Assembly (NCBI RefSeq): GCF_000010985.1
Contig: NC_013939.1
Span: 1,703,501-1,767,500 of the forward strand
DNA from: Deferribacter desulfuricans SSM1
Lineage (GTDB): Bacteria; Chrysiogenota; Deferribacteres; Deferribacterales; Deferribacteraceae
Direction: 5' to 3'
Length of the DNA: 64,000 bases
Shown here: one piece after another, positions 1 through 64,000 of the stretch
Position numbering within the stretch: the stretch's first letter is position 1
Layout: each line of letters begins with the position of its first letter
Program-made: the position numbers and the translations under genes
The notes under the pieces: generated by a model
Told to the model about the DNA's origin: nothing
The model's input: the letters and a program-made list of their open reading frames with translations, nothing else
The model's database searches: none

Positions 1-1490
1 TCCAACGTATCTAAGCCAAACAGTGCATAAGGTTTTAAAAAGGGTAAACCAAATAGACCATCAAACATTATTTTTTCACTTAGTAAACCAGAGTTTATCA
101 TATCAGGAACAATCAAAGTGAAAAACCATATTAAAAAACCAGAAATAATCCCAGCTATGGCTCCTTTTTCATTTACCTTTTCCCAAAACATACCCAATAA
201 AATGGCAGGCGCAAATTGGCTAACAGCAGCAAAAGATGTTAAACCTATACTTACCAGAGAAAAATGCTTCCCAATGTATTTAAAATAAAAAAAACTTATC
301 AACACTATAGCAACGACTAATAACCTTTTAAAAAAAATTAATACAAAAGATAAATTTATTTTAACAAGCCTTTTGACAAAGATTGGTATCACAATATTAT
401 TGACAACCATATTTGCTATACTTACAGAGGAAACAATAACCATCCCGGATCCAGCAGCAAGACCACCCAAATAGACCAGCAAAGATAAAAATTGATTATC
501 GTTATTAATGAAAAGATTTAAAATATAATAATCAGGATCACCTGTATTATTGAATATTAAAATCCCTGCAAAAGCTATTGGAATTACAAAAATATTTATG
601 AGCAAAAGATACAAAGGGAATAAATACATCCCCTTATCTATATGCTCACTATCCAAATTTTCTATCACTGCTACATGAAACTGCCTTGGTAAAAACATAA
701 CAGCAAACATACTCATTATAATCATTGTAAACCACTGAAAATAACTACTTAAAGACTCTTTGACTGTGATAAGGCTATCAAATTTATTTACAATTAATAC
801 ATTTTTACTCATTGCCATTTGCTTAAAAATGTCCCCAAACCCATCGAAAAGATAAAAAGTAATATACCCTCCAGCTATTAAGAAAATCACAAGTTTAAAT
901 ACTGATTCAAAAGCAATTATTGAAATCAAACCAGGATGTTTTCTAGCTTCCGTAACATGCCTGGTACCAAAAAAAGCCCCAATAATACCGATAACAAGAG
1001 AAAAATAGAATGAAAAATCATTTAATATACCACTATTATTACTACTAAAACTCTTACCAGAAACAATAAAAAATGTTTCGTTTATCGCCTTTAACTGCAA
1101 TGCAATATAAGGTATTATCCCAAAGATACAAAATAAAGAAACTGCAATACCCAAATATTTTGATTTTCCATACCTAAAGCTTAGAAAATCGGCTATAGAA
1201 GTAATATTATATTCTTCTGATATTCTAATTATATGCCTTAAAAATATCCACCATGTAAAAACAACTAAAGTTGGTCCTATATAGATTGTTATAAAATCTA
1301 TGCCACTTGTGGCAGCTCGCCCAACTGATCCATAATAAGTCCAAGTAGTACAATAAACACCTAAAGTTAAAGAATAAACATAAGGATTAGCCAAAATCTT
1401 TTTATTTTTTTTAAATAATTTCTCTCCAATATATGCTATTAAAAATAAAAATAAAAAATACACTGCTGTCAGCAAATATACAACATTCAT
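1..1490 (-). CDS. SSS-domain (PutP-like) protein, probably a CbrA-type sensor kinase, partial
   Basis: The reading frame starts at ATG 1490 and runs off the left edge, giving about 496 residues, nearly all hydrophobic. It contains about a dozen membrane segments of sodium:solute symporter type. The region around residues 40-80 (YCTTWTYYGSVGRAA, then GIDFITIYIGPTL) resembles the SSS module at the N-terminus of CbrA-like hybrid histidine kinases more than plain PutP transporters. The kinase part would lie outside the window, so the sensor assignment is inference; a simple solute:Na+ symporter remains possible. A 66-residue membrane protein gene ends one base upstream (TGA-T-ATG), implying translational coupling. 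Confidence 0.75.
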   Translation of the reverse strand, partial: MNVVYLLTAVYFLFLFLIAYIGEKLFKKNKKILANPYVYSLTLGVYCTTWTYYGSVGRAATSGIDFITIYIGPTLVVFTWWIFLRHIIRISEEYNITSIADFLSFRYGKSKYLGIAVSLFCIFGIIPYIALQLKAINETFFIVSGKSFSSNNSGILNDFSFYFSLVIGIIGAFFGTRHVTEARKHPGLISIIAFESVFKLVIFLIAGGYITFYLFDGFGDIFKQMAMSKNVLIVNKFDSLITVKESLSSYFQWFTMIIMSMFAVMFLPRQFHVAVIENLDSEHIDKGMYLFPLYLLLINIFVIPIAFAGILIFNNTGDPDYYILNLFINNDNQFLSLLVYLGGLAAGSGMVIVSSVSIANMVVNNIVIPIFVKRLVKINLSFVLIFFKRLLVVAIVLISFFYFKYIGKHFSLVSIGLTSFAAVSQFAPAILLGMFWEKVNEKGAIAGIISGFLIWFFTLIVPDMINSGLLSEKIMFDGLFGLPFLKPYALFGLDTL

Positions 1491-1491
1491 A

Positions 1492-1692
1492 TCACTGTTT
1501 CCGTTTTCTTAAAAATAAAACAAAAACATAAACAACTAAAATTGACCCAAACCAACCGATAAAAAAATACAAATATATCAACGGAATCCCAAAGATAAAT
1601 ACTCTTTTGTCAAAAATAGTTATAAAAGGATAATTGATAAAAATAAACCCTAAAATAAATAAAAATAGCCAAACAGTAGTTATCCTACTCAT
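1492..1692 (-). CDS. Small two-helix membrane protein preceding the SSS gene
   Basis: This protein has 66 residues and two predicted membrane helices, around residues 5-25 and 32-60, with a basic C-terminus (LRKRKQ). The central block (PFITIFDKR, then FGIPLIYLYFFIGW) resembles small membrane proteins encoded just upstream of SSS-type sensors such as CbrX in front of cbrA. That link is from memory of family context and not proven here. The start is ATG 1692, and the stop lies one base before the next start, so the two are probably translated together. Function unknown. Confidence 0.6.
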   Translation of the reverse strand: MSRITTVWLFLFILGFIFINYPFITIFDKRVFIFGIPLIYLYFFIGWFGSILVVYVFVLFLRKRKQ

Positions 1693-1750
1693 AGTTTAAT
1701 TATAACAAATTTAAAGGGTTTGTCATCAAATGTTTTTGTACTACTGAACA

Positions 1751-1956
1751 GAGGATGCTGCACAATAGCCTATAGTGTTGACAATTATCATAATCATGAG
1801 ATTGCTTCCCCCGCCATTAACGTTTAAAATACCCTTAACAAATTTTAAACTCAATAACTCCCACTAAATGGCGGGGTCGCAAAGACCACAAAATGCAGTC
1901 ATTGCAAGCGTCAGCAAAGCAATCTGTATAGTTGCACTGTTTTATTGTGCAACAGC
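1751..1956. repeat. MITE-like palindromic repeat, copy A
   Basis: The ends are near-complementary: GAGGATGCTGCACAATA at 1751-1767 and TATTGTGCAACAGC at 1943-1956. Inside is a block shared with 13086-13146 and 59989-60058, including GTCATTGCAAGCG followed by AGCAAAGCAATCT. An internal inverted repeat (CCCGCCATT at about 1810 against AATGGCGGG at about 1867) is unique to this copy. The stretch TTGACAATTATCATAATCAT (1778-1797) also occurs in the copy near 59967. No transposase gene is present, so this looks non-autonomous. It fills most of the 1693-1988 gap. Confidence 0.6.
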
Positions 1957-1960
1957 TTTC

Positions 1961-1980
1961 AAAAAGGGCAAAACGCCCTT
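1961..1980 (-). terminator. Rho-independent terminator of the thioredoxin-like/permease operon
   Basis: The arms AAGGGC (1964-1969) and GCCCTT (1975-1980) form a 6-bp stem with a 5-nt loop. On the minus strand the stem is followed by a run of T (1965-1961). It lies 8 bases past the stop of the thioredoxin-like gene. Confidence 0.7.
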
Positions 1981-1988
1981 AAACAAAA

Positions 1989-2228
1989 CTACTTTATTTT
2001 ACTTATAATCTCTTTCAGCTGCTCAACATTTGGAAGAGGTTTCCCCTCATGAACAACCTTTTCATTAATCACCAATCCAGGAGTAAACATAACATACTTT
2101 GAGATTTCATTAATATCTTTTACATATTCCACTGTTGCATCAATCTGTAACTCTTCAAGAGCTTTCAGGGTAGCTTGATATAAAAACTCACAATTTCTAC
2201 AACCAGTTCCTAAAACTTTTACGTTCAT
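1989..2228 (-). CDS. Small thioredoxin-like protein (redox-active disulfide type)
   Basis: A 79-residue thioredoxin/glutaredoxin-fold protein with the active-site motif GCRNC near the N-terminus and the cis-Pro region TPGLVINEKVV about residues 49-59. It matches the small TM0996/MTH895-type redox disulfide proteins that often sit next to DUF318/UPF0718 permeases and ArsR in arsenic loci. I start it at ATG 2228, which has AAGGAGG six bases upstream, and not at the TTG one codon earlier. It lies 22 bases after the permease gene, so the two are co-transcribed. Its likely role is thiol-redox support for the permease. Confidence 0.8.
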   Translation of the reverse strand: MNVKVLGTGCRNCEFLYQATLKALEELQIDATVEYVKDINEISKYVMFTPGLVINEKVVHEGKPLPNVEQLKEIISKIK

Positions 2229-2250
2229 CAATTCCTCCTTTTATTAAAAA

Positions 2251-3420
2251 TTAAAAGCTTCCAAATATAATACCTGCAAAAGTTGACATAATAACTACAA
2301 GCACAACATAAACAATAGTTTTCTTAGTACCAATAACGCTTCTGATAACAAGCATATTAGGTAAGCTTAAAGCAGGACCGCTTAAAAGAAGTGCCAAAGC
2401 AGGACCCTTCCCCATTCCAGCACCCAATAATCCTTGTAAAATTGGCACCTCTGTTAAAGTTGCAAAATACATAAACGCACCAACAACTGACGAAAAGAAG
2501 TTAGCTCTAAAACTATTTCCACCAACTAAATTTTCAACAATCTCTTTTGGGATAATACCATTTCCACTGTTTGGTCTACCAAGTAAAAAACCAGCAATCA
2601 GCACACCGATAAACAGCAAAGGTATAATCTGTTTTGAATACTCCCAGGTTTCACTAAGCCAAGCAATTCTTTCTTCTTTTTGAAACCACCTAAAGACAAT
2701 TACAAGTAAACCTATTAAGGCTAAAAACACTAACCACCACTTAATTCCATAAATAAAGCTAAAAAGTGTGCCAAATTTATTTGGTTTAGCCCATGTTGCA
2801 AAAATCAAAATAGCAACTAACATAGCAAAAAACAAAATATCTTTGTATAAAGGCCTCTCTTTACCACTGATTGAAGCTGAAGGTATGTTGTTTACCCTTT
2901 CAGCATCCTCTTTCCCAAAAAATAGTTCCATTATCAAACCTATTACAATTGCAAAAGTTATCGCACCTATCGCTCTAGCCAACCCTAATCGCCAACCCAG
3001 TATCCTTGCAGTTAAAACAATCGCTAAGACATTTATTGCAGGCCCGGAATAAACAAAAGCTGTAGCAGGACCAATCCCTGCACCTCTTGAATAAATACCC
3101 GCAAACAAAGGCAATATTGTACAAGAACAAACAGCCAAAATAACCCCTGAAACTGATGCTACAGAATACGAAACAATCTTTTTTGCCTCTCTACCAAAAT
3201 ATTTAATTACAGATGCTTGAGAAACAAAGGAAGATATCCCTCCAGCTATAAAAAGAGCAGGAATTAAACATGTTAATGTATGCTCTCTCACATATTCCTG
3301 AAGCATTAACACAGCTTCTATTACAGCTTTTTGGTATTTTTCCGAGTGAAATGGTATGAAATAAAAAATTAAAAAAAGTGCCAATAAAGTTAAAAAAGCA
3401 TTTCTCTCTTTTTTATCCAT
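2251..3420 (-). CDS. DUF318/UPF0718 family permease (arsenic/metal export type)
   Basis: This 389-residue membrane protein has about ten hydrophobic segments and two repeated signature regions. One holds CSCTILPLFAGI followed by SGPAINV (about residues 98-130); the other holds TEVPILQGL followed by LSGPALSLPN (about 320-355). Such permeases (YraQ, ArsP, SO_0444 groups) export organoarsenicals or metals. The start at ATG 3420 has GGGGAG at the right distance; the frame stays open 21 codons further but with no ribosome site. The gene is divergent from arsR, so induction by arsenic or antimony is likely, though the true substrate is not visible. Confidence 0.8.
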   Translation of the reverse strand: MDKKERNAFLTLLALFLIFYFIPFHSEKYQKAVIEAVLMLQEYVREHTLTCLIPALFIAGGISSFVSQASVIKYFGREAKKIVSYSVASVSGVILAVCSCTILPLFAGIYSRGAGIGPATAFVYSGPAINVLAIVLTARILGWRLGLARAIGAITFAIVIGLIMELFFGKEDAERVNNIPSASISGKERPLYKDILFFAMLVAILIFATWAKPNKFGTLFSFIYGIKWWLVFLALIGLLVIVFRWFQKEERIAWLSETWEYSKQIIPLLFIGVLIAGFLLGRPNSGNGIIPKEIVENLVGGNSFRANFFSSVVGAFMYFATLTEVPILQGLLGAGMGKGPALALLLSGPALSLPNMLVIRSVIGTKKTIVYVVLVVIMSTFAGIIFGSF

Positions 3421-3434
3421 AAAAGCTCCCCTTA

Positions 3435-3448
3435 AACGATATTTCGTT
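3435..3448. promoter_or_regulatory. Candidate ArsR operator
   Basis: The inverted repeat AACGA-TATT-TCGTT sits in the arsR/permease divergent region. It begins near the predicted transcription start of the permease promoter, where a repressor would block initiation. The assignment to ArsR rests on position only. Confidence 0.45.
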
Positions 3449-3455
3449 AAACATA

Positions 3456-3483
3456 AAAATATCATAAAAATATTACTTGTCAA
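3456..3483 (-). promoter_or_regulatory. Predicted sigma70-type promoter of the permease operon
   Basis: On the minus strand TTGACA (3483-3478) and TATTTT (3461-3456) are separated by 16 bases. The -35 is perfect; the -10 matches 4 of 6. Confidence 0.5.
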
Positions 3484-3511
3484 CAGAATTTTTTTGGAAT
3501 ATTATAATTGT

Positions 3512-3853
3512 ATGGATATGAAGAAAACATCAGAAATATTTAAATCACTTGGAGAAATTAATAGGCTCAGGATTGCCCTTTTACTTTCTGAACGTCCAAT
3601 GTGTGTATGTGAAATAAATGAAGTATTGCACATTGCTTTATCAACAATATCAGCACATCTAAAACACCTAAAATATGCTGGAATAATTGTAGATGAAAAA
3701 GAAGGAAGATGGATAACCTATAGATTGTCAGAAAACCCATTTATTCAAAAACTGATAAAAGATATAAAAGAAGAGTTAAAAGATGATGAACAATTTCTAT
3801 CTGATAAAGAAAAAGCATCTAATGTAACACGAGAAACAATAACAAAGTGTTAG
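3512..3853 (+). CDS. arsR: ArsR-family transcriptional repressor
   Basis: This 113-residue winged-helix protein starts DMKKTSEIFKSLGEINRLRI. The sequence MCVCEI corresponds to the ELCVCDL-type As(III)/Sb(III) site in helix 3, with both cysteines of the CVC motif kept. Recognition helix ALSTISAHLKHLK follows. I prefer ATG 3512 to the upstream TTG at 3494, which lacks any Shine-Dalgarno; ATG 3518 is also possible. It is divergent from the permease and followed 18 bases later by a NifX-like gene, probably in the same transcript. Autoregulation through 3435-3448 is inferred. Confidence 0.85.
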   Translation: MDMKKTSEIFKSLGEINRLRIALLLSERPMCVCEINEVLHIALSTISAHLKHLKYAGIIVDEKEGRWITYRLSENPFIQKLIKDIKEELKDDEQFLSDKEKASNVTRETITKC

Positions 3854-3871
3854 CATATACAGGATATTTCT

Positions 3872-4273
3872 ATGAATAAAAAAATTGCAATTGCTTTAGA
3901 TAAAAATGGTGACATAGCCAAAACCCATTTTGGGGATGCTGATTACATCTACTATTTACAGATTACAGACAAAAACGAACTTGTCTTCTTAGAGAAGAAG
4001 GAAAATATTTTGAAAACCTTTGAAGAATCAGGTCACGGTCACGATAAAAAAATTGTTTTTGCAAAAGAAGTATTAAAAGATGTGCAATTTGTAATCTCTG
4101 GTGCAATGAGTCCTAACTTTAAAAGGCTAAAACATAAAGCAGGGATTTATCCAATCGTAACAAATAAAAATATAGAAGATACAATAAATTATTTAAAAAA
4201 TAATCTATCAAAAATTTATGAATTTTTTACAGAAGATGACAACTTAGTTTATATCATAGAAAAAAATGATTAG
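3872..4273 (+). CDS. NifX/NifB-C-terminal-like (Fe-Mo cofactor binding fold) protein
   Basis: A 133-residue protein of the dinitrogenase iron-molybdenum cofactor family (PF02579). It has the usual opening KIAIALDKNGDIAKTHFGDA and the later FVISGAMSPNFKRLKHKAGI. In non-diazotrophs such proteins are small carriers of unknown metal clusters. It contains a short HGHDKK segment that could bind metal. It follows arsR with AGGA as ribosome site. The two other NifX-like genes of the window (14515-15240) are shorter. No nitrogenase is visible. Confidence 0.75.
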   Translation: MNKKIAIALDKNGDIAKTHFGDADYIYYLQITDKNELVFLEKKENILKTFEESGHGHDKKIVFAKEVLKDVQFVISGAMSPNFKRLKHKAGIYPIVTNKNIEDTINYLKNNLSKIYEFFTEDDNLVYIIEKND

Positions 4274-4294
4274 CAGCCTTAATCACTGCTAATC
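4262..4294 (-). terminator. Terminator of the CoA-binding protein gene
   Basis: A perfect 9-bp stem GATTAGCAG (4268-4276) and CTGCTAATC (4286-4294) spans the two convergent stop codons. On the minus strand it runs into ATTTTTT, so it should stop transcription from the right. Confidence 0.65.
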
Positions 4295-4702
4295 AGCATA
4301 CATCCCAAGCCTCATAAACTCTTTAAAAATGCATTTATCCATAACTATAGGTATTCCGGCTTCATCAGCTAATCTTTTAGCTTCCTCAGAATAAACTTCT
4401 TCTTGTAGCCATATAAATTTTGCCCCTTTTTTTATAGCCTCTTTAACTATCTCAGGAGCAAACTCACTCCTTCTAAACACATCTACGATATCAGGAGTCA
4501 CAGGAACATCTGAAATACTTTTATAAGCTTTTACTCCTAAAACTTCTTCTTCATTAGGATTTACAGGGTAACAGTTATACCCTTTTTTCATCAAAAACTT
4601 CATAATACCATTACTTGCTCTTTCTGGATTATTTGATGCACCAACAATCACAATATTTTTAGCTTCCTGTAAAAACTTTTTTAAGAAATCATCTGTGATC
4701 AT
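4289..4702 (-). CDS. CoA-binding Rossmann-fold protein (YccU type)
   Basis: A 137-residue protein consisting only of a CoA-binding domain like that at the N-terminus of succinyl-CoA synthetase alpha. The nucleotide loop is IVIVGASNNPER (about residues 17-28). Further conserved blocks are CYPVNPNEEEVLG, VDVFRRSE and KFIWLQEEV. YccU-type proteins bind CoA but have no assigned reaction. Start ATG 4702 follows a G-rich ribosome site. It stands 9 bases beyond the flagellar gene and may be co-transcribed with it. Confidence 0.85.
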   Translation of the reverse strand: MITDDFLKKFLQEAKNIVIVGASNNPERASNGIMKFLMKKGYNCYPVNPNEEEVLGVKAYKSISDVPVTPDIVDVFRRSEFAPEIVKEAIKKGAKFIWLQEEVYSEEAKRLADEAGIPIVMDKCIFKEFMRLGMYAD

Positions 4703-4711
4703 TCAAACCCC

Positions 4712-5329
4712 CTACGCAAAATTGTCTATAATATTACCTAACATTTCATCTATAACTTTTGTAGTTTTCAAATTTGCCTCAAAATAATTTTTAGTAACAA
4801 TCATATCTACAATCTCTTTTGCCAAATCAACGTTTGATGCTTCTAAATAACCAGGCAATATTTCATAACTGTTTTCAGGTACTTTATTACCGCTTGAATT
4901 AAATAGCTCAATTTTACCCAATGGTTCTTTATCTATATATATTGAGCCATCAGGTGAAACTTCTATTTTGCCTTCTCTACCAGTAGAAAATAAAATTTCC
5001 CCTCTAGGACTAACGATATTTCCTTTTTCATCCATTGAAAAATGACCAAAACGGGTAAAAACCTCGCCACCTTGATTATTTGTAAGTTTAAAAAAACCTT
5101 TACCATTTATTGCTAAATCTAAATTTCTACCAGTATAAATTAGATATCCTTGAGTATCTAAGTCTTTTATAGAATAAACATTTACACCATTTTTTGATAA
5201 AGCAGAATTATATGATACAACCCTTTTAAATCCTGGCGTATTTATATTTGCTATATTATTTGCACTATTATCAACCCTTGTAATTGCAGCATTTAATGCT
5301 GATAATGAATTATACAACCCCTTTATCAT
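4712..5329 (-). CDS. Flagellar hook/basal-body rod protein, FlgF/FlgG type
   Basis: This 205-residue protein carries the typical rod/hook N-terminal signature (SANNIANINTPGFKR, about residues 22-36). It also has the C-terminal heptad region ASNVDLAKEIVDMIVTKNYF, which forms the coiled-coil axial core. A FlgF- or FlgG-like subunit fits; at 205 residues it is shorter than usual (about 240-260) and nearer FlgF. It lies apart from the main flagellar block at 42315-50769. The intergenic region to the divergent operon contains an FNR-type box that could also affect this gene. Confidence 0.8.
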   Translation of the reverse strand: MIKGLYNSLSALNAAITRVDNSANNIANINTPGFKRVVSYNSALSKNGVNVYSIKDLDTQGYLIYTGRNLDLAINGKGFFKLTNNQGGEVFTRFGHFSMDEKGNIVSPRGEILFSTGREGKIEVSPDGSIYIDKEPLGKIELFNSSGNKVPENSYEILPGYLEASNVDLAKEIVDMIVTKNYFEANLKTTKVIDEMLGNIIDNFA

Positions 5330-5369
5330 AAGCTTAATTTAATCAAAATATTGTAATTTTGCAATAAAT

Positions 5370-5383
5370 TTGATTGTAATCAA
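5370..5383. promoter_or_regulatory. FNR-type box TTGAT-N4-ATCAA
   Basis: TTGAT-TGTA-ATCAA matches the FNR/CRP-family consensus at all ten specified positions and is extended by one base pair on each side. The site centre (5376.5) is about 40 bases upstream of the start expected from the -10 element at 5403-5408, the spacing of a class II activated promoter. Confidence 0.65.
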
Positions 5384-5402
5384 AGATAAAACTTTTAATC
5401 TA

Positions 5403-5408
5403 TATATT
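5403..5408 (+). promoter_or_regulatory. -10 element of the 5441-8572 operon
   Basis: TATATT lies about 20 bases past the FNR box with no good -35 hexamer, as expected for an activator-dependent promoter. GAGGTG at 5431-5436 is the ribosome site. Confidence 0.4.
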
Positions 5409-5440
5409 GTAAATATCAACAAAATAAAACGAGGTGAAAA

Positions 5441-6646
5441 ATGATAATTACAGAGCAAACAAAAATTAAAGATATTATAGATAACTATCCAAATAGTGTA
5501 TATTTCTTTAAAAACTTAGGACTAAATAATCTAGAAGAGCCAAAAAGTCCAATGCGACTTTTATCTTTAAAATCAATCTCTGAAATCAAAAAAATTAATT
5601 TAGATACCCTCATAAAACAACTAAATGAATATTTAAGAATAGAAACCAATAAAACTGATATTACTTTAATAGAAAACAATAAAATAGGCGATATCAAAGT
5701 ATACGGAGTATTACCATGCCCCGTTAGGGTTCCCCTTTTAGAAAAATTAAATGAGTCGATTAATGAATTTGAAGAAAAGAATAATATTACAGTTGAAGTA
5801 AATCTAGAATCAGCATCTAAGGGGTTGGGTTGGTTAAAAGATTCAATTAATTTTACTGATGAAAAGACAATTCCAGATATTATCATTTCTGCTGGTTTTG
5901 AATTTTTATTTTCTGAAAATGCACAAAAAAGGATAAAAGATGGATTTTTCAAAGACTGTTTCCCTGATGAAATCAATGAAGATTTTAAATATATAAACAT
6001 AAAAGATAGATATAGTGCACTTTCTGTTTTCTCAGTGGTCCCAGCTATTTTTATGATAAACGAAGAAGAGTTAGAAGGTGAAAAAATACCAGAATCTTGG
6101 GAAGAATTACTGTTTGGGAACTATACAAACAAAGTATCAATACCTGTTGGAGATTTTGATCTTTTTAACAGTATACTTCTACACATGTATAAAGATTTCG
6201 GAATGGATGGTATAAGTAAATTAAAAGATATTATGTTTAAAAGTTTACATCCAACAGTTGCAGTAAAAACTCAGCAGATGAAAAACTCCAATAAACCTGC
6301 TGTAACTGTCATGCCTTACTTCTTCTCAAAGATGGTCAGATCGTTAAATAGTGTGAAGATAATATGGCCAAAAGATGGAGCCATTATAAGCCCTATCTTT
6401 GCTTTAATTAGAAAAGATTCTGCAGAAAAAATTAAACCAATAATAGACGCCATATTTTCAAAAGAGGTTGGTGAAATCTTATCACACAACGGCCTTTTTC
6501 CATCATTGCACAAAGATGTAAAAAACAGCCTATTAGAACCTGCAAAATTTAAGTGGATAGGTTGGGATTACATATTAGAAAATGATACTGAATCCCTTAT
6601 CAATAAATTAGACAAAGAATTTTCTGATTTTGTAGGAGTAGCATAA
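5441..6646 (+). CDS. Cytoplasmic ABC-type solute-binding-like protein with N-terminal DUF1858-like domain
   Basis: A 401-residue protein. Residues 1-65 (TKIKDIIDNYPNSVYFFKNLG and following) resemble a DUF1858 domain but lack its usual CxxC. From about residue 80 the protein looks like an extracellular solute-binding protein of the iron/tungstate type, with GVLPCPVRVPLLEKL and SASKGLGWLKD. There is no signal peptide, lipobox or leading membrane helix, so it should stay in the cytoplasm. It is the first gene of a four-gene operon and overlaps the GTPase start by one base (TAATG). The ligand is unknown; a metal, oxyanion or cofactor carrier is inference. Confidence 0.7.
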   Translation: MIITEQTKIKDIIDNYPNSVYFFKNLGLNNLEEPKSPMRLLSLKSISEIKKINLDTLIKQLNEYLRIETNKTDITLIENNKIGDIKVYGVLPCPVRVPLLEKLNESINEFEEKNNITVEVNLESASKGLGWLKDSINFTDEKTIPDIIISAGFEFLFSENAQKRIKDGFFKDCFPDEINEDFKYINIKDRYSALSVFSVVPAIFMINEEELEGEKIPESWEELLFGNYTNKVSIPVGDFDLFNSILLHMYKDFGMDGISKLKDIMFKSLHPTVAVKTQQMKNSNKPAVTVMPYFFSKMVRSLNSVKIIWPKDGAIISPIFALIRKDSAEKIKPIIDAIFSKEVGEILSHNGLFPSLHKDVKNSLLEPAKFKWIGWDYILENDTESLINKLDKEFSDFVGVA

Positions 6647-7332
6647 TGAAACTAATAACTATAAGTGGTCCTCCTTCATCAGGTAAAACCAGTGTAATTT
6701 TGAAATGTATTGATGAGCTTCTACAAAGAGGGGTAAAAGTGGGCGTCGTCAAATTTGATTGTCTCACAACAGACGATGATGAAATCTACGCAAAAAAGGG
6801 GATCCCTGTCAAAAAAGGTTTATCAGGAGCTATCTGCCCTGACCATTATTTTATAAGCAATATTGAAGAGTGTTTTGAATGGGGGAAAAGTTTAGGGCTT
6901 GATGTGTTGATTAGTGAAAGTGCAGGGCTTTGTAATAGATGTTCCCCCCACATAAAAGATATCCTTGCCATATGTGTTATTGATAATCTTGCAGGGATAA
7001 ATACACCAAAAAAAATAGGTCCAATGCTAAAAGGTGCTGATATAGTAATCATCACAAAAGGGGATATTGTTTCACAGGCTGAAAGAGAAGTTTATGCAAT
7101 GAAAGTAAAACTGGTTAATCCTAAAGCACTAATTTTACATGTAAACGGTATCACAGGACAAGGCGCCAATGAGTTAGCAAATCTACTTTTAAAATCAACT
7201 GATACTAATTCTATCACAGAAAAACAGCTCAGATTTACAATGCCAGCTGCTGTATGCTCATACTGTCTTGGTGAAAAAAGGATTGGAAAGCAATATCAAA
7301 TGGGAAATATTAAAAAGATTGAGATGGAGTAA
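6646..7332 (+). CDS. SIMIBI-class GTPase, HypB/UreG/CobW-like metallochaperone type
   Basis: This 228-residue protein has the P-loop GPPSSGKTS (residues 8-16), ESAGLCNRCSPH (91-102) where HypB and UreG have switch/metal residues, and TKGD (137-140) in place of NKxD for guanine. C96, C99 and H102, plus C204 and C207 near the C-terminus, are potential metal ligands. The family inserts Ni, Co or other metals into enzymes. It lies between a cytosolic solute-binding-like protein and an ABC ATPase with only 1-3 bases of overlap or spacing. The exact client is not deducible. Confidence 0.75.
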   Translation: MKLITISGPPSSGKTSVILKCIDELLQRGVKVGVVKFDCLTTDDDEIYAKKGIPVKKGLSGAICPDHYFISNIEECFEWGKSLGLDVLISESAGLCNRCSPHIKDILAICVIDNLAGINTPKKIGPMLKGADIVIITKGDIVSQAEREVYAMKVKLVNPKALILHVNGITGQGANELANLLLKSTDTNSITEKQLRFTMPAAVCSYCLGEKRIGKQYQMGNIKKIEME

Positions 7333-7335
7333 ACT

Positions 7336-8316
7336 ATGAAAATATGCACTTTATTGGAAAAGTACCCATATATTAACGATATATTGGACAGTTATAATAT
7401 TAAAATTGAAAATCCAAACGTAGAACTTGATGAGTTTTTAAAGAACCTAAACGAAGATGAACTACAAGAGCATGGAGTAACAATCGAGGAAATAAAGCAA
7501 ACAATCTTTTCACTTATTGATGAAATTGAAGAAATCAGAGATGAAGAAGATATTTACGCTGTTGAATCCCTTACTATTTTAGGCGGTTACGACAAACATG
7601 GTAATAAAGAAAATTTAGAATTAACCATTTATAAAGGGGAAATAATATCGGTTGTTGGACCAACTGGTTCTGGCAAAAGTAGACTACTTGCAGACATAGA
7701 GTGGTTAGCCCAAAAAGATACAATCACAAAAAGAACAATTTTAATAAACGGTAAAGAGCCCCCATTAGAATTAAGATATGCCACTGACAAAAAACTTGTA
7801 GCTCAGTTATCGCAAAACATGAATTTTGTTGTAGATTTAACTGTTAAAGAATTTCTCTTTCTTCATGCAGAAAGTAGGATGGTAGAAAATACTGAAAAAG
7901 TTGTTATGGAAATATTTAACACTGCAAATGAATTAGCAGGTGAACAGTTTGATATTGATGCACCTATCACCTCTTTAAGTGGTGGGCAGTCAAGAGCTTT
8001 GATGATAGCTGATACTGCTCTTCTATCAAAATCACCAATTGTTTTAATTGACGAAATAGAAAACGCTGGGATAAACAGAAAAAAAGCTTTAGAACTTTTA
8101 GTAAAACAAGATAAAATAGTTATAATGTCTACTCATGACCCAATACTTGCCTTATTAGCAAACAGAAGATTAGTCATAAAAAACGGTAAGGTTAATAAAA
8201 TTATTGAAACAACTTTGGAAGAAAAAAGCGTACTTCCATACCTTGAAGAATTGGATAATAAATTATTAACAGTTAGAAATAAATTAAGAGATGGAGAAAT
8301 CATAAATAAAATATAA
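7336..8316 (+). CDS. ABC-type ATPase with N-terminal DUF1858-like extension, no cognate permease
   Basis: A 326-residue protein. Residues 1-70 resemble the N-terminal domain of the solute-binding-like protein (TLLEKYPYINDILDSYNI). The ABC domain is complete: Walker A GPTGSGKS (108-115), Q-loop near 157-160, signature LSGGQ (214-218), Walker B IVLIDE (235-240) and H-loop His267. No transmembrane gene occurs in the operon. The acidic linker at about 60-74 (EEIEEIRDEED) separates the domains. The shared N-terminal domain suggests that ATPase and binding protein interact or assemble on the same partner. Confidence 0.8.
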   Translation: MKICTLLEKYPYINDILDSYNIKIENPNVELDEFLKNLNEDELQEHGVTIEEIKQTIFSLIDEIEEIRDEEDIYAVESLTILGGYDKHGNKENLELTIYKGEIISVVGPTGSGKSRLLADIEWLAQKDTITKRTILINGKEPPLELRYATDKKLVAQLSQNMNFVVDLTVKEFLFLHAESRMVENTEKVVMEIFNTANELAGEQFDIDAPITSLSGGQSRALMIADTALLSKSPIVLIDEIENAGINRKKALELLVKQDKIVIMSTHDPILALLANRRLVIKNGKVNKIIETTLEEKSVLPYLEELDNKLLTVRNKLRDGEIINKI

Positions 8317-8329
8317 CAGGAGGAAAACC

Positions 8330-8572
8330 ATGCATGAAGGTTGCAGCGGAACTTTTGAAAATGGGAAACAAGTAGTAAACAAGCTTAGAGCGATGGGGTT
8401 TAGTAATCAATTTATGCCAATGCCTATGAAAAAAAATTGCGATAATTGCAATACAGAGTTCGTAATGGAGACATTTGAATCAAAATGTCCAAAGTGCAAT
8501 ATGACATACGGAGTAACTCCATGTCACGCTTTTGATCCTTCAAATATTAAACCTGCTGGTATAAACTACTAA
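8330..8572 (+). CDS. Small zinc-ribbon protein, last gene of the permease-less ABC operon
   Basis: An 80-residue protein of unknown function. A zinc ribbon is clear: CDNC at 37-40, then CPKC about a dozen residues later, followed by a CHAF segment. C5 in MHEGCSG is extra. The ribosome site AGGAGG is strong, so it may be made in larger amounts than the upstream products. It ends just before a strong hairpin. Its consistent place in the operon suggests a carrier or adapter for the same process; I do not recognise a named family. Confidence 0.65.
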   Translation: MHEGCSGTFENGKQVVNKLRAMGFSNQFMPMPMKKNCDNCNTEFVMETFESKCPKCNMTYGVTPCHAFDPSNIKPAGINY

Positions 8573-8576
8573 CCAA

Positions 8577-8611
8577 AAAGTACTTTCCCTTTTAATAAGG
8601 GAAAGTACTTT
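8577..8611 (+). terminator. Long perfect hairpin after the four-gene operon
   Basis: The arms AAAGTACTTTCCCTT (8577-8591) and AAGGGAAAGTACTTT (8597-8611) form a 15-bp perfect stem with a 5-nt loop. The 3' arm ends in TTT, but no long T tract follows. Confidence 0.6.
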
Positions 8612-8643
8612 GACATACAAAGCATTAATTTGAGGTATTGATT

Positions 8644-8976
8644 ATGTTTAAAAGAGAGATGAGTAAAGCAAAAAGAGTAAAGAAAGATGCAAAAATATTA
8701 AAAAAATTTATCAAAGTTTATTGCAAAAAAAATCATCTCAAAAATGGTATAACTGAATATAAAGATGGTTATTGCAAGGAATGTTACGAACTTTTACAAT
8801 ACGCCTTAAAAAGAAACGAAAAATGCCCTCTCGACCCAAAACCTCAATGTAAACATTGTCATATCCACTGCTATAAACCAGAATACCGCCAAAAGATTAA
8901 AGAGATAATGAAATTTAGCGGTATGTATTTTTTAAAAAGAGGACGTTTAGACTGGGTTTACCACTACTTTTTCTAA
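8644..8976 (+). CDS. YgbA_NO family protein (nitrous-oxide/nitrosative-stress associated)
   Basis: A 110-residue basic, cysteine-rich protein. The conserved blocks KKDAKILKKFIKVYCKKNH, GYCKECYELLQYA, RNEKCPLDPKPQCKHCHIHCY and a C-terminal RMSGMY-like FSGMYFLKRG segment match the YgbA_NO family (PF11756). Escherichia coli ygbA is induced by nitrosative stress; conserved cysteines suggest a metal or Fe-S site. I use ATG 8644, with GAGG eight bases upstream, instead of TTG 8638. It is separated from the preceding operon by the hairpin and has no recognisable NsrR or FNR box. Confidence 0.8.
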   Translation: MFKREMSKAKRVKKDAKILKKFIKVYCKKNHLKNGITEYKDGYCKECYELLQYALKRNEKCPLDPKPQCKHCHIHCYKPEYRQKIKEIMKFSGMYFLKRGRLDWVYHYFF

Positions 8977-8977
8977 A

Positions 8978-9499
8978 CTATTTTTTTACAGCACCTTTAT
9001 AAACAACAGAATATCTATCATCTGTAAAAGCGTGCATTGTTGGGAATTTACCGAAAACCCAACCATCAAAAACTAACTCTTTATTTTTGTAGATTTTTAC
9101 TTTCACTGCCGGATTATTTTCATCTTTACTTTTTGATGTCATTACCCCAGTTTCATCCATAACAAAATCTGGTAAAAACGCCTCAACCTGAATTGCCAAT
9201 GGGGTCCCTGAAACCTCTGATGTTTGGCCAATTATGATTTCAGTATCTAAATCTTTTTTCTCCACATTATCCTTAACAGTAATAATTACACTTTTGTAAA
9301 GCTTGGCAACTTCATCTGGAACAACTATTTTTCTTTCAACTTTTTTCTCAATGTTTTCATGTGGGTTTTCTTTAGTAGCTAACTCCTGCTTAGTTACTGT
9401 TTCTTTATTACTAGTATTGGTGCTTTCTTCTTTAATAGTATTTTGTGAACATGCAATAAAAACAATAAAAGATAAAAACAATATAATATATTTAAACAT
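8978..9499 (-). CDS. DUF2155 lipoprotein
   Basis: This 173-residue protein has a lipoprotein signal (hydrophobic stretch ending FIVFIACSQ, Cys17). A Thr/Lys/Glu-rich spacer to about residue 60 is followed by a DUF2155 domain with VKIYKNKELVFDGWVFGKFPTM and HAFTDDRYSVV. The family is found in envelope proteins of unknown function. It converges with the YgbA_NO gene with one base between the stops. Confidence 0.8.
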   Translation of the reverse strand: MFKYIILFLSFIVFIACSQNTIKEESTNTSNKETVTKQELATKENPHENIEKKVERKIVVPDEVAKLYKSVIITVKDNVEKKDLDTEIIIGQTSEVSGTPLAIQVEAFLPDFVMDETGVMTSKSKDENNPAVKVKIYKNKELVFDGWVFGKFPTMHAFTDDRYSVVYKGAVKK

Positions 9500-9703
9500 A
9501 ACATCACTCCTGATTTGTATTATTTAGGTTTTATAATGTTAAATCAATTTTAAATCAACTATTTTTTAACCACAAAAATTCATTCAGATAAAACTCTAAA
9601 ACATCATTATTAAAAAACAGTTGTTATTATCAAATAAATCAAATATCCTATTGAAATAGATAGATAACCCTGATAAATACCTACAAAAAATTTAGAGGTG
9701 GCA
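9500..9703. other. Intergenic region between the DUF2155 gene and metH
   Basis: This AT-rich divergent region must carry both promoters. I see no cobalamin or SAM riboswitch motif and no strong inverted repeat. Confidence 0.4.
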
Positions 9704-12700
9704 ATGTTAAGAAATTATACATCGGACAAAATACTTTTATTTGATGGTGGAATGGGCACTACGATACAACAGTACGATATCCCCTCTGACAAATGGTCTG
9801 GCAAACAGGGGTGTAACGAAATTTTGAATCTTACCTACCCCGAACTAATAGAAGAAATACATACAAAATTCTATGAAGCAGGAGCTGACATAGTTGAAAC
9901 AAACAGTTTTGGCGCTTCCAGATTAGTTTTATCAGAATACGGTCTTGAAGATAAAGTTTATGAAATTAATTTAAATGCTGCAAAAATAGCTAGAAAAGCT
10001 GCTAATAAATTTAACAACAAATTCGTTGCTGGCTCAATAGGACCAGGAACAAAACTACCAAGTTTATCACAAATAAGCTTTGATGACCTTTATAAAATGT
10101 ATAAAGAACAAATCTTAGGGCTAATAGATGGTGGAGTTGACTTACTACTTATAGAAACTTGTCAAGATTTGTTACAAGTAAAATCTGTTGTAATTGCAGC
10201 ATTTGATCTTTTAGATGAAAAAAATTTAGATATACCAGTATCTGTTTCTGTTACAATAGAACAAAATGGTACCATGCTACTTGGAACTGATTTATCAGCA
10301 GTAATAACTGTTTTAAGAGATTATCCAATTTTTTCTTTAGGGATAAACTGTGCAGTTGGTCCTGATCTTATGTACGAACCTTTAAGCCAACTTGCTAAAT
10401 TATGGGATAGAAAAATTTCATGTATCCCTAATGCTGGCTTACCTCAAAACATTAATGGAAAATTTATTTATGATTTAACGCCTGAAAAAATGGCTGAAAT
10501 AATGGCTGATTTATGTGAACAATTTAACCTTGATTTCATAGGTGGTTGTTGTGGAACAACCTATGAACACATTGCAGCATTAAGAATGGTAGCAAATAGC
10601 TTTAAACCGAAACCCAAAGTTAAATACGAATATCAAGGTGAAGTTTCAAGCCTATATACATCCACTAAACTTCGTCAAGAACCACCTCCCACATTGATAG
10701 GTGAAAGAGCAAATGCAAACGGTAGCAAAGCATTTAGAGAGCTTTTGATCGCTGAAGATTTTGACGGGATGCTTGCCGTTGCAAAAGAACAGGAAAACAA
10801 CGGTGCTCATCTTTTAGATGTCTGTGTGGCTTACGCTGGAAGAGATGAAACAAAAGATATGGCAAAATTTGTTAGCATGTTAAACAATGCAATAAATATA
10901 CCCTTAGTTATAGATTCCACCGAGCCAAAAGTATTAGAAGAAGCATTAAAAAGATACGCAGGCAAACCTGTAATCAATTCTATAAATCTTGAAGATGGTG
11001 GTACTAAACTTCACCAAATCTTAGAAATTGTTAGGAAACATCCAGCTGCTGTCATTGCACTTACTATTGATGAAGAAGGTATGGCAATGACTGCAGAGAA
11101 AAAGTTTGAAATTGCAAAAAAAATATATAATATCTGGACTCAAGATTACAATTTTAACCCAGAAGACATAATTTTTGACCCTTTAACCTTTTCAATTGGT
11201 AGCGGTGATGAAACACTAAAAACCGCAGCTAAAGAGACTTTAGAAGCAATCAAAAAGATAAAAAGTGAATTAAAAGGTGCAAAAACTGTATTAGGTGTGA
11301 GCAATGTTTCTTTTGGCTTATCACCAAATGCAAGAGAAGTTTTGAATTCTGTATTTTTACAAGAAGCTGTGAAATATGGCTTAGATTTAGCTATTGTCAA
11401 CCCTGCAAAAATTATTCCTATCCACAAAATTAATGAAAAAGAGTTAAATCTCTGTTTAGATTTAATTTACAACAAAGAAAACGCATTAACAAATTTTTTA
11501 GAATATTTTTCAAAAAGAACAGATATTAAAGAAGATAACGATTCAATTAATATACCACCAGAAGAACAATTGAAAAATAAACTTATCTCTGGTGATAAAT
11601 CTAAACTTGAATCACTACTTGACAATTTGTTGGTAAAATACAAGCCAATAGAAATAATAAACAAAATTCTTATTCCCGCTATGAAAGAGGTTGGAGATCT
11701 CTTTGGTGCAGGGAAAATGCTGCTTCCATTTGTATTACAGTCAGCTGAAGTTATGAAAAAAAGTGTGCTATACTTGGAAAAGTTTATGGATAAAAAAGAT
11801 GACGAAAATAAAGGAGTAATTGTACTAGCAACAGTTAAAGGGGATGTACACGATATAGGGAAAAACTTGGTAGATATTATCTTATCAAATAACGGTTACA
11901 AAGTTTATAACCTTGGGATTAAAGTTCCTGTAGAAGAAATGATAAAAAAAGCAAAAGAAGTAAACGCAGATGCAATAGGAATGAGTGGATTGTTAGTTAA
12001 ATCTACTATAGTTATGAAAGAAAATATTGAAGAAATAAGGCGCTCACAACTAAAAACAAAAATACTTTTAGGTGGAGCAGCTCTAACCGAAGGTTATGTA
12101 AAAAATGAATGTGAACCTATTTTAAAAGGTAAAGTTTTTTACTGCAGAGACGCTTTTGATGCTATTAAATTCCTCTCTGATAATAACGGTAAATCAGATG
12201 AAAAAATAACTCCGGTTAAAAATGTTAAACAGAATAATGTAACAATTAATGAGGAGGATATCGAAATGAGAAGTGATATAAAACCTGTAGAAAACCCACC
12301 TAAACCACCTTTTTATGGGACAAAAATTGTAAAAGACATCGATTTTAATGAAGTAGTAAAATTTATGAATTTAAACACACTTTTTAATACTAGATGGAGT
12401 TATAAAAAGAAAGATATGTCTGATGAAGAATATACAAACCTATTAAAAAAGGTCGCTTACCCTGAGCTTGAAAAAATCAAAAAGAATGTAACAGAAAATA
12501 AAATCTGCAACCTTCAGGTTGCATACGGCTATTTTAGAGTTAAAAGTAATGGGAATTATCTGCTTGTTTTTGATGAGAATGAAAAAAATATTTCCACTAT
12601 CAAGTTTCCAAGACAAAAAGTTGAGCCATACTTATGTATTGCCGATTATTTCAATGATATAGAAAGTGAAATATACGATGTCTTACCTCTACAACTTGTT

Positions 12701-13084
12701 ACAATCGGTGACAAGGCTGTTGAATACACACAATCTCTTTTCAAATCTAACAAATATAAAGAGTATTTTCTTTACCACGGTTTTTTTACTGAGCTTACAG
12801 AGGCTTTAGCTGAATATTGGCATAGTGTAATAAGAAAAGAATTAAATATAGAAAAAGAAAATTTATCCGTTGAGCAAATATTAAACATGAAATATCAAGG
12901 AAAAAGATACAGCTTTGGGTACCCATCTTGTCCAGATTTGGAAGGGAATCTATTAATATGTAATCTCTTAAATAGCAAAGAGATAGGTGTTACAATCACA
13001 GAAAATTATGAGATGGTTCCTGAATATTCAACAAGTGCTGTTATAGTTTATCACCCAGAGGCAAAATACTTCGTTATCAAATAA
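9704..13084 (+). CDS. metH: Cobalamin-dependent methionine synthase
   Basis: A 1126-residue protein with all four MetH modules in the normal order. The homocysteine domain (1-320) has the zinc motif GGCCGT at about 280. The methyltetrahydrofolate domain runs about 330-600 and begins GERANANGS. The B12 cap and binding domain (about 630-845) has the cobalt-ligand motif GDVHDIGKN at about 713-721. The C-terminal reactivation domain (about 865-1126) carries YGYFRV and RYSFGYPSCPD. It methylates homocysteine in the cytoplasm and regenerates itself with SAM. I start at ATG 9704 after AGAGG; GTG 9698 overlaps the ribosome site. A palindromic repeat begins two bases after the stop. Confidence 0.95.
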   Translation: MLRNYTSDKILLFDGGMGTTIQQYDIPSDKWSGKQGCNEILNLTYPELIEEIHTKFYEAGADIVETNSFGASRLVLSEYGLEDKVYEINLNAAKIARKAANKFNNKFVAGSIGPGTKLPSLSQISFDDLYKMYKEQILGLIDGGVDLLLIETCQDLLQVKSVVIAAFDLLDEKNLDIPVSVSVTIEQNGTMLLGTDLSAVITVLRDYPIFSLGINCAVGPDLMYEPLSQLAKLWDRKISCIPNAGLPQNINGKFIYDLTPEKMAEIMADLCEQFNLDFIGGCCGTTYEHIAALRMVANSFKPKPKVKYEYQGEVSSLYTSTKLRQEPPPTLIGERANANGSKAFRELLIAEDFDGMLAVAKEQENNGAHLLDVCVAYAGRDETKDMAKFVSMLNNAINIPLVIDSTEPKVLEEALKRYAGKPVINSINLEDGGTKLHQILEIVRKHPAAVIALTIDEEGMAMTAEKKFEIAKKIYNIWTQDYNFNPEDIIFDPLTFSIGSGDETLKTAAKETLEAIKKIKSELKGAKTVLGVSNVSFGLSPNAREVLNSVFLQEAVKYGLDLAIVNPAKIIPIHKINEKELNLCLDLIYNKENALTNFLEYFSKRTDIKEDNDSINIPPEEQLKNKLISGDKSKLESLLDNLLVKYKPIEIINKILIPAMKEVGDLFGAGKMLLPFVLQSAEVMKKSVLYLEKFMDKKDDENKGVIVLATVKGDVHDIGKNLVDIILSNNGYKVYNLGIKVPVEEMIKKAKEVNADAIGMSGLLVKSTIVMKENIEEIRRSQLKTKILLGGAALTEGYVKNECEPILKGKVFYCRDAFDAIKFLSDNNGKSDEKITPVKNVKQNNVTINEEDIEMRSDIKPVENPPKPPFYGTKIVKDIDFNEVVKFMNLNTLFNTRWSYKKKDMSDEEYTNLLKKVAYPELEKIKKNVTENKICNLQVAYGYFRVKSNGNYLLVFDENEKNISTIKFPRQKVEPYLCIADYFNDIESEIYDVLPLQLVTIGDKAVEYTQSLFKSNKYKEYFLYHGFFTELTEALAEYWHSVIRKELNIEKENLSVEQILNMKYQGKRYSFGYPSCPDLEGNLLICNLLNSKEIGVTITENYEMVPEYSTSAVIVYHPEAKYFVIK

Positions 13085-13085
13085 A

Positions 13086-13146
13086 AGATTGCTTCGCTCG
13101 CAATGACCCCAAAATGCAGTCATTGCGAGCATCAACAAAGCAATCT
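13086..13146. repeat. Palindromic repeat, copy B
   Basis: This 61-bp imperfect palindrome begins AGATTGCTTCGCTCGCAATG and ends AGCAAAGCAATCT-like (AACAAAGCAATCT). It lies between the convergent ends of metH and the FAD oxidoreductase gene. It shares its core with 1799-1925 and 59989-60058 but lacks their outer GAGG-type ends. Its position suggests that it can form a hairpin at both 3' ends. Confidence 0.65.
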
Positions 13147-13170
13147 AAGGTACTTAAGCAATCACACCCT

Positions 13171-14493
13171 CTACATCTTTTTCAAAGCATCTTTCGCAGC
13201 AAAAACATAAATATTATCAGAAGGTTTAGCAGCAAGTTCAGGATGAGTAGAATATTGATGAACCAAAATTTCTTCTATCGTTGCACTTTTTTGTATAGCA
13301 AAAGAGATAAAATCAACATTTGCAGCAACACAATGCCCTTTTCTTAAAACAGAACCACCAATTAATTTCCCAGTACTTCTTTCAAATACAAGCTTTGTTT
13401 TAATCTTGCTAACACCATCCATCATAGGATACATATCCATTACCTCAGATTCCCCAACTACAACATCAATCCCTTCATTTTTCGCAGCCTTTTCTATCAA
13501 ACCAGCTGACCCAAAACTGTATTCAAATGCTGTAGAAACATTAGCATTTATTACTCCTGGAAATTTTACATTTTTACCAGCAATATTAGCTCCAACCACT
13601 TTACCCATAAAAACAGCATTCGTACCAAATTCCCCACGTGTAGGTTTCTTAGTGATAAAGGATTTTTTCTCAGCACAATCACCAGCAGCAAAGATATTTT
13701 CTATATTGGTTCTTAGATATTCATCCGTTTTTACCCCAAATTTTGAAACCTCGATCCCTGATTTTTCAGCTAACTCCACATTTGGAACTACTCCCACAGA
13801 AATTACTACAAAATCAGTATCTATCTTCTCACCACTTTCTAATACCACTTTTTTAACAGATTCATCACCTTCAAAAGCAATCACTTTATCACCGGTTACT
13901 ACATTTATCCCTTCATCTTTCACATGATTTTCAACCTCAATTGCAAAATCATCATCCATAGTAGCCAGCAAAATATGATCCAGCATCTCAACAATTGTTA
14001 CATCCAATCCCAATCTCTTTAAAACAACTGCAACCTCAACACCAATATATCCACCACCGACGATAACACACTTTTTATATTTTTTAGCAAACTCTCTTAA
14101 TCTCTCCATATCTTGCTTTGATCTTACAGTTGTAATATTTCCAAGGTTAACCCCTTCTATTGGTGGTATAAAAGGTTTTGAACCAGTTGCTAAAAGTAAG
14201 TAATCATAATCGTATCTATCCCCCTTTTCTGTTAATACAAAATTATTCTCTGTATTAATCTCTGTTGCTGTATCAATTACCAGTTTTGCACCAAAATCTG
14301 TAACAAGTGAATTTGGAATACAAAATTTTTCTACCGGTTTTTTATCTATAATCCCATATGGAACTGCACATCTGTTTACATTTATCTCTTCATCTTTAAT
14401 GAGAGTAATATCAAACTCCCCTTCTGCTGCATGTAAACTGTGTACAACTACTCTTCCAGTAGGTCCTCCACCAATAATAACTACCTTTTTCAC
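13171..14493 (-). CDS. FAD-dependent pyridine nucleotide-disulfide oxidoreductase (CoA-disulfide reductase/NADH oxidase-like)
   Basis: A 440-residue flavoprotein with an FAD loop IIGGGPTGRVV near the N-terminus, and a second dinucleotide loop VIVGGGYIGVEVA around residue 150 for NAD(P)H. The FAD-binding IFAAGDCAE lies near 275. The Cys in NRCAVPYGI (about residue 42) occupies the place of the single redox cysteine of NADH oxidases and CoA-disulfide reductases. It is the last gene of a seven-gene cluster with NifX-like and Mrp-like proteins. It may supply electrons there, but the acceptor is not known. Confidence 0.8.
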   Translation of the reverse strand: MKKVVIIGGGPTGRVVVHSLHAAEGEFDITLIKDEEINVNRCAVPYGIIDKKPVEKFCIPNSLVTDFGAKLVIDTATEINTENNFVLTEKGDRYDYDYLLLATGSKPFIPPIEGVNLGNITTVRSKQDMERLREFAKKYKKCVIVGGGYIGVEVAVVLKRLGLDVTIVEMLDHILLATMDDDFAIEVENHVKDEGINVVTGDKVIAFEGDESVKKVVLESGEKIDTDFVVISVGVVPNVELAEKSGIEVSKFGVKTDEYLRTNIENIFAAGDCAEKKSFITKKPTRGEFGTNAVFMGKVVGANIAGKNVKFPGVINANVSTAFEYSFGSAGLIEKAAKNEGIDVVVGESEVMDMYPMMDGVSKIKTKLVFERSTGKLIGGSVLRKGHCVAANVDFISFAIQKSATIEEILVHQYSTHPELAAKPSDNIYVFAAKDALKKM

Positions 14494-14514
14494 ACACCAC
14501 CTCCTACAAAAATT

Positions 14515-14865
14515 TTAATGACAGGATGAACCACCTTCACAAAAGGCACCAGTACTTGTAACTTCACCTTTAACAAACTTATCAAGAGCTTCGTCAGGAT
14601 CTGCGCTTTCAACGCCAGTAATAACTTTTACACCTTTGTTATTTAAAATTTCGACAGCTTTATGCCCTATTCCTTTGCAGATCAAAACATCTATATTTTG
14701 TGATATTAACCACATAGGATATGAACCAAACTGATGATCTGGTGCATCAAAAATATTTTTATTCTTTACTTGATTATCAACAAACTCAGCTACCAAAAAA
14801 TATTGTGAATGCCCAAAGTGATCACTTATCCTTTTATTATAATCCAATGGTATAGCTATTTTCAT
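14515..14865 (-). CDS. NifX-like protein 1 (Fe-Mo cofactor fold), C-terminal Cys/His
   Basis: A 116-residue PF02579-type protein. The opening KIAIPLDYNKRISDHFGHS, central DVLICKGIGHKAVEILN and a tail FCEGGSSCH provide conserved Cys and His for cluster binding. It lies between the FAD enzyme and a second NifX-like gene, with AAAGGAGG as ribosome site. Proteins of this type together with ferredoxin-bearing Mrp-like ATPases are a common cluster in anaerobes; the cargo is unknown. Confidence 0.75.
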   Translation of the reverse strand: MKIAIPLDYNKRISDHFGHSQYFLVAEFVDNQVKNKNIFDAPDHQFGSYPMWLISQNIDVLICKGIGHKAVEILNNKGVKVITGVESADPDEALDKFVKGEVTSTGAFCEGGSSCH

Positions 14866-14877
14866 AACCGCCTCCTT

Positions 14878-15240
14878 TTATCCCATATGTGGACTAGATG
14901 GTCCATGGATCTCTTCCAAGCTATTTTTTAAAAATGCGTCTAAATTCTCTTTAATAGTTAAATCTGCATAACCTTTATACATTTTTATACAACTATTTTT
15001 CAAAACTTCATAGGCTTTTGGCCCAACACTCCCAGTTATTAAAACATTTACTCCTAAATTAATGATATCTGAAGCTGCCTGTACGCCAGCACCATGAGCC
15101 AATGTGGCATTTTTATCGTTATTCACAAACTCACCTTTTTCTTCGTCAGTATTATAAATATACCACCAATTCCCACGACCAAATCTTGTGTCCAACTTAC
15201 TATTTAAATCATCATTTAAAGCTGTTATTAATATTTTCAT
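14878..15240 (-). CDS. NifX-like protein 2 (Fe-Mo cofactor fold)
   Basis: This 120-residue member of the same family begins KILITALNDDLNSKLDTRFGRG and has VNVLITGSVGPKAYEVLK in the middle. It differs strongly from its neighbour, so the pair is not a recent duplication. The C-terminus ends HGPSSPHMG. It is probably a paired carrier or scaffold with the downstream NifX-like protein. Confidence 0.75.
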   Translation of the reverse strand: MKILITALNDDLNSKLDTRFGRGNWWYIYNTDEEKGEFVNNDKNATLAHGAGVQAASDIINLGVNVLITGSVGPKAYEVLKNSCIKMYKGYADLTIKENLDAFLKNSLEEIHGPSSPHMG

Positions 15241-15249
15241 TTCACCCTC

Positions 15250-16116
15250 CTACATTGCCATAATCTTATCAAAAAATTCACCAAAAACTTTTACGTAATA
15301 ATGATCATATTCTGGCAATACTTTTTTACTTTTTAAAGCTTCTACAACAACTTTTGAATAATCTATTTTGCCTATATACTCCACATTTTTATCACTAAAA
15401 TAGTCTATAATTTTACAATCTATTTCAGGATTTAAACCAAATTTATTTATAATCAATCCCACCTTACATTTAAAATATGAAACAAGCTCCCAACACCTTT
15501 TTATGTCGTGAAAACCCGACTCAGTAGACTCAGCAACTAAAATGGCAGTATTTGTATTTGTTAATGAAGAAATGGCATTGCACCCTATACCAGGAGGTCC
15601 ATCCACTAATATGATTTCACTACCCTCTTTTTCTGCAATCTTTTTAGCTTCAGCTTTAATCTCCGCAATTAATTTACCGCTATTTTCTTCACCAACAAAA
15701 AGCCTTGCATGAACCATTTTGTTTCCAAATCTTGTAATTGAAATATACTTTTCACCTGTTAACTTTTCATAACTGTTGATTGCTTCTGCTTTACACTCAT
15801 AACTACAAAAGCCGCAACCTTCACAAGATAATTTATCGATTAAATAAGTATCACCATCAAAATTAACTGCATCAAACTCACAAACTTCATAACATCTATT
15901 ACATTTTACACATCTCTCTTGATTTATTTCAAATCTCAAACCAGAATAAAATTTATCCTTCTTTAAAATTTTAGGTTCTAAAAGTATATGCATATCAGCT
16001 GCGTCAACATCTGCATCTACTACAATATCCTTCTGAGATAAAAAATAAGCCAGTCCTGCGGTTATTGTAGATTTGCCTGCTCCACCTTTTCCGCTAATAA
16101 CAACAATCTCTTTCAC
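15250..16116 (-). CDS. MinD/Mrp-like P-loop ATPase with two 4Fe-4S ferredoxin motifs (1)
   Basis: A 288-residue protein with deviant Walker A GKGGAGKST at the N-terminus. A ferredoxin insert around residues 63-100 has CVKCNRCYEVC and CEGCGFCSYEC, and a later Walker B-type region reads ILVDGPPGIGC. The family resembles Mrp/NBP35 cluster carriers but has bound ferredoxin domains. I start at GTG 16116 (MKEIVVISGKGG) because GAGG sits just upstream; the frame extends four codons to a TTG inside the preceding gene. Its start overlaps or abuts the upstream paralogue's stop, implying coupled translation. Confidence 0.8.
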   Translation of the reverse strand: MKEIVVISGKGGAGKSTITAGLAYFLSQKDIVVDADVDAADMHILLEPKILKKDKFYSGLRFEINQERCVKCNRCYEVCEFDAVNFDGDTYLIDKLSCEGCGFCSYECKAEAINSYEKLTGEKYISITRFGNKMVHARLFVGEENSGKLIAEIKAEAKKIAEKEGSEIILVDGPPGIGCNAISSLTNTNTAILVAESTESGFHDIKRCWELVSYFKCKVGLIINKFGLNPEIDCKIIDYFSDKNVEYIGKIDYSKVVVEALKSKKVLPEYDHYYVKVFGEFFDKIMAM

Positions 16117-16124
16117 TTCATACC

Positions 16125-16958
16125 TCAATTTGAAATATATTTTAAAGTACCTTCTAAATTCCCTTTTATAATTTTAAGGATGGAACTACCTTTAGAATAT
16201 TCAATCGCTACATCTTTACTAAAAGGTATTTTTGCAATTACCTCTACCCCTTTCTCATATGCAAACTCTTCAATCTCCTTACCATCGATATATTTATTAA
16301 TCACTAAATAATATGATTTATCAAGCTCAGCCATTAAATCATGTATCAACTTATAATCATTAAATCCAAAAGGTGTATCCTCCACAACAACAACTATTTT
16401 ATCACAATTATCAACGGTTTCTATAACTGGGCAAGATGTACCAGGAGGCGCATCCATAATAACAAAATCGAAATCTTTTTCGAGTTTATTGATTTTTTTA
16501 TTTACCTGCTTAATCAATGCTGTTGTTAATACCTCACCAATATTTAATCTCCCCTCAATAAAATAAAAATTATCTTTTTTTACTTCTCCAATCTTTCCAA
16601 TTTCTCTCTTATCCTCTTTAATAGCTCCAAATCTACAAACATATCCACAAGCTTTACAACCATGGCACAACTCAGGAAAAAGCATCCAAAAATCTTTTGC
16701 TACAGCAAGTGCCTTAAATAAACACTTTTCTGAACACTCTCTGCAATATGTACAGTTTTCCTTTATATGACCAGGAACATAAGTGTAAACGGTATCATAA
16801 TTTAAAGTCAGATTATAAAATAGATTGCAATTTGGCTCTTCAACATCCAAATCAGCCAGCAACACTTTAAACCCTTTATTTAATAACAGTTCAGAAAGTG
16901 ATATGGCAAAGGAGGTTTTACCAGCTCCCCCTTTGCCACTAATAACACCAATCTTCAA
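16125..16958 (-). CDS. MinD/Mrp-like P-loop ATPase with two 4Fe-4S ferredoxin motifs (2)
   Basis: A 277-residue paralogue of the next gene. Walker A is GKGGAGKTS, the insert carries CTYCRECSEKC and CHGCKACGYVC (eight cysteines for two clusters), and VIMDAPPGTSCP follows. The two ATPases are always adjacent in this cluster type and probably form a heterodimer that moves an Fe-S or Mo-containing cofactor. The client here could be the Psr-type enzymes or the hydrogenase; this is inference. Confidence 0.8.
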   Translation of the reverse strand: MKIGVISGKGGAGKTSFAISLSELLLNKGFKVLLADLDVEEPNCNLFYNLTLNYDTVYTYVPGHIKENCTYCRECSEKCLFKALAVAKDFWMLFPELCHGCKACGYVCRFGAIKEDKREIGKIGEVKKDNFYFIEGRLNIGEVLTTALIKQVNKKINKLEKDFDFVIMDAPPGTSCPVIETVDNCDKIVVVVEDTPFGFNDYKLIHDLMAELDKSYYLVINKYIDGKEIEEFAYEKGVEVIAKIPFSKDVAIEYSKGSSILKIIKGNLEGTLKYISN

Positions 16959-16961
16959 GAT

Positions 16962-17186
16962 TTACCTCCAGTGCCTTCTAAAACCTCTTCCCATTCCACG
17001 ACCAAGGCTTCTTCCATGCCCACCTTCGTGGGTGCATGATGCATCTCTAAGCCTTCTTCTCAATCTTACAGGATACTCGCTTACTTCAGTATTGTTAATT
17101 TCTACCCTGTTTCCATTACATCTACCTAAACCTCTACCTGTTCTTGGACCTTCACCATTTGGTCCAGTCCTATCAAATCCTGGCAT
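16962..17186 (-). CDS. DUF5320 small Gly/Arg-rich protein
   Basis: A 74-residue protein that begins MPGFDRTGPNGEGPRTGRG, the signature of DUF5320, and is rich in Gly and Arg with a CNGNRVE and SCTHEGGHGRS segment. Such proteins accompany NifX/Mrp/UPF0251 clusters in anaerobes; function unknown. It ends three bases before the ATPase gene. Confidence 0.75.
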   Translation of the reverse strand: MPGFDRTGPNGEGPRTGRGLGRCNGNRVEINNTEVSEYPVRLRRRLRDASCTHEGGHGRSLGRGMGRGFRRHWR

Positions 17187-17212
17187 AACTCACCTCCTTA
17201 TTTATATTATTT

Positions 17213-17584
17213 TTACCCTTCTTCTGGTCTACACTTATGTTTACTACCTAAAAAACCAGTCTCTTTTCCACATCTTCTACATCTATGTCTTCTAACAAAC
17301 TCTACACTTCCACCTTCTATAGCTATTTCTTTCCCCTCTATAAACATCTCAGAAACTTTCCTTCTAGCCTTTTCAACCAATCTAGAAAAGGTTGGTCTCG
17401 ATATCCCCATCAGCTCAGCAGCCTCTTCATGATCTAATCCTTCATAATCTGCAAGCCTTATCGCTTCCAATTCATCGAGTGTTAATCCAATTTTTTCTAA
17501 CTCCGTACTTGGTACACCTTTCGGTTTAAATTCATAGTAAATAGGTTTAAAAGCAACCATTCTTGTTTTACTTGGTCTTGCCAT
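17213..17584 (-). CDS. UPF0251 (DUF134) DNA-binding regulator 1
   Basis: This 123-residue protein has the UPF0251 N-terminus MARPSKTRMVAFKPIYYEFKP-like and a sigma70-region-4-like helix-turn-helix (LTLDELEAIRLADYEGL, then EAAELMGISRPTFSRLVEKAR). A C-terminal zinc ribbon holds CRRCGKETGF and a final Cys-Arg. It heads the NifX/Mrp operon and lies between it and the first psr-type operon. ATG 17584 is preferred to the GTG one codon upstream. A CATATG palindrome 29 bases upstream may serve autoregulation. Confidence 0.8.
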   Translation of the reverse strand: MARPSKTRMVAFKPIYYEFKPKGVPSTELEKIGLTLDELEAIRLADYEGLDHEEAAELMGISRPTFSRLVEKARRKVSEMFIEGKEIAIEGGSVEFVRRHRCRRCGKETGFLGSKHKCRPEEG

Positions 17585-17874
17585 CACTCACCTCACAGAT
17601 TAATATAATAAACATATGTTCAAAATCAATACTTTTTTAAAATAAATCAGATTATTTTTTTACATTATTTCATAATGAAACTCAATAAAAACCTACTATC
17701 TAAATATGCATTAATTTTAAAATCAGATTTTTCATATGATTAATGTTACCAGTGGGATAAATTTAGCGAAGTAATCTGGAATTTGAACATTTACTTCTTT
17801 ATGATATCTTAATTTTACTTAGTAACTGCTCAAAATAATTTTTTACTCAATTTATCCATTATTTTAAAATAAAA
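17585..17874. other. Intergenic region upstream of UPF0251 regulator 1
   Basis: AT-rich. AACATATGTT (17611-17620) is a perfect 10-bp palindrome near the regulator's likely promoter, and a further CATATG lies at 17733-17738. A stretch around 17764-17779 (AGCGAAGTAATCT) faintly resembles the end of the dispersed palindromic repeat. No gene seen. Confidence 0.4.
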
Positions 17875-17896
17875 AAAGGGGCCTTAAAGCCCCTTT
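17875..17896 (-). terminator. Terminator of psr-type operon 1
   Basis: The arms AAAGGGGC (17875-17882) and GCCCCTTT (17889-17896) form an 8-bp stem, followed on the minus strand by a T tract. It begins five bases after the stop codon of the membrane subunit. Confidence 0.85.
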
Positions 17897-17900
17897 ATTT

Positions 17901-19091
17901 TTAATGATGCTCTGTTTCAAGATTAAGATATTTTTCTGCTGCAAAGTAAAGGAAAAGAAATACACCCCAACCAAGAGCAAATATCATCCATTCACCAGCT
18001 GATGGTGAATAATGTGCCAAACCAGAAATTGTTGTGTGAACTCCAGAACCTTCATAACCAGCTCTCATTGGAGGAAGCTGACCAGCTACAATAAAGTCAA
18101 ATCTTGTAAAGAACAGTCCTATCATATAGATAAATCCAGCAAAACCAAGTGCCTTCATATTTCTTGCCTTTGTAAAAACAATGATAAGAAGAGGCAAAAC
18201 AACAGCCAAACCAACCTCACCAATCCAGAAATTCACACTCAAAGGCCCTTTAAGCATTGCAAGCACAGCTTCGTAAGCACCTTTAGGTTCTGTATAAAGT
18301 GATGACATAATTTTCCAGAAATATAAGAATATCATCAAACCAATACCAAGTCCCATAAGTTTGCCAAGAGCAGTCATTGAATCTTCAAGATCGCTTGGGA
18401 TTCTTCCTTTATAAACTATATTATGAATGAGCATCAACATTGCAGCTCCAGCTGTAATACCAGAAATAACTAAGAAAGTTGAGAAGTAAATCCCATGATA
18501 AAATGGCCTTGCATTCAAACTTCCAAAAACATATCCAAGGTTACTTGTAGCAACAGTACCAACTAAAAGTGCAAAAAACCCTACTACTGCAGAAGCTGAA
18601 TGGCTCACTTTATCTGGATTAAACACCATATATAGCTCAATTGCTAAAATAACAAGCTCGATACTATAAAATACACCCATCCATACAATAGGTGCTCTCA
18701 AGTTTGGAGACAGTATCAGATATATCATAAGTCTGATAGGGTGACCAATCTCCATACCAATTTGAGTAAAACCAGCAAGAAGGATAACAAACGCCATAAC
18801 AACAATTCTTCTGCTCATTTTTGCATACTTTTCATATCCAAAAGCATGGCCAAGACCACCTATAAAAGCAAGTCCTGTTGAGGTAATAACAAAATATGCA
18901 TAGGTTGCTATTAAAAGCCCCCAAGGAACCTCTCTTGTAACACCATAAACAGCTTCATGACCTTTTAACAATACTTGCAAAACAGCTATTCCGCCAATCG
19001 CAAGTAATATCAACCCTAAAATTATAAAAGGGTAAGCTGGTATATCTTTATTCAATGTAAAAAGCGACTTTTTTTCAACATGTGCTGCCAT
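17901..19091 (-). CDS. psrC: NrfD/PsrC-type quinol-oxidising membrane subunit (operon 1)
   Basis: A 396-residue integral membrane protein with about nine to ten helices and the NrfD/PsrC features ATYAYFVITSTGLAFIGGLGH, GHPIRLMIYLILSPN and LNARPFYHGIYF. It anchors the catalytic complex and passes electrons between menaquinol and the Fe-S subunit. It is 396 residues against 395 for its paralogue in operon 2. It follows psrB by nine bases. Substrate class (polysulfide, sulfur, thiosulfate) cannot be decided from this subunit. Confidence 0.85.
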   Translation of the reverse strand: MAAHVEKKSLFTLNKDIPAYPFIILGLILLAIGGIAVLQVLLKGHEAVYGVTREVPWGLLIATYAYFVITSTGLAFIGGLGHAFGYEKYAKMSRRIVVMAFVILLAGFTQIGMEIGHPIRLMIYLILSPNLRAPIVWMGVFYSIELVILAIELYMVFNPDKVSHSASAVVGFFALLVGTVATSNLGYVFGSLNARPFYHGIYFSTFLVISGITAGAAMLMLIHNIVYKGRIPSDLEDSMTALGKLMGLGIGLMIFLYFWKIMSSLYTEPKGAYEAVLAMLKGPLSVNFWIGEVGLAVVLPLLIIVFTKARNMKALGFAGFIYMIGLFFTRFDFIVAGQLPPMRAGYEGSGVHTTISGLAHYSPSAGEWMIFALGWGVFLFLYFAAEKYLNLETEHH

Positions 19092-19100
19092 AATATCCTC

Positions 19101-19655
19101 CTACTTTAAGTAAAATAATCTTGGGCGAGTATTTCTATCTGGTTTAAGCTGATAAAAACCTCTTGAAGCAAGTAGCTTGCTAACTTTACTATTTGGATCG
19201 TTTAGATCGCCAAATACCCTAACTTTTGTTGGACAGGTTTCAACACATGCAGGTTCTCTACCCTCGCCCAATCTGTGATAACACATAGTACACTTCTCAA
19301 CCGCCTTATGATGCTCACTAACAAATCTTGCATCATATGGACAAGCTGTCATACACGCTTTACATAAAATACATTTATCATAATCAACAAGAACAACACC
19401 TTCTTCAGTTTTATAAGTAGCATGTGTTGGGCAAACACTTGCACAAGGTGTATTTTCACAATGTTGACATTGAGAAGGTTGATATTCCTGATGTAAATTT
19501 GGGTACTCACCTTGCAAAGGTAGAGCTGTAACCCAAATTCTATATGTTTCATCCCCTACAGGCACACCGTTTTCAAACTTACAAGCAACGGTGCAGGCCT
19601 TACAGTTTAAACACTTTTTTGTATCTAAAACAATAGCATAACGTTTTTTACTCAT
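19101..19655 (-). CDS. psrB: PsrB-type four-cluster ferredoxin subunit (operon 1)
   Basis: A 184-residue electron-transfer subunit with four 4Fe-4S motifs: CLNCKACTVAC, CQHCENTPCASVCP, CILCKACMTACP and the pair CTMCYHR with CVETCP. This layout is that of PsrB, DmsB and NrfC. It has no signal peptide and would be carried through the Tat system bound to the PsrA-like subunit. It sits between psrA and psrC with 9-11 base gaps. Confidence 0.88.
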   Translation of the reverse strand: MSKKRYAIVLDTKKCLNCKACTVACKFENGVPVGDETYRIWVTALPLQGEYPNLHQEYQPSQCQHCENTPCASVCPTHATYKTEEGVVLVDYDKCILCKACMTACPYDARFVSEHHKAVEKCTMCYHRLGEGREPACVETCPTKVRVFGDLNDPNSKVSKLLASRGFYQLKPDRNTRPRLFYLK

Positions 19656-19666
19656 AGCCGCACCCC

Positions 19667-22000
19667 TTATGCTTTCCTGATTTCAACAAAAGTTTCATGC
19701 ATTGCAGCATTACCAGATATTGGCTCAACAGCAGATTTAATAATTGCAGCTTGAGAGCCACCTTTCTTGTAAACAAGGTTTAACCAAGGTGACAACCTTC
19801 CCCAACCATGGATATAGCATACACAATCAGGCCTAATCTTTTCTGTTACATAGGCTTTAACCTTCTGCTCTCCAACTTCACTTTTTACTATGACATAATC
19901 ACCATTAGTAATTCCTAACTTTTTAGCCTCTCTAGTGTTTATCCAGAGCATATTCTCTTTCATAATTTCCCATAAATATGGGATATTTTGTGTACTACTG
20001 TGGGTATGGAAACCGTGTCTTCCCAATATAAATCTATACTTACCTTCCTCTACTTTTGGCCTTCTATAAACTGGTAATGGATCAAGCCCTTTTGCTTCAT
20101 ATTTAAGGTTGTAAAGCTCTATCTTTCCAGAACGTGTTTTAAATCTAAAACCAGGTTTTCTCGTTTTACCATATTGTGGTTTATCTGATAAATAAAAAAC
20201 CCCTTCTTTAGTCAATTTTTCAAAAGCACCAGGAAATCTTGATACTTGATGTTTTAAAAACTCTTCAGTTGATTTATGGAAAATATCTTCAACAACTGTC
20301 TCTTTGAATTCTTCAACTTCATCAGGATCTGCATCATCCCATAGCTCTTTAATCTTTAACATTTCATCAATGATACCAGCAGCAATATCATGCATTGATT
20401 TTGTATCAAATAGAGGTTTTATAACAGGCTGTCTAAATGCTACTACAGGCCAGATACCTGATTCTCCATGGCCAGGATCCCATCTTTCAAGATATGTTGA
20501 TTCTGGTAATACTATATCAGCATACCATGCTGTATCAGACATTTGTGTATCAATAACACAGATAAACTCCATCTGCTCCATCATTTTCAATGTTTTTGGA
20601 CGCTCAGGAACAGACTCAACAGGATTTTGTTTATAAACCATCATCCCTTTAATTGGATATGGTTTCCCTCGAAGTGCAGCCTCTCTCAAAACTAACCAGC
20701 TTCCATCTTTTTCACTTAAAAATGAAACTTTATCTTTGGGTAAACCTTCCTCTCTATCATCTTTAACTATTAAATCAGGCAAAACATCTGCAGCTGCTTC
20801 AGAATCAGCTCTATCTTCAGCCATATCAAAAATAGGAAAAGTAATATCATCATGTTTTACTAACTTAATTTTTGATTTTGGAACAACCCCTCCTGGAGTA
20901 TCCCAACAACCACAAATAGCAGTCAATATCGCACAAGCTCTTCTAAAATATGTATCATTAATATACCAGGAGCTTCTTCTACCAGGATATACAACACTTC
21001 TTGGTGCATATTTTGCAAACTCTCTAGCCATCCATCTAATATCTGCGGCAGGTACTTCACACTCTTTTTCAGCCCATTCTGGAGTGTACTGTTTTACATG
21101 CTCAGCAAGTTTATCAAAACCGTAAGTATATTTCTCTACAAAATCTTTATCATAGAGATTTTCTTCAATAATAACATTTATTAAAGATAAAACTAAAGCT
21201 AAGTCAGTACCAGGTTTAATTGGGTACCATTTATCAGCTTTTGCTGCTGTATTTGTAAATCTTGGATCAAAATAGATTAATTGCTGACCTTTTGGCTTAA
21301 ATCTCTGGAAATCTACAGAATCTGGAGTAACAAGACCTTCAGCTCTGTTTGCTCCAAACATCAAAACAAACTCTGCATTCCTCATATCAGCATCAGGATA
21401 TGTACCATAAACAGACATCCATCCTTGAATTGTAGAAGCAAGACAGAGAGTAGGGTGTCTAACAGTATTTAAAGAACCATAAGATTGAGCAAGAAAATAG
21501 AAAAACTCTTCCTGAAAACCTTCTGTGGAAGCGAAAAGCACAGTTGATCTATTTTCATACTTTACTTTCAACTCAGCAAGTTTTTTAGCAACATATTTGA
21601 AAGCTTCATCCCAGCTAATCTCTTTCCACTTACCTTCACCCCTTTTACCAACTCTAAGAAGAGGTTTCTTCAATCTGTGAGGATCATAAGGAATAGCTGC
21701 TCCTGAATTACCTCTTGCACATAACATACCTCTACTTTTTAAGTACTTAGGGTTTGGATTAAGTTTTTTGATTCTTCCGTTTACAACCTCAGCTATCAAA
21801 CCACACTTATTAACACAGATTGCACAAGTAGATGGGATAAATTTTCTACCTCTTTCACCACTGCTTGGCTTTTCTGCTTCATGTTCAGATGCCACTGCTT
21901 TTAAGCTGGACAAACCTCCAGCAATAGTTAATGCTGCTGCAGTAGTACCTGAAGCTGCTAAAAATTTTCTTCTGCTTAATTTTACATCTGACAGCTTCAT
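19667..22000 (-). CDS. psrA: PsrA/PhsA-type molybdopterin oxidoreductase catalytic subunit (operon 1)
   Basis: This 777-residue enzyme has a Tat signal (SRRKFLAAS at about 9-17) and the 4Fe-4S motif C59-x2-C62-x3-C66, with C94. The Mo-ligand position reads HPTLCLAS, with Cys186 where Psr/Phs enzymes also have Cys. Later molybdopterin-binding regions (FGANRAEG, YPGRRSSW, NPVESVP, GNAAMHETF) are present. It should reduce a sulfur compound in the periplasm; polysulfide or thiosulfate is likelier than arsenate, but this is inference. The promoter region contains GCATATGC. Confidence 0.85.
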   Translation of the reverse strand: MKLSDVKLSRRKFLAASGTTAAALTIAGGLSSLKAVASEHEAEKPSSGERGRKFIPSTCAICVNKCGLIAEVVNGRIKKLNPNPKYLKSRGMLCARGNSGAAIPYDPHRLKKPLLRVGKRGEGKWKEISWDEAFKYVAKKLAELKVKYENRSTVLFASTEGFQEEFFYFLAQSYGSLNTVRHPTLCLASTIQGWMSVYGTYPDADMRNAEFVLMFGANRAEGLVTPDSVDFQRFKPKGQQLIYFDPRFTNTAAKADKWYPIKPGTDLALVLSLINVIIEENLYDKDFVEKYTYGFDKLAEHVKQYTPEWAEKECEVPAADIRWMAREFAKYAPRSVVYPGRRSSWYINDTYFRRACAILTAICGCWDTPGGVVPKSKIKLVKHDDITFPIFDMAEDRADSEAAADVLPDLIVKDDREEGLPKDKVSFLSEKDGSWLVLREAALRGKPYPIKGMMVYKQNPVESVPERPKTLKMMEQMEFICVIDTQMSDTAWYADIVLPESTYLERWDPGHGESGIWPVVAFRQPVIKPLFDTKSMHDIAAGIIDEMLKIKELWDDADPDEVEEFKETVVEDIFHKSTEEFLKHQVSRFPGAFEKLTKEGVFYLSDKPQYGKTRKPGFRFKTRSGKIELYNLKYEAKGLDPLPVYRRPKVEEGKYRFILGRHGFHTHSSTQNIPYLWEIMKENMLWINTREAKKLGITNGDYVIVKSEVGEQKVKAYVTEKIRPDCVCYIHGWGRLSPWLNLVYKKGGSQAAIIKSAVEPISGNAAMHETFVEIRKA

Positions 22001-22041
22001 AATAGCAGTCCTCCTCTATTTTATAACGTAACTACCGTAGA

Positions 22042-22053
22042 ATTGTATACAAT
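22042..22053. promoter_or_regulatory. Perfect 12-bp palindrome at the psrA1 -10 region
   Basis: ATTGTATACAAT overlaps the predicted -10 of the psrA1 promoter. It is not repeated in front of operon 2, so it may bind a different regulator. Confidence 0.3.
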
Positions 22054-22078
22054 ATACATAAATTATTAGCATATGCAA
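22051..22078 (-). promoter_or_regulatory. Predicted promoter of psr-type operon 1
   Basis: On the minus strand TTGCAT (22078-22073) and TATATT (22056-22051) are 16 bases apart. The -35 lies inside the GCATATGC palindrome. Confidence 0.4.
22069..22076. promoter_or_regulatory. GCATATGC palindrome, candidate UPF0251 operator (operon 1)
   Basis: This perfect 8-bp palindrome lies 69 bases upstream of psrA1 and overlaps its predicted -35. The same 8-mer occurs three times upstream of the paralogous psrA2. Assignment to the UPF0251 regulators is inference from proximity. Confidence 0.5.
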
Positions 22079-22291
22079 GTAAAATTTTTGTCTTTTGACA
22101 AAGATTTGCAAAATATCGCCAAATTTTTCAAACAAAATTTTATTTTATATAACAACCACTTAAATTCGGATAATTATTGTATAATTTATATATTCAAAAC
22201 ATTTAATATTAACCTTTAAACTTTTTTATTGAATTTAGAACATATGATTATAACTTAAAACTATATCAAATCTTTCGTCAAGGAGGAGTAA

Positions 22292-24193
22292 ATGATTTAT
22301 AAAGAACCAATAACCATCAAAAACCTCACATTTAAAAACAGATTCATAATGGCGCCCGTCAAAACTGCTTATGGAACCCCTAATGGAGACGTTACAGAAA
22401 GACATCTTGTGTATTATAATAATATTTCAAAGAATGATGTAGCAATGATAATTTTGGAGCCTGTTTCTGTATCACAAAGTGGCAAAGAGCATCCAAAGCA
22501 GCTAACAATTCATCAAGAAAACAGCGTAGAAAATCTGAGAAAAATTGTTGAGGTACTACATAAAAACAACACATTGGCATGTATAAGTTTAAATCATGCA
22601 GGGCGGGCTGCTAACCCCAAAGCCACAGGTATGCCACCAAAAGCCCCATCAGCCATCACATGCCCATCAACTGGACAGACCCCTGATGAATTAACAGTTG
22701 AAGAGATTGAAGGGATATTAAAAGATTATGAAAAAGCTGTGAAAAATGCAGTAGAAGCAGGTTTTAATGCAATAGAGATACAGTGCGGACATGGTTATTT
22801 AATCCATCAGTTTTTATCTGATAGACTAAACAAAAGAGATGACGAATATGGAAAAGACAAAACTCTATTCTTAAAAAGAGTTTTAGAAATCGTTTCACAA
22901 ACTGCACCTGAAATTGTTAAATTTGTTAGAATTTCTGCAAATGAATTTGTAGAAAACGGATTAGAACCTGAAGATAACAAGATAATTTTAGATTTAGCAA
23001 AAGAATACGGTTTTGATGCAGTACACTGTGGCTTGGGTAATGCTTGTGACTCTCCACCTTGGTATTATAGCCACATGGCTTTACCAGAAGATAAACAGAT
23101 TGATTCTTTAAAAAAGATTAGAAAAATTACTGACTTACCAATTATAGCCGCAGGGAGAATGGCCGATATAGATAAAATAAAACTCTTTGAAAAAGAAAAT
23201 ATTGCTGATTTTATTGCTTTTGGCAGACCTCTAGTAGCTGACCATGAATTAGTAAGAAAAATAGTAAATGATAACTTAGACGATATCGTTTATTGTGGAT
23301 ACTGTTTACAGGGTTGTTTATTTAATGTAAAAAATGGTAAAGGTCTAGGATGTATTGTAAATCCAGAAATAGACAGGCCAAAATTAATAAAAACTGATAA
23401 TCCAAAAAAAGTTGCCGTTATAGGTGGTGGTCCTGCTGGGATGTCAGCTGCAATAACACTCAGCAGAATGGGGCACAATGTAACATTATTTGAAAAAGAA
23501 AATGAACTCGGTGGGCAATTTAGACTTGCACCATTAGCTCCTCATAAAGAATCAATGACAAGGCCTTTAAAAGGCTTAATTAACAAAACCCTTAAATATG
23601 TTAAAGATATTAAACTAAATTATACTTTCACTGAAAAAGATATAGACAGTTTTGAATATTATATTGTTGCAACTGGTTCAAGACAAAATATCCCAGAAAT
23701 CGAAAATCTTGATTCTCAATATTGGATAACCAGCTTGGAATTCTTTGAAAAAACAAAAGAAGTTAAAGGGAAAAGAGTTTTAATTATTGGTGCAGGGATG
23801 GTTGGTATGGAAGCTGCTGAATATTTAGTAGATAAAGGGTATGAAGTAGTCATTACCAAACGAACTGATACAATTGCAAATGATATGGAACCTATCACAA
23901 AAAATCTGATGCTTAAAAGATTAGCTAACAAAGATAATATAAAAATTATGCCAAATACTCGTGTTATAGCTTTTGAAAAAGATAAAGTTATTTATGAAAC
24001 AAACGGTGAAAAAGGTGAATGGGAATCTTTTGACACTGTAATTGTGGCATCAGGTATGCTTCCAAACCACGAGTTACATACATTGCTTGTTAAAAAGAGA
24101 AAAAATGTTTTGGTTGTTGGTGATGCAAATTGTCCAGAGGATATCTTTGCCGCTACACAACAAGGCTATAAAGCAGCAATATCCATAGTATAA
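22292..24193 (+). CDS. Old-Yellow-Enzyme/2,4-dienoyl-CoA reductase-type flavoprotein
   Basis: A 633-residue protein. An FMN TIM barrel (1-330) carries RFIMAPVKTAYG, NHAGRAANP and QFLSDRLNKRDDEYG. The 4Fe-4S site CGYCLQGC with a fourth Cys in LGCIVNP lies at about 335-355. An FAD/NAD(P) module (about 365-633) begins VAVIGGGPAGMSAA and ends with VVGDANCPEDIFAA. The architecture is that of FadH/trimethylamine-dehydrogenase-like ene-reductases. The substrate is unknown. It is divergent from psrA1 with strong AAGGAGGAG ribosome site. Confidence 0.85.
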   Translation: MIYKEPITIKNLTFKNRFIMAPVKTAYGTPNGDVTERHLVYYNNISKNDVAMIILEPVSVSQSGKEHPKQLTIHQENSVENLRKIVEVLHKNNTLACISLNHAGRAANPKATGMPPKAPSAITCPSTGQTPDELTVEEIEGILKDYEKAVKNAVEAGFNAIEIQCGHGYLIHQFLSDRLNKRDDEYGKDKTLFLKRVLEIVSQTAPEIVKFVRISANEFVENGLEPEDNKIILDLAKEYGFDAVHCGLGNACDSPPWYYSHMALPEDKQIDSLKKIRKITDLPIIAAGRMADIDKIKLFEKENIADFIAFGRPLVADHELVRKIVNDNLDDIVYCGYCLQGCLFNVKNGKGLGCIVNPEIDRPKLIKTDNPKKVAVIGGGPAGMSAAITLSRMGHNVTLFEKENELGGQFRLAPLAPHKESMTRPLKGLINKTLKYVKDIKLNYTFTEKDIDSFEYYIVATGSRQNIPEIENLDSQYWITSLEFFEKTKEVKGKRVLIIGAGMVGMEAAEYLVDKGYEVVITKRTDTIANDMEPITKNLMLKRLANKDNIKIMPNTRVIAFEKDKVIYETNGEKGEWESFDTVIVASGMLPNHELHTLLVKKRKNVLVVGDANCPEDIFAATQQGYKAAISIV

Positions 24194-24235
24194 AATATTT
24201 AGAGATTACTCCCCAAAAACGGAGTTTTTGAAATT

Positions 24236-24259
24236 AAAGAGAGGCTTAAGCCTCTCTTT
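24236..24259. terminator. Bidirectional terminator
   Basis: The perfect palindrome AAAGAGAGGCTT/AAGCCTCTCTTT is flanked by A/T runs on both sides. It serves the flavoprotein gene and the convergent psr-type operon 2. Confidence 0.85.
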
Positions 24260-24616
24260 TTATTTAACAAAGTTTTCAGTTGTCTCACAACTTTCTGGTT
24301 GATCACTATCATAAGCATGTTGTATTACAAATAACTTTATCATATTCCAATCTTTTTCACTCAAATGGCTAAAATCTACACCTTTATGCATTTCATAAAT
24401 ATATTTTCTATTTTGTGCAAACACATTTTCCCATTGCTGTTGAGTTTTAGAATTTGGTGCCAACTTTGGTACTCCTGTCTTACTCCCATCATGGCAAGCT
24501 AATCTACAGTTTTTCTTCCAGGTATTTCTACCGTAATCAGCAGGATACTTTTTGCTATATGATACAGCTGAAAATATCATTATTAATAGGGCTACCAACA
24601 AATATATCTTTTTCAT
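24260..24616 (-). CDS. Small periplasmic c-type cytochrome with unusual CX3CH haem motif
   Basis: A 118-residue protein with a signal peptide (residues 1-20). It has one candidate haem attachment motif, NCRLACHDGS, with three residues between the cysteines where the norm is two. A downstream Met or His (YEMHKG) could be the sixth ligand, and EKDWNMIKLFVIQHAY resembles the C-terminal helix of class I cytochromes. It is the last gene of psr-type operon 2, so it may exchange electrons with that system. Whether haem is attached needs proof. Confidence 0.65.
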   Translation of the reverse strand: MKKIYLLVALLIMIFSAVSYSKKYPADYGRNTWKKNCRLACHDGSKTGVPKLAPNSKTQQQWENVFAQNRKYIYEMHKGVDFSHLSEKDWNMIKLFVIQHAYDSDQPESCETTENFVK

Positions 24617-24628
24617 AAAAACCCCCTT

Positions 24629-25570
24629 CTAAAATTTTATACAGTATTTAACATCTGATTTTAAAACCTTATCAAGTTTATCCACATTTCCAGTAACTTC
24701 AGGCTCACACAAAACAAAGAATCCATGTTTTTCAAGGATAGAAGCAACTTCGTTAGAGAGTAAGAAATGCACAAATTTAACGGCTAATTCCCTCTTTTGA
24801 GTTGTATGAGGAATAGTAACACTATAAAAAATACAATTTGCAGGAATTGATTTTAGCCCTAATCCATAAAAATCTTCAACTTTGACCTGCTTATAATAAT
24901 CTCCATATCTTGCAGAAAAAAGATTTATCTCCTTAGGTAACTCGAGATATTTAAAACCATACTCATTAGCATATGTTTTATAAGCGATAATATAATCCAC
25001 TTTTTTACTTAAAAGATCTTTAACAATATCTAAATCACTCTTTCTTTCAAATAATGCTTTATCAACAATCTGTTTTGTAAAACCATTTAGACCATAGAAT
25101 AACTCAGCAAGCTTTAAAACCATCAAACTACGATAACCGCATGGCTCATTTGTTGCAGCAGAGAGTCCAACATTTACATCAGGTTTCAATAGAATTTTAT
25201 ACCAATTAGCTTTATCAATATTTTTAGCATATTTACTATCACTTCTAAATCCAAGAACCATCTCATTCTTTGCAAATTTGATATTCCAGTCAGCAAAACC
25301 TTTGGCAACTAAAACGTTATCAATGACTGAATAATCAGCGCTAACTACAACATCAATAATTTTCCCATAGTCATGTATCAGTTTTGCAGCCTTTCCACTA
25401 CAATTGCTTTCATATTTAATTTTAATATTATGCTTATTATAAAATGCTTCTGAAATCTCCGAAAACGATTTTTCAAGGCTTTTTGGGATCAAAACCTTGA
25501 TATACTGCTGAGCATATGCCGATAACGAAAATAGGTAAAAAAAAGCCAACAATATTACAAATCTTTTCAT
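24629..25570 (-). CDS. Periplasmic tungstate/molybdate-binding-type protein (WtpA/ModA-like)
   Basis: A 313-residue protein with a cleavable signal (ending SLSAYAQQ). It has the solute-binding fold of WtpA/ModA: VLIPKSLEKSF, SNCSGKAAKLI, VVSADYSVIDN and TNEPCGYRSL, the last near the oxyanion site. No ModB/ModC-type permease or ATPase is adjacent, so it must work with components elsewhere or have a sensing role. Its place between psrC2 and the small cytochrome links it to molybdoenzyme function. Confidence 0.75.
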   Translation of the reverse strand: MKRFVILLAFFYLFSLSAYAQQYIKVLIPKSLEKSFSEISEAFYNKHNIKIKYESNCSGKAAKLIHDYGKIIDVVVSADYSVIDNVLVAKGFADWNIKFAKNEMVLGFRSDSKYAKNIDKANWYKILLKPDVNVGLSAATNEPCGYRSLMVLKLAELFYGLNGFTKQIVDKALFERKSDLDIVKDLLSKKVDYIIAYKTYANEYGFKYLELPKEINLFSARYGDYYKQVKVEDFYGLGLKSIPANCIFYSVTIPHTTQKRELAVKFVHFLLSNEVASILEKHGFFVLCEPEVTGNVDKLDKVLKSDVKYCIKF

Positions 25571-25593
25571 AACTCACCCCTTATAGTTTTATT

Positions 25594-25614
25594 GGGGCGG
25601 CTATATGCCACCCC
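25594..25614. other. Intra-operon hairpin between psrC2 and the Mo/W-binding gene
   Basis: The arms GGGGCGGC (25594-25601) and GCCACCCC (25607-25614) pair with one mismatch (G-U in the minus-strand RNA) around a 5-nt loop. No T tract follows on the minus strand, so partial attenuation or mRNA stabilisation is likelier than full termination. Confidence 0.4.
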
Positions 25615-25623
25615 TTTAACTAA

Positions 25624-26811
25624 CTACTCTTCACTTAAGTTGAGAACTTTTTCAGCTAATAGATATAAGAAAATACAGAAAGATATTGCACCAATCACAA
25701 TAGAAATTTCTGCAAAGGAAGGAGAATAATGCACCAAACCATCCAATCCAGCACCTTGAACTCTTGCACCAGGGACAGGTTCTCTCATAGGAACCATCTG
25801 GCCTGCAATCACAAGATCATATCTCATAAAGAAAATACCTATTACTGCAGAAATAGCAGCTACAAGAGCAGCTTTAACACTATTGCCCTTTGTAAAAATA
25901 ATTATCAAAAACGGAATAACCATTCCAAGCATTACTTCAAAAATCCAGAAGTTAATTGCTAAATCACCTGACAATAATACTTTTACAGTTTCATATTTTT
26001 CAGGTGGCATTCCATAAACGGATGTTAAGATCTTCCAAATATCAAAAAAGATTATTATACCTAATAACAATCCAAATATTTTAGAAAGCCCTTTTAAAGC
26101 TTCTTTTGCCTTTTCTGGAAGTTTTGATGGGCCACCATAAGCTACATTCATAATGATTAAAATTAATGCTGTACCAGATATAAGTGCTGATAAAATGAAG
26201 TAAATTGGTAAATATGGGCCATGCCAGAATGGTCTTGCTTCAAGAAATCCAAAAACAGCACCCAAATTTGAGTGAGCTGAAATACCAGCAAGAAACCCAG
26301 CTAAACCGGCAATTTGAGCACCCGTATGATTATGAGTCATCAAGAAATAAAACTCAATAGCAATACACACAAGATAAACACCATACAATGTTCCCATCCA
26401 CCAAATTGCAGAATGAAGATTTGGCGAAATTATATTATAAATCATCATTCTAAAAGGGTGACCAAGCTCTAAACCTATAACACCAAATCCACATAACAAT
26501 GTAAATATCGCTAAAATAATTGCTCTTTTACCGATAACTTCATACTTCTCTATGCCAAAAACATGCCCCATAGATGAAATCAAACATAAACCTGTACTGG
26601 AAACAACAAAAAACACATAAGTTGATATCAAAATTCCCCAAGGAACTGTTTTGGTTACACCATAAGCTGCATCACCTATTGTAAGCTTTTTAAAAACTCC
26701 ATATAACCCAATTAGAGATATCAATAAAAATATCCCAAGCCAAACATTTGAAATTCTTTTATTACCATTAAAAATATCGCTTTTATTTAATGTAGTCGCA
26801 TGAGCACTCAT
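25624..26811 (-). CDS. psrC: NrfD/PsrC-type quinol-oxidising membrane subunit (operon 2)
   Basis: A 395-residue paralogue of the operon 1 subunit with the same landmarks: STYVFFVVSSTGLCLISSMGH, GHPFRMMIYNIISPN and LEARPFWHGPYLP. It ends LAEKVLNLSEE, like its partner's LAAEKYLNLE. About nine membrane helices. It is placed nine bases after psrB2 with a separate ribosome site, and is followed by a hairpin and the Mo/W-binding gene. Confidence 0.85.
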   Translation of the reverse strand: MSAHATTLNKSDIFNGNKRISNVWLGIFLLISLIGLYGVFKKLTIGDAAYGVTKTVPWGILISTYVFFVVSSTGLCLISSMGHVFGIEKYEVIGKRAIILAIFTLLCGFGVIGLELGHPFRMMIYNIISPNLHSAIWWMGTLYGVYLVCIAIEFYFLMTHNHTGAQIAGLAGFLAGISAHSNLGAVFGFLEARPFWHGPYLPIYFILSALISGTALILIIMNVAYGGPSKLPEKAKEALKGLSKIFGLLLGIIIFFDIWKILTSVYGMPPEKYETVKVLLSGDLAINFWIFEVMLGMVIPFLIIIFTKGNSVKAALVAAISAVIGIFFMRYDLVIAGQMVPMREPVPGARVQGAGLDGLVHYSPSFAEISIVIGAISFCIFLYLLAEKVLNLSEE

Positions 26812-26820
26812 AATTACCCC

Positions 26821-27378
26821 CTATCTTTTGATATAAATAAGTTTTGGATGCGTACCTTTTTCAGGTTTTAAAACTTCGGTATCATGCATTTTTACCAGCT
26901 TAGAAACTTCACTTTCAGGATCATTCAAGTCGCCAAAAACCCTAACCTTTGGAGGGCATGTCTCAACACAAGCTGGCTCTCTCCCCTCAGGCAATCTATG
27001 ATAACAGAAGGTACATTTATCAACAGCCTCAATCTCTTCATTTACATATCTTGCATCATATGGACATGCAGTCATACAATATTTACACAAAATACACTTA
27101 TTGTGATCAACCAATACAACACCATCTTCTGTCTGGTATGAAGCCTGTGTAGGGCAAACATGCACGCAAGGAGGGTTTTCACATTGCTGACATTGTGAAG
27201 GCCTAAACATCCTTTTTATCATTGGAAATTCTGATTCTTTAGTTCTTTCAGCAACCCAGTTCCTGTAAAAATACATACCCAAAGGAACATGATTTTCCAT
27301 TTTACATGCAACAGTACAAGCCTTACAATCTATACATTTGCTATCATCAAAAACTATAGCCCACTTTTTCTTACTCAT
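26821..27378 (-). CDS. psrB: PsrB-type four-cluster ferredoxin subunit (operon 2)
   Basis: A 185-residue protein with four 4Fe-4S motifs (CIDCKACTVAC, CQQCENPPCVHVCP, CILCKYCMTACP, and CTFCYHR with CVETCPP). Very similar to the operon 1 protein through the central region and divergent in the C-terminal 20 residues. It wires the catalytic subunit to the membrane subunit. Confidence 0.88.
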   Translation of the reverse strand: MSKKKWAIVFDDSKCIDCKACTVACKMENHVPLGMYFYRNWVAERTKESEFPMIKRMFRPSQCQQCENPPCVHVCPTQASYQTEDGVVLVDHNKCILCKYCMTACPYDARYVNEEIEAVDKCTFCYHRLPEGREPACVETCPPKVRVFGDLNDPESEVSKLVKMHDTEVLKPEKGTHPKLIYIKR

Positions 27379-27392
27379 TTCACACCTCTAAA

Positions 27393-29726
27393 TTAAATTT
27401 TCTCTATTGTTACAAAAGTTTCATGCATTGCTGCATTCCCTGAAATTGGATCTACATAATCTTTTATAATTTCAGCATCTGAAGCGCCTACACGATAAAT
27501 ATGGGACAACCCTTTTGAAAGTCTACCAAAACCGTGTACATAGAATACAACATCAGGTCTTATATACTCGGTTGGTAAAGCTTTAACGATTTGCTCACCT
27601 ACAGGGCTTTTTACTTTTACTTTATCGCCAGCTTTAATACCCATTCTTGCAGCAACCTTAGAGTTTATCCAAACAGCATTCTCCTTGTCACCATATGCTT
27701 CAAGCAACCAAGGGTTGTTTTGAGTTGAAGCGTGAGTAAACTGACCATGTCTACCTACAACAAATCTAAATTGACCAGGTTTTGGATCCTCGTGTCTTGA
27801 ATATACTGGTAAAGGATATAATCCTTTCTCTTCGTATTTTACGTTGTAAATCTCTATCTTACCTGTTCTTGTTTTAAACCTAAAACCATCCTTTAATGTT
27901 TTTCCATATTTTGGTTTATCAGATAGATAAAAAACACCATCTTTTAATAATTTTTCAAAAGCACCTGGATACTGAGATACTTGATACTTAGCAAAATCTT
28001 TTACTGGATTTTTTGTCAGTCTTTTTAAACATGTTTCCTTGAACATCTCTAAATCTTCTTCTGAGGTATCTTCCCAAAAATCTTCTCTTTCCATGAATCT
28101 GTGAGCTAAATTACACATAATTTCAAACATAGGCTTTGTATCAAATAAAGGCTCTATAACTGGCTGTCTCATAACGGCAATAGGAACAATACCATTCAAT
28201 GAATGTACAGGGTCCCATCTTTCAAGATAAGTGGATTCTGGTAACACAACATCTGAGTACCAAGCAGTATCACTCATTGCCACATCGATTGTACAAATAA
28301 ACTCCATCTGCTCCAACATCTGCAATGTCTTTTTACGATTTGGTACTGATTCAACAGGATTTTGTTTATAAACAAACAACCCTTTTACAGGATAAGGAAC
28401 CCCTTTTAAGATTGCTTCTCTAAAAATAATCCAGCTACCATCTTTTTCTGATAAGTATTGACAAGAGTCTGTTGGTAATCCAGCATCTGTTTTATCATGC
28501 TCTGGTAAAACATCCCCTAAAAATGGTACTTTCCCAGCATCAATCCTTTCTCTAGTCCAATCAAATATTGGAAATTCAATTTCATATTTCCTCAATGGAA
28601 TCTTGGATTTTGGAACCAAACCACCAGGTTTATCCCAAGCTCCACATATCGCGTTTAAAATAGCACACGCTCTCCTATAATAAACATCATTGGTATAAAA
28701 AGAGCTTCTTCTACCTGGATACCATACAGATTTTGGCGCATGTTTAGCAAACTCTCTTGCTAACCAATAAATCTCTTTTGCAGAAATTTCTGTTTCTTTT
28801 TCTGCCCATTCAGGTGTATACTGATTTTTGTTCACATGCTCTACAAGCTTATCAAAACCGTAAGTGTACTTTTCTACAAATTCTTTATCATATAGATTTT
28901 CATTAATTATTACATAAATCACAGCCAAAACTAAAGCCAAGTCTGTACCAGGTTTTATTGGATACCATTTATCAGCTAACGCTGTAGTTTTTGTAGCTCT
29001 TGGGTCTATATACACTAATGTTTGATCTCTATGTTTTTTAGCCATATCAATTGTATCAGGAGTAACAATAGCTTCAGCCCTGTTTGAACCTGATATAACA
29101 ACAAACTCAGCATTTAAAATATCAGCATCTGGAAATGTCCCAAAAACTGAAGAATATCCTTGAATATTGGAAGCTAAACACAAAGTTGGATGTCTTACAG
29201 TGTTTGCTGTACCAATAATATTAGCTAAATCAATAAAATACTCTTCTTGGAAACCTTCTGTTGATGCAAAAGCGATAGTTGATCTGTTTTGATATTTTTT
29301 AACAAGTTTTACAACATTATCCACAATATAATCATAAGCCTCTTCCCAGCTCACTTCTTTCCATTTACCTTCGCCCCTTTTACCAACCCTAATTAATGGT
29401 TTTTTTAATCTGTCTGGGTCATAAGGTGCTTTTGCGCCTGCATTACCTCTTGCACAAATCATTGATCTTGACTTAAAATATCTTGGATTTGGGTTAATCT
29501 TCCTTATTACTCCATTATTAACCTCTGCAATAAAACCACACTTATTCACACATATTGCGCAGGTAGATGGAACAAACTTTCTACCTTTAGAAGATTTAGA
29601 TTTCTCTTCAGAAGCTGATACAGACTTTAAAACTCCAAAATTTGATGCAACCAAGGTAGCAGCTACAGCACCGCTCGTTGCTCCAAGGAATTTTCTCCTT
29701 GTTACCTTTGTTTTTAATAAAGACAT
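27393..29726 (-). CDS. psrA: PsrA/PhsA-type molybdopterin oxidoreductase catalytic subunit (operon 2)
   Basis: This 777-residue enzyme is the same length as its paralogue. Tat signal TRRKFLGAT; 4Fe-4S ligands C56, C59, C63 and C91; the Mo-ligand position HPTLCLAS puts Cys at 183. The start is ATG 29726 because AGGAGG lies eight bases upstream; the frame continues 21 codons further without a ribosome site and would bury the Tat motif. The close but clearly diverged pair suggests two related substrates or conditions. Three GCATATGC palindromes lie upstream. Confidence 0.85.
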   Translation of the reverse strand: MSLLKTKVTRRKFLGATSGAVAATLVASNFGVLKSVSASEEKSKSSKGRKFVPSTCAICVNKCGFIAEVNNGVIRKINPNPRYFKSRSMICARGNAGAKAPYDPDRLKKPLIRVGKRGEGKWKEVSWEEAYDYIVDNVVKLVKKYQNRSTIAFASTEGFQEEYFIDLANIIGTANTVRHPTLCLASNIQGYSSVFGTFPDADILNAEFVVISGSNRAEAIVTPDTIDMAKKHRDQTLVYIDPRATKTTALADKWYPIKPGTDLALVLAVIYVIINENLYDKEFVEKYTYGFDKLVEHVNKNQYTPEWAEKETEISAKEIYWLAREFAKHAPKSVWYPGRRSSFYTNDVYYRRACAILNAICGAWDKPGGLVPKSKIPLRKYEIEFPIFDWTRERIDAGKVPFLGDVLPEHDKTDAGLPTDSCQYLSEKDGSWIIFREAILKGVPYPVKGLFVYKQNPVESVPNRKKTLQMLEQMEFICTIDVAMSDTAWYSDVVLPESTYLERWDPVHSLNGIVPIAVMRQPVIEPLFDTKPMFEIMCNLAHRFMEREDFWEDTSEEDLEMFKETCLKRLTKNPVKDFAKYQVSQYPGAFEKLLKDGVFYLSDKPKYGKTLKDGFRFKTRTGKIEIYNVKYEEKGLYPLPVYSRHEDPKPGQFRFVVGRHGQFTHASTQNNPWLLEAYGDKENAVWINSKVAARMGIKAGDKVKVKSPVGEQIVKALPTEYIRPDVVFYVHGFGRLSKGLSHIYRVGASDAEIIKDYVDPISGNAAMHETFVTIEKI

Positions 29727-29762
29727 TTTACAGACCTCCTCTAATGGATTTTCATGTTTTCG

Positions 29763-29789
29763 AATATAACTATATTTGGATAATGTCAA
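29763..29789 (-). promoter_or_regulatory. Predicted promoter of psr-type operon 2
   Basis: On the minus strand a perfect TTGACA (29789-29784) is followed after 15 bases by TATATT (29768-29763). The three GCATATGC sites all lie upstream, about 70, 92 and 129 bases before the inferred start, an arrangement more typical of activation. Confidence 0.4.
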
Positions 29790-29822
29790 TAAAAATTTAT
29801 TTTTATTATCAAGTAGTTACAA

Positions 29823-29830
29823 GCATATGC
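29823..29830. promoter_or_regulatory. GCATATGC palindrome, operon 2, site 1
   Basis: This is the nearest of three identical 8-bp palindromes to the psrA2 promoter. Centre-to-centre distance to site 2 is 22 bases, about two DNA turns. Confidence 0.5.
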
Positions 29831-29844
29831 TTTATTTCTATGTA

Positions 29845-29852
29845 GCATATGC
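29845..29852. promoter_or_regulatory. GCATATGC palindrome, operon 2, site 2
   Basis: Middle site, flanked as TAGCATATGCTA, a perfect 12-bp palindrome. Confidence 0.5.
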
Positions 29853-29881
29853 TAATATTACATAATAGTGTTATATTTTTA

Positions 29882-29889
29882 GCATATGC
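29882..29889. promoter_or_regulatory. GCATATGC palindrome, operon 2, site 3
   Basis: Farthest site, 37 bases centre-to-centre from site 2 and 31 bases past the end of the UPF0251 regulator 2 gene. Confidence 0.45.
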
Positions 29890-29919
29890 CTATTTTTATG
29901 ATGATTTGCTAATAAAATT

Positions 29920-30378
29920 TTAGATTTTAGAATTAATACGAAGAGGGCATTGACAATATTTGCCACATCTCTGTCTTTTAATTACCTCTGACTTGTTACA
30001 TTTTGGACAGACGACATCTTTTTCTTCTATCCCATCAGCCAACACCCATTCATGCCCACACTCTATACATTTTACTTCTCTTGGAACAAACTCAATATGC
30101 TCATCATACGAAAGTATCAACCTTTTTCCATTTACTAAAGCGTCAGTAACTATTCTTCTGGCTTGTTCAACTATTCTACCAAATGTCTGTCTAGAAACAT
30201 GCATTTTATCAGCTGCTTCTTCCTGTGATAAACCTTCAAGATCTGCTAATCTCATCGCCTCCAATTGATCAATAGATAATTCTGCAACAGGGATGTGCTC
30301 ACAAAAATTACAATAAGGTCCAAACTCACTAAATCTTGGCCTATGTTTTACTTTTCTTTTCTTTGGTGGTCTCGCCAT
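29920..30378 (-). CDS. UPF0251 (DUF134) DNA-binding regulator 2 with extended zinc ribbon
   Basis: A 152-residue relative of the regulator at 17213. It starts MARPPKKRKVKHRPRFSEFG and has the helix-turn-helix EAADKMHVSRQTFGRIVEQAR. The C-terminal zinc ribbon is longer, with CIECGHEW, CPKCNKSE and a final cluster CGKYCQCP. ATG 30378 is used, with GAGGTT upstream; the frame extends ten codons more without a start signal. It lies directly upstream of psr-type operon 2 and in the same direction, hence a likely local regulator. Confidence 0.8.
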   Translation of the reverse strand: MARPPKKRKVKHRPRFSEFGPYCNFCEHIPVAELSIDQLEAMRLADLEGLSQEEAADKMHVSRQTFGRIVEQARRIVTDALVNGKRLILSYDEHIEFVPREVKCIECGHEWVLADGIEEKDVVCPKCNKSEVIKRQRCGKYCQCPLRINSKI

Positions 30379-30393
30379 AATAACCTCAACAAT

Positions 30394-30422
30394 TTTATAA
30401 TACAACATTGCGAAAAAGTCAA
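30394..30422 (-). promoter_or_regulatory. Sigma70-type promoter of UPF0251 regulator 2
   Basis: On the minus strand TTGACT (30422-30417) and TATAAA (30399-30394) are separated by 17 bases. A CATATGC sequence (30450-30456) lies just upstream. Confidence 0.55.
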
Positions 30423-30671
30423 ATTTTTATAACATAGTTTTATTGTTGTCATATGCCCAATATATTCTACCAAACTGATAGCTTTTAAAAACAATAAGTT
30501 TTTGTCAGTTTTATAGGCATAAGCGCATTTTAACTTTATTTATATTTTTTGTTTTTCTTAAAAAATAAGGGGTGAAACATAGATAAACTGAATAATGTTT
30601 AAAGCATTTTCCAATAACAATAAACCATATCAAAAAATAAAAAAAATCAACAATAATGGCATATACTCATT
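30423..30671. other. Intergenic region with a bulged hairpin
   Basis: AT-rich. AAACTGA (30472-30478) with AAAAAC (30487-30492) can pair with GTTTTT (30498-30503) and TCAGTTT (30505-30511), giving a hairpin with an internal bulge. No T tract follows on either side. No gene seen. Confidence 0.35.
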
Positions 30672-31196
30672 TTATTTATTAAGAACAAATTTCCAAGCAC
30701 AATAAAATCCGCTATTTTTTATATCATCAGGAGGGCATTTTATAACTTCAGTTTCAATTCGAGAATCTATAGCTTTGGCAAAGTAGCTGTACTCAATAAT
30801 CCCCACACTCTTACAAGGGAAAAAATCCATCTTTTTGCGTTCTCTTGCTGCCTGCACTCTACAGTTAATCATTTTGAGTACCAATATATTTTCATCTACT
30901 CTTTCTATAATCTGATCATTTATCCTTCTATACATCCTAAAGTTTAGCGCCTTTTCTAAAGCATCCAAACCACCATTTTCCGGCAAATTTAACCTTTTTT
31001 TAATACGGTTTGCCTCAATAACTGTAAAATCTTTCCAAGCCTCTTCATCCAACTTTATCGCAGTTTCTAAACCAAAATGCCTCTCAACAGCCTGAAACCA
31101 AAGCCCATCATGAGCAAGCCAATTTTTAGCTTCGTCAACAATAATTTCTATAAGCTCTTCTTTTGACAATGATTCCAATTCTGGATATTTACCCAT
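30672..31196 (-). CDS. DUF6125-like protein
   Basis: This 174-residue soluble protein contains NWLAHDGLWFQAVERHFG (about residues 25-42), AWKDFTVIEANRIKKRL and a cysteine-bearing C-terminal half (MINCRVQAARERK, FFPCKSVG, VIKCPP, FYCAWKF). I recognise the pattern as DUF6125, of unknown function; the cysteines suggest a metal or cluster site. It follows the cupin gene by 25 bases with AGAGGAAAG-type ribosome site. Confidence 0.65.
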   Translation of the reverse strand: MGKYPELESLSKEELIEIIVDEAKNWLAHDGLWFQAVERHFGLETAIKLDEEAWKDFTVIEANRIKKRLNLPENGGLDALEKALNFRMYRRINDQIIERVDENILVLKMINCRVQAARERKKMDFFPCKSVGIIEYSYFAKAIDSRIETEVIKCPPDDIKNSGFYCAWKFVLNK

Positions 31197-31221
31197 CCTC
31201 TTTCCTCTAAATCTAACTAAA

Positions 31222-31584
31222 TTATTTATTTAACAAATCTTTCTTTTTTAGCCAAAAATCAAAGCTTCTTCCTGGCACAAAAATGTCAAGCCCCACCGAT
31301 GGAGTATCTAATGGATTTGTAACAATGTGAACCTCATCACCCTCAATATAAGCTGTATCATATTTATTCAACAAAACTTCACCATCTTTTTCTGTCCAAA
31401 TAGAAAGCTGCCCCTCCAATACTATCAGAATCTGAGAGTTAGGATGATTATGTTTTGGTGAAGAATGTTTTGGTGGTTTTACAAAATACTCAATGGAAAT
31501 ATCACTTTCTTCACATAAAGAAATACGCTCCCAACCTTTTTCTGGCTGATATCTCTTAGCAGAATCGTATTTTACTACTTTCAC
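31222..31584 (-). CDS. Small cupin-domain protein
   Basis: A 120-residue single-domain cupin. Motif 1 is PKHNHPNSQILIVLEGQLSIW with His residues for metal; motif 2 is AYIEGDEVHIVTNP. The frame stays open into the tRNA-Val gene upstream, but those codons translate the tRNA. GTG 31584, placed six bases after a G-rich ribosome site, is therefore the probable start. It is likely a small-molecule binding protein or isomerase; substrate unknown. Confidence 0.75.
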   Translation of the reverse strand: MKVVKYDSAKRYQPEKGWERISLCEESDISIEYFVKPPKHSSPKHNHPNSQILIVLEGQLSIWTEKDGEVLLNKYDTAYIEGDEVHIVTNPLDTPSVGLDIFVPGRSFDFWLKKKDLLNK

Positions 31585-31602
31585 ATAATCCCCCCATATA
31601 AA

Positions 31603-31674
31603 TAGGCGCGGGCGGGATTGAACCGCCGACTCCTGCGACGTCAACGCAGTGCTCTCCCACTGAGCTACGCGCCT
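31603..31674 (-). tRNA. tRNA-Val (anticodon GAC)
   Basis: A 72-nt cloverleaf: acceptor AGGCGCG with CGCGCCT, D arm GCTC-AGTGGGA-GAGC, anticodon stem CTGCG with CGCAG around TTGACGT, T arm GGCGG-TTCAATC-CCGCC and discriminator A. All stems are perfectly paired. CCA is not encoded. Confidence 0.95.
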
Positions 31675-31705
31675 TTAACAATTAATTTATAAATTAGTTT
31701 AAAAC

Positions 31706-33367
31706 TCAATTCAACCCAAAATCACTTAAAAGTTTATCAACATCCTCTTGACTGACTTCTAACTTTTCACCATGCATCTGCTTAACTTTTATATAACCTA
31801 AAATTGCACCAAACTTTGCACCAATCTCCTCTGTATAACTAATAATTTTTCTGATTTTTTGCTCAGTTAAATCTTGAAATTCAAGGGAATTAAGCATTTC
31901 AAATCCCATACTATCTAACATGCTTACCTTTTCATCAAATTTATCTAATATTTCAAGTAACTGAGTTTCATCATTTGAATTTGCTGCACCCTCCAACTCA
32001 TTTACCAAATCCTCCATCTCTTTATAAACTCCCACCATTTTTTCGGTATTATTCATAAGATTTAACGCTGCTGTTTCAGCTTTTTCAGTGACATCATCCA
32101 ATGACTCTTTAACTGTGGGTATTTTTACTGAAGAATCATTTATTGTGGGCTCTAAATCATCGATTTTATTTTTAGTTTCTAATAAAAGTTTTAAAAGCTC
32201 ACCAACCTCGCCTTTGATATCTATATCTAAATCAGAGATCTCACCTTTTATTATCTTCTCAGCTAACTGCTTAATCTCTTCTACAGAATCTCTTTCTATA
32301 ACTAAATTATCATTATTTATATTTTCTTCTTCATTATCAACAGTTGTATTTTCGGATTGAAATTCTACACTCTCATCTGATTCAACTATTTTTTTTTTAC
32401 TTTTTTTTCTCTTTATAAGCTCTTCTGTCTCTTTTTCCCTCTTTTCCAATTCTGCTGCAATTAAAGCATCTAAATCATCCTGACTTACATGCTCAGATTC
32501 GCTTTGATATATCTTTTCACTTTGCTCCAATGCATCATTCAACACCTCATCTACAGATTCCTCTACCCTCTTTTTCTTCTTTTTAATCAACTCTTCAGTT
32601 TCTTTTTCCCTTTTTTCTAACTCTGCCGCAATTAATGCATCTATATCATCTAAATCAGAAGTACTTTCACTTTTAGTATCCTCATCAACAACCATAACTT
32701 CTTTTTCAATATTAGTTTCAGGTTTTACTTCTTCCTCTTTAGCAATAGCTATCTGCTCTTCCTTAGCTTCCTCACCCTTATGAGTTGATGTATTATTCTC
32801 ATTTTGAGTAGATTCCTCAATATCCACTGAAGAGCCACTATCCTCGTTATTATTGAAAAAGCGTTTTTTTAACTCACTATCCTCTTTGCTCTCCCCAAAA
32901 ATCACTCTATCTATATCTAACAAAATAATTAATCTTTCGTTATATTTACATATCCCCAAAATATATTCTTGGCCAACTGATCCAACAAGAGGTGGAGTGG
33001 GCTCTACAATACTTTTTGTAATCCTCATTACTTCTGTAACTTCATCAACAACAAAACCAATACTCTCTTTTTCAAAATTTACAACTATGATTCTGGTATT
33101 TTTATCAAAATCACTTTTATCCAGATTAAATCTTAATCTTAAATCAACAACGGGAATAACTTTACCTCTTAAATTCATAACTCCTAAAACAAAATGATCA
33201 ACTCTTGGAACTGCTGTAATCTCTACCATTCTAATGATTTCCTGCACCTTCAAAATATCAATGGCATACTCTTCATCACCCAATTTAAAGCCAACAAGCT
33301 GTATTATTTCCTCATCAACAATTTCATCATCAAAATTATCTTTTGCTAATACCTTATCATCCAACAT
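31706..33367 (-). CDS. CheW-CheZ fusion protein with repeated CheY-P docking-like motifs
   Basis: A 553-residue protein. Residues about 18-158 are a CheW domain (VGFKLGDEEYAIDILKVQEI, GVMNLRGKVIPVVDLR). Residues 160-370 are acidic, Lys-rich and low in complexity, and carry two copies of a 20-residue repeat starting DALIAAELEK. The rest resembles CheZ: an antiparallel helix pair, the catalytic-type FQDLTEQKI at about 497-505, and the tail SQEDVDKLLSDFG, very like the CheZ CheY-binding tail. SQDDLDALI at 295 also resembles the FliM N-terminal peptide. It should couple receptor arrays and CheY-P dephosphorylation. ATG 33367 has GAGG upstream; ATG 33379 is possible. Confidence 0.8.
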   Translation of the reverse strand: MLDDKVLAKDNFDDEIVDEEIIQLVGFKLGDEEYAIDILKVQEIIRMVEITAVPRVDHFVLGVMNLRGKVIPVVDLRLRFNLDKSDFDKNTRIIVVNFEKESIGFVVDEVTEVMRITKSIVEPTPPLVGSVGQEYILGICKYNERLIILLDIDRVIFGESKEDSELKKRFFNNNEDSGSSVDIEESTQNENNTSTHKGEEAKEEQIAIAKEEEVKPETNIEKEVMVVDEDTKSESTSDLDDIDALIAAELEKREKETEELIKKKKKRVEESVDEVLNDALEQSEKIYQSESEHVSQDDLDALIAAELEKREKETEELIKRKKSKKKIVESDESVEFQSENTTVDNEEENINNDNLVIERDSVEEIKQLAEKIIKGEISDLDIDIKGEVGELLKLLLETKNKIDDLEPTINDSSVKIPTVKESLDDVTEKAETAALNLMNNTEKMVGVYKEMEDLVNELEGAANSNDETQLLEILDKFDEKVSMLDSMGFEMLNSLEFQDLTEQKIRKIISYTEEIGAKFGAILGYIKVKQMHGEKLEVSQEDVDKLLSDFGLN

Positions 33368-33375
33368 AACACACC

Positions 33376-34260
33376 TCATAATTTAGCAATTATATTATCA
33401 GCAATCTCATCAAAACGTTCTTTTATAAAACTATTATCGGTCATAAAATAAAATGGTTCAAGCCTTTTTAAAGATTCCTGAATACTTAAATCGTAAGGTA
33501 AAAAACCAAGCTTTTCCATACTAATATTCAAATATTTCTTCGCAACATTTTCAAAACCAAAAAATACATTTAACTCTTTTTTAAATTTCAACATATTTAA
33601 AACCATGCCTACTTTATAATTATCGACAATTCCTTCAACAACCTTTACTACTTTTTCATCATAACTCTTTATATCTTCTATTATATCTGAGACCTTTGTG
33701 TAATTTTTACTTCTACTCCTCAACCTGCTCGCAATTTTCTCCAAAAGAGGATTGTTTTTTATTGACTTTTCAATCATTCTATACAGAGCAATTTTAATGA
33801 ACCCATAGGAATTTTCAATTGAAGTTGGTTCACTATTCATGATGATAATCTTTTTATCTGAAAAATTAAAAAAATCTATCATATTATAACTTGTGCCAGC
33901 ACCTAAATCCATAATGACAAAATCATAGTTTAATCTCTTCAATGTATTTATAATTTTTAACTTTTCATAGTTTGTGATATGTGCCATCCCCAAAATATCG
34001 CTTGCACCACCAATAAATTTTATACCTGCAGGTGTATCAATAATAATATTTTCTATATTTTGTTTCTCTTTTAAAAAATTGTAGATACCAACATTTGCTG
34101 TTTTTAAGCCAACAAAGTTATGTAAATTTGCTCCACCCAAATCACCATCCACAAGCAAAACTTTATAACCTTTATTTTTCATCCCCATAGCTAAGTTAGC
34201 AGAAAAAAAACTCTTACCAACTCCACCTTTACCACTGGCAATCGATATTATATTTGCCAT
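33376..34260 (-). CDS. FlhG/YlxH-like MinD-family ATPase
   Basis: A 294-residue ParA/MinD ATPase with Walker A SGKGGVGKS at residues 8-16, switch region LVDGDLGGANLHNFVG and VIMDLGAGTSYN. It has no ferredoxin insert, unlike the pair at 15250-16958. Its position beside chemotaxis and flagellar genes suggests FlhG-type control of flagellar number or location; no flhF is seen in the window. The stop overlaps the longest version of the next frame by four bases. Confidence 0.75.
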   Translation of the reverse strand: MANIISIASGKGGVGKSFFSANLAMGMKNKGYKVLLVDGDLGGANLHNFVGLKTANVGIYNFLKEKQNIENIIIDTPAGIKFIGGASDILGMAHITNYEKLKIINTLKRLNYDFVIMDLGAGTSYNMIDFFNFSDKKIIIMNSEPTSIENSYGFIKIALYRMIEKSIKNNPLLEKIASRLRSRSKNYTKVSDIIEDIKSYDEKVVKVVEGIVDNYKVGMVLNMLKFKKELNVFFGFENVAKKYLNISMEKLGFLPYDLSIQESLKRLEPFYFMTDNSFIKERFDEIADNIIAKL

Positions 34261-34692
34261 TTACCATCCTCTATATTTTTTCAAAACAAAATAAACTAAA
34301 CAATAAGCCATTATAGAAGCTATTACCCCCACTACATGTGTTCCCACAAAAAATGGGATTAACATACCTTTCACATTAGTAAAAAGATCATGCCATGTCA
34401 AATGATTCCAATCTATGCTTATCTTTGTATTTATATCGGTTAACCATAAGCCTACTTTATAGCAAAATGCATATATAAAAATAAAAGTTATGGGATTTGT
34501 AATATAAGCACCAAGAATTAAAGGGTAAATTGGTAAATTAAAAACATATGCAATTGCAATAGCTAAAACAGTATGCAAACCAAGATATGGTGAGAATCCA
34601 ATAAAAACACCTATTGCAGAAGATAACGCTATTATTGAAGCAGTTCTATTAACTTCAAATAATTTCTTAATTCTATATTGTAATTTATTTAT
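34261..34692 (-). CDS. DUF2062 membrane protein, apparently started at ATA or by lon readthrough
   Basis: The DUF2062 domain needs the block EVNRTASIIALSSAIGVFIG and FSPYLGLHTVL at its start. The first ordinary start codon in the frame is TTG 34578, in the middle of that block (at LHTVL). Upstream the frame is open to the lon stop codon (TAA 34704-34702) with no ATG, GTG or TTG. ATA at 34692, a few bases after GAGGGG (34701-34696), would give 143 residues, a normal length. ATT 34671 is a second option, and lon readthrough a third, since the frame is the same as lon's. Two to three membrane helices. Confidence 0.6.
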   Translation of the reverse strand: MNKLQYRIKKLFEVNRTASIIALSSAIGVFIGFSPYLGLHTVLAIAIAYVFNLPIYPLILGAYITNPITFIFIYAFCYKVGLWLTDINTKISIDWNHLTWHDLFTNVKGMLIPFFVGTHVVGVIASIMAYCLVYFVLKKYRGW

Positions 34693-34701
34693 ACGCCCCT
34701 C

Positions 34702-37035
34702 TTACTCATCTATTGCATGCGATACAACATCTTCAAATTTTTCCACAAAAATTAAATCTAAGGATTTTTTAATATCTTTTGGTATTTCTATTAAATCTTT
34801 TTCATTTTTCTTTGGTAATAATACTTTTTTTATATTATGTCTTTTAGCTGCTAATAACTTTTCTTTAAGACCACCTATAGGCAAAACTTTACCTGTAATT
34901 GTTATTTCACCAGTCATAGCAACATCTTTTTTAACAGGCACGTGTTTAAAGACAGAGTAAATAGCTGTAGCAATTGTTATCCCTGCAGAGGGTCCATCCT
35001 TTGGTATTGCACCTGCTGGCACATGAACATGTATATCGTATTGTTTAAACAAACTTTCATCAATCCCATACTTTGGAGCAATAGCTCTTATATGAGTCAA
35101 AGCCGCTCTTGCGGATTCCTTCATCACATCACCAAGTTGCCCTGTTAAAATAAGATTCCCTTTACCTTTATATTTTGTACACTCAACAAACAAAATCTCT
35201 CCACCAAACGGAGTCCAAGCTAAACCAGTCACAATCCCTATTTCGTTATTTTTCAATTCATCTTCATCTAGATATCTTACAGGACCAAGATATTTTTCAA
35301 CTGCATTTTCATTAATCAGAAATTTATCTTTTCTTTTTTCCGCATATTGCCTTGCGGCCTTTCTACAAATTTTGCCTATTAACCTCTCCAAATTTCTAAG
35401 TCCTGATTCTCTGGTGTACCCTGTTATTATCTTTTCAATTGCTCTCTTGGTAAATCTAATTTGGCTTTCTTTAAGTCCATTCTCTTTGATCTGTCTAGGG
35501 ATTAAATACTTTTCTGCTATTTTAACCTTATCCTCTTCGGTATAACCTGGAATGTATATAATTTCCATCCTATCTTTTAAAGCAGGAGGGATAGGGTCAA
35601 GGTAGTTTGCTGTTGTAATAAAAAGCACCTTAGATAAGTCAAAAGGGACACCCAAATAATGATCAACAAAGCTATTATTCTGCTCAGGGTCAAGAACCTC
35701 TAAAAGAGCAGAGGAAGGATCCCCTCTAAAATCCATCCCTATCTTATCTATTTCATCAAGCATAAATACAGGGTTATTAGTACCACAATTTTTTATCCCT
35801 TGAATAATTTTTCCAGGCATAGCACCAATATAAGTTCTCCTATGGCCTCTAATTTCAGCTTCATCACGCATTCCACCTAAAGATATCCTATGAAACTTTC
35901 TGCCCATAGCTCTGGCAATCGATTTCCCTAACGAAGTTTTTCCAACACCAGGAGGACCAACAAAACACAAAATTGGACTTTTCATATTTGGATTCAGTTT
36001 TCTCACAGCCAAAAACTCTAATATTCTTTCCTTGACCTCTTTTAAACCGTAATGATCTTCATCAAGGATTTTTTTTGCATGTGTTAAATCAAGGTTGTCT
36101 TTGCTGCTTTTACTCCATGGTAGTTCAACCAACCACTCTAAATAAGTCCTTATAACTGTAGCTTCTGCAGAGTCAGGATGCATTTTAGATAATCTATCAA
36201 GTTGCTTTTTAGCCTCTTCCCTAACATTTTTTGGCATCTTGGCTTTTTTAATTTTCTTTTCAAATTCTTCTATCTCTTTTTGAAAATCATCCTCTTCACC
36301 AAGTTCTTTTTTAATAGCCTTTAACTGCTCTTTTAAAAAATATTCGCGCTGACTTTTATCAATTTCACCCTTAGCTTCATTTAAAATTTTCTGTTGAACC
36401 TCTAAAATTGCTATTTCCCTATTTAAAAAATCTGATACCTTTTTTAGGCGTTCTACAGGATTTACAATCTCCAGCACTTCCTGAGCTTCTTCAATTTTTA
36501 AACCTATATTCGCCACTACAATATCAGCAAGTTTGCCAGGATCATCAAGTGTATCGATTATAGCCAGCAAATCAGGCAACATAGGTTTACCAAGATTTAC
36601 TGCTTTACCAATTTGCTCTTTTACATACCTAATTAAAGCCTCGACATTCAAATCTTTTTCAATCTGAACTTCATCTATTGGGCTAACTTTTACCTTAAAA
36701 TAAGGTTCATTTTGAATGTATCCTTCAATTTTTCCTCTTTTAAGCCCTTGTACCAAAATCTTAACTCTACCATCAGGTAGTTTTAACATTCTTAAAATCA
36801 TTGCAATACAGCCAGTTATATATATGTCATCAGAAGTTGGAGCTTCAATCATCGCATCTTTTTGTGCGGCCAAAAATATTAATCTATCAGAATTTAAAGC
36901 TTCATCTATAGCTGCAATACTTGAGTCTCTCCCTACAAAAAGAGGCAAAACCATATATGGAAAAATCACAATATCTCTTACAGGTAAAAGAGGTAATTCT
37001 TCAGGTATTTTTATATCTTGTTCTAAATTCTCCAT
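34702..37035 (-). CDS. lon: ATP-dependent Lon protease
   Basis: A 777-residue protein. The LonN substrate domain begins LPLLPVRDIVIFPYMVLPL. Walker A is GPPGVGKTS near residue 355 and Walker B reads VFMLDEIDKIG. The serine protease domain has PKDGPSAGIT (catalytic Ser) and a later Lys in the KVLPIGGLKEKLLAAKR region. It degrades misfolded and regulatory proteins in the cytoplasm. It lies ten bases after an hsp20 gene, forming a protein-quality pair. Confidence 0.95.
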   Translation of the reverse strand: MENLEQDIKIPEELPLLPVRDIVIFPYMVLPLFVGRDSSIAAIDEALNSDRLIFLAAQKDAMIEAPTSDDIYITGCIAMILRMLKLPDGRVKILVQGLKRGKIEGYIQNEPYFKVKVSPIDEVQIEKDLNVEALIRYVKEQIGKAVNLGKPMLPDLLAIIDTLDDPGKLADIVVANIGLKIEEAQEVLEIVNPVERLKKVSDFLNREIAILEVQQKILNEAKGEIDKSQREYFLKEQLKAIKKELGEEDDFQKEIEEFEKKIKKAKMPKNVREEAKKQLDRLSKMHPDSAEATVIRTYLEWLVELPWSKSSKDNLDLTHAKKILDEDHYGLKEVKERILEFLAVRKLNPNMKSPILCFVGPPGVGKTSLGKSIARAMGRKFHRISLGGMRDEAEIRGHRRTYIGAMPGKIIQGIKNCGTNNPVFMLDEIDKIGMDFRGDPSSALLEVLDPEQNNSFVDHYLGVPFDLSKVLFITTANYLDPIPPALKDRMEIIYIPGYTEEDKVKIAEKYLIPRQIKENGLKESQIRFTKRAIEKIITGYTRESGLRNLERLIGKICRKAARQYAEKRKDKFLINENAVEKYLGPVRYLDEDELKNNEIGIVTGLAWTPFGGEILFVECTKYKGKGNLILTGQLGDVMKESARAALTHIRAIAPKYGIDESLFKQYDIHVHVPAGAIPKDGPSAGITIATAIYSVFKHVPVKKDVAMTGEITITGKVLPIGGLKEKLLAAKRHNIKKVLLPKKNEKDLIEIPKDIKKSLDLIFVEKFEDVVSHAIDE

Positions 37036-37044
37036 CTCTCCTCC

Positions 37045-37443
37045 TTACTTTTTGTCAATAATAATCTCCAAAACCCCATTTTTTAGAATAGCAGTAATAT
37101 TTTCATCATATATACTTTCAGGCAATTGAACTACTCTCCTAAAAGGGAAAAAATCTCTCTCCATTCTCAAAAAATTAACCTTTTGACCAATTTTATTTTC
37201 AGACTTAAAGCCTTCAATTATCAAATTGTTGTTATATAAATAAACCTTAAAATCCTCTAATTTCACACCAGGTAAATCAACATATATTTTAATTTTATCC
37301 TTTGAAATTGCTATGTCCATCAATGGATAATTACTTTCAAAAACAGTGCGATTGTTTAGTATATTCTCTAATATCTTTAAAATATCACCTAACTCGTTAT
37401 TAATTATTCCATGAATAATCTTTATCCCTGGCAAATCAGACAT
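37045..37443 (-). CDS. Hsp20/alpha-crystallin small heat-shock protein
   Basis: This 132-residue protein has an alpha-crystallin domain from about residue 40: ISKDKIKIYVDLPGVKLEDFKVYLYNN, then MERDFFPFRRVVQLPESI and the conserved ILKNGVLEIIIDKK. An ATP-independent holdase that would feed clients to Lon and chaperones. It is co-directional with galU (7 bases) and lon. Confidence 0.88.
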   Translation of the reverse strand: MSDLPGIKIIHGIINNELGDILKILENILNNRTVFESNYPLMDIAISKDKIKIYVDLPGVKLEDFKVYLYNNNLIIEGFKSENKIGQKVNFLRMERDFFPFRRVVQLPESIYDENITAILKNGVLEIIIDKK

Positions 37444-37450
37444 AACTGCC

Positions 37451-38317
37451 TCATAAAAATTTATTTTTTATTATTTCAACAAGATAATCTTTTAAGTCAT
37501 CCCTTTCTAAAGCAAAATTTATTATAGCCTCTAAATAACCTTTTACATTACCACAGTCAAACCTTTCTCCTTTAAACAGATAGCCATACACATTGCCTAA
37601 AAATGCTTCTTTTTTAATAGCATCTGTAAGCTGTATCTCACCAAGAGCACCAGGCTCAGTTTCACCTATGTTTGTCATTACTTTTGAGTCTAAAACGTAT
37701 CTGCCAATTATAGCATAATTTGATGGAGGGTTCTTTTTAGGCTTCTCAACCATATCATCCAATAAAAACAATCTATCTTCTACTTTATCCTTAACAGATA
37801 CAATGCCATATTTTGAAGCATCTTCAGGCAAAACTTCTTGAAGAGCTATGACACTTCCACCTACCTTTTCATAATTTTCAATTAGCTGTCCAATAACTGG
37901 CTCTTTACTAAGCATAACATCATCAGGTAAAATAACGGCAAAAGGCTCATCACCAACAATATTTTTAGCACAATAAACAGCGTCCCCTAAACCGCGCTGT
38001 TCTTTCTGCCTGACAGAAACAATTTCACAGCAATTTGAAAGCTCTATAATTTTTTCAAGTTCCTTTTCTTTTCCACCCTTTTTCAAAGCCTCTTCTAAAT
38101 CAAAGTTTCTATCAAAATGGTCTTCAATCGATTTTTTATGTTTCGATGTTACAAATATAACAGTTTCTATTCCTGCATTGATAGCTTCCTCAACAGCATA
38201 TTGAATCAACGGTTTATCAATGAGTGTAATCATCTCCTTAGGAATCGCTTTAGACGCAGGTAACATTCTCGTCCCAAAACCAGCAACAGGTATAACTGCT
38301 TTCCTTACTTTTTTCAC
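37451..38317 (-). CDS. galU: UTP-glucose-1-phosphate uridylyltransferase
   Basis: A 288-residue nucleotidyltransferase. The signature GFGTRMLPASKAIPKEM near the N-terminus binds UTP. ALPDDVM-like FAVILPDDVM (about 125-134), VEKPKKNPPSNYAIIGRYV and FDCGNVKGYLEA follow. It makes UDP-glucose for lipopolysaccharide and other glycans. Confidence 0.92.
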   Translation of the reverse strand: MKKVRKAVIPVAGFGTRMLPASKAIPKEMITLIDKPLIQYAVEEAINAGIETVIFVTSKHKKSIEDHFDRNFDLEEALKKGGKEKELEKIIELSNCCEIVSVRQKEQRGLGDAVYCAKNIVGDEPFAVILPDDVMLSKEPVIGQLIENYEKVGGSVIALQEVLPEDASKYGIVSVKDKVEDRLFLLDDMVEKPKKNPPSNYAIIGRYVLDSKVMTNIGETEPGALGEIQLTDAIKKEAFLGNVYGYLFKGERFDCGNVKGYLEAIINFALERDDLKDYLVEIIKNKFL

Positions 38318-38334
38318 ACTTACCCCCTCTTAAG

Positions 38335-39123
38335 TTATTTAATTAATATGCCAGCATACCCCACAACTTGAGAAAAATCCCCATTTACAAATCCGCTATG
38401 AGTATGCTCTATTAAAATACCTTCTTTTGCTCCAAAACGTTTTGCTATTTCAATCCCAACTATAGCCGGATAAATACCACACATACTAATATCATTATCG
38501 AAAACTGTATCATAAAGCCCTTTCGTATCAAGAGATAAAATCTTCTCAATTGCCATCAAATCCTTTTTATCTGTTGTCTCTGCGTCCTCATAATGATTAA
38601 AATCTGAGCTAATAATAATATTTAAATCTTCATCTTTTATCTGTTTATAAATATCACTGGCAAGCTTAACACATTGATTATATTTAAGAGGCATCATTGT
38701 AATAGCCGAAAAAGTAATATCTTTTTTAAAATAGTGTAAAATGGGTAATATAACTTCCAACGAATGCTCTCTTACATGTGCTATTATATCTTCCTCAATT
38801 TCAGGGATTAAGCTCAGCTTTCTGTTTAATTCTGAATCAACTCGCACAAAACCAAAAGGGGTTTCCCATTCTCCATCGGGGTATAATGCAACTCTCTCTC
38901 CAAATCCAGTATGATTTGGCCCAATCAATAAAACTTTCTTTTTTAAATTCAAACTTGATAAAGTCTTAACAGCAGTTTTTCCTGAATAAATGTAGCCAGC
39001 ATGGGGAACGATTGCTAAAAAAGCATCTATTTTACTTTCTGTTTTATTTTTTTCAAAAAAATCTATTAATTCTTCTTTTTTATCAGGATAAAAATACCCT
39101 TTTACTGCAGCTTTTCTAAGCAT
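38335..39123 (-). CDS. amrB: AmmeMemoRadiSam system protein B (MEMO1 family)
   Basis: A 262-residue MEMO-family protein. It has AVKGYFYPDKKEEL at the start and the metal/active-site blocks IVPHAGYIYSGKTA, GPNHTGFGERVALYPDG, SSDFNHYEDA and MCGIYPAIVG. The family is linked to radical-SAM and AMMECR1 partners; neither partner is in the window. The start overlaps the upstream gene by 22 bases. The biochemical role in bacteria is not settled. Confidence 0.85.
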   Translation of the reverse strand: MLRKAAVKGYFYPDKKEELIDFFEKNKTESKIDAFLAIVPHAGYIYSGKTAVKTLSSLNLKKKVLLIGPNHTGFGERVALYPDGEWETPFGFVRVDSELNRKLSLIPEIEEDIIAHVREHSLEVILPILHYFKKDITFSAITMMPLKYNQCVKLASDIYKQIKDEDLNIIISSDFNHYEDAETTDKKDLMAIEKILSLDTKGLYDTVFDNDISMCGIYPAIVGIEIAKRFGAKEGILIEHTHSGFVNGDFSQVVGYAGILIK

Positions 39124-39911
39124 ATTGCCCTCTCTAATTTATCAAACCACTCATCACATACTTTCACAGAAATATTGAACAAACTGTAATCATTCAAAAA
39201 TATCAAATATTTATTCCCTACTTTATACTTCATAAACCAAGGGAAAATATTTTTTACATAACTTCCTAAAGATTCTACTTCAAAAGTATATTTATTCAAA
39301 TATTTATACAATTTTTTTACATCTAAATTATCATTTTCAGAGATAACTATAAGATAATTTTCAAATATAAAAAATTCAATACTATTATCTATGATATAAA
39401 AGGATGAATCACTAAAGATTTTCAAAAATTCATTTTCCAAAGTTAATTTAAATAAATAAAATCTTTTCCCTTTTATAGAATATCTATCAGAAATATTACT
39501 ATCAAGATAAGATAAAATTATTACTGCTTCATCATTTGAACTAATTATATCGTCAAAATTCTTTTTATCTGTATCTTCTATAGGATTATATTCTTTAAAG
39601 TTACCGTTTTGTTTAACGATACTGTTAAAAAACAAAGAAGTATACTTGGTTTTATTAAAATAGAATACTTTATCTAAAATATTCCTTTTAAATTTAAAAA
39701 TCTCTTTCTCACAAAAATATGTGTTAATGGATGGCTCAATTTTTTCAATATTTTTATTTTCTAGCAAATAAATAGAATTGTAAAATTTTGGATAATAAAT
39801 ACTATCAGAAGTAAATACAACTTTATGACCTTTTCTTTTTAATCTCTTACCCAATATATGTAAATTAGGTGAAGGGTTATGTATATAAAAGTTAATAAAC
39901 TCTGATTTCAT
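39102..39911 (-). CDS. Unknown protein between mqnE and the MEMO gene
   Basis: A 269-residue protein I do not recognise. It is rich in Phe, Tyr, Asn, Lys and Ile, and has no signal peptide or clear membrane helix. A short N-terminal stretch HNPSPNLHILGKRLKRKGHKV hints at a Rossmann-like or nucleoside-type fold. It overlaps mqnE by 20 bases at its start and the MEMO gene by 22 bases at its end, so translation is tightly coupled. The position suggests a role in menaquinone synthesis or a linked pathway; it is not a known Mqn enzyme by inspection. Confidence 0.6.
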   Translation of the reverse strand: MKSEFINFYIHNPSPNLHILGKRLKRKGHKVVFTSDSIYYPKFYNSIYLLENKNIEKIEPSINTYFCEKEIFKFKRNILDKVFYFNKTKYTSLFFNSIVKQNGNFKEYNPIEDTDKKNFDDIISSNDEAVIILSYLDSNISDRYSIKGKRFYLFKLTLENEFLKIFSDSSFYIIDNSIEFFIFENYLIVISENDNLDVKKLYKYLNKYTFEVESLGSYVKNIFPWFMKYKVGNKYLIFLNDYSLFNISVKVCDEWFDKLERAICLEKLQ

Positions 39912-40899
39912 TGTAAAAGGAATCTCTTTCTACCGGGATTAAGTTCGCAGATTTAATCATAAAAACCAATTCATCTAAAGTCAAACCTTCTTTACTTTTT
40001 GCCCCTGCAGAATGAGTTATTTTTTCTCTAACGATTGTCCCATCTAAATCATCAGCTCCAAATTTTAAAGCAACCTGAGCTGTTTTTTCTCCCAACATTA
40101 CCCAATATGCCTTAATATGGGGAACATTATCCAACATAATCCTTGATAAAGCTATAACTTTTAAGTCATCAACACCTGTAGCTGGTTTTAAATGGCTTAA
40201 AAAAGTATTTTCTGGATGAAAAGACAATGGAATAAATGCTATAAAACCACCGGTTTTATCCTGCAAATTCCTTATTTTTTCTAAGTGTCTTACTATATCT
40301 TCAAAACTTTCTAAATGGCCATAAAGTAATGTCGCATTGGTTTTAATCCCTTCACGATGGGCAATTTCAACTATTTCAAGCCATCTATCACCACTTATTT
40401 TTTCAGGGCATATAATATTTCTTACTTTAGGTTCGAATATTTCAGCCCCTCCACCAGGCATCATATCCAAGCCAGCAGATTTTAGCTTTTTTAAAACGTC
40501 TTGAACCGATAAATCAGATATTTTGGAAAAATAATCAATCTCTACAGCACTAAAAGCCTTAACAACTTTTTCGGGAAAATGTTCTTTAATACTTTTTACA
40601 ACATCAACATAGAAGTCAAATTTATGATGAGGATGCAAACCACCAACTATATGAATCTCATTGGCATCTATACCATTTTTAGCTATGTAACCGATTATAT
40701 CATCTATATCCATGGAATAACTATCATCATCCCCTTCATCTTTTGCAAAAGCACAAAATTTACATTTGCTAACACATATATTGGTATAATTAAGGTGGAT
40801 ATTCTTTATAAAAAATACCTTCTTCCCCCATTTACTCTCTTTTATTTTATTAGCTTTTTTACCTAATCCTATCAAATCATCTAACATCAAATCTACCAT
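39892..40899 (-). CDS. mqnE: Aminofutalosine synthase, radical SAM
   Basis: A 335-residue radical SAM protein with the cluster motif CVSKCKFC at about residues 43-50. Next come IHIVGGLHPHHKFDFYV and KAFSAVEIDYF, then MMPGGGAEIF. These fit MqnE, which joins the chorismate-derived enolpyruvate to adenosine in the futalosine menaquinone pathway, more than MqnC. The start overlaps the stop of the HD-GYP gene by seven bases. Menaquinone would serve the Psr-type enzymes. Confidence 0.85.
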   Translation of the reverse strand: MVDLMLDDLIGLGKKANKIKESKWGKKVFFIKNIHLNYTNICVSKCKFCAFAKDEGDDDSYSMDIDDIIGYIAKNGIDANEIHIVGGLHPHHKFDFYVDVVKSIKEHFPEKVVKAFSAVEIDYFSKISDLSVQDVLKKLKSAGLDMMPGGGAEIFEPKVRNIICPEKISGDRWLEIVEIAHREGIKTNATLLYGHLESFEDIVRHLEKIRNLQDKTGGFIAFIPLSFHPENTFLSHLKPATGVDDLKVIALSRIMLDNVPHIKAYWVMLGEKTAQVALKFGADDLDGTIVREKITHSAGAKSKEGLTLDELVFMIKSANLIPVERDSFYNEIRVY

Positions 40900-42305
40900 T
40901 TAAACCCCTTCTTTTTTAATGCTGATTTAAAAGCTTTAACTATGTCTGGATCAAACTGGGTACCACTGCATCTATCCAACTCTTCTATCGCCCAAGTTAA
41001 AGTTCTTCTTTTTCTATAACTTCTATCGGTTGTCATTGCATCAAAAGAATCAGCAACCTGAAGTATTTTAGCTCCCAAAGGTATCTCTTTATCTGTCAAA
41101 CCATATGGGTAGCCACTACCATCCAATTTTTCATGATGATATAACACATAATCAGGAACATCCCCCAAAAATTCAATAGGCTCAAGGATCTCTTTTCCAT
41201 GAAGAGGATGCTTCTTCATCTCTTCAAACTCTTCATCTGTCAATCTATCAGGTTTTACAATAATATGAGTAGGTACTCCAATTTTACCTATATCATGCAA
41301 AAGACCAGCGTAAGTCATTACTTCCTTAAAACTTTCAGCAAGCCCCATTTCCTCCACAATCATCAAAGAGTAATTTTTCACATTTTCTGAATGACCACGT
41401 GTATAGTGGTCTTTTGCATCAACTGCTCTTGCTAAAGAGTTTATAGTTTCAAAATAACCCTTAGCAAGCTCTTCATAAGTATAAGAATTTCTAAGCGCAA
41501 TAGAAAATTGATTAACTAGAATTGAATAAACCTGCTTATCAACATCGCTAAAAACATTCGAACCTTTCTTAATTATAGCGAAAAGCCCCCATATAAAATT
41601 TTCAGAATACATTGGTACTAATAAAATATCGTAATCTACACCTGTTATATTTAATGTTTTACTTATATTATCTTTGTTGAAAAATAATTCCGCAGCCGTT
41701 TTAAATGTATAATTAGCTTCTAAATACTCTAGTAACTCCTTATCTACACCTTTTGAAGCCTTGAATGCTTTAGTAAAAATATGCAGAAAATAACCGTTAA
41801 TATTTTCATCTTGAAAAAGGGCCTTTTCCATAGCTTCCAATATTTCTTCATGATTGAGTGTCTTATTAAAAAATAAACCTAAGTGATGAATATGTAACAA
41901 CTTATTAAGCTCTACTACTTGTTTACGTAACTTCTTGGTCTCATATGCTTTATGAAGTTTATTTATCAAATCCTCAACTTTAAAAGGTTTTGTAACGTAA
42001 TCAAAAGCACCCTCTTTTAAAGCAGCAATAGCATTGTCTATACTTGGAAACCCAGTCATCACAATAACAGGTATTTCAGGGTATTTCTCCTTGATTTTTT
42101 TTAACAAAGTTATTCCATCCATTTCTGGCATTTTTATATCTGTAATCACAAAGTCAAAATACTTTTCATTTAATAGTTCTAAAGCCCTATACCCATTATC
42201 AACATCTACCACTTCGTAGTTTTCAGCCAATAAAATAATCTTTAAACTGTCCCTGACATAATCTTCGTCATCAACAATCAATATTCTTGTCTTGTTTTCA
42301 CTCAT
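40893..42305 (-). CDS. Response regulator with HD-GYP (c-di-GMP phosphodiesterase) output
   Basis: This 470-residue protein has a receiver domain (1-120; ILIVDDEDYVR, phospho-acceptor in VITDIKMPEMDG, KPF motif) and a middle GAF-like region (about 140-275). The HD-GYP domain (about 280-470) has GLLHDIGKIGVP and HHEKLDGSGYPYGL, so catalytic residues are kept. It should hydrolyse c-di-GMP on phosphorylation. It lies directly after fliQ, which suggests control of motility. Confidence 0.9.
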   Translation of the reverse strand: MSENKTRILIVDDEDYVRDSLKIILLAENYEVVDVDNGYRALELLNEKYFDFVITDIKMPEMDGITLLKKIKEKYPEIPVIVMTGFPSIDNAIAALKEGAFDYVTKPFKVEDLINKLHKAYETKKLRKQVVELNKLLHIHHLGLFFNKTLNHEEILEAMEKALFQDENINGYFLHIFTKAFKASKGVDKELLEYLEANYTFKTAAELFFNKDNISKTLNITGVDYDILLVPMYSENFIWGLFAIIKKGSNVFSDVDKQVYSILVNQFSIALRNSYTYEELAKGYFETINSLARAVDAKDHYTRGHSENVKNYSLMIVEEMGLAESFKEVMTYAGLLHDIGKIGVPTHIIVKPDRLTDEEFEEMKKHPLHGKEILEPIEFLGDVPDYVLYHHEKLDGSGYPYGLTDKEIPLGAKILQVADSFDAMTTDRSYRKRRTLTWAIEELDRCSGTQFDPDIVKAFKSALKKKGFKW

Positions 42306-42314
42306 CCAAATCTC

Positions 42315-42590
42315 CTAAAATTTGCCTATATAAATTGGGATATTTTGAAAAAGATTAAACGTAAATGCAACCAGTTTATCTAAAATCCAAGGGAAAAAAA
42401 TTATCAGCGCCACAACCACTGCCACTATTTTAGGGATAAAAGTTAGAGTCATTTCTTGTATTTGAGTAACAGCTTGAAAAATACTTATTAGTAATCCCAC
42501 TATCAATCCAAACAATAACATTGGCGCAGCAATAATCATTGTCAATTCCAATGTTTTTGTCGTAATCTCAATTACAAAATCTGCAGTCAA
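42315..42590 (-). CDS. fliQ: Flagellar export apparatus protein FliQ
   Basis: A 91-residue protein with two membrane helices. It carries the FliQ pattern APMLLFGLIVGLLISIFQAVTQIQEMTL and FIPKIVAV. It forms the export gate with FliP and FliR; fliR and flhB are not in the window. Ten bases after fliP. Confidence 0.92.
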   Translation of the reverse strand: MTADFVIEITTKTLELTMIIAAPMLLFGLIVGLLISIFQAVTQIQEMTLTFIPKIVAVVVALIIFFPWILDKLVAFTFNLFQNIPIYIGKF

Positions 42591-42599
42591 TCAGCACCT

Positions 42600-43352
42600 C
42601 TAATAAAAACTTTTTACCATCGAACCAACAATTAATCCCCAACCATCAACTAACACAAATAGTAAAATTTTAAAAGGTAAAGATATCATAACTGGGGGCA
42701 ACATCATCATACCCATAGAAAGTAAAACACTTGCAACAACAAAATCTATCACCAAAAATGGCAGAAATAGTAAAAATCCTATTTCAAAGGCTGTCTGCAA
42801 CTCACTTGTAATAAATGCAGGAATCAATACAGAGTCAGGGATATCATCTGGAGTTTTTGGCCTTTGAACTTTTGATATTTCTATAAACGTTAAAAGCTCT
42901 TTTTTCCTTGTATTTTTTAATAAAAACTTTCTCAATGGCTTTTTAGCCTCAACTAACGCTTGAGTAAAATTTAACTTACCATCCATATAAGGCTGAACTG
43001 CATTTTTATACATGTCATTTAATACTGGCGACATAATAAAAAATGTTAAAAATAATGCAAGCCCTATCAAAACCTGATTTGGTGGAGATTGCTGAGTACC
43101 CAAAGCACTTCTTAAAAAGGAAAAAACTATTATTAACCGCGTAAAAGACGTAACCATCAGTAATATGGCAGGTGCCAGTGTAAGTATGGTTATTAAAAAT
43201 ATTATTTGTAAAGTTATAGCAACATCATTTTGATTTTTTGCAGTATCTATTCCAAATCTAACAGCGGGTAAAGGGATATTGTCAGCAGCTAAAACTAAAT
43301 TTTGACCAAAAAGTAAAAAAATAAAACAGATATAAACTATTTTTTTCTTAAT
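42600..43352 (-). CDS. fliP: Flagellar export gate protein FliP, starting at ATT
   Basis: A 250-residue protein with signal peptide ([22 protein letters not shown]) and the FliP core from [20 protein letters not shown] onward. The first common start codon in frame is ATG 43157, inside a conserved helix, which would remove 65 residues. Upstream, the frame is open only to a TGA at 43358-43356. ATT at 43352-43350 directly precedes KKK and lies seven bases after AAGG, so AUU initiation overlapping the end of fliO is the best reading. Residues [20 protein letters not shown] are intact. Confidence 0.75.
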
Positions 43353-44107
43353 GACTCAACCTTCTCCTTCACTATTGATTTAGTAATTTCAACTTCTTCT
43401 TTTGAAATTTTTTTACCAAAAAATCTCAAATAACTTGAAAAATCTTTCTTTTTAGAAAAACCAGATCTAATCCGAACAATTTCCTTTTCATCCGTTATCC
43501 TATCTATATTAGTAATCCCTGCATTTGAATACCCTAATACGTATATATACTTTTCCATATCAACAAAAAATAGAGTAACACCAGGCATTATATCCATTTT
43601 ACCCAATAAACTACCAACTCCTGGGATATCAGAAATAACCCTTTTTCTATAAAAAATATTTAAAAACTTATAACCTATCAAGATAAGAACAATAATAATT
43701 ATTAACCCTATAATAATTCTTAAGTAAGGGTTTACATCTTTAACTGTATTATCTGCTAGAGGGATAGAAGCAAAATCAATTTTTCCTATCAAATATCCAT
43801 CTTCAACTTTTATAAGAGGATTCAATCTTGCTTTCACAAAATCTATTTCTAAAAAATAACCGCCATTTTTTTTATATGTTTTGATGTATGAAACGGGTAA
43901 TCCTAAAAACTCCTTGTTTACAATCTCACCTTTAGTTGCTGATATTTGATAAATTATTTTATTATCTTGTTCATAATGTGTTACAATTTTTGAACCCTGA
44001 ACTACTTTTAATTTAAACACCAATGAGTCATTATTAACATCATAATTAAATGAATAAGATAAAGAACTAATAATACAAAACAAAAACACAAATATTACTT
44101 TATTCAT
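43337..44107 (-). CDS. fliO: FliO-like flagellar assembly protein
   Basis: This 256-residue protein has an N-terminal signal ([16 protein letters not shown]), a periplasmic region to about 130, and one strong membrane helix ([19 protein letters not shown]). A C-terminal FliO-type domain has [26 protein letters not shown]. FliO is the assembly factor of the FliP gate. The start is ATG 44107, seven bases into the fliN end; ATG 44119 is possible. The end overlaps the start of fliP by 16 bases. Confidence 0.8.
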
Positions 44108-44390
44108 ACAATCCATCACGTTTTTTTTCTACGATATTATCAAGAGTATAGATATCCGAAACTCTCACCGCAAATTTTTCATCAATTACCATAACTTCAC
44201 CTTTAGCAATAGGCCTGTTTTCAACTAAAATATCCACAGCTTCACCCGAAGTTTTATTCAACTTAATAATAGAGCCGTTATGCCAATTTAGCATTTCTTG
44301 AATAGTAACCTTCTCTCTACCAAGCTCTACTACCACTTTTAAAATTATTTCACCAAATTCTTCTTTAACTTTTTTTATTTTTTCTTTCAT
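44100..44390 (-). CDS. fliN: Flagellar switch protein FliN
   Basis: A 96-residue protein, short for FliN because the N-terminal extension is missing. It consists of the SpoA domain: VVVELGREKVTIQEMLNW, GSIIKLNKTSGEAVDI and VMVIDEKFAVRVSDIY. It forms the C-ring with FliM and FliG, neither in the window. Confidence 0.88.
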   Translation of the reverse strand: MKEKIKKVKEEFGEIILKVVVELGREKVTIQEMLNWHNGSIIKLNKTSGEAVDILVENRPIAKGEVMVIDEKFAVRVSDIYTLDNIVEKKRDGLYE

Positions 44391-44397
44391 TAATCAC

Positions 44398-44910
44398 CTA
44401 TTGCGCAACAAATTCAGTAAAATATATATTTTTTACTGAACCAGTTGTCAAAATTAAGTTTATTCTTCTTATCAACTCTTGTTTCAAAGCCAATTTTCCT
44501 TGTGCAGTACTCACTTCTGCATATGTCTTTGAAGAAAGAACTGTTAATATCACATCTCTGATTTGAGGTTTCCTCTTCTCCATTTCCTCTTGAACCTTTT
44601 CACTATCCAACTCTAATTGCATAGTAACTTTTAAGTATCTTGTACCACCTGGATCAGCTAAATTAACTATAAAAGTATCTAAAGAATATAGTGGCCCAAT
44701 AGCTGGCTCAGCTTTCACCTCTTTTTTCTTTGCTGCAGCTGCTTCAGCTTTATTATCAGCTTTTGGCTTCAGCACAAAGAAGTAAGCTGCCCCACCGCCT
44801 ACTATCAATAACACTACTAAAATTATTATTATAAGTAGAAGTTTCGACTTTTTCTTCTTTTTCCCACCTTCTTCTTCCTGTTCTTGTTCTTTTTTTTCTT
44901 CATCTGCCAT
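44398..44910 (-). CDS. fliL: Flagellar basal-body protein FliL
   Basis: A 170-residue protein with a Glu/Lys-rich start, one membrane helix (LLLIIIILVVLLIVGGGAAYFFV) and a periplasmic FliL domain ending in KNIYFTEFVAQ. It supports stator function. One base overlap with motB. Confidence 0.88.
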   Translation of the reverse strand: MADEEKKEQEQEEEGGKKKKKSKLLLIIIILVVLLIVGGGAAYFFVLKPKADNKAEAAAAKKKEVKAEPAIGPLYSLDTFIVNLADPGGTRYLKVTMQLELDSEKVQEEMEKRKPQIRDVILTVLSSKTYAEVSTAQGKLALKQELIRRINLILTTGSVKNIYFTEFVAQ

Positions 44911-45659
44911 TAGAAACCTCCACCTTCATTTTCCTCAAAGATATTTTTATGTGATTCGGCAAGTTCAGGACTTACAAAATTTATTTCTACACGCCTATTT
45001 TTAGCCCTATTTTCTGGAGTAATATTCGGAACAAGTGGATGATACTGAGCATAACCGGCAGCGCTCAATTTCTCAGGTTTTACACCTCTACTGATTAAAA
45101 ATTTTACCACAGCTACAGCTCTTGCTGTCGATAACTCCCAATTTGAAGGATACTTAGGGGTACTTATTGGGATATCATCCGTATGCCCTTCTACCAAAAT
45201 ATTGTATGGCGTATCTCTCATAACTGCAGCCAATTTTTCTAAAATAGGTATAGCTGAAGGTAAAATTTCAGCACTACCAGGAGCAAACAAAACAGAATCC
45301 ATAATTCTTACTGAGATCCCTTTATCTGTTTTAACAACAGAAATTTGACTGCTCAAGTTTGCTTGCTCAATATAATTTTTTAATCCAGAAAGCATCTGCT
45401 CCTGACTTTTTTTAACTTTATCTACAAAATCCATTTTAGATAAAATTTCTTCTTTCCCCATTTCAGACTTTCTACCAGCCTCAAGCACTCCTAAAGCACC
45501 TTGTAAAGAACCAAGAGCCTCTTTTATTTTCCTTTGGTCTAATGAAGCCATAGATAACAATAAAACAAAAAAGGTCAAAAGAAGAGTGGTCATATCAGAA
45601 AAGGTAACCATCCATTCTGGTGCCCCAGCTTTACACTCTTCACACTTTTTTTCAGCCAT
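44910..45659 (-). CDS. motB: Motor stator protein MotB
   Basis: A 249-residue protein. The plug/transmembrane start PEWMVTFSDMTTLLLTFFVLLLS contains the ion-binding Asp. The OmpA-like peptidoglycan domain has EGHTDDIPIS, NWELSTARA and NRRVEINF. Works with MotA. The Asp in FSDM is kept; ion specificity cannot be told. Confidence 0.92.
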   Translation of the reverse strand: MAEKKCEECKAGAPEWMVTFSDMTTLLLTFFVLLLSMASLDQRKIKEALGSLQGALGVLEAGRKSEMGKEEILSKMDFVDKVKKSQEQMLSGLKNYIEQANLSSQISVVKTDKGISVRIMDSVLFAPGSAEILPSAIPILEKLAAVMRDTPYNILVEGHTDDIPISTPKYPSNWELSTARAVAVVKFLISRGVKPEKLSAAGYAQYHPLVPNITPENRAKNRRVEINFVSPELAESHKNIFEENEGGGF

Positions 45660-45666
45660 TTTTCAC

Positions 45667-46431
45667 CTATTCAAATTGAGATTTTCTCATCTTTGGTGGT
45701 AAATATGCATTTAATTTTTGCTCAACTATTCTTGGGTTATCTCCAGCCTGTATAGCCATAATACCAGCAATCATTATTTCTCTTAAAAGGATTTCTTCAG
45801 CTGATCTCGTTTTCAATTTGCCAGCAAGAGGCGCAGCAAAAAGGTTTGCAATAATTGCACCGTAAAACGTAGTCAAAAGAGCTACTGCCATCGCAGGACC
45901 GATAGAACTTGGGTCACTCATCGTCTGCAGCATAGCCACCAAACCAATTAATGTACCAATCATCCCCATAGCAGGCGCAAAACTTGCAATACTTTCTAAT
46001 ATACCTACCCCTTCTTTATGCCTTTCTTCCATATATGACAATTCAGTTTCTAATATAGATTTAATAACTTCAGGCTCTGTACCATCAACAGCAAGTCTTA
46101 TCCCTTTTTTCAAAAATTCATCACTTATTTCCCCTTCCGCTGACTCAAGAGCAAGTATACCATCCCTTCTTGCTCTAACAGCAAAATTTACAAGCTGCTC
46201 AATAAGTTTAGAAGGGTCTTCAGATTTAAATAGAAATGTTTTCATAACTATGGCTATAATATTAAAAACTTTATTCATTGGATAGTTCATAAAAATAATA
46301 CCAAATGTACCACCAATAACAATCAAAACTGACGGAATATCTATATATACACCAACACCTGGCCCCATCAAAAGGGACACAAATACCAAAGCATAAGCAA
46401 TAACAATACCAAGCAGTGTAGCAATATCCAT
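45667..46431 (-). CDS. motA: Motor stator protein MotA
   Basis: A 254-residue protein with four helices. Landmarks: PSVLIVIGGTFGIIFMNYPM, FAPAMGMIGTLIGLVAML and VALLTTFYGAIIANLFAAPLAGKL. The cytoplasmic loop with charged residues contacts the rotor. Follows flgE by 61 bases and precedes motB by seven. Confidence 0.92.
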   Translation of the reverse strand: MDIATLLGIVIAYALVFVSLLMGPGVGVYIDIPSVLIVIGGTFGIIFMNYPMNKVFNIIAIVMKTFLFKSEDPSKLIEQLVNFAVRARRDGILALESAEGEISDEFLKKGIRLAVDGTEPEVIKSILETELSYMEERHKEGVGILESIASFAPAMGMIGTLIGLVAMLQTMSDPSSIGPAMAVALLTTFYGAIIANLFAAPLAGKLKTRSAEEILLREIMIAGIMAIQAGDNPRIVEQKLNAYLPPKMRKSQFE

Positions 46432-46492
46432 ACTTATCCGCTCCTAACTCATTATAGTTTAAAAAACTGTAAGTTTCAAAGTAAAATTTATA

Positions 46493-48946
46493 TTATCTCT
46501 TCAAATTCATCAACTCCTGCAACAGTTCATCACTTGTTGTAATAACTCTTGAATTTGCCTGAAAACCTCTTTGAGTTGTTATCATATTTACAAATTCTCT
46601 AGCTAAATCAACATTAGAATTCTCTAACGCGCTTGCAGCAATTGAACCTCTCCCTCCAGTGGTAGCTTGACCAACTGCAGCTTGTCCAGAGTTAGGAGTC
46701 TCAGCAAAAAGTGTATCGCCCACTTTTAACAAACCCTCCTGATTTGTAAAAATTGCAATACCCACTTGAGCTATCTTTTTAATCTCTCCATTTGTATAAG
46801 CACCAACTATCTCCCCTGTATCATTGACAGATATTCTTTCCAATGAGCCCATTGGATACCCATTTTGATCAGTTTCTGTTATTGTGGAATCTGACGCAGA
46901 CAATGTCATACCATCATAATTACCAGGAGTACCGAGATTCACATTAATACCACTCATGATTGAAGCACCATTAGAAGGTGATAAAGTATATGAAAGATTG
47001 CTTAAAACATTATTAGTGAAAATATCATATACACCCTGAAAAGAACCATCTTGATTAAACCTTACTATGACAGTATTTCCTGTAGTGCCATCTACTGAAA
47101 TAGAATCGTTACTATCAGCAGGCTCAATAGTAAGTTTCCACTCATTATTTGCTTCATCATACAACTCAAATTTATAATTTACCACATGAGGATTACCCTG
47201 TGCATCGTAAATGGTTTGGCTAGTAACAAGCTGCCCACCAGATGCATTTTGCAACGTTTGATATTTCATATAATCTGTAAAAGTAGCGTAAGTATTTGGA
47301 CCTGTCGCCGAAAAATTTATATAATCAATACTGTTTGGAATACCTTTTTCTCCTGTTACTTTTATTTTACCATTTTCAATTTGTATACTATCTGTAGGTA
47401 AAGCCATATATGCTTCTAATGCATCTAATAAATCACCAACAGTATTATTTGCAACACTAATATTATTTACTCCATTACCATTTGGCGTATCACCTCCAAT
47501 TTGAGCATCAAACTGAATTGTAGTATTATTATCTAACCCTAGGGAAACACCAGAGTTTGTATATAGATTATTTAAACTGTCAGTCTCCGAAGCCAATCTT
47601 AAAAAAATATTACTTTCAGTGTAATTACCAACAGAGATTGTATCAGATGTAACCATATTGCTTTCAAAAACAGTTCCACTATAAGCTTTATCAATACTAA
47701 AACCTGTTATATTATTGTTACCTGAAGTATTATCATAAGTAAATTTACCTGTGGATGTGTTATTATAATCCACCACAAAACCAGTAGAGACATTATCGTT
47801 TATTGCACTTTGAATCTGAACAGCTAAGTCACCTAAATTACTAAAATCATTGCCAGCTGTTAAGACTTTTTCGTAAAATAGCGAATTACTGGTGGACGAA
47901 GTGTTTACCGAATTATATGTACCAACTAATGGTTGTAAAAGAGCAGCTAAATTTGGATTACCTGAAAAAGAGTTTATTACTAGATCTCCAGAAACCCTTT
48001 GAACATTAATTTCACCATTTGAGATACTAACAGTATAATTCCCACCAGATTCTGTATCTAAAATATTTTTTAATTCAGATAAGAAACCTTGTACTGAATG
48101 AAATTGATTATCATTATTAGCTGTATCAGCATTTGTTGAAGACGAGTATGTTAAAGCATAACTATTCCCATTTACAATTAAGTTTAATGTTGGATTGCTA
48201 TCTAATCCAAGATTAACATCATTATCATTATACACAGCTGCCATATCTGTGATATCAGTAGCATGAGCTTTTATTCTTACAGGCTCACCGTCTACAAGAT
48301 CAAGTTTTAAACCATTAGAACTGTATAAATCAAATATATTGTCATTACTAGTTGCTGTTGTCATTAAAGGCTGAAATTCTAATATTGTTGGTTCTGCTCT
48401 TGTATCCAAATTTCCGACTAATGAAACCTCAGTTGTAGCCTTTGCTGGTACGCTTGTATAAGCTGATGATAGCTGAATGTCAGAAACTTCGGTATTGGTT
48501 AAAATTTCCCCAGTATCTGCATCAGCCATCCACCCTTGCACAATAAATCCATCAGGAGTTACTAAATATCCATCTTTATCAAAAGTAAAATTACCCGCTC
48601 TTGTATAATAGTTTTCATTTTCATTTTCACTTCTTACTACAAAAAAACCATTCCCTTGTATCGCCATATCTGTAGTAACTCCTGTATTTTGCAATGTTCC
48701 TTGTGTAAAAATGGTATCAACAGAGGCAGTTGAGGTGCCTGTCCCTATCTGTTTTGGATTTATACCACCAAGATTTCCTGCAGGAGCCTTACCACCACTA
48801 ATTGTTTGAAATAATAAATCCTGAAATACAATACGAGATGTTTTATATCCAACAGTATTTACATTAGCTATATTATTACCAATAACATCCATACTTTTTT
48901 GATGCTCATTCAAACCTGTGATACCTGCATAAAGTGACCTTAACAT
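46493..48946 (-). CDS. flgE: Flagellar hook protein FlgE, large form
   Basis: A protein of 817 residues, about twice the usual hook length. The N-terminus MLRSLYAGITGLNEHQKSMD with NNIANVNTVGYK and the C-terminus ENSNVDLAREFVNMITTQRGFQANSR are conserved. The extra length lies in the middle (about 200-600), rich in Asn, Ser, Thr and Gly, and probably forms surface-exposed domains. Built on the rod by FlgD and length-controlled by FliK, both encoded just upstream. Confidence 0.9.
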   Translation of the reverse strand: MLRSLYAGITGLNEHQKSMDVIGNNIANVNTVGYKTSRIVFQDLLFQTISGGKAPAGNLGGINPKQIGTGTSTASVDTIFTQGTLQNTGVTTDMAIQGNGFFVVRSENENENYYTRAGNFTFDKDGYLVTPDGFIVQGWMADADTGEILTNTEVSDIQLSSAYTSVPAKATTEVSLVGNLDTRAEPTILEFQPLMTTATSNDNIFDLYSSNGLKLDLVDGEPVRIKAHATDITDMAAVYNDNDVNLGLDSNPTLNLIVNGNSYALTYSSSTNADTANNDNQFHSVQGFLSELKNILDTESGGNYTVSISNGEINVQRVSGDLVINSFSGNPNLAALLQPLVGTYNSVNTSSTSNSLFYEKVLTAGNDFSNLGDLAVQIQSAINDNVSTGFVVDYNNTSTGKFTYDNTSGNNNITGFSIDKAYSGTVFESNMVTSDTISVGNYTESNIFLRLASETDSLNNLYTNSGVSLGLDNNTTIQFDAQIGGDTPNGNGVNNISVANNTVGDLLDALEAYMALPTDSIQIENGKIKVTGEKGIPNSIDYINFSATGPNTYATFTDYMKYQTLQNASGGQLVTSQTIYDAQGNPHVVNYKFELYDEANNEWKLTIEPADSNDSISVDGTTGNTVIVRFNQDGSFQGVYDIFTNNVLSNLSYTLSPSNGASIMSGINVNLGTPGNYDGMTLSASDSTITETDQNGYPMGSLERISVNDTGEIVGAYTNGEIKKIAQVGIAIFTNQEGLLKVGDTLFAETPNSGQAAVGQATTGGRGSIAASALENSNVDLAREFVNMITTQRGFQANSRVITTSDELLQELMNLKR

Positions 48947-48964
48947 CTATGCACCTCCAAAATT

Positions 48965-49630
48965 TTAATTATATACAGAAATTATTTCATCAGGTTTTAC
49001 TTTGGTAAAACCCAAATCAAAAACCGTAGAATTACCCTCTTTCAATACACCTATCACTCTACCTGAAGAAGATAATCTAACCGGCAGCTCATTACCATCT
49101 TTATCTTTTGCAACAACTTTGTAAGAATAATTTCCCGGATTTAATTTTATACCATTATCATCTGTCAAATCCCAGCTAAAAGTATTTGAACCATCTACCC
49201 CTTTAACGCTGACAGTTTTAACTTTTGCACCTTTATCATTATAAATTTCTATATTTGTAGTTGCTGGAGTGCCAGAAATATCAAATCTTAATAAAGCACC
49301 GTTTTCATCTGCACTAAAATCGTTACCATAGAAATTTATTGTTTTATCTATGAAACTTACTGCTGAAAATAGATTTAAATTGCTACTTTCTTCATTATCA
49401 ATCAATTTATCAAACTTTTCAGATATATTTATTAACTGTTCTAAAGAAGAAAATTGAGTGGTTTGAGCAATAAATTCACTATTATCAAGAGGATTTAAAG
49501 GGTCTTGATTTTTTAGTTGAGTAACTAACAGATTTAAAAAATCGTCTTTATCCAGCTCTTTTTTCGGCTCTCTATTATTTATATTACTTATAGAAGTAAC
49601 TGTATTTATATTACTACTTTGCTGTATCAT
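48965..49630 (-). CDS. flgD: Hook-capping protein FlgD
   Basis: A 221-residue protein. The N-terminal cap motif DKDDFLNLLVTQLKNQDPLNPLD-like and FIAQTTQFSSLEQL are diagnostic. The C-terminal tudor/Fn3 region carries NTFSWDLTDDNGIKLNPGNYSY. It caps the growing hook. Confidence 0.9.
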   Translation of the reverse strand: MIQQSSNINTVTSISNINNREPKKELDKDDFLNLLVTQLKNQDPLNPLDNSEFIAQTTQFSSLEQLINISEKFDKLIDNEESSNLNLFSAVSFIDKTINFYGNDFSADENGALLRFDISGTPATTNIEIYNDKGAKVKTVSVKGVDGSNTFSWDLTDDNGIKLNPGNYSYKVVAKDKDGNELPVRLSSSGRVIGVLKEGNSTVFDLGFTKVKPDEIISVYN

Positions 49631-49644
49631 ATTTAACCTCCAAA

Positions 49645-50769
49645 TTATGCATAAATTGCACTATCATTTTCTTTAGTATTTTCTACCTCTTCTATTTTAA
49701 AAGATTCTCTTCCATGTGGTTTACCAGAACTGCCATTGTTTTCCCTCTCAAATCTCCCCTGATTATTATCATCATGTAAATAACCCAGCTCCACATCTGC
49801 TAAAATTATCCCTTTAGTTTCCAATTGTTGTTTAATTGCATCAATATTTGTCATTAAAAGATGTTTAGATTCATGTGAATCAACCAGTAGTTTTGCAGTC
49901 ATTTTTCCTGCTATTTCACTTAATTCTATTTTTAGATTCCCTAGATGTGCTGGATGCAATTTGACTACTAATTTTTGACCATCTTTTATATTTGCAATTT
50001 TTATATAATCTACAAATTTTAATACATCGGATGGTTTTTCTACTTTAACAGTGTGTAAATCTGTATTAACAACGTTGTGTTTATCGTTACTGAAATTTGT
50101 TGATTGTACCATATCAATTTTAATATTCCTGATTACTGGCTTGTTTTCTTCTTTAGATTTTAATATGTCATGAAAAAATTTTTCTATTTCTACTACTTTA
50201 TTCCCTTCTTTGCCATGATTCTCTTCTAACAATTTTTCAAAGCCTTGAAATTTTGTTAACACTTCTTTCTTATCATTTATTTTCTGTATATTTTCCAAAT
50301 CCCTTAATGATTTATCAATATTTTCTAAATTTCTATTTTTTAAATCACTAAATTGCTCCTTTTTTATCTCTTCTATCATTGTAAATAATTTCTTAATATC
50401 GTTTTCAGAGAATCCTTTTAAAGAAAGTAATTCGTTAATTTTTTGAAGTGCTTCTTCATAATTTTTAATAGTTTTTAGCTCTTCAAAAAAGTTTTCGTCT
50501 ACGCTAATATTTAGTGCATTTAAAATTGATTTCAGAAGTTCGATATCTACTGTTGAATTATTCATATCTTCATTAATATTTGTTTTCTTATTATTTAACC
50601 TTGCTTCATTTTTGTTGACTATTTTACTCTTATTGCTATTTTCATTAATTTTAGAAGTTAACACCTTTTTGAACTCACCCTTATCATGCCTAGCTTCTTT
50701 CTTAGCCAATTGTTTTACATTTTTATCAATAGGTAAAATTTGCTTCATTTTTAAGGCCATCTGTTCCAT
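49645..50769 (-). CDS. fliK: Hook-length control protein FliK
   Basis: A 374-residue protein with a long Lys/Asn/Glu-rich coiled N-terminal region. The FliK C-terminal domain (about 255-340) has LKLHPAHLGNLKIELS-like VVKLHPAHLGNLKIELSE and LLMTNIDAIKQQLETKGI. It measures hook length and switches export specificity. First gene of the flagellar block; GGAGGTG ribosome site. Confidence 0.85.
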   Translation of the reverse strand: MEQMALKMKQILPIDKNVKQLAKKEARHDKGEFKKVLTSKINENSNKSKIVNKNEARLNNKKTNINEDMNNSTVDIELLKSILNALNISVDENFFEELKTIKNYEEALQKINELLSLKGFSENDIKKLFTMIEEIKKEQFSDLKNRNLENIDKSLRDLENIQKINDKKEVLTKFQGFEKLLEENHGKEGNKVVEIEKFFHDILKSKEENKPVIRNIKIDMVQSTNFSNDKHNVVNTDLHTVKVEKPSDVLKFVDYIKIANIKDGQKLVVKLHPAHLGNLKIELSEIAGKMTAKLLVDSHESKHLLMTNIDAIKQQLETKGIILADVELGYLHDDNNQGRFERENNGSSGKPHGRESFKIEEVENTKENDSAIYA

Positions 50770-50791
50770 TTCACACCTCCAACAATTCCTT

Positions 50792-50807
50792 AGAAAAATT
50801 CATGCCA
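50792..50807 (-). promoter_or_regulatory. Weak sigma54-like promoter upstream of fliK
   Basis: On the minus strand TGGCATG-N4-TTTCT approximates TGGCACG-N4-TTGCT, with the -24 GG intact but the -12 GC replaced by TC. Offered as a low-confidence candidate only. Confidence 0.2.
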
Positions 50808-50855
50808 GAACAATAGAAAGAGCAAAAGATTATTACAGGCTGTAACTATCTGATA

Positions 50856-51974
50856 TTATTTGTGATTATATTTTTTAAGGTAGGAATATATTTCCTTAGC
50901 TGCTTGATAAGAAGGGTTTTCCACATTAAACATTTTTCCTATTTGAAATAAATATCCCTTATATTTTTCATATCCTGAAAAAATGATTGATGTATATTTG
51001 CTTAAGTTTTCAGGTGTTAATTCATCTTGAATCAATTCAGGGACAACTTCCTCACCTGCAATAATATTTGGCAAACCTATAAATTTAGTTCTAATTACTA
51101 ATCTTCCAATAATTTCTGTTAATTTACTAACTTTGTACATCAAAATTAAAGGTGTTCCAATTAGTGCGCTTTCTAATGTTGCAGTACCAGAGCACACCCA
51201 TAACAAATCGGAATATTTCATTACATCATAATTATAACCATCAATTATTTTAATCTTATCACTTAAATTATAATTTTTAAAAACATCTATATCCAAATTC
51301 TTTGCTTTAGCCAATAGATACTGGTAATTATCTCCTAACATTTCAACTGCGTCATTAATGGGAGATATCAAAGCTTCTATCTCTTTTTTTCTACTTCCAG
51401 GGAAAATACCAATAACCTTTTTATCACTTTTTAGTCCAAATTTTTTCTGAAATTCATTTTTGTTTTTAAAATTAAATTCAATATTATTAACAATTGGATT
51501 TCCGACAAATTTGGCGTTTACACCGTTTGATTTATATAATTCTTCTTCAAAAGGTAAAATGCATAAAGCTAAATCAACATATTTTTGTATCTTTTTTATC
51601 CGGCTAAAATGCCATGCCCATATTTGAGGGACAATATAATAGATAACTTTGTATCCATTCTCTTTTGCAAATTTGGCAAATCTTAAATTAAAGCCTGGAT
51701 AATCAACCAATATTACTGCATCAGGATTTACTTCAAGCAACTTACGTTTTAATGTCTTAAACATTTTAAAAATAAAAGGAGCTTTTTTAATAATACCATC
51801 TAAACCAATTATAGACATATCATTGATATGAAAAAACTGAACCTGACCCAAATCTTTTAAACGGTTCCCACCTGTGCCATAAAAAGAAAAATCCGCCATC
51901 TTTTTAAGATGGCGGATCATATTGCTTGCGTGTATATCGCCTGACTCTTCACCAGCTATCAAAAAAAGCTTCAT
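50856..51974 (-). CDS. lpxB: Lipid-A-disaccharide synthase
   Basis: A 372-residue GT19 glycosyltransferase with MKLFLIAGEESGDIHASNM, GIGGNRL-like YGTGGNRLKDLG, VDYPGFNLRFAK, YYIVPQIWAWHFSR and GIFPGSRKKEIE. Shows that the host makes lipid A and so has an outer membrane. It overlaps pilQ by one base. Confidence 0.93.
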   Translation of the reverse strand: MKLFLIAGEESGDIHASNMIRHLKKMADFSFYGTGGNRLKDLGQVQFFHINDMSIIGLDGIIKKAPFIFKMFKTLKRKLLEVNPDAVILVDYPGFNLRFAKFAKENGYKVIYYIVPQIWAWHFSRIKKIQKYVDLALCILPFEEELYKSNGVNAKFVGNPIVNNIEFNFKNKNEFQKKFGLKSDKKVIGIFPGSRKKEIEALISPINDAVEMLGDNYQYLLAKAKNLDIDVFKNYNLSDKIKIIDGYNYDVMKYSDLLWVCSGTATLESALIGTPLILMYKVSKLTEIIGRLVIRTKFIGLPNIIAGEEVVPELIQDELTPENLSKYTSIIFSGYEKYKGYLFQIGKMFNVENPSYQAAKEIYSYLKKYNHK

Positions 51975-54364
51975 TACTCCACAATCTTAGGAGTTATAAA
52001 TACTAAAAGTTCTCTTTTTGTAACAGTATTATTTTTTGCTCTAAATAGTGCGCCTAATATAGGTATTTTACTCAAAAAAGGAACTCCTTGATTAACTTCT
52101 GACTTTTCATCTTCATAAATACCGCCAATAACTGTCGTTTCACCATTTGCCAATAATACTTGAGTCTTAGCTTTTTTCTCCTCAGTTGTAGCTGTATTAG
52201 CAGTTACAGCACCAAGTGAACTTTTTTCAACTTCTATATCTAAATATATCATATTATTGCTTGTTATATGAGGTTTAATTTTTAACTTTATACCGACATC
52301 TACTTCTTCTGTTTCTGTATTATCACCTGTAGGTACAATTATAGCTGTACCACCACTTTTTATTTCAGCTTCTTGGTTATCAAGCGTTGTTATTCTTGGA
52401 CTAGAAATTGTTCTTACTTTGTTTTGACTTTCAAGAGCAGACAAAGCTATATCGAGATTAAAAGTTCTTGATAAATTACCAAGTGACAAAGCTAAAGCTC
52501 CAGCTGGAGCACCAACAGGCAAATTCACTACATAACCGGCTCCACCAATACCAGTACTTCCAGTATTCCCATTAACTGTAATTGTATTAGGAAAATTCAC
52601 TGAAGTTGAATTAACATTATAATTACCACCCCACTGAATACCTAAGTTTACATTATTTGTGTCAAATACTTCAACTATCCTTGCCTCTATAGTGACCTGA
52701 GGTGTCCTCTTATCAAGCTCTTCTAATAAATCCTTAGCCTGCTCTATAGCAGATTTTATATCTGTAATCACAAAACTATTTGATTTAGCATTAATTTCCA
52801 TCTTCCCTCTTGGGCTCAATACTGACTTAATAACAGAAGAGAATTCACTTGCATCAGCATATTTTACAAAAAGTGTTTCCGTTACCAACGGCTCAACTTT
52901 TTTTACAGCTTCTTTTTCTTTTAATTTGTTGAGTTCTTCCTGCTTCATCTGGGAATATCTATTTTTTGTAATAATCCAAACAAGATCATCATCTTCAATT
53001 TTTACAAGACCATTCTCTTTTAAAATCACGTCTAACGCCTTTGAATATGGGATATTTCTCACAAACAATGTCGCTTTACCTTTAACATCATTACTAAATA
53101 CCAGATTTTTATTTCGTCCAAAATAAATGAGTTTTATTGCTTCTCTAACATCCATATCTTTGATATTTAAAGTAATCAAATCCTCTTTTTTTGCCTTTTT
53201 ATCCTCTTTTTTTGACTCTAAAAGCTCTAAACCTTTCGAAAATTTAACAGTAGCCTTACTAAACTTTTCAAAACTACCACTGATTAAAACTCCCTCAGGT
53301 GCCATTTCAACGTTTGCATATATCTCAAAACCATTTGGAACAACCATAATTGCGGTTTTACCTTCATACTTTATCACTTTCAAATACTTAAAAGGTGAAC
53401 TTTCAGGAAAGTTAATGATATTTTTCACTTTTTTAAGAACAGTTACATCATCGTTAAAAACAACTAATAAATTGCCATTCACAATTTTTTTTGTAAAACT
53501 TACTCTACCAGTTGTTTTCAAAATAATACTTTGAAAAGTTTTTACTGATATAGTATCTATCGATAACAAATATTTTTTCTCTTGAGGTAACTTATCAAAC
53601 TGATTTGAAATAATTAACTGCGTTCCATCTTGTGCGGCAAAGACTGTTGTAGGTGATAATAACTTGAAAAGTACTCTAACTTTTTGTGGAGGATAATACT
53701 CTCCAACTTTTAAATACTTAACTAAACCAGTCCTAAATCTATAAAGTTTTTTAGATAAACCACTTTTAACATCAAAGAGATCTACATACAAATAACCATT
53801 ATCTAAATATCCATAATCATATCTCACAACACCATTTAATTTCAAACTTATATAAAGATTCCCACTATTAGATTCATTCTCAATATCTAACAATTTATTG
53901 CCAATAACAATATCTTCGACTTTTGGAGTCTCATACTTGATAGATTCACCCAATTCTTTTTCTTCTACCGAGATAGGTTCAAAAGTTAATTTTAGATTAT
54001 TGTTCCTTATATCATATTGATAGTGAACATCTTGTGTTAAAATAAATTCCACATTTGCACCAATAGAATCATGATAAACTAAAACATTTTTAATAATGTC
54101 ATCGTTATATTTAAACTTAATCAATTTTGAAGCAACATTAGTACTTGGAGTAATAATAATTAATTTATAAGGATTTTTAGAATAAAATACTTTTGGCTTT
54201 GCTGAATAGTTATATTGTAAATTTATACTGTATTTACTCTGGCTCTTTTCTATTTTTAAATCACTCAATTCTTTTGTATTTTTAACTTCAATTTTTTTTG
54301 TAGCACATGAAGCTAAAATTATTATAAAAAAGAGTACAAATATTTTTCTTAAATATAACTTCAT
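51974..54364 (-). CDS. pilQ: Type IV pilus secretin PilQ
   Basis: A 796-residue outer-membrane secretin. A lipoprotein-type signal (IILASCATK) begins it. AMIN-type domains follow, then an STN/N1 region (about 395-530; LNIKDMDVREAIKLIYF). The secretin domain ends with GIYEDEKSEVNQGVPFLSKIPILGALFRAK and FITPKIVE. Lipidated PilQ is less usual and may insert without a pilotin. Confidence 0.92.
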   Translation of the reverse strand: MKLYLRKIFVLFFIIILASCATKKIEVKNTKELSDLKIEKSQSKYSINLQYNYSAKPKVFYSKNPYKLIIITPSTNVASKLIKFKYNDDIIKNVLVYHDSIGANVEFILTQDVHYQYDIRNNNLKLTFEPISVEEKELGESIKYETPKVEDIVIGNKLLDIENESNSGNLYISLKLNGVVRYDYGYLDNGYLYVDLFDVKSGLSKKLYRFRTGLVKYLKVGEYYPPQKVRVLFKLLSPTTVFAAQDGTQLIISNQFDKLPQEKKYLLSIDTISVKTFQSIILKTTGRVSFTKKIVNGNLLVVFNDDVTVLKKVKNIINFPESSPFKYLKVIKYEGKTAIMVVPNGFEIYANVEMAPEGVLISGSFEKFSKATVKFSKGLELLESKKEDKKAKKEDLITLNIKDMDVREAIKLIYFGRNKNLVFSNDVKGKATLFVRNIPYSKALDVILKENGLVKIEDDDLVWIITKNRYSQMKQEELNKLKEKEAVKKVEPLVTETLFVKYADASEFSSVIKSVLSPRGKMEINAKSNSFVITDIKSAIEQAKDLLEELDKRTPQVTIEARIVEVFDTNNVNLGIQWGGNYNVNSTSVNFPNTITVNGNTGSTGIGGAGYVVNLPVGAPAGALALSLGNLSRTFNLDIALSALESQNKVRTISSPRITTLDNQEAEIKSGGTAIIVPTGDNTETEEVDVGIKLKIKPHITSNNMIYLDIEVEKSSLGAVTANTATTEEKKAKTQVLLANGETTVIGGIYEDEKSEVNQGVPFLSKIPILGALFRAKNNTVTKRELLVFITPKIVE

Positions 54365-54894
54365 TATTTACCCTCCTTCTGGGTTAAATATATCTCTTTT
54401 AAATCTGTTTTTACATTTCCAAATATATCTTTTTCTGTTTGTCTAACTACCATCATATCCTCACTGATAGTTATTATTTTGCCTCTCATAGAACCTATTT
54501 CATCTCCAACTTTTACATAAAAAGTGTTTCCATTTGCATCAATAACACCTATATTTCCAAAAGTACTTTTCAAGATACCTACAAGTTTTAACTGATCAAG
54601 ATTTAATGACAATAAAGGATTACCTTCAGAAACACTTTCCTGGTTAGCTTTATACAAATCAACAACAGACTCAAAAGGGTTTTTTGATGCTTCATAATTC
54701 AAAGGAACATATTTGTTTACAAACAGAGATTTCAATTTTTCTTCCTGTTTTGTTAATGTTTTATTATCTATTTGGAAACTGACTTTTTTGACATTTCTTT
54801 TTATTGTTTTAGGCTTAAATTCAGGTATACTACTGTCACAACCAATAGCAACTACAAATAAAACTAATATAAAAACATTTAGTAATATTCTCAT
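54364..54894 (-). CDS. pilP: Type IV pilus lipoprotein PilP
   Basis: A 176-residue protein with a lipobox (FVVAIGCDSS) and a PilP beta domain: NPLLSLNLDQLKLVGILKS, IGVIDANGNTFYVKVGDEIG and EIYLTQKE. Joins PilMNO to PilQ. Overlaps pilQ by one base and pilO by four. Confidence 0.87.
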   Translation of the reverse strand: MRILLNVFILVLFVVAIGCDSSIPEFKPKTIKRNVKKVSFQIDNKTLTKQEEKLKSLFVNKYVPLNYEASKNPFESVVDLYKANQESVSEGNPLLSLNLDQLKLVGILKSTFGNIGVIDANGNTFYVKVGDEIGSMRGKIITISEDMMVVRQTEKDIFGNVKTDLKEIYLTQKEGK

Positions 54895-55469
54895 TTTTTC
54901 GCTCCAGATCCTGAAACATTAAACATATAAGAATTCATGTTAATATTAGAACGCAAAACAAAATTTCCTGCTTTATCTTTATATGGATTTATAGAGATGT
55001 CGTTTATATTAATGATTTTATTTAAATAATTTAATCGATAAATAAAATTTACCAAACTTAAATAATCGCCTTCTACATTAATTTTAAATCTTACAGCAGA
55101 ATGAAAATCATCAATCCTTTTTACCCCTGTTGGTTGAAATAAAGTAACTTTAAGTCCATTGTTCTCTGCTAAATTTACTATCTCATCATACAGAACATTA
55201 TAGCTTTTCTCATTTGGCAATATCTTTAAAACCATCTTAAATTGATTTTCTACTATCTGAAGTTCTTTTTTAAACTTATCATAACTCAATTGAACAGGTC
55301 TTAACTTTGCTACAGACAGTGCAAGTCTATCATACCTTTTCTTTAAGTTATTTATTTCTTCAACTTGCGGCTTATAACTAAAAAAGTAATAAACAACTAC
55401 AATTGCTACTATTATTAAAATCTCTAACAATAATCTAATTTTTAGTGGCACCTTATTTAAAAAATTCAT
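54891..55469 (-). CDS. pilO: Type IV pilus inner-membrane protein PilO
   Basis: A 192-residue protein with one N-terminal helix (LLEILIIVAIVVVYYFFSY), a coiled segment and a ferredoxin-like PilO fold with FKINVEGDYLSLVNFIYRLN. ATG 55469 is preferred to the GTG three codons earlier, because GGGTGG precedes it. Pairs with PilN. Confidence 0.87.
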   Translation of the reverse strand: MNFLNKVPLKIRLLLEILIIVAIVVVYYFFSYKPQVEEINNLKKRYDRLALSVAKLRPVQLSYDKFKKELQIVENQFKMVLKILPNEKSYNVLYDEIVNLAENNGLKVTLFQPTGVKRIDDFHSAVRFKINVEGDYLSLVNFIYRLNYLNKIININDISINPYKDKAGNFVLRSNINMNSYMFNVSGSGAKK

Positions 55470-55470
55470 T

Positions 55471-56016
55471 TTAACCACCCAAATTTACTTTAGCTGTAAT
55501 ACTAAAATTATTAATATCAATACCTTCTACCTGATTCTTTCTTACAACTTTTAAGTCTATATCTCTAAAAAAATCTGTTTTATACATATTCAAAATAAAC
55601 TCATTGACAGAACTACTTCTTAAAGAAGATACCTCCAAACTTATTTTACCACCTTTATAATTAAATTTTCTAACCCATACATCTTGTGGTAATGATTTTT
55701 CAAGTTTAGTCAAAATATTGTAATAATCCTTTTGCCCCTGTTTTAAGTTAATCACTAAATCAATTTTCTTCTGCAATTCCTGCTTCTTCCTTTTAAGCTC
55801 TTTTACTTCTCTATCAATTTTCCTCAACTTTTTAAGTTCTCTTTCTAATTTTGTTATTTCTCTTTTGATCAACCCTTTTTGTTCATTAAGTTTACTATTA
55901 ATGTTAAATATACCAAAAACAATAACACCTATAACTAACAAAAAAACTATCAACTCTAAATAAACACCTTGCAACCTAAACTTTTTCTTTTTGGGAATTA
56001 AATTAATCCTAATCAT
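55471..56016 (-). CDS. pilN: Type IV pilus inner-membrane protein PilN
   Basis: A 181-residue protein. It begins MIRINLIPKKKKFR, the conserved PilN segment that binds PilM, then has one helix, a long Lys/Glu coiled coil (about 45-90) and the PilN fold with LEKSLPQDVWVRKFNYKGG. Overlaps pilM by four bases. Confidence 0.88.
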   Translation of the reverse strand: MIRINLIPKKKKFRLQGVYLELIVFLLVIGVIVFGIFNINSKLNEQKGLIKREITKLERELKKLRKIDREVKELKRKKQELQKKIDLVINLKQGQKDYYNILTKLEKSLPQDVWVRKFNYKGGKISLEVSSLRSSSVNEFILNMYKTDFFRDIDLKVVRKNQVEGIDINNFSITAKVNLGG

Positions 56017-57050
56017 TTTTCATCCACTCTTCTTAATGATAAACCACATGCAACATTAAATTGATATAAATGCTTGGTCAACAAGTCTTGATCAATTTGT
56101 TTGGAAATATCAAAGTTTGCAAACGGATTAAACATAGCCACTTCAACTTCAGTCACTTTTTCAATGGTATCCTTTAACTGAAAAACATTTGCTCCACCGC
56201 CACAAATAAATACTTTATCAACTACAAGTTGCGTTGTAGTATAAAAGTAGTTCATACTATTGCGAATTTCATTAGCCAGTTTTTCATTAAATTGCTCAAC
56301 ACTTCTGCGCAGTTCATCATCAAACTCAATATTTTCTTTATCAAGAAGTTTCGCTTTAGCATCTTCATATATTAAACCATGATTTTTTTGTATTTCTTCG
56401 ATGCACTGCTTAACACCAAAATCAATTGTTCTTGAAAATTCATACAACCCATTTTTAATATATACCAACAATGTTGTTGCATGACCAACATTTACAATTA
56501 GATTAACTCCATCTTCTCTACCATAATTCATTTCAAAACAATTAATCAAAGTAAAGATCTCCAAATCTATGATAGACAGTTTAAGCTTTGCTGACTCAAT
56601 AACGGAAGAAACATCTGATATTAAATCTTTCCTGGCAACTGCTAAAATCACCTCAGCCTGCCCTATTTCATCATTAAATTCAATTATCTCATAATCTAAA
56701 TTCACATCCTCAATGTTCATCTGGATATACTGCTCAGCATCCCACCTAAATGTTTCATCAAAATTCTTCTTATCAGGGACATTCACTTGCAATCTTTTTG
56801 CAATCACATCGTTCCCTTTTAAAGCAACACCCACATATTTATGACTAAACTTTCCCCTTTTGAATGCTTCAACAACTGTATTTATCACTTCACCATAATC
56901 AACAATTGAGCCCTCAGAGATCGCATCCTCAGGTAACTCTTCAATAACTGCTTTGACAAGTTCATAGCCACCTTTTTTACTTTTTAACTCAACCATTTTA
57001 ACGGTATTACTTCCTATATCAATCCCAATTACATTTCTCTTTTTAAACAT
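56013..57050 (-). CDS. pilM: Type IV pilus actin-like ATPase PilM
   Basis: A 345-residue cytoplasmic actin-fold protein with GIDIGSNTVKMVEL, LIVNVGHATTLLVYIKNG and VFICGGGANVFQL. Anchors the PilNO complex. First gene of pilMNOPQ. The preceding hisI gene ends two bases upstream, so the pil genes may share its promoter. Confidence 0.9.
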   Translation of the reverse strand: MFKKRNVIGIDIGSNTVKMVELKSKKGGYELVKAVIEELPEDAISEGSIVDYGEVINTVVEAFKRGKFSHKYVGVALKGNDVIAKRLQVNVPDKKNFDETFRWDAEQYIQMNIEDVNLDYEIIEFNDEIGQAEVILAVARKDLISDVSSVIESAKLKLSIIDLEIFTLINCFEMNYGREDGVNLIVNVGHATTLLVYIKNGLYEFSRTIDFGVKQCIEEIQKNHGLIYEDAKAKLLDKENIEFDDELRRSVEQFNEKLANEIRNSMNYFYTTTQLVVDKVFICGGGANVFQLKDTIEKVTEVEVAMFNPFANFDISKQIDQDLLTKHLYQFNVACGLSLRRVDEK

Positions 57051-57052
57051 AT

Positions 57053-57385
57053 TTAAGCCCCATATATCTTTTCAAAAAAACAACTTTTATTTCCAGTATG
57101 ACAAGCAACACCTATTTGATCCACTTTAAATAAAAGACAATCCCCATCACAATCAACATATATTTCTTTGACCTTTTGTATATGACCTGATGTTTCACCT
57201 TTCATCCAAATCCTGTTTTTGCTTCTTGAAAAATAATGACAGTTGCCACTTTCTACCGTTAATTTTAAAGCTTCTTGATTTACATAAGCTTGCATAAGAA
57301 CTTGTGACGTTTTGAAATCCTGAATAATAACAGGTACTAAATTATTCATCTTTTCCCAATCAATCTTTTTCAACAAATCTTTCAT
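57053..57385 (-). CDS. hisI: Phosphoribosyl-AMP cyclohydrolase
   Basis: A 110-residue HisI domain alone, without fused HisE. Metal and substrate motifs: VLMQAYVNQEALKLT, SRSKNRIWMKGETSGH, DCDGDCLLFKV and ACHTGNKSCF. Histidine biosynthesis step 3. No other his gene is near. Confidence 0.93.
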   Translation of the reverse strand: MKDLLKKIDWEKMNNLVPVIIQDFKTSQVLMQAYVNQEALKLTVESGNCHYFSRSKNRIWMKGETSGHIQKVKEIYVDCDGDCLLFKVDQIGVACHTGNKSCFFEKIYGA

Positions 57386-57427
57386 AATAAAATTTTAACA
57401 TATTTTTAATTATTGGCAAGTCTAATA

Positions 57428-57673
57428 TTAATTTTTTTTAATTTTTTTTAATTTTTTTAGGATATTAGCTTCTTCATCATTTGTTAACGAAAGTCCTCTT
57501 TGCTTCATAGCATAAATAGTGTGTTCCCAACTTTTATTCCCATCATAACTATAAACTATTGATACTGAATGACATAAACCACACTTTGATTCAATCAAAG
57601 GATCTTTTTTACTGTTACAGCTAACAAATACGAGGCAAAAGCTCACCAACAGGTATATCAACAACTCTTTCAC
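57428..57673 (-). CDS. Small monohaem c-type lipoprotein
   Basis: An 81-residue protein with a lipoprotein signal (LLVSFCLVFVSCNS, Cys19) and one haem motif CGLCHS. The rest is short (KSWEHTIYAMKQRGLSLTNDEE), like the minimal haem domain of small class I cytochromes. I start at GTG 57673, six bases after AGAGG; the frame stays open 12 codons further inside hypE but with no start signal. Its start overlaps the end of hypE by 53 bases. It probably exchanges electrons at the membrane; partner unknown. Confidence 0.65.
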   Translation of the reverse strand: MKELLIYLLVSFCLVFVSCNSKKDPLIESKCGLCHSVSIVYSYDGNKSWEHTIYAMKQRGLSLTNDEEANILKKLKKIKKN

Positions 57674-58601
57674 CACCAACCTCTGTTTTAAGTAACACCA
57701 TATTTTCATTTATCACTTCCCCAACGATTTCAGCTTTTCTACCATTTTCACTTTCTCTGATAATATTAACAGCATCGTTTGCATAATCAGAATCAACAAT
57801 TAAAACAGCTACCCCTTCATTTGCCATTTGCAAAGGATTCATGCCAATCATTTCACAAAAATATTTAACATTATCGCTAATAGGGATTTTACTTTCATGA
57901 AGATAAAATCCAAATTTAATTTTAGAAGTTATTTCATTCAAAACAGCAGCAACCCCACCCCTTGTTGCATCTCTACAAAAAGAAACTTTATCATAATCAA
58001 GACCTTTTATAACATCATACAAATTGCAACAATCAGATTCAATATCACCTTCAAACCCCAAATCACCTCTTGTTAATAAAATAGATACTGAATGCCTAGC
58101 AATATCAGAAGTTATAATCACTTTATCACCTAATTTAATATTAGAATAATCATTTAAATCTTTACGCAACTTACCAATACCTGTGGTATTTATAATTGGA
58201 GTTGTTATACCATCAACAACTTTTGTATCACCAGTTACAATTTCTACACCAACTAAATCCGCAGCTTTTTTTGTAGAATCTAAAATTTTTTCAAGCTTAT
58301 TCCAGTCATACCCATCAGGTAATACCAGTGAAAAACTTAAATATTCTGGGATTCCACCACTCACTGCAATATCGTTGCATGTGCCAAAAACTGAAAGTTT
58401 ACCAATATCACCACCTGGAAAAAATTCAGGATAAATAGTAAAAGAATCTGTACTAATTAAAATAGGTGAAGATATTTCTATTAAACTTGCATCTCTGAGC
58501 TTATTTAGTTTATCATTACTAAATCGTTTTACAATCTCTTCATTTATAAACTTATTTGTACCAGCTCCACCACTACCAATAGATTTTGTAACGATTTTCA
58601 T
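57621..58601 (-). CDS. hypE: Hydrogenase maturation protein HypE
   Basis: This 326-residue protein has SGGAGTNKFINEEI in the N-terminal region, a PurM-like fold (GDTKVVDGITTPIINTTGIG, RDATRGGVAAVLNEI) and the C-terminal PRIC whose last Cys carries the cyanide precursor. Makes the CN ligands of NiFe-hydrogenase with HypF. Overlaps hypD by four bases. Confidence 0.95.
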   Translation of the reverse strand: MKIVTKSIGSGGAGTNKFINEEIVKRFSNDKLNKLRDASLIEISSPILISTDSFTIYPEFFPGGDIGKLSVFGTCNDIAVSGGIPEYLSFSLVLPDGYDWNKLEKILDSTKKAADLVGVEIVTGDTKVVDGITTPIINTTGIGKLRKDLNDYSNIKLGDKVIITSDIARHSVSILLTRGDLGFEGDIESDCCNLYDVIKGLDYDKVSFCRDATRGGVAAVLNEITSKIKFGFYLHESKIPISDNVKYFCEMIGMNPLQMANEGVAVLIVDSDYANDAVNIIRESENGRKAEIVGEVINENMVLLKTEVGGERVVDIPVGELLPRIC

Positions 58602-59695
58602 TTCCTTTTCCTCTCGTATTTATAATAAGCTGCACACGTCCCTTCACTTGAGACCATACAAGGGCCAACAGGATTCTCTGGATTACAAACATTTTCAAAC
58701 AAACCACATTCATAAGGTTTAATCAATCCTAACAATACCTCTCCACAGCGACAACCTTTTATTTCACTCTTATGATCTACAAATACATTAAACTTTTTAA
58801 CAGCATCAAATCTATCATATTTTTCTCTAAGTTTTAATCCACTATCTTTTACTATACCAATCCCTCTCCAATAACTATCAGACTCCTCAAACACTTCATG
58901 CATCAGCTCTAAAGCTTTCTTATTACCATCAGATTTAACAACTCTTTTATATGCATTATCAACAAAATAATTTCCATCATTCACTTGTTTAATAAGCTTA
59001 TATATCCCTAATAAAATATCAATTGGTTCAAAACCTGTAATGACACATGCAAAACCATTATCTACTAAAGGAAGGTACAAACTTTCTCCTGTTATCACTG
59101 AAACATGCCCCGGGCACAAGAACCCATCTATCTTCACAATCTTTTGCTTAGCAATAAATTCTAAAATATTTGGCATTGTTTTATTCATAACAAATAGATA
59201 AACATTATCAATTGTTTCATTTTCTAATACTTTAACAAGTGCTGCCGAAGGTGGAGTAGTTGTTTCAAAACCTATACTTAAAAACACAATACTTTTATCT
59301 CTATTCTGCTTTGCCATTTTTATTACATCAAGAGGTGAAAAAACTGTCCGAATATCATACCCTAAACTTTTTAATTTCAACAAATTATCTCCTGAAGAAC
59401 CAGGGACTTTTAAAAGATCACCATAAGTTGCAATAATAGGCTTATTTTCTTTTATTAAGTCAAAAACAGCGTCAATCTCCCCTTGTGATGTTACACAAAC
59501 AGGGCAACCAGGTCCGGAAATAAGCTCAACATTTTCAGGCAAAAGGGACCTTATCCCAAATTTAGAAATAGACATTGTATGCGTGCCACACACTTCCATA
59601 AACCTATATATTTTATCTTTCTTTACCAAACCATTGATTTTTTTTATTAACAATTTAACTTTTCCCAAATTTCTAAACTCAGAAATCATCTTCAT
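58598..59695 (-). CDS. hypD: Hydrogenase maturation protein HypD
   Basis: A 365-residue protein with all HypD landmarks: MEVCGTHTMSI, ISGPGCPVCVT, FLSIGFETTTPPSAA, GFLCPGHVSVITG and CRCGEVLLG for the 4Fe-4S cluster. Assembles Fe(CN)2CO with HypC. ATG 59695 lies seven bases after GGAG; ATG 59689 is possible. Overlaps hypC by 17 bases. Confidence 0.94.
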   Translation of the reverse strand: MKMISEFRNLGKVKLLIKKINGLVKKDKIYRFMEVCGTHTMSISKFGIRSLLPENVELISGPGCPVCVTSQGEIDAVFDLIKENKPIIATYGDLLKVPGSSGDNLLKLKSLGYDIRTVFSPLDVIKMAKQNRDKSIVFLSIGFETTTPPSAALVKVLENETIDNVYLFVMNKTMPNILEFIAKQKIVKIDGFLCPGHVSVITGESLYLPLVDNGFACVITGFEPIDILLGIYKLIKQVNDGNYFVDNAYKRVVKSDGNKKALELMHEVFEESDSYWRGIGIVKDSGLKLREKYDRFDAVKKFNVFVDHKSEIKGCRCGEVLLGLIKPYECGLFENVCNPENPVGPCMVSSEGTCAAYYKYERKRK

Positions 59696-59906
59696 CAACA
59701 AACTCCAAAATAGTCTTAAGTGTTTCTTCAGCTTCTTTTGGATCCATCTTAGCTATAGCAAAACCAACATGCACCATCACGTAATCACCAACTTCAATAT
59801 CCTCTGCAAGCATCATAGTTGAAACTTCTCTCTTGGTGCCTGCAATATCAACAACAGCTGAAAACTCTTTTAGCTCAACCACCTTACCAGGTAATCCAAG
59901 ACACAT
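59679..59906 (-). CDS. hypC: Hydrogenase maturation chaperone HypC
   Basis: A 75-residue protein with the essential MCLGLPGKVVE start (Cys2) and GDYVMVHVGFAIAKMD. First gene of hypCDE as found here. hypA, hypB and hypF are not in the window, but the cytosolic GTPase at 6646 is not HypB by its cofactor motifs. Confidence 0.94.
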   Translation of the reverse strand: MCLGLPGKVVELKEFSAVVDIAGTKREVSTMMLAEDIEVGDYVMVHVGFAIAKMDPKEAEETLKTILEFVDEDDF

Positions 59907-59939
59907 AAACTACCCTCTCTTTCATTAAAAATTTATGTT

Positions 59940-60093
59940 GAGGATATTGCGCAATAAACTAACATATTGACAATTATCATAATCATAAGTTTGCTTCCTC
60001 GCATTCGCTCCTCGCAATGACTGGAAATGGGTCATTGCGAGCAGTAGCGAAGCAATCTAGCATATTTTGCATCTATTTCTGTGCAATACCCTC
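59940..60093. repeat. MITE-like palindromic repeat, copy C
   Basis: The ends GAGGATATTGCGCAATA (59940-59956) and GTGCAATACCCTC (60081-60093) are inverted copies. The core 59989-60058 is palindromic, with CTCGCAATGAC against GTCATTGCGAG and GAAGCAATCT at the end. It shares TTGACAATTATCATAATCAT with copy A. The gap to 60275 otherwise holds an orphan end and a terminator. Confidence 0.65.
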
Positions 60094-60164
60094 TAAACAT
60101 TTCTATATAAAATTTGATCTCACTGATAATATACCGAATTTTTCAGCTACACAACATAAACATT

Positions 60165-60180
60165 GAGGCTGTTGCACAAT
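60165..60180. repeat. Orphan repeat end
   Basis: GAGGCTGTTGCACAAT matches the outer end of the MITE-like elements (compare 1751-1767 and the complement of 1943-1956) but is not followed by a core. Possibly a deletion remnant. Confidence 0.4.
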
Positions 60181-60245
60181 GGAAAAAATTTTTTTATTTA
60201 CGAGATGTATAATAAATTGAGTTAGATTTAAATTAGATTCAAAAT

Positions 60246-60274
60246 AAAAAAGGGAAGGAAGCCCTTCCCTTTTT
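60246..60274 (-). terminator. Terminator of the cytochrome/atp operon
   Basis: The arms AAAGGGAAGG (60249-60258) and CCTTCCCTTT (60263-60272) give a 10-bp stem with loop AAGC, followed by T residues on the minus strand. Confidence 0.85.
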
Positions 60275-60275
60275 A

Positions 60276-61802
60276 TTATTTATGACAAGTATTACAACTT
60301 GTACCTTTTTTAACTTTATACTTCTTATGACAAGGGAAACACAACTCTTTATGAAAAGTGTTGCTTGTACCTTTTAATACCTTAATTTCTACTTTTAAAG
60401 CACCTTCTTCAGGCTTACTGTGACACTCTTCGCATTTAAACATTTCATAATGTTTCTTATGTGGGAAAATAACAGGTTTCTTAGTGGTTTTAATTGAATG
60501 ATTTTCAGCAATATTTATTGTTTCAGGAGCTATTTCTACAAGCTCTGCTGGATTATCAGCTTTTAACACCTGAGCTTCTTCTTTTTTCACTTCTTTTTCA
60601 GCTTTATGCTCAGTTTTCTTTTCAGCATGTTCAGCCACAGGAGTTTCTTCTTTTACTTCAGGCTCTACATAATTTTCAATCTTTTCAATTAATTCATTTG
60701 CCTTATCCACCATTAAATCGAAATACTCTGGATTATGGAAACCTTTAGAACCATCCATTTCCATAGTTCTCACGATAAACTGAAGTTCGTTAAAGAGTTT
60801 TCTTTTCCCTTCTGGCATTTCAAGTCTTTCTTCAAAGAGCTTATCACGCACTTTCTGTAACTTTTTCAGCTTAGCAGTAAACTCTTTTTGAGTATCAATT
60901 AACATCTGTCCATAGCTAGAATCATGACAAGATGTACAAGTATCAGTATTTGGTCTTACAAAAGGATCCTTATGACAGTCTGTACAATTTAAATCAGCCA
61001 TATACCATGGTGTTTCTTCTAACCCTTTTACAAAAACACCCTTTTGTATTTTATCTTGCATTGTATGACATGCTGCACAATCCATATTATCTGGGACTTT
61101 GGCAGCTTTATTCTCTTTTTTAACTTTATAGTGACAAGAAAAACAATCTTCCATTTTTGGTAAATTATGGAAGTCACCACCATGGGCAACACCCAAGTGA
61201 CAATCCACACAATTTAATCCTGCTTCTAAATGCTTTTTATGATTAGGGGTAACACCTACCCTTGTATCCTCAGTTAAAATATCAGGTCTTCCAAAAGACT
61301 CTCTGAATCTTGGATTAACAACAGTATCAATCTTTCTAAATTTAACACCTACAGACATTACACGTTCTTTTCTTAACTTTTTATTAACTGAATCAGTATG
61401 ACAGAACATACAAGTTTCATTAGTAACAAGTTCAGCAGCTTTCTCCTTATTTGAAGCACCTTCAGCTAAAACTTTTAATTTGTGCTCGTCTGATAGCACG
61501 AGCTCACCATAAACATCTTTTAATCCACCAATTTTTGCTTTCATATAACCAACAAATCCAGGTTCACCATGACAGTCAATACACTCAACTTCAGCAGTTG
61601 AATGTATATTTTTAGACCAGGTATAATACTCTCCAAGAGGACCTACCTTTTTTTCTGGGTGACATTTGCCACAAAACTCAGATTCTGAAGTATAATGAAG
61701 CACTTCAATATTTGCAAAAAGAAAACCAGCTATGATAACAGTTATTAAGATTACAAAAACTACAGGATCTCTTCTTATGAATTCTTTAATTTTTCCCCAC
61801 AT
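60276..61802 (-). CDS. Eleven-haem membrane-anchored c-type cytochrome
   Basis: A 508-residue protein with one N-terminal membrane anchor (VVFVILITVIIAGFLFA) and eleven CxxCH motifs: CGKC, CIDC, CMFC, CVDC, CFSC, CAAC, CTDC, CTSC, CEEC, CFPC and CNTC, each followed by His. The first part is NapC/NirT-like. A coiled coil and an EKKEAE-rich linker (about 310-430) separate eight haems from a last group of three. It probably takes electrons from menaquinol to periplasmic acceptors. ATG 61802 lies seven bases after GGAGG; ATG 61808 is too close. Confidence 0.85.
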   Translation of the reverse strand: MWGKIKEFIRRDPVVFVILITVIIAGFLFANIEVLHYTSESEFCGKCHPEKKVGPLGEYYTWSKNIHSTAEVECIDCHGEPGFVGYMKAKIGGLKDVYGELVLSDEHKLKVLAEGASNKEKAAELVTNETCMFCHTDSVNKKLRKERVMSVGVKFRKIDTVVNPRFRESFGRPDILTEDTRVGVTPNHKKHLEAGLNCVDCHLGVAHGGDFHNLPKMEDCFSCHYKVKKENKAAKVPDNMDCAACHTMQDKIQKGVFVKGLEETPWYMADLNCTDCHKDPFVRPNTDTCTSCHDSSYGQMLIDTQKEFTAKLKKLQKVRDKLFEERLEMPEGKRKLFNELQFIVRTMEMDGSKGFHNPEYFDLMVDKANELIEKIENYVEPEVKEETPVAEHAEKKTEHKAEKEVKKEEAQVLKADNPAELVEIAPETINIAENHSIKTTKKPVIFPHKKHYEMFKCEECHSKPEEGALKVEIKVLKGTSNTFHKELCFPCHKKYKVKKGTSCNTCHK

Positions 61803-61848
61803 AATCATTCCTCCAGAGAAAAGGGAGGTAGAACCTCCCTAACATTTT

Positions 61849-62169
61849 TTATTTAACTACGAATAATAGTATCAAACAAATAACAAGTGCATAAATTGCA
61901 AGTGACTCTATCATCGCCAAACCGACGATCATAGATGTCATAATTTTACCAGATGCGCTAGGATTCCTAGAAATACCTTCTACTGCACTACCTACTGCTC
62001 TACCTTGGCCAAGACCTGTACCAAAAGCAGCTATACCGATACCTAATCCTGCAGCAAGATAAATTGCCCACTTATAGTTACCACCTGCTGCACCTTCAGA
62101 TGCAAATGCACTCATTGCAAAAAGTGCCATCATAACAGCACTATTGAAAAATACCTTCAAAACTTTCAT
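61849..62169 (-). CDS. atpE: ATP synthase subunit c with N-terminal signal-like extension
   Basis: A 106-residue protein; normal c subunits have about 75-90. Residues 1-24 look like a cleavable signal ([11 protein letters not shown]). The hairpin of two helices has GTGLGQGR (Gln55) and the carboxylate site AMIESLAIY (Glu88, Ser89, Tyr93). Gln, Glu, Ser and Tyr match the Na+-binding set of Ilyobacter-type c rings, although Gln alone also occurs in H+ rings. Start at ATG 62169, just after AGGAGG. Confidence 0.9.
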
Positions 62170-62191
62170 CAACTTCCTCCTTTTTTATTGT

Positions 62192-62863
62192 TTAGTGTGC
62201 TTCTTCAAGAGCACCACTAATATAGATCATTGACAACATCATAAAAACATAAGTTTGTAATGCGCTAGTAAATATACCCATGAAAAACATTGGCAATGGC
62301 ACCAAATATGGAACCAACATAAACAAAATTGCAATAACCAAATCTTCACCAAAAATATTACCAAAAAGCCTCATAGACAATGACAATGGTCTCGATAAAT
62401 GGCCTATAAGTTCAATAATAAACATAAGTGGCGCAAGAGCAAGCATTGGCCCCATAAAATGCTTGATATAGCCAATACCATGCTTTTTAAATCCAATATA
62501 GTTATAAGTCAGAAACACAACAATTGCTGGAGCAGCAGTAGTGTTTAAGTTAGAAGTAGGAGAGATAAAACCTGGTATCAACCCCAAAACATTTGAAAAG
62601 AAAACATATAAACCTATTGCAAATATCAGTGGGATATAAGGTTTACCTTCTTCCCCCATGATATCAATTGCCATTTTGTAAATTCCAGATATTAAAAGCT
62701 CAAAAAAGTTTTGCCCTTTTCCAGGGATATCTGATCTCATTTTGCTGGCAATTGATCCTAAAACTAAAGTTATTAAAACAACCACAAAAGCCATCAATAC
62801 ATGAATATACTTAGCTTGAACTTCATGAGGTAAAAAAGAAAAAATATTAAGTGGATGCTCCAT
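62192..62863 (-). CDS. atpB: ATP synthase subunit a
   Basis: A 223-residue membrane protein with SRPLSLSMRLFGNIFGEDLV, including the essential Arg, and LNTTAAPAIVVFLTYNY and GHL in helix 4. Stator half channel. Follows atpI with a 17-base overlap. Confidence 0.93.
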   Translation of the reverse strand: MEHPLNIFSFLPHEVQAKYIHVLMAFVVVLITLVLGSIASKMRSDIPGKGQNFFELLISGIYKMAIDIMGEEGKPYIPLIFAIGLYVFFSNVLGLIPGFISPTSNLNTTAAPAIVVFLTYNYIGFKKHGIGYIKHFMGPMLALAPLMFIIELIGHLSRPLSLSMRLFGNIFGEDLVIAILFMLVPYLVPLPMFFMGIFTSALQTYVFMMLSMIYISGALEEAH

Positions 62864-63206
62864 CCGTATTCCTCCTCTGAAAAATAATAACTGTTAAAGG
62901 GATTGTTAAAGGTAAAATAGAAATCCCCACTAACAACCCCAACACGTCTATGTCATAATATTTAATCCATAACCCAAAAACCAGCACCAACAAAATCATT
63001 CTAAAGAAATAACCAACACCAGATCCAATACCAAATTCGTTATTAAAAAACTTTTTTATTTTTCTACTCATCATTATAAAGTTCATCATCGTAATAATAT
63101 AACCAAATACTAAGTTTTTAACAAACACTGCATCAGCTACAATTTTGCATACTGTATACAAAATTATAAAAAAAATCAACGAGATTATAATAATTTTATT
63201 CGTCAT
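62847..63206 (-). CDS. AtpI-like ATP synthase assembly protein
   Basis: A 119-residue protein with four predicted helices and a basic loop (MMSRKIKKFFN). Its position before atpB and overlap on both sides (17 and 11 bases) fit the AtpI/ATP synthase I family, which helps c-ring assembly or Mg2+ uptake. Confidence 0.7.
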   Translation of the reverse strand: MTNKIIIISLIFFIILYTVCKIVADAVFVKNLVFGYIITMMNFIMMSRKIKKFFNNEFGIGSGVGYFFRMILLVLVFGLWIKYYDIDVLGLLVGISILPLTIPLTVIIFQRRNTDGAST

Positions 63207-63423
63207 CTTCGTTATACAAATCGGTTCTCTTTATAAAATAAAATATATTTTTAAAACCAGCAATAACCCCAAGAACCATAAATAATAAAGTCAAATACGG
63301 TTTAGTGTTAAATATCTTATCTAAATATACCCCCATACCAGTACCAATCATAATTGCAGCTACAACAGAAATACCAATCGAACTAGCATTTAAAAAACTT
63401 CTCATCTTTTTATTCAGCTTCAT
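63196..63423 (-). CDS. AtpZ-like small membrane protein
   Basis: A 75-residue protein with two helices, IGISVVAAIMIGTGMGVYLDKIF and TLLFMVLGVIAGFKNIFYF. The GxGxGVYLDKIF motif is that of the AtpZ/Fo-associated gene 1 family. Overlaps the next gene by 11 bases and the previous by one. Confidence 0.75.
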   Translation of the reverse strand: MKLNKKMRSFLNASSIGISVVAAIMIGTGMGVYLDKIFNTKPYLTLLFMVLGVIAGFKNIFYFIKRTDLYNEDDE

Positions 63424-63755
63424 TATTCTACTTTGCTTAAACCTCTACTTTTATAAATATCAATGGCAAACAATACACCAGATCCAGGCTCATCAAAATG
63501 TAAAATTTTATCAATCCCTTCTATAAAATCATCTAACAAATCATCAGGAACAGTTGTCATAACAGTTTTATTAGAAGCCTTACTCCCTATCATCAACTCC
63601 TTAAAAGCAGCAAAAATAGGGATATCATAAACTAATATTTTACCCATGCCTACAGAATCGAATACAGTCCCTCCTGTTACCCCTACTTCTACCATATACT
63701 CCAACACTTCTTCTAATAATTCAGTTTTATTTATAACAATAAATACAAGTTTCAT
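63423..63755 (-). CDS. PII-like protein
   Basis: A 110-residue ferredoxin-like fold: KLVFIVINKTELLEEVLEYMVEVGVTGGTV, then MTTVPDDLLDDFIEGIDKIL and PGSGVLFAIDIYKSRGL. This is the arrangement of PII-like proteins without the uridylylated T-loop Tyr motif. It may bind a nucleotide. It precedes the Fo genes by one-base overlap, so a role in energy status is an inference. Confidence 0.6.
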   Translation of the reverse strand: MKLVFIVINKTELLEEVLEYMVEVGVTGGTVFDSVGMGKILVYDIPIFAAFKELMIGSKASNKTVMTTVPDDLLDDFIEGIDKILHFDEPGSGVLFAIDIYKSRGLSKVE

Positions 63756-63761
63756 AATATG

Positions 63762-64000
63762 TTAATTTCCAAACATTTCTTTCAAAACTTCATAATGAAT
63801 TTTGATAGTTTTATCTATGTCTTCTTCAGAATGAGATGAAGATACAAACATCGCCTCAAATTGACTAGGAGCAAGATTTATACCTTTTGCAAGCATCTTA
63901 TGAAAAAAAGTAGCATACAATTTTGTGTCTGACTCAACTGCATCAGCAAAAGATTCCACAACCCCTTCTTTAAAAAATAAAGACCCCATTGACTCTATGC
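63762..64000 (-). CDS. hemL: Glutamate-1-semialdehyde aminotransferase, C-terminal part
   Basis: About 79 C-terminal residues, the rest off the right edge. SDTKLYATFFHKMLAKGINLAPSQFEA-like and FVSSSHSEEDIDKTI are the conserved HemL end. PLP enzyme of the C5 haem pathway, consistent with the high demand for haem. Confidence 0.9.
   Translation of the reverse strand, partial: IESMGSLFFKEGVVESFADAVESDTKLYATFFHKMLAKGINLAPSQFEAMFVSSSHSEEDIDKTIKIHYEVLKEMFGN

Follow-up and report, generated by a model that had tools for sequence, protein, structure and literature searches.

The UPF0251/DUF134 proteins (Pfam PF02001, COG1342), a family described as of unknown function, are likely to possess a family-wide, autoregulatory operator, which the member labeled here as REG2 would read in the form of the palindrome GCATATGC. 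We assign this reading a probability of roughly 0.8: the sites, their conservation, their positions and their covariation with the recognition helix are shown, while binding is inferred. The system lies in a 64,000-nucleotide stretch of the Deferribacter desulfuricans SSM1 genome (hereafter, the window) that harbors two psr-type operons, psrABC1 and psrABC2. In the literature searched, no operator, mode or target for the family was found, and the palindromic operator, proposed in the absence of binding data, has no published equivalent there.

The window contains five copies of GCATATGC (22069-22076, 25512-25519, 29823-29830, 29845-29852 and 29882-29889), four of them in the intergenic regions of the psr and REG2 loci and one coding. 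The initial annotation, made from sequence alone, had counted one copy upstream of psrA1 and three upstream of psrA2, with about one expected in the window; both the counts and the enrichment held, as shuffled windows contain 0.68 copies on average and none of 100 reaches five, and the coding copy is an addition. The latter lies at 25512 within a WtpA/ModA-like ORF (24629-25570), where it encodes signal-peptide residues, and is found at the same place in the congener G010; being coding, it was set aside as an operator. The whole 2.54-Mb genome hosts 29 copies, 23 of the 24 beyond the window being contained in mechanically called ORFs and the remaining one sitting in intergenic DNA between convergent genes. 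The ca. 700 nt of the psr/REG2 loci thus harbor four of the genome's five intergenic copies (Poisson ~2e-10 for 29 random sites), and the equal abundance of the 8-mer in random intergenic regions that would have refuted its proposed role is not observed.

Both regulators are encoded on the reverse strand and exceed the PF02001 gathering score of 27 bits that defines membership, which confirms the initial assignment of a UPF0251/DUF134 gene next to each psr-type operon. REG1 (17213-17584), located downstream of psrC1 and carrying an SRPTFSR helix, scores 95.7 bits (ORF 17213-17587, E 2.6e-27), and REG2 (29920-30375) 66.8 bits (ORF 29920-30408, E 2.6e-18). REG2, whose assignment also rests on its orthologs (present in 14 of 50 phylum genomes) and on an AF2 model, comprises 151 aa from the ATG at 30375, likely the start codon in place of the first one in the mechanical ORF. 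It combines a helix-turn-helix (HTH), with an SRQTFGR recognition helix, and a C-terminal, Cys-rich, zinc-ribbon-like part. The SRxTF recognition helix is present, with S61, R62, T64 and F65 invariant across 24 aligned sequences, and the model (pLDDT 84) shows helices at 35-46, 51-58 and 62-82.

Concerning known systems, the REG HTH matches Sigma70_r4_2 in sequence and sigma-70 region 4 in local structure (SigR 5fgm, SigC 2o8x and SigE 2h27; ~42-49 residues, rmsd 0.6-1.0). Pfam and NCBIfam match only this region-4-type HTH and give nothing for region 2, so that the regulators fail the region 2 requirement for sigma-70 factors. Sigma-70 region 4, acting within RNA polymerase, reads a -35 box that is asymmetric; the UPF0251 sites, in contrast, are palindromes, which implies a dimer. 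The best PDB sequence match (E 3e-4), accompanied by a local structural match, is the DeoR-type HTH of the deoxyribonucleoside regulator (7bhy/8r7y), which binds an operator, although UPF0251 shares only the HTH with it and lacks the sugar-binding effector domain. In a whole-model Foldseek search every match lay above E 0.001; a weak one, to HypA, probably reflects the zinc ribbon. The site reported for C. difficile Xtr, GCATATGCACCACC, contains GCATATGC (PMC13260099). Xtr is, however, a 47-kDa XRE protein whose site lies at -349 with non-palindromic flanks, by size and annotation no UPF0251 protein (PMC13260099), and was set aside as a prior description of the operator. Many other published GCATATGC strings are, at a guess, primers with an NdeI site.

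The proposed targets are psrA2 (27393-29726) and psrA1 (19667-22000), both molybdopterin oxidoreductase genes on the reverse strand with PhsA as best NCBIfam model (519 and 551 bits, respectively). Neither reaches the equivalog cut-off of 694 bits, and the products are only PhsA/PsrA-like, their substrate being unknown. The psrA2 start is likely 29726, not the mechanical ORF's first start codon, and the TTG at 29789 belongs to a -35 box. The promoter proposed for this gene (29761-29789, reverse strand) comprises TTGACA (29789-29784), 17 nt and TATTCG (29766-29761), based on the sequence and on the conservation of TTGAC in 11 genomes. Three GCATATGC operators, all without binding data, stand 33 nt (operator 3, 29823-29830), 55 nt (operator 2, 29845-29852) and 92 nt (operator 1, the most distal, 29882-29889) upstream of the TTGAC. 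In G010 the psrA2 sites are all degenerate, with GCAAATGC at the spacing of operator 1 and GCATATCC at that of operator 2. All 11 genomes having both REG2 and psrA2 show an operator-like octamer 32-33 nt ahead of TTGAC, and 8 of them a second one at 87-92 nt (6 exact sites). The first of these distances suggests activation and satisfies one requirement for a class I activator, namely a site upstream of -35 at a conserved distance. Class I transcription activators use CRP-type positions; the likeness is that the closest operator of psrA2 is centred at about -72 relative to the inferred start, although these activators belong to a different protein family from REG2 and the psrA2 start is unmapped.

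The psrA1 operator (22069-22076), also without binding data, overlaps the candidate -35 of an unmapped promoter proposed from the sequence (22051-22078, reverse strand; TTGCAT at 22078-22073, 16 nt, TATATT at 22056-22051), which suggests repression. It is kept as TTGCATATGCT before psrA1 in five genomes (G000, G010, G011, G012 and G013). As the two positions, over the -35 in psrA1 and upstream of it in psrA2, are kept in relatives, the early suggestion that the mode of action may differ between the operons is plausible. Irrespective of the presence of REG2, another palindrome, GTATATTGTATAC, is also conserved in the psrA1 promoters.

Sites had also been noted before both regulators, a half-matching one for REG2 and AACATATGTT for REG1, and both are confirmed. 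The former (30449-30456; TCATATGC on the forward and GCATATGA on the reverse strand) lies ~25 nt upstream of TTGACT in REG2's own promoter, and in G010 an exact GCATATGC occupies the equivalent place. The candidate REG1 operator is the AACATATGTT at 17611-17620 (TTGAACATATGTTTAT), identified from the sequence and from its counterpart before REG1 in G010, ATGAACATATGTTTAT; neither site has binding data. SRPTFSR-type helices, REG1 among them, are the class seen with AACATATGTT, and ATGAACATATGTTCAT stands before the PTFSR-type regulators L234 and L244, while no AACATATGTT lies near the REG1-type genes of families f3, f4 and f5. The genome count of AACATATGTT is uninformative (9 copies versus 7 for the reversed control); among the 5 of 9 places examined, 2 are intergenic, one of them before REG1. 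Hence, the implicit claim that both regulators share an operator is corrected: GCATATGC fits REG2 and, probably, AACATATGTT fits the helix class of REG1. A conserved palindrome in the own promoter, as required of a UPF0251 autoregulator, is shown; binding to it is inferred.

Within the phylum, GCATATGC is found before psrA and/or REG2 in 11 of the 14 genomes having REG2, whereas it precedes psrA in none of the nine psrA genomes without REG2. For the psrA sites alone, the comparison is 11/14 with REG2 versus 0/9 without (Fisher 3e-4, relatedness ignored). Given this REG2-dependent occurrence, a psr-borne motif independent of REG2 was rejected. Among 256 8-mer palindromes GCATATGC ranks first, with 11/14 REG2 loci versus 0/79 for the remaining intergenic regions there. 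The three REG2 genomes lacking it at the locus (G025, G026 and G028) have a psrA of the psrA1 type and no psrA2, and it is also absent from the psrA homologs of G017 and G020-G024, which have REG1-type regulators and no REG2. A looser pattern, WRGCATATGCYW, does not discriminate, matching in 43 of 50 phylum genomes with the control often equal.

Outside the phylum, 76 UPF0251/DUF134 genes from more than 20 phyla (per record titles) were analysed. CATATG occurs within 150 nt upstream in 55 of 76 loci versus 8 of 510 control windows, and GCATATGC in 37 of 76 versus none of 510. It should be noted that the 80 contig-search loci, the best-ranking out of 547, were retrieved by peptide patterns that include the helix, which biases them to REG2-like helices; a less selected set shows CATATG in 16/38, and every operator form tested is missing from 33 of the 115 DUF134 loci from beyond the phylum. 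The operator of other phyla covers the core promoter, sitting between -35 and -10 or immediately after the -10, a placement that suggests autorepression. The commonest downstream families in DUF134 neighbourhoods of many phyla are NifX/ParA-type genes, and the family is also present in archaeal control genomes.

The operator flanks vary with the recognition helix, written as SR-X1-T-F-X3-X4. SRQTFGN pairs with TTRGCATATGCYAA and other helices mostly with TG.. flanks. With Asn at X4, T occupies p3 of both half-sites in 12/12 sequence clusters, versus 0/25 with Arg (Fisher 5e-10); on the tree, X4 changes 5 times, the base 6 and the combined label 6. The paralogs of a single genome (G054) follow suit, with ATTAGCATATGCCAAT for QTFGN and ATGGGCATATGCTCAT for QTFGR. 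The REG2 clade breaks the rule, its helix having Arg and yet its half-sites showing T (18), A (9) or G (5) at p3. PFGR and AFGR helices are found with both GCATATGC and ACATATGT flanks, PTFSR loci show mixed half-sites, and no operator variant was found in 5 loci of PTVTR-type regulators. HTFGR/HTYGR loci may use TGCTCAWWTGAGCA (2/4). The initial proposal of GCATATGC as a UPF0251 operator is thus supported by phylogenetic footprinting, by the palindromes of other phyla and by this covariation, binding remaining inferred.

In the proposed mechanism, UPF0251/DUF134 proteins would be dimeric DNA-binding regulators with a sigma-region-4-like HTH that read a ~16 bp palindrome of core CATATG, usually NNKRGCATATGCYMNN, the recognition helix setting its outer bases, and the majority would repress themselves from a site on their own promoter. 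REG2 (29920-30375) would recognise GCATATGC, activating psrABC2 via the three sites upstream of -35 (the closest one centred near -72), probably activating its own gene via one site, and probably repressing psrABC1 via the site overlapping -35. The site of REG1 would be the related AACATATGTT in front of its gene. The Cys-rich part of REG2 may sense a metal, Fe-S or redox signal; this sensing, like binding, dimerisation and the sign of regulation, is inferred. A bolder reading holds that the family ranks among the most widespread regulator families still uncharacterised and has a readable helix-to-operator code (X4 for base 3, X1 and X3 for bases 4-5 of each half-site) and that, in a Deferribacterales-type REG2 branch, an ancestral autorepressor turned into a class I activator of one molybdo/tungsto-enzyme operon, psrABC2, while repressing the paralogous psrABC1, and so switches between two respiratory enzymes; as one joint claim, we would bet narrowly against it.

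Four rival explanations were considered. It is possible that REG2 is a pure repressor everywhere, the upstream psrA2 sites acting by looping or via an unrecognised nearer promoter. The repressor positions of the operators in other phyla favor this and the window's transcription starts are unmapped, but in 11/11 psrA2 promoters the distance to a conserved TTGAC is held at 32-33 nt and the -10 is weak, an arrangement typical of class I activators. Less likely, the two regulators are redundant, recognising one set of GCATATGC/CATATG sites, with REG1 acting on psrA1. REG1 does adjoin psrABC1, both sites share the CATATG core, and the PFGR, AFGR and PTFSR cases are mixed; against it, REG1's own promoter has AACATATGTT in G000 and G010, the class of L234 and L244, and psrA homologs accompanied only by REG1-type regulators lack GCATATGC. 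A shared operator is hence rejected as the main model. It is very unlikely that GCATATGC, at both psr operons and REG2, belongs to an unrelated protein whose gene lies elsewhere and which regulates anaerobic or sulfur respiration: GTATATTGTATAC indicates that other regulators seem to act at psrA1, but the GCATATGC palindrome precedes DUF134 genes of many phyla, whose commonest downstream neighbours are of the NifX/ParA type, its flanks covary with the DUF134 helix, and it is absent before psrA in the nine genomes without REG2. Chance clustering of an AT-rich palindrome, to which the AT-rich genome and the 23 of 24 other copies in coding sequence might point, is all but excluded by the shuffles and by conservation across families and phyla.

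With the operator reading, a domain-of-unknown-function family spread over more than 20 bacterial phyla and archaeal control genomes gains a specific, testable operator and a proposed target set, i.e. its own gene, NifX/ParA-type Fe-S or Mo-cofactor genes and psr operons. The result predicts which helix residues read which bases: if the code is true, Asn or Arg at X4 would decide the preference of QTFGN and QTFGR proteins between ATTGGCATATGCCAAT and ATGGGCATATGCCCAT. UPF0251 would thereby offer a small sigma-region-4-like fold for studying how one helix reads DNA, and what is now a "hypothetical DUF134 protein" would become a regulator whose regulon is computable in any genome.

The two PhsA/PsrA-like molybdoenzyme operons of the window, psrABC1 (17901-22000) and psrABC2 (25624-29726), both on the minus strand, have UPF0251/DUF134 regulator genes alongside, REG1 (17213-17584) after psrC1 and REG2 (29920-30375) before psrA2. 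The palindrome GCATATGC, which the initial annotation had proposed as a UPF0251 operator, occurs five times in the window, four of them intergenic (22069, 29823, 29845 and 29882), and 29 times in the whole genome. All 24 copies outside the window were inspected, and 23 lie in called ORFs and one between convergent genes; hence, the intergenic copies are nearly exclusive to the psr and REG2 promoters, and equal abundance in other intergenic regions, which would have refuted the proposal, is not observed. The fifth window copy (25512-25519) lies inside the signal peptide of a WtpA-like gene, at the same place in the congener G010 (L036 11735), and is likely a coincidence of coding sequence.

Among 50 genomes of the phylum, 14, from families f1, f3, f4 and f5, harbor REG2 orthologs adjoining psrA. 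When 35 target intergenic regions of these 14 loci (beside REG2 or before psrA) were compared with 79 others, GCATATGC ranked first among all 256 8-mer palindromes, with 11 of 14 loci and 21 matches in the targets and none elsewhere. It is absent from the REG2 loci examined in G025, G026 and G028, which keep REG2 and have only a psrA1-type operon. psrA homologs are present in 23 of the 50 genomes. In the motif search in relatives, as suggested by the initial annotation, GCATATGC near psrA goes with REG2 presence: 11 of 14 genomes with REG2 versus none of the nine without it (G003, G006, G008, G017 and G020-G024, within 400 nt of psrA; Fisher 3e-4, shared ancestry uncorrected).

Outside the phylum, 84,980 species genomes were scanned with a 24-sequence alignment and the best 80 of 547 DUF134 loci were kept, of which three from the window's phylum and one with too little upstream DNA were excluded. 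Counting up to 150 nt from where the DUF134 gene starts, the core CATATG is found in 55 of the remaining 76 loci versus 8 of 510 equally long windows from the same loci, and complete GCATATGC in 37 versus none. No other 8-mer palindrome before these genes comes close, the next being ACATATGT with 8 loci, followed by 4.

The bases flanking CATATG (p1-p5 of each half-site) covary with the recognition helix of the HTH, SR-X1-T-X2-X3-X4. Clustering at 65% identity gave 51 clusters, 38 with a site, and mutual information, tested by permutation (2000 shuffles), is highest for X4-p3 (0.74, null 0.06, p 0.0005) and for X1 and X3, each with p4 and p5 (p 0.0005). T at p3 in both halves is found in 12/12 clusters with X4=N and 0/25 with X4=R (Fisher 5e-10). 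In a 69-protein tree that excluded the helix, X4 changes 5 times, p3 6 and the combined label 6, so the rule does not stem from a single ancestral accident. Paralogs within one genome also follow the rule, both in G054 (L123 versus L219) and in G058, where QTFGN goes with ATTGGCATATGCCAAT and RTLER with ATGCGCATATGCGCAT. Exceptions are L153, an X4=N protein without T at p3, and the REG2 clade, which breaks the rule at p3. As inferred from sequence, with no binding data, REG2 (SRQTFGR) fits GCATATGC, and REG1 (SRPTFSR) fits TTGAACATATGTTTAT of its own promoter, kept in G010 as ATGAACATATGTTTAT. In families f3, f4 and f5, the REG1-type genes lack a nearby TTGAACATATGTTTAT-type site; those of f3 and f4 lie directly downstream of psrC1, and thus may have no promoter of their own.

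A second, less selected set was found by the Pfam model (n = 38: 30 loci from 148 genomes of another phylum, six second copies and two viral contigs), with flank predictions fixed in writing before the loci were inspected. CATATG lies upstream in 16 of 38, and the predicted flanks are present, for example, at PTFSR loci L234 and L244 (ATGAACATATGTTCAT), at QTFGN loci L240, L242, L246 and L252 (ATTGGCATATGCTAAT; near-identical proteins) and at QTFGR loci L219, L224, L228 and L233 (ATGRGCATATGCYYAT). Some loci without CATATG have an altered centre, e.g. TGAGCAAATGCTCA (L249, L251), and 33 of 115 DUF134 loci show none of the tested operator forms. The 14-mer TKRGCATATGCYMA occurs at 18 places in 15 of the same 148 genomes, 8 of the 18 places being directly before a DUF134 gene, and in 11/48 genomes with DUF134 versus 4/100 without (Fisher 8e-4). 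In the genome of L131, a further copy precedes a MinD/Mrp-like ATPase gene by 133 nt (L259).

Further DUF134 genes lie on enterobacterial plasmids, of which 183 records match REG2 by tblastn, with gene order DUF134-NifX-PaaI thioesterase-Dps; the one inspected (L255:1414-3180) has two GCATATGC copies in front of its DUF134 gene, at distances of 23 and 52 nt. On the two viral contigs (L253 and L254, near 3001), the DUF134 protein is 242 aa long and its gene is preceded by two TTGACATATG-type sites, at 23 and 64 nt. In a divergent group (L086, L087, L088) whose helix reads VARTTVQ/VARTTIQ, sites of the kind of TTTGGCATATGACAAA occur 69-139 nt before the gene.

Concerning the mode of action, each of the 11 genomes that have both REG2 and psrA2 carries an operator-like octamer (six exact, four with one mismatch and one, G010, with two) separated by 32 or 33 nt from a conserved TTGAC downstream of it, and 8 of these 11 promoters show a second one at 87-92 nt. 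The window has three exact GCATATGC sites, at 33, 55 and 92 nt, and G010 three degenerate sites at identical distances. This distance, together with a 17-nt spacer, places the nearest operator centre near -72, a position typical of class I activators. In the promoter of REG2 itself the operator is also upstream of TTGAC, by about 25 nt in the window. The psrA1 site overlaps a candidate -35, with TTGCATATGCT in G000, G010, G011, G012 and G013. Because these positions are conserved, the claim of the initial annotation that the mode may differ between the two operons is supported; the direction of regulation, activation or repression, is only inferred. In other phyla the palindrome lies within the TTGACA-TATAAT spacer at many QTFGR-type loci and directly past the -10 at many QTFGN-type loci (judged by eye, uncounted), positions which would be those of an autorepressor. 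The psrA1 promoters also contain a second conserved palindrome, GTATATTGTATAC (22045-22057, minus strand), which overlaps the candidate -10, occurs in genomes both with and without REG2, and resembles the site of another regulator, perhaps GntR-type.

The AF2 model of REG2 (pLDDT 84) predicts a three-helix HTH whose last helix starts at SRQTF. This HTH has local matches in DeoR and in region 4 of sigma factors. At E 0.1 or better, none of the solved structures was recognised as a DUF134 protein. No UPF0251 operator was reported in the literature searched, which left out most subscription journals and regulon databases, so an earlier description remains possible.

As for the genes involved, downstream of REG1 lies an orange-protein-like cluster (14515-16958) of two NifX-like (14515-15240) and two MinD-like (15250-16958) genes. 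The same gene set is found downstream of DUF134 in other phyla, with 27 Nitro_FeMo-Co and 15 ParA/NUBPL among 79 proteins (82 selected, 3 left out). Directly after psrC2, the WtpA-like gene (24629-25570) encodes a periplasmic solute-binding protein. Its closest match, below the NCBIfam cut-off, is the tungstate-binding protein WtpA, which suggests a Mo/W link of psrABC2. It is plausible, and as yet unproven, that UPF0251 regulators sense a signal related to Mo/W, Fe-S or redox.

Follow-up and report, generated by a model that had tools for sequence, protein, structure and literature searches.

The CheW–CheZ fusion gene of Deferribacter desulfuricans SSM1 is probably a recoded gene of the dnaX kind, yielding two proteins: a CheW domain followed by a linker with repeated modules, and the same protein extended into a CheZ phosphatase domain. 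The gene lies on the reverse strand of the window (the whole stretch of DNA analysed, 64,000 nucleotides of contig NC_013939.1), in a 2.54-Mb genome of the phylum Deferribacterota that consists of two replicons, the second of 308 kb. The recoding signal is the most unusual feature of the gene. The original prediction for this locus did not mention the A8 and A10 runs, the −1-frame stops or the coupled ATPase gene that we describe below; it proposed a CheW–CheZ fusion with peptides that dock phosphorylated CheY (CheY-P).

Domains and linker modules of the fusion protein

The longest open reading frame of the fusion gene (31706..33379, reverse strand) encodes 557 amino acids, or 553 if translation starts at Met5. 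Reading of the sequence revealed GAGGTG about 7 nt 5′ of Met5 (33367), which appears the likelier start over the first ATG and agrees with the start originally assigned. Residues 27–160 (32900..33301, reverse strand) form a CheW domain (PF01584, 1.6e-40) that scored 138.4 bits against a curated cut-off of 23.5, and Foldseek matched this part to the CheW structures 8c5v and 2qdl. The domain is a full CheW, sharing 38% identity with its E. coli counterpart in the structural match; the fusion adds a long module linker and a CheZ domain to it. A tRNA-Val(GAC) gene lies directly downstream of the fusion gene (31603–31674, reverse strand).

The CheZ phosphatase domain occupies residues 390–527 (31799..32212, reverse strand; PF04344; 1kmi_Z). 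The whole protein scored 25.8 bits against PF04344, whereas the C-terminal 194 residues scored alone reached 34.8 bits against a cut-off of 30.7, and the family was matched by the CheZ part of 15 out of 15 orthologues. A profile built from the fusion orthologues retrieved E. coli CheZ (1kmi_Z) at 1.3e-5 and placed D503 and Q507, which lie in the active-site segment LEFQDLTEQ (31859..31885, reverse strand), on the E. coli residues D143 and Q147. Both catalytic residues are invariant in group A1. AlphaFold predicts a helical hairpin in the CheZ part (415–467/471–535); a Foldseek search with this low-confidence model (pLDDT 64) gave no significant match, with 1kmi_Z at an E value of 0.35. The C-terminal tail VSQEDVDKLLSDFGLN (31709..31756, reverse strand) is the counterpart of the CheY-binding end of CheZ; it includes SQEDVDKLL and is degenerate in the Mucispirillum-type family, whose modules remain. 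The domain has in common with CheZ (PF04344, 1kmi) the equivalents of D143 and Q147 and the CheY-binding tail, and perhaps the hairpin, but differs in its fusion to CheW, in its weak sequence similarity and in having a standalone CheZ besides it. Because the genome also encodes that second, standalone CheZ, the fusion is not the sole phosphatase. Overall, the predicted CheW–CheZ fusion holds, with both domains above cut-off (the CheZ part when scored alone) and the catalytic Asp and Gln present, and its domains, its catalytic residues and its conservation across the phylum give good support to the idea that it may act as a CheY-P phosphatase attached to the receptor array.

Between the two domains lie two linker modules, module 1 (IDALIAAELEKREKETEELIKKKK; 32573..32644, reverse strand; residues 246–269) and module 2 (SQDDLDALIAAELEKREKETEELIKRKK; 32402..32485, reverse strand; residues 299–326). 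They share 20 identical residues (DALIAAELEKREKETEELIK), and 10 of the 20 codons differ synonymously, which reproduces the repeat described in the original prediction. These synonymous differences, together with the presence of both modules across the phylum, exclude a fresh duplication. The view that the repeats are old and selected was likewise upheld: both modules occur in nearly every relative, with one to four copies depending on lineage (two in most genomes, three in one genus and three to four in Chrysiogenota relatives). Module pairs are more alike within a genome than across genera (0.853 versus 0.788; about 0.1% of permutations were as high), as expected if both modules see one co-evolving partner. 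We also considered recent gene conversion between the modules, but their synonymous sites differ, and shared selection is likelier.

AlphaFold predicts helices at residues 246–292 and 300–332 (pLDDT about 75–88) and disorder in the remaining linker. The conserved unit of each module is a helix of roughly 22 residues (LIAxELxKRExETEEL...), of which only the first 6–10 residues are FliM-like; its I/L-D-x-L-I and EL..RE residues are near-invariant across orthologues. A scan for [DE][ILV]D.L[ILM] in 37,781 residues, covering the open reading frames of the window and of the chemotaxis loci of the same genome, returned four matches. Three were in the fusion protein and the sole other one was at the N-terminus of FliM, so the likeness of the three peptides to the CheY-binding motif of FliM and CheZ, which had been noticed originally, is not due to chance. 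With the N-terminal EIDALL of FliM/FliY the fusion peptides share an E/D-I/L-D-x-L-L/I core, and in module 2 a Q stands before it; the FliM/FliY motif is N-terminal, whereas the fusion copies are internal, repeated one to four times and set within a longer conserved helix.

Spread of the fusion, the upstream ATPase and the partner of the modules

A search for the same fusion in related genomes, which the original prediction had proposed as a check, found it in one frame in 35 genomes and with CheZ frame-shifted in nine. Orthologues across the phylum rule out a fusion peculiar to the D. desulfuricans genome. A scan of genome contigs with the CheZ region gave 37 loci, all in Deferribacterota, although its pattern was narrow and leaves absence outside the phylum unproven. 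Two reduced-genome relatives (L126 in G004 and L127 in G005) are without CheZ. In G004, the ATPase, CheW and one module are still adjacent, and long DAST-type repeats lie within the CheW–module linker. The only other occurrence of the module in the D. desulfuricans genome is in a CheW paralogue on the plasmid (L051, G000:C2:200334-201092), which is 61% identical and has one module, no CheZ and no ATPase alongside. This paralogue amounts to a naturally occurring short form. It sits in a second chemotaxis cluster with CheA, CheY and a CheV-like protein, and the cluster is flanked by two IS200/IS605-like units (TnpB-like plus small transposase; L051 834–2280 and 14066–15000).

Immediately upstream of the fusion gene, on the same strand (33376..34260), lies a gene for a MinD/FlhG-like ATPase of the ParA family (294 residues), the stop codon of which shares bases with the ATG that opens the longest fusion frame. 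ATPase and fusion are adjacent in every genome in which both were read. The ATPase gene was found in 48 of 51 genomes; the other three had no FliM or CheZ matches, and one of these is 64% complete. The nearest solved relatives of the coupled ATPase are FleN/FlhG. FlhG is defined by a DQAxxLR helix (PMC12826062), and no N-terminal helix of this kind was found in the coupled ATPase, the N-terminus of which reads MANIISIASGKGGVGK. A proper FlhG (DQASILR) is encoded at C1:404234, in a flagellar cluster with FliM, CheY and the standalone CheZ. Given the missing helix and the separate FlhG, we rejected an assignment of the coupled ATPase as FlhG. The gene arrangement resembles that of the Vibrio ParC–ParP system, in which a ParA-family ATPase has a CheW-domain partner (PMC5706961), and is matched here by adjacency and co-occurrence; the fusion also bears CheZ and FliM-like modules. 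Because G004 keeps the ATPase, CheW and a module without CheZ, the CheW–module part seems to belong with the ATPase, which suggests that CheZ is an added, adjustable part.

CheY-P binds the EIDALL motif at the N-terminus of FliM (PMC9126983). The FliM N-terminus is also a target of FlhG, which is itself a MinD-like ATPase (PMC12826062). It is plausible from their sequences that all three fusion peptides dock CheY-P. The partner of the modules would most likely be CheY-P, or possibly the coupled ATPase, and because the modules are in both predicted products, they cannot serve CheZ alone. A less likely but serious alternative, compatible with recoding, is that the modules bind the coupled MinD/FlhG-like ATPase in the fashion of ParC and ParP and that their likeness to CheY-binding peptides is secondary. 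Translational coupling and co-occurrence fit this proposal, as do the kinship of the ATPase to FleN/FlhG, the binding of the FliM N-terminus by FlhG (PMC12826062), the union of a CheW-like part and a ParC-binding part in ParP (PMC5706961) and the retention of module, CheW and ATPase without CheZ in G004, whereas the module of the plasmid paralogue has no neighbouring ATPase and the ATPase lacks the FlhG-defining helix. It is less probable again, although also compatible with recoding, that the modules are mere charged coiled-coil spacer helices between CheW and CheZ. Their long predicted helices and charge-rich sequence would suit such a role, but a spacer needs none of the near-invariant I/L-D-x-L-I and EL..RE residues that stand out in an otherwise free linker.

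Adenine runs between the modules and CheZ

Module 2 is directly followed on the coding strand by AAAAAAAAGTAAAAAAAAAA, and this region has two candidate slip sites. In the first, an A8 run (32401..32408, reverse strand), one added A leads to TAA at 32397–32399 and a product of 327 residues; in the main candidate, an A10 run (32389..32398, reverse strand) that lies between the modules and CheZ, it leads to TGA at 32382–32384 and a product of 332 residues. The A10 run is the only A or T run of at least nine in the window, compared with about ten A10 matches expected from shuffles of the window. The whole genome holds eight A runs of at least ten. The other A10 runs are in or near intergenic DNA or near the ends of open reading frames, with one exception inside a frame of 148 residues.

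We surveyed 12 other genomes, one per genus. In every one of the 12, the coding strand of the fusion gene contains a stretch of ten or more A's, although each genome has just 3–15 such stretches in total. With runs placed at random, one would fall in the fusion gene with a chance of 0.1–0.5% per genome, although kinship reduces the independence of these cases; synonymous sites should be saturated at the divergence of the 12 genera. In 35 of 35 fused genes, an A added to the run brings up a stop no more than about 2.3 codons on (in G050 by its A10, which is positioned after module 1), and loss of an A usually leads to a stop within 13 codons. Deferribacteres orthologues carry runs of A10–A14 with stops in both other frames. 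Five Mucispirillum-type loci (L010, L011, L012, L019 and L021) have another run, A10/A11, behind module 1, with a +1-A stop 6–8 codons on, which could release a product of CheW and one module.

Synonymous resampling of each gene showed that a run with a near −1 stop is not rare given the protein sequence (0.02–0.43 per gene), so the force of the argument lies in repetition across genera and in the genome-wide rarity of A10, not in single genes. The lysines that the run encodes might also have been kept for their charge, which counts against recoding. The gene might make a single CheW–CheZ product in which CheY-P is docked by the linker peptides and the tail and handed to CheZ at the array, with the poly-A being AT-rich lysine coding. 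The specificity of the EIDALL-like pattern to the fusion and FliM, the conserved CheZ tail and active site and the conserved lysines beside the modules are all in keeping with one product. We nonetheless regard this as improbable, because it leaves unexplained the conservation of A10 where A10 is avoided, the universal −1 stops and the repeated reversals that put CheZ out of frame (below), and because the modules outlast CheZ in G004 and in the plasmid paralogue.

Reversed frames and parallels with dnaX

In nine genomes, frame 0 stops just past the run and CheZ lies in a shifted frame. This split set comprises three of three genomes of genus g5, four of four of genus g13, G030 and G032; on the phylogeny of the adjacent ATPase (G032 absent from it), no fewer than three changes are required to explain the split state. 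No convincing Shine–Dalgarno sequence and start codon were found ahead of CheZ in the reversed genes. The shifted frame is open for about 140–220 linker codons ahead of CheZ, and between the run and CheZ it shows an excess of third-position substitutions (102/76/133 and 75/55/97). With no clear CheZ start and a coding-like shifted frame, CheZ in these genomes is most simply reached by frameshifting. G018 carries extra stops, and the opposite shift is needed in G017 and G030. In G019 (L116), the shifted-frame linker contains a tandem protein repeat (EEIVDEIEEQIELPEDLEDILEETEEV) ahead of CheZ. Assembly errors or ordinary gene fission are very unlikely to account for the reversed genes: although several of these genomes are metagenome bins, in which errors in homopolymers occur, all genomes of two genera (4/4 and 3/3) are split at the same site, one split genome is a single contig of 3.2 Mb, and the long open frame has coding-like substitutions and no clear CheZ start.

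The dnaX-like reading draws further on the Chrysiogenota relatives (L128, L129 and L130), in which GGA AAA AAG provides an A_AAA_AAG heptamer followed by a −1 stop, as in the −1 frameshift of E. coli dnaX. A GC stem-loop of about 8–10 bp lies close behind the heptamer in three of three genomes, again as in E. coli dnaX, although these stems are no stronger than those of shuffles. The +1 frame is without a near stop; this combination is what ribosomal −1 shifting would require. Among the Deferribacteres, downstream stems are strong in G020, G021 and G019 (z of −3.1 to −5.5; some genomes of f5) and absent in others. The Deferribacteres A10 runs, with stops in both other frames, instead resemble dnaX of Thermus thermophilus, where transcriptional slippage works on nine A's or T's (PMC5009743). 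The decoding mechanism may thus differ by lineage, ribosomal −1 shifting in one and transcriptional slippage in another. The tau and gamma products of dnaX likewise differ by a C-terminal domain, and lineages in which the product that needs the shift is reversed are known for dnaX (PMC5009743). A difference is that dnaX encodes a polymerase subunit, whereas the fusion is a chemotaxis adaptor and phosphatase in which slippage is inferred from sequence.

In our model, standard decoding in D. desulfuricans would give the full CheW–modules–CheZ protein. A slip at A8 or A10, with RNA polymerase adding A's or the ribosome shifting by −1, would give a CheW–modules protein that ends a few residues on. 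Both forms would join chemoreceptor arrays through CheW and only the long form would carry CheZ, such that the slip ratio would set the amount of CheY-P phosphatase per array. In both forms, the modules would dock a partner that recognizes EIDALL-type motifs, most likely CheY-P; the translationally coupled MinD/FlhG-like ATPase, positioning the array, is another possible partner. In E. coli, a short CheA that binds CheZ is translated from an internal start in cheA. This likewise puts CheZ at the array through the second product of one che gene, whereas the fusion carries CheZ as a covalent part and would owe its second product to frameshifting. A fuller proposal, which is tentative and somewhat less than an even bet, is that a phylum-wide frameshift fixes the ratio of phosphatase-free to phosphatase-bearing CheW within a positioning system of the ParA/MinD type, with modules that dock both CheY-P and the ATPase, a mechanism that has switched and frame roles that have reversed several times.

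To our knowledge, few cases of productive frameshifting in bacterial cellular genes are known, such as dnaX and prfB. In the open-access literature, we found no paper on 'CheW-CheZ' and no comparable case of recoding in chemotaxis, and no chemotaxis term was found in a survey of frame transitions (PMC3711429). Automatic annotation would treat the reversed genes as disrupted and overlook the short form made from the fused ones. Deferribacter, Denitrovibrio and Chrysiogenes are culturable hosts, which makes recoding testable. If true, this conserved chemotaxis gene would join dnaX as the second natural system of its kind, one whose frame roles reversed independently and whose mechanism apparently changed, and it would reveal a novel means of setting the stoichiometry of a signalling array and of putting a CheY-P sink at its source.
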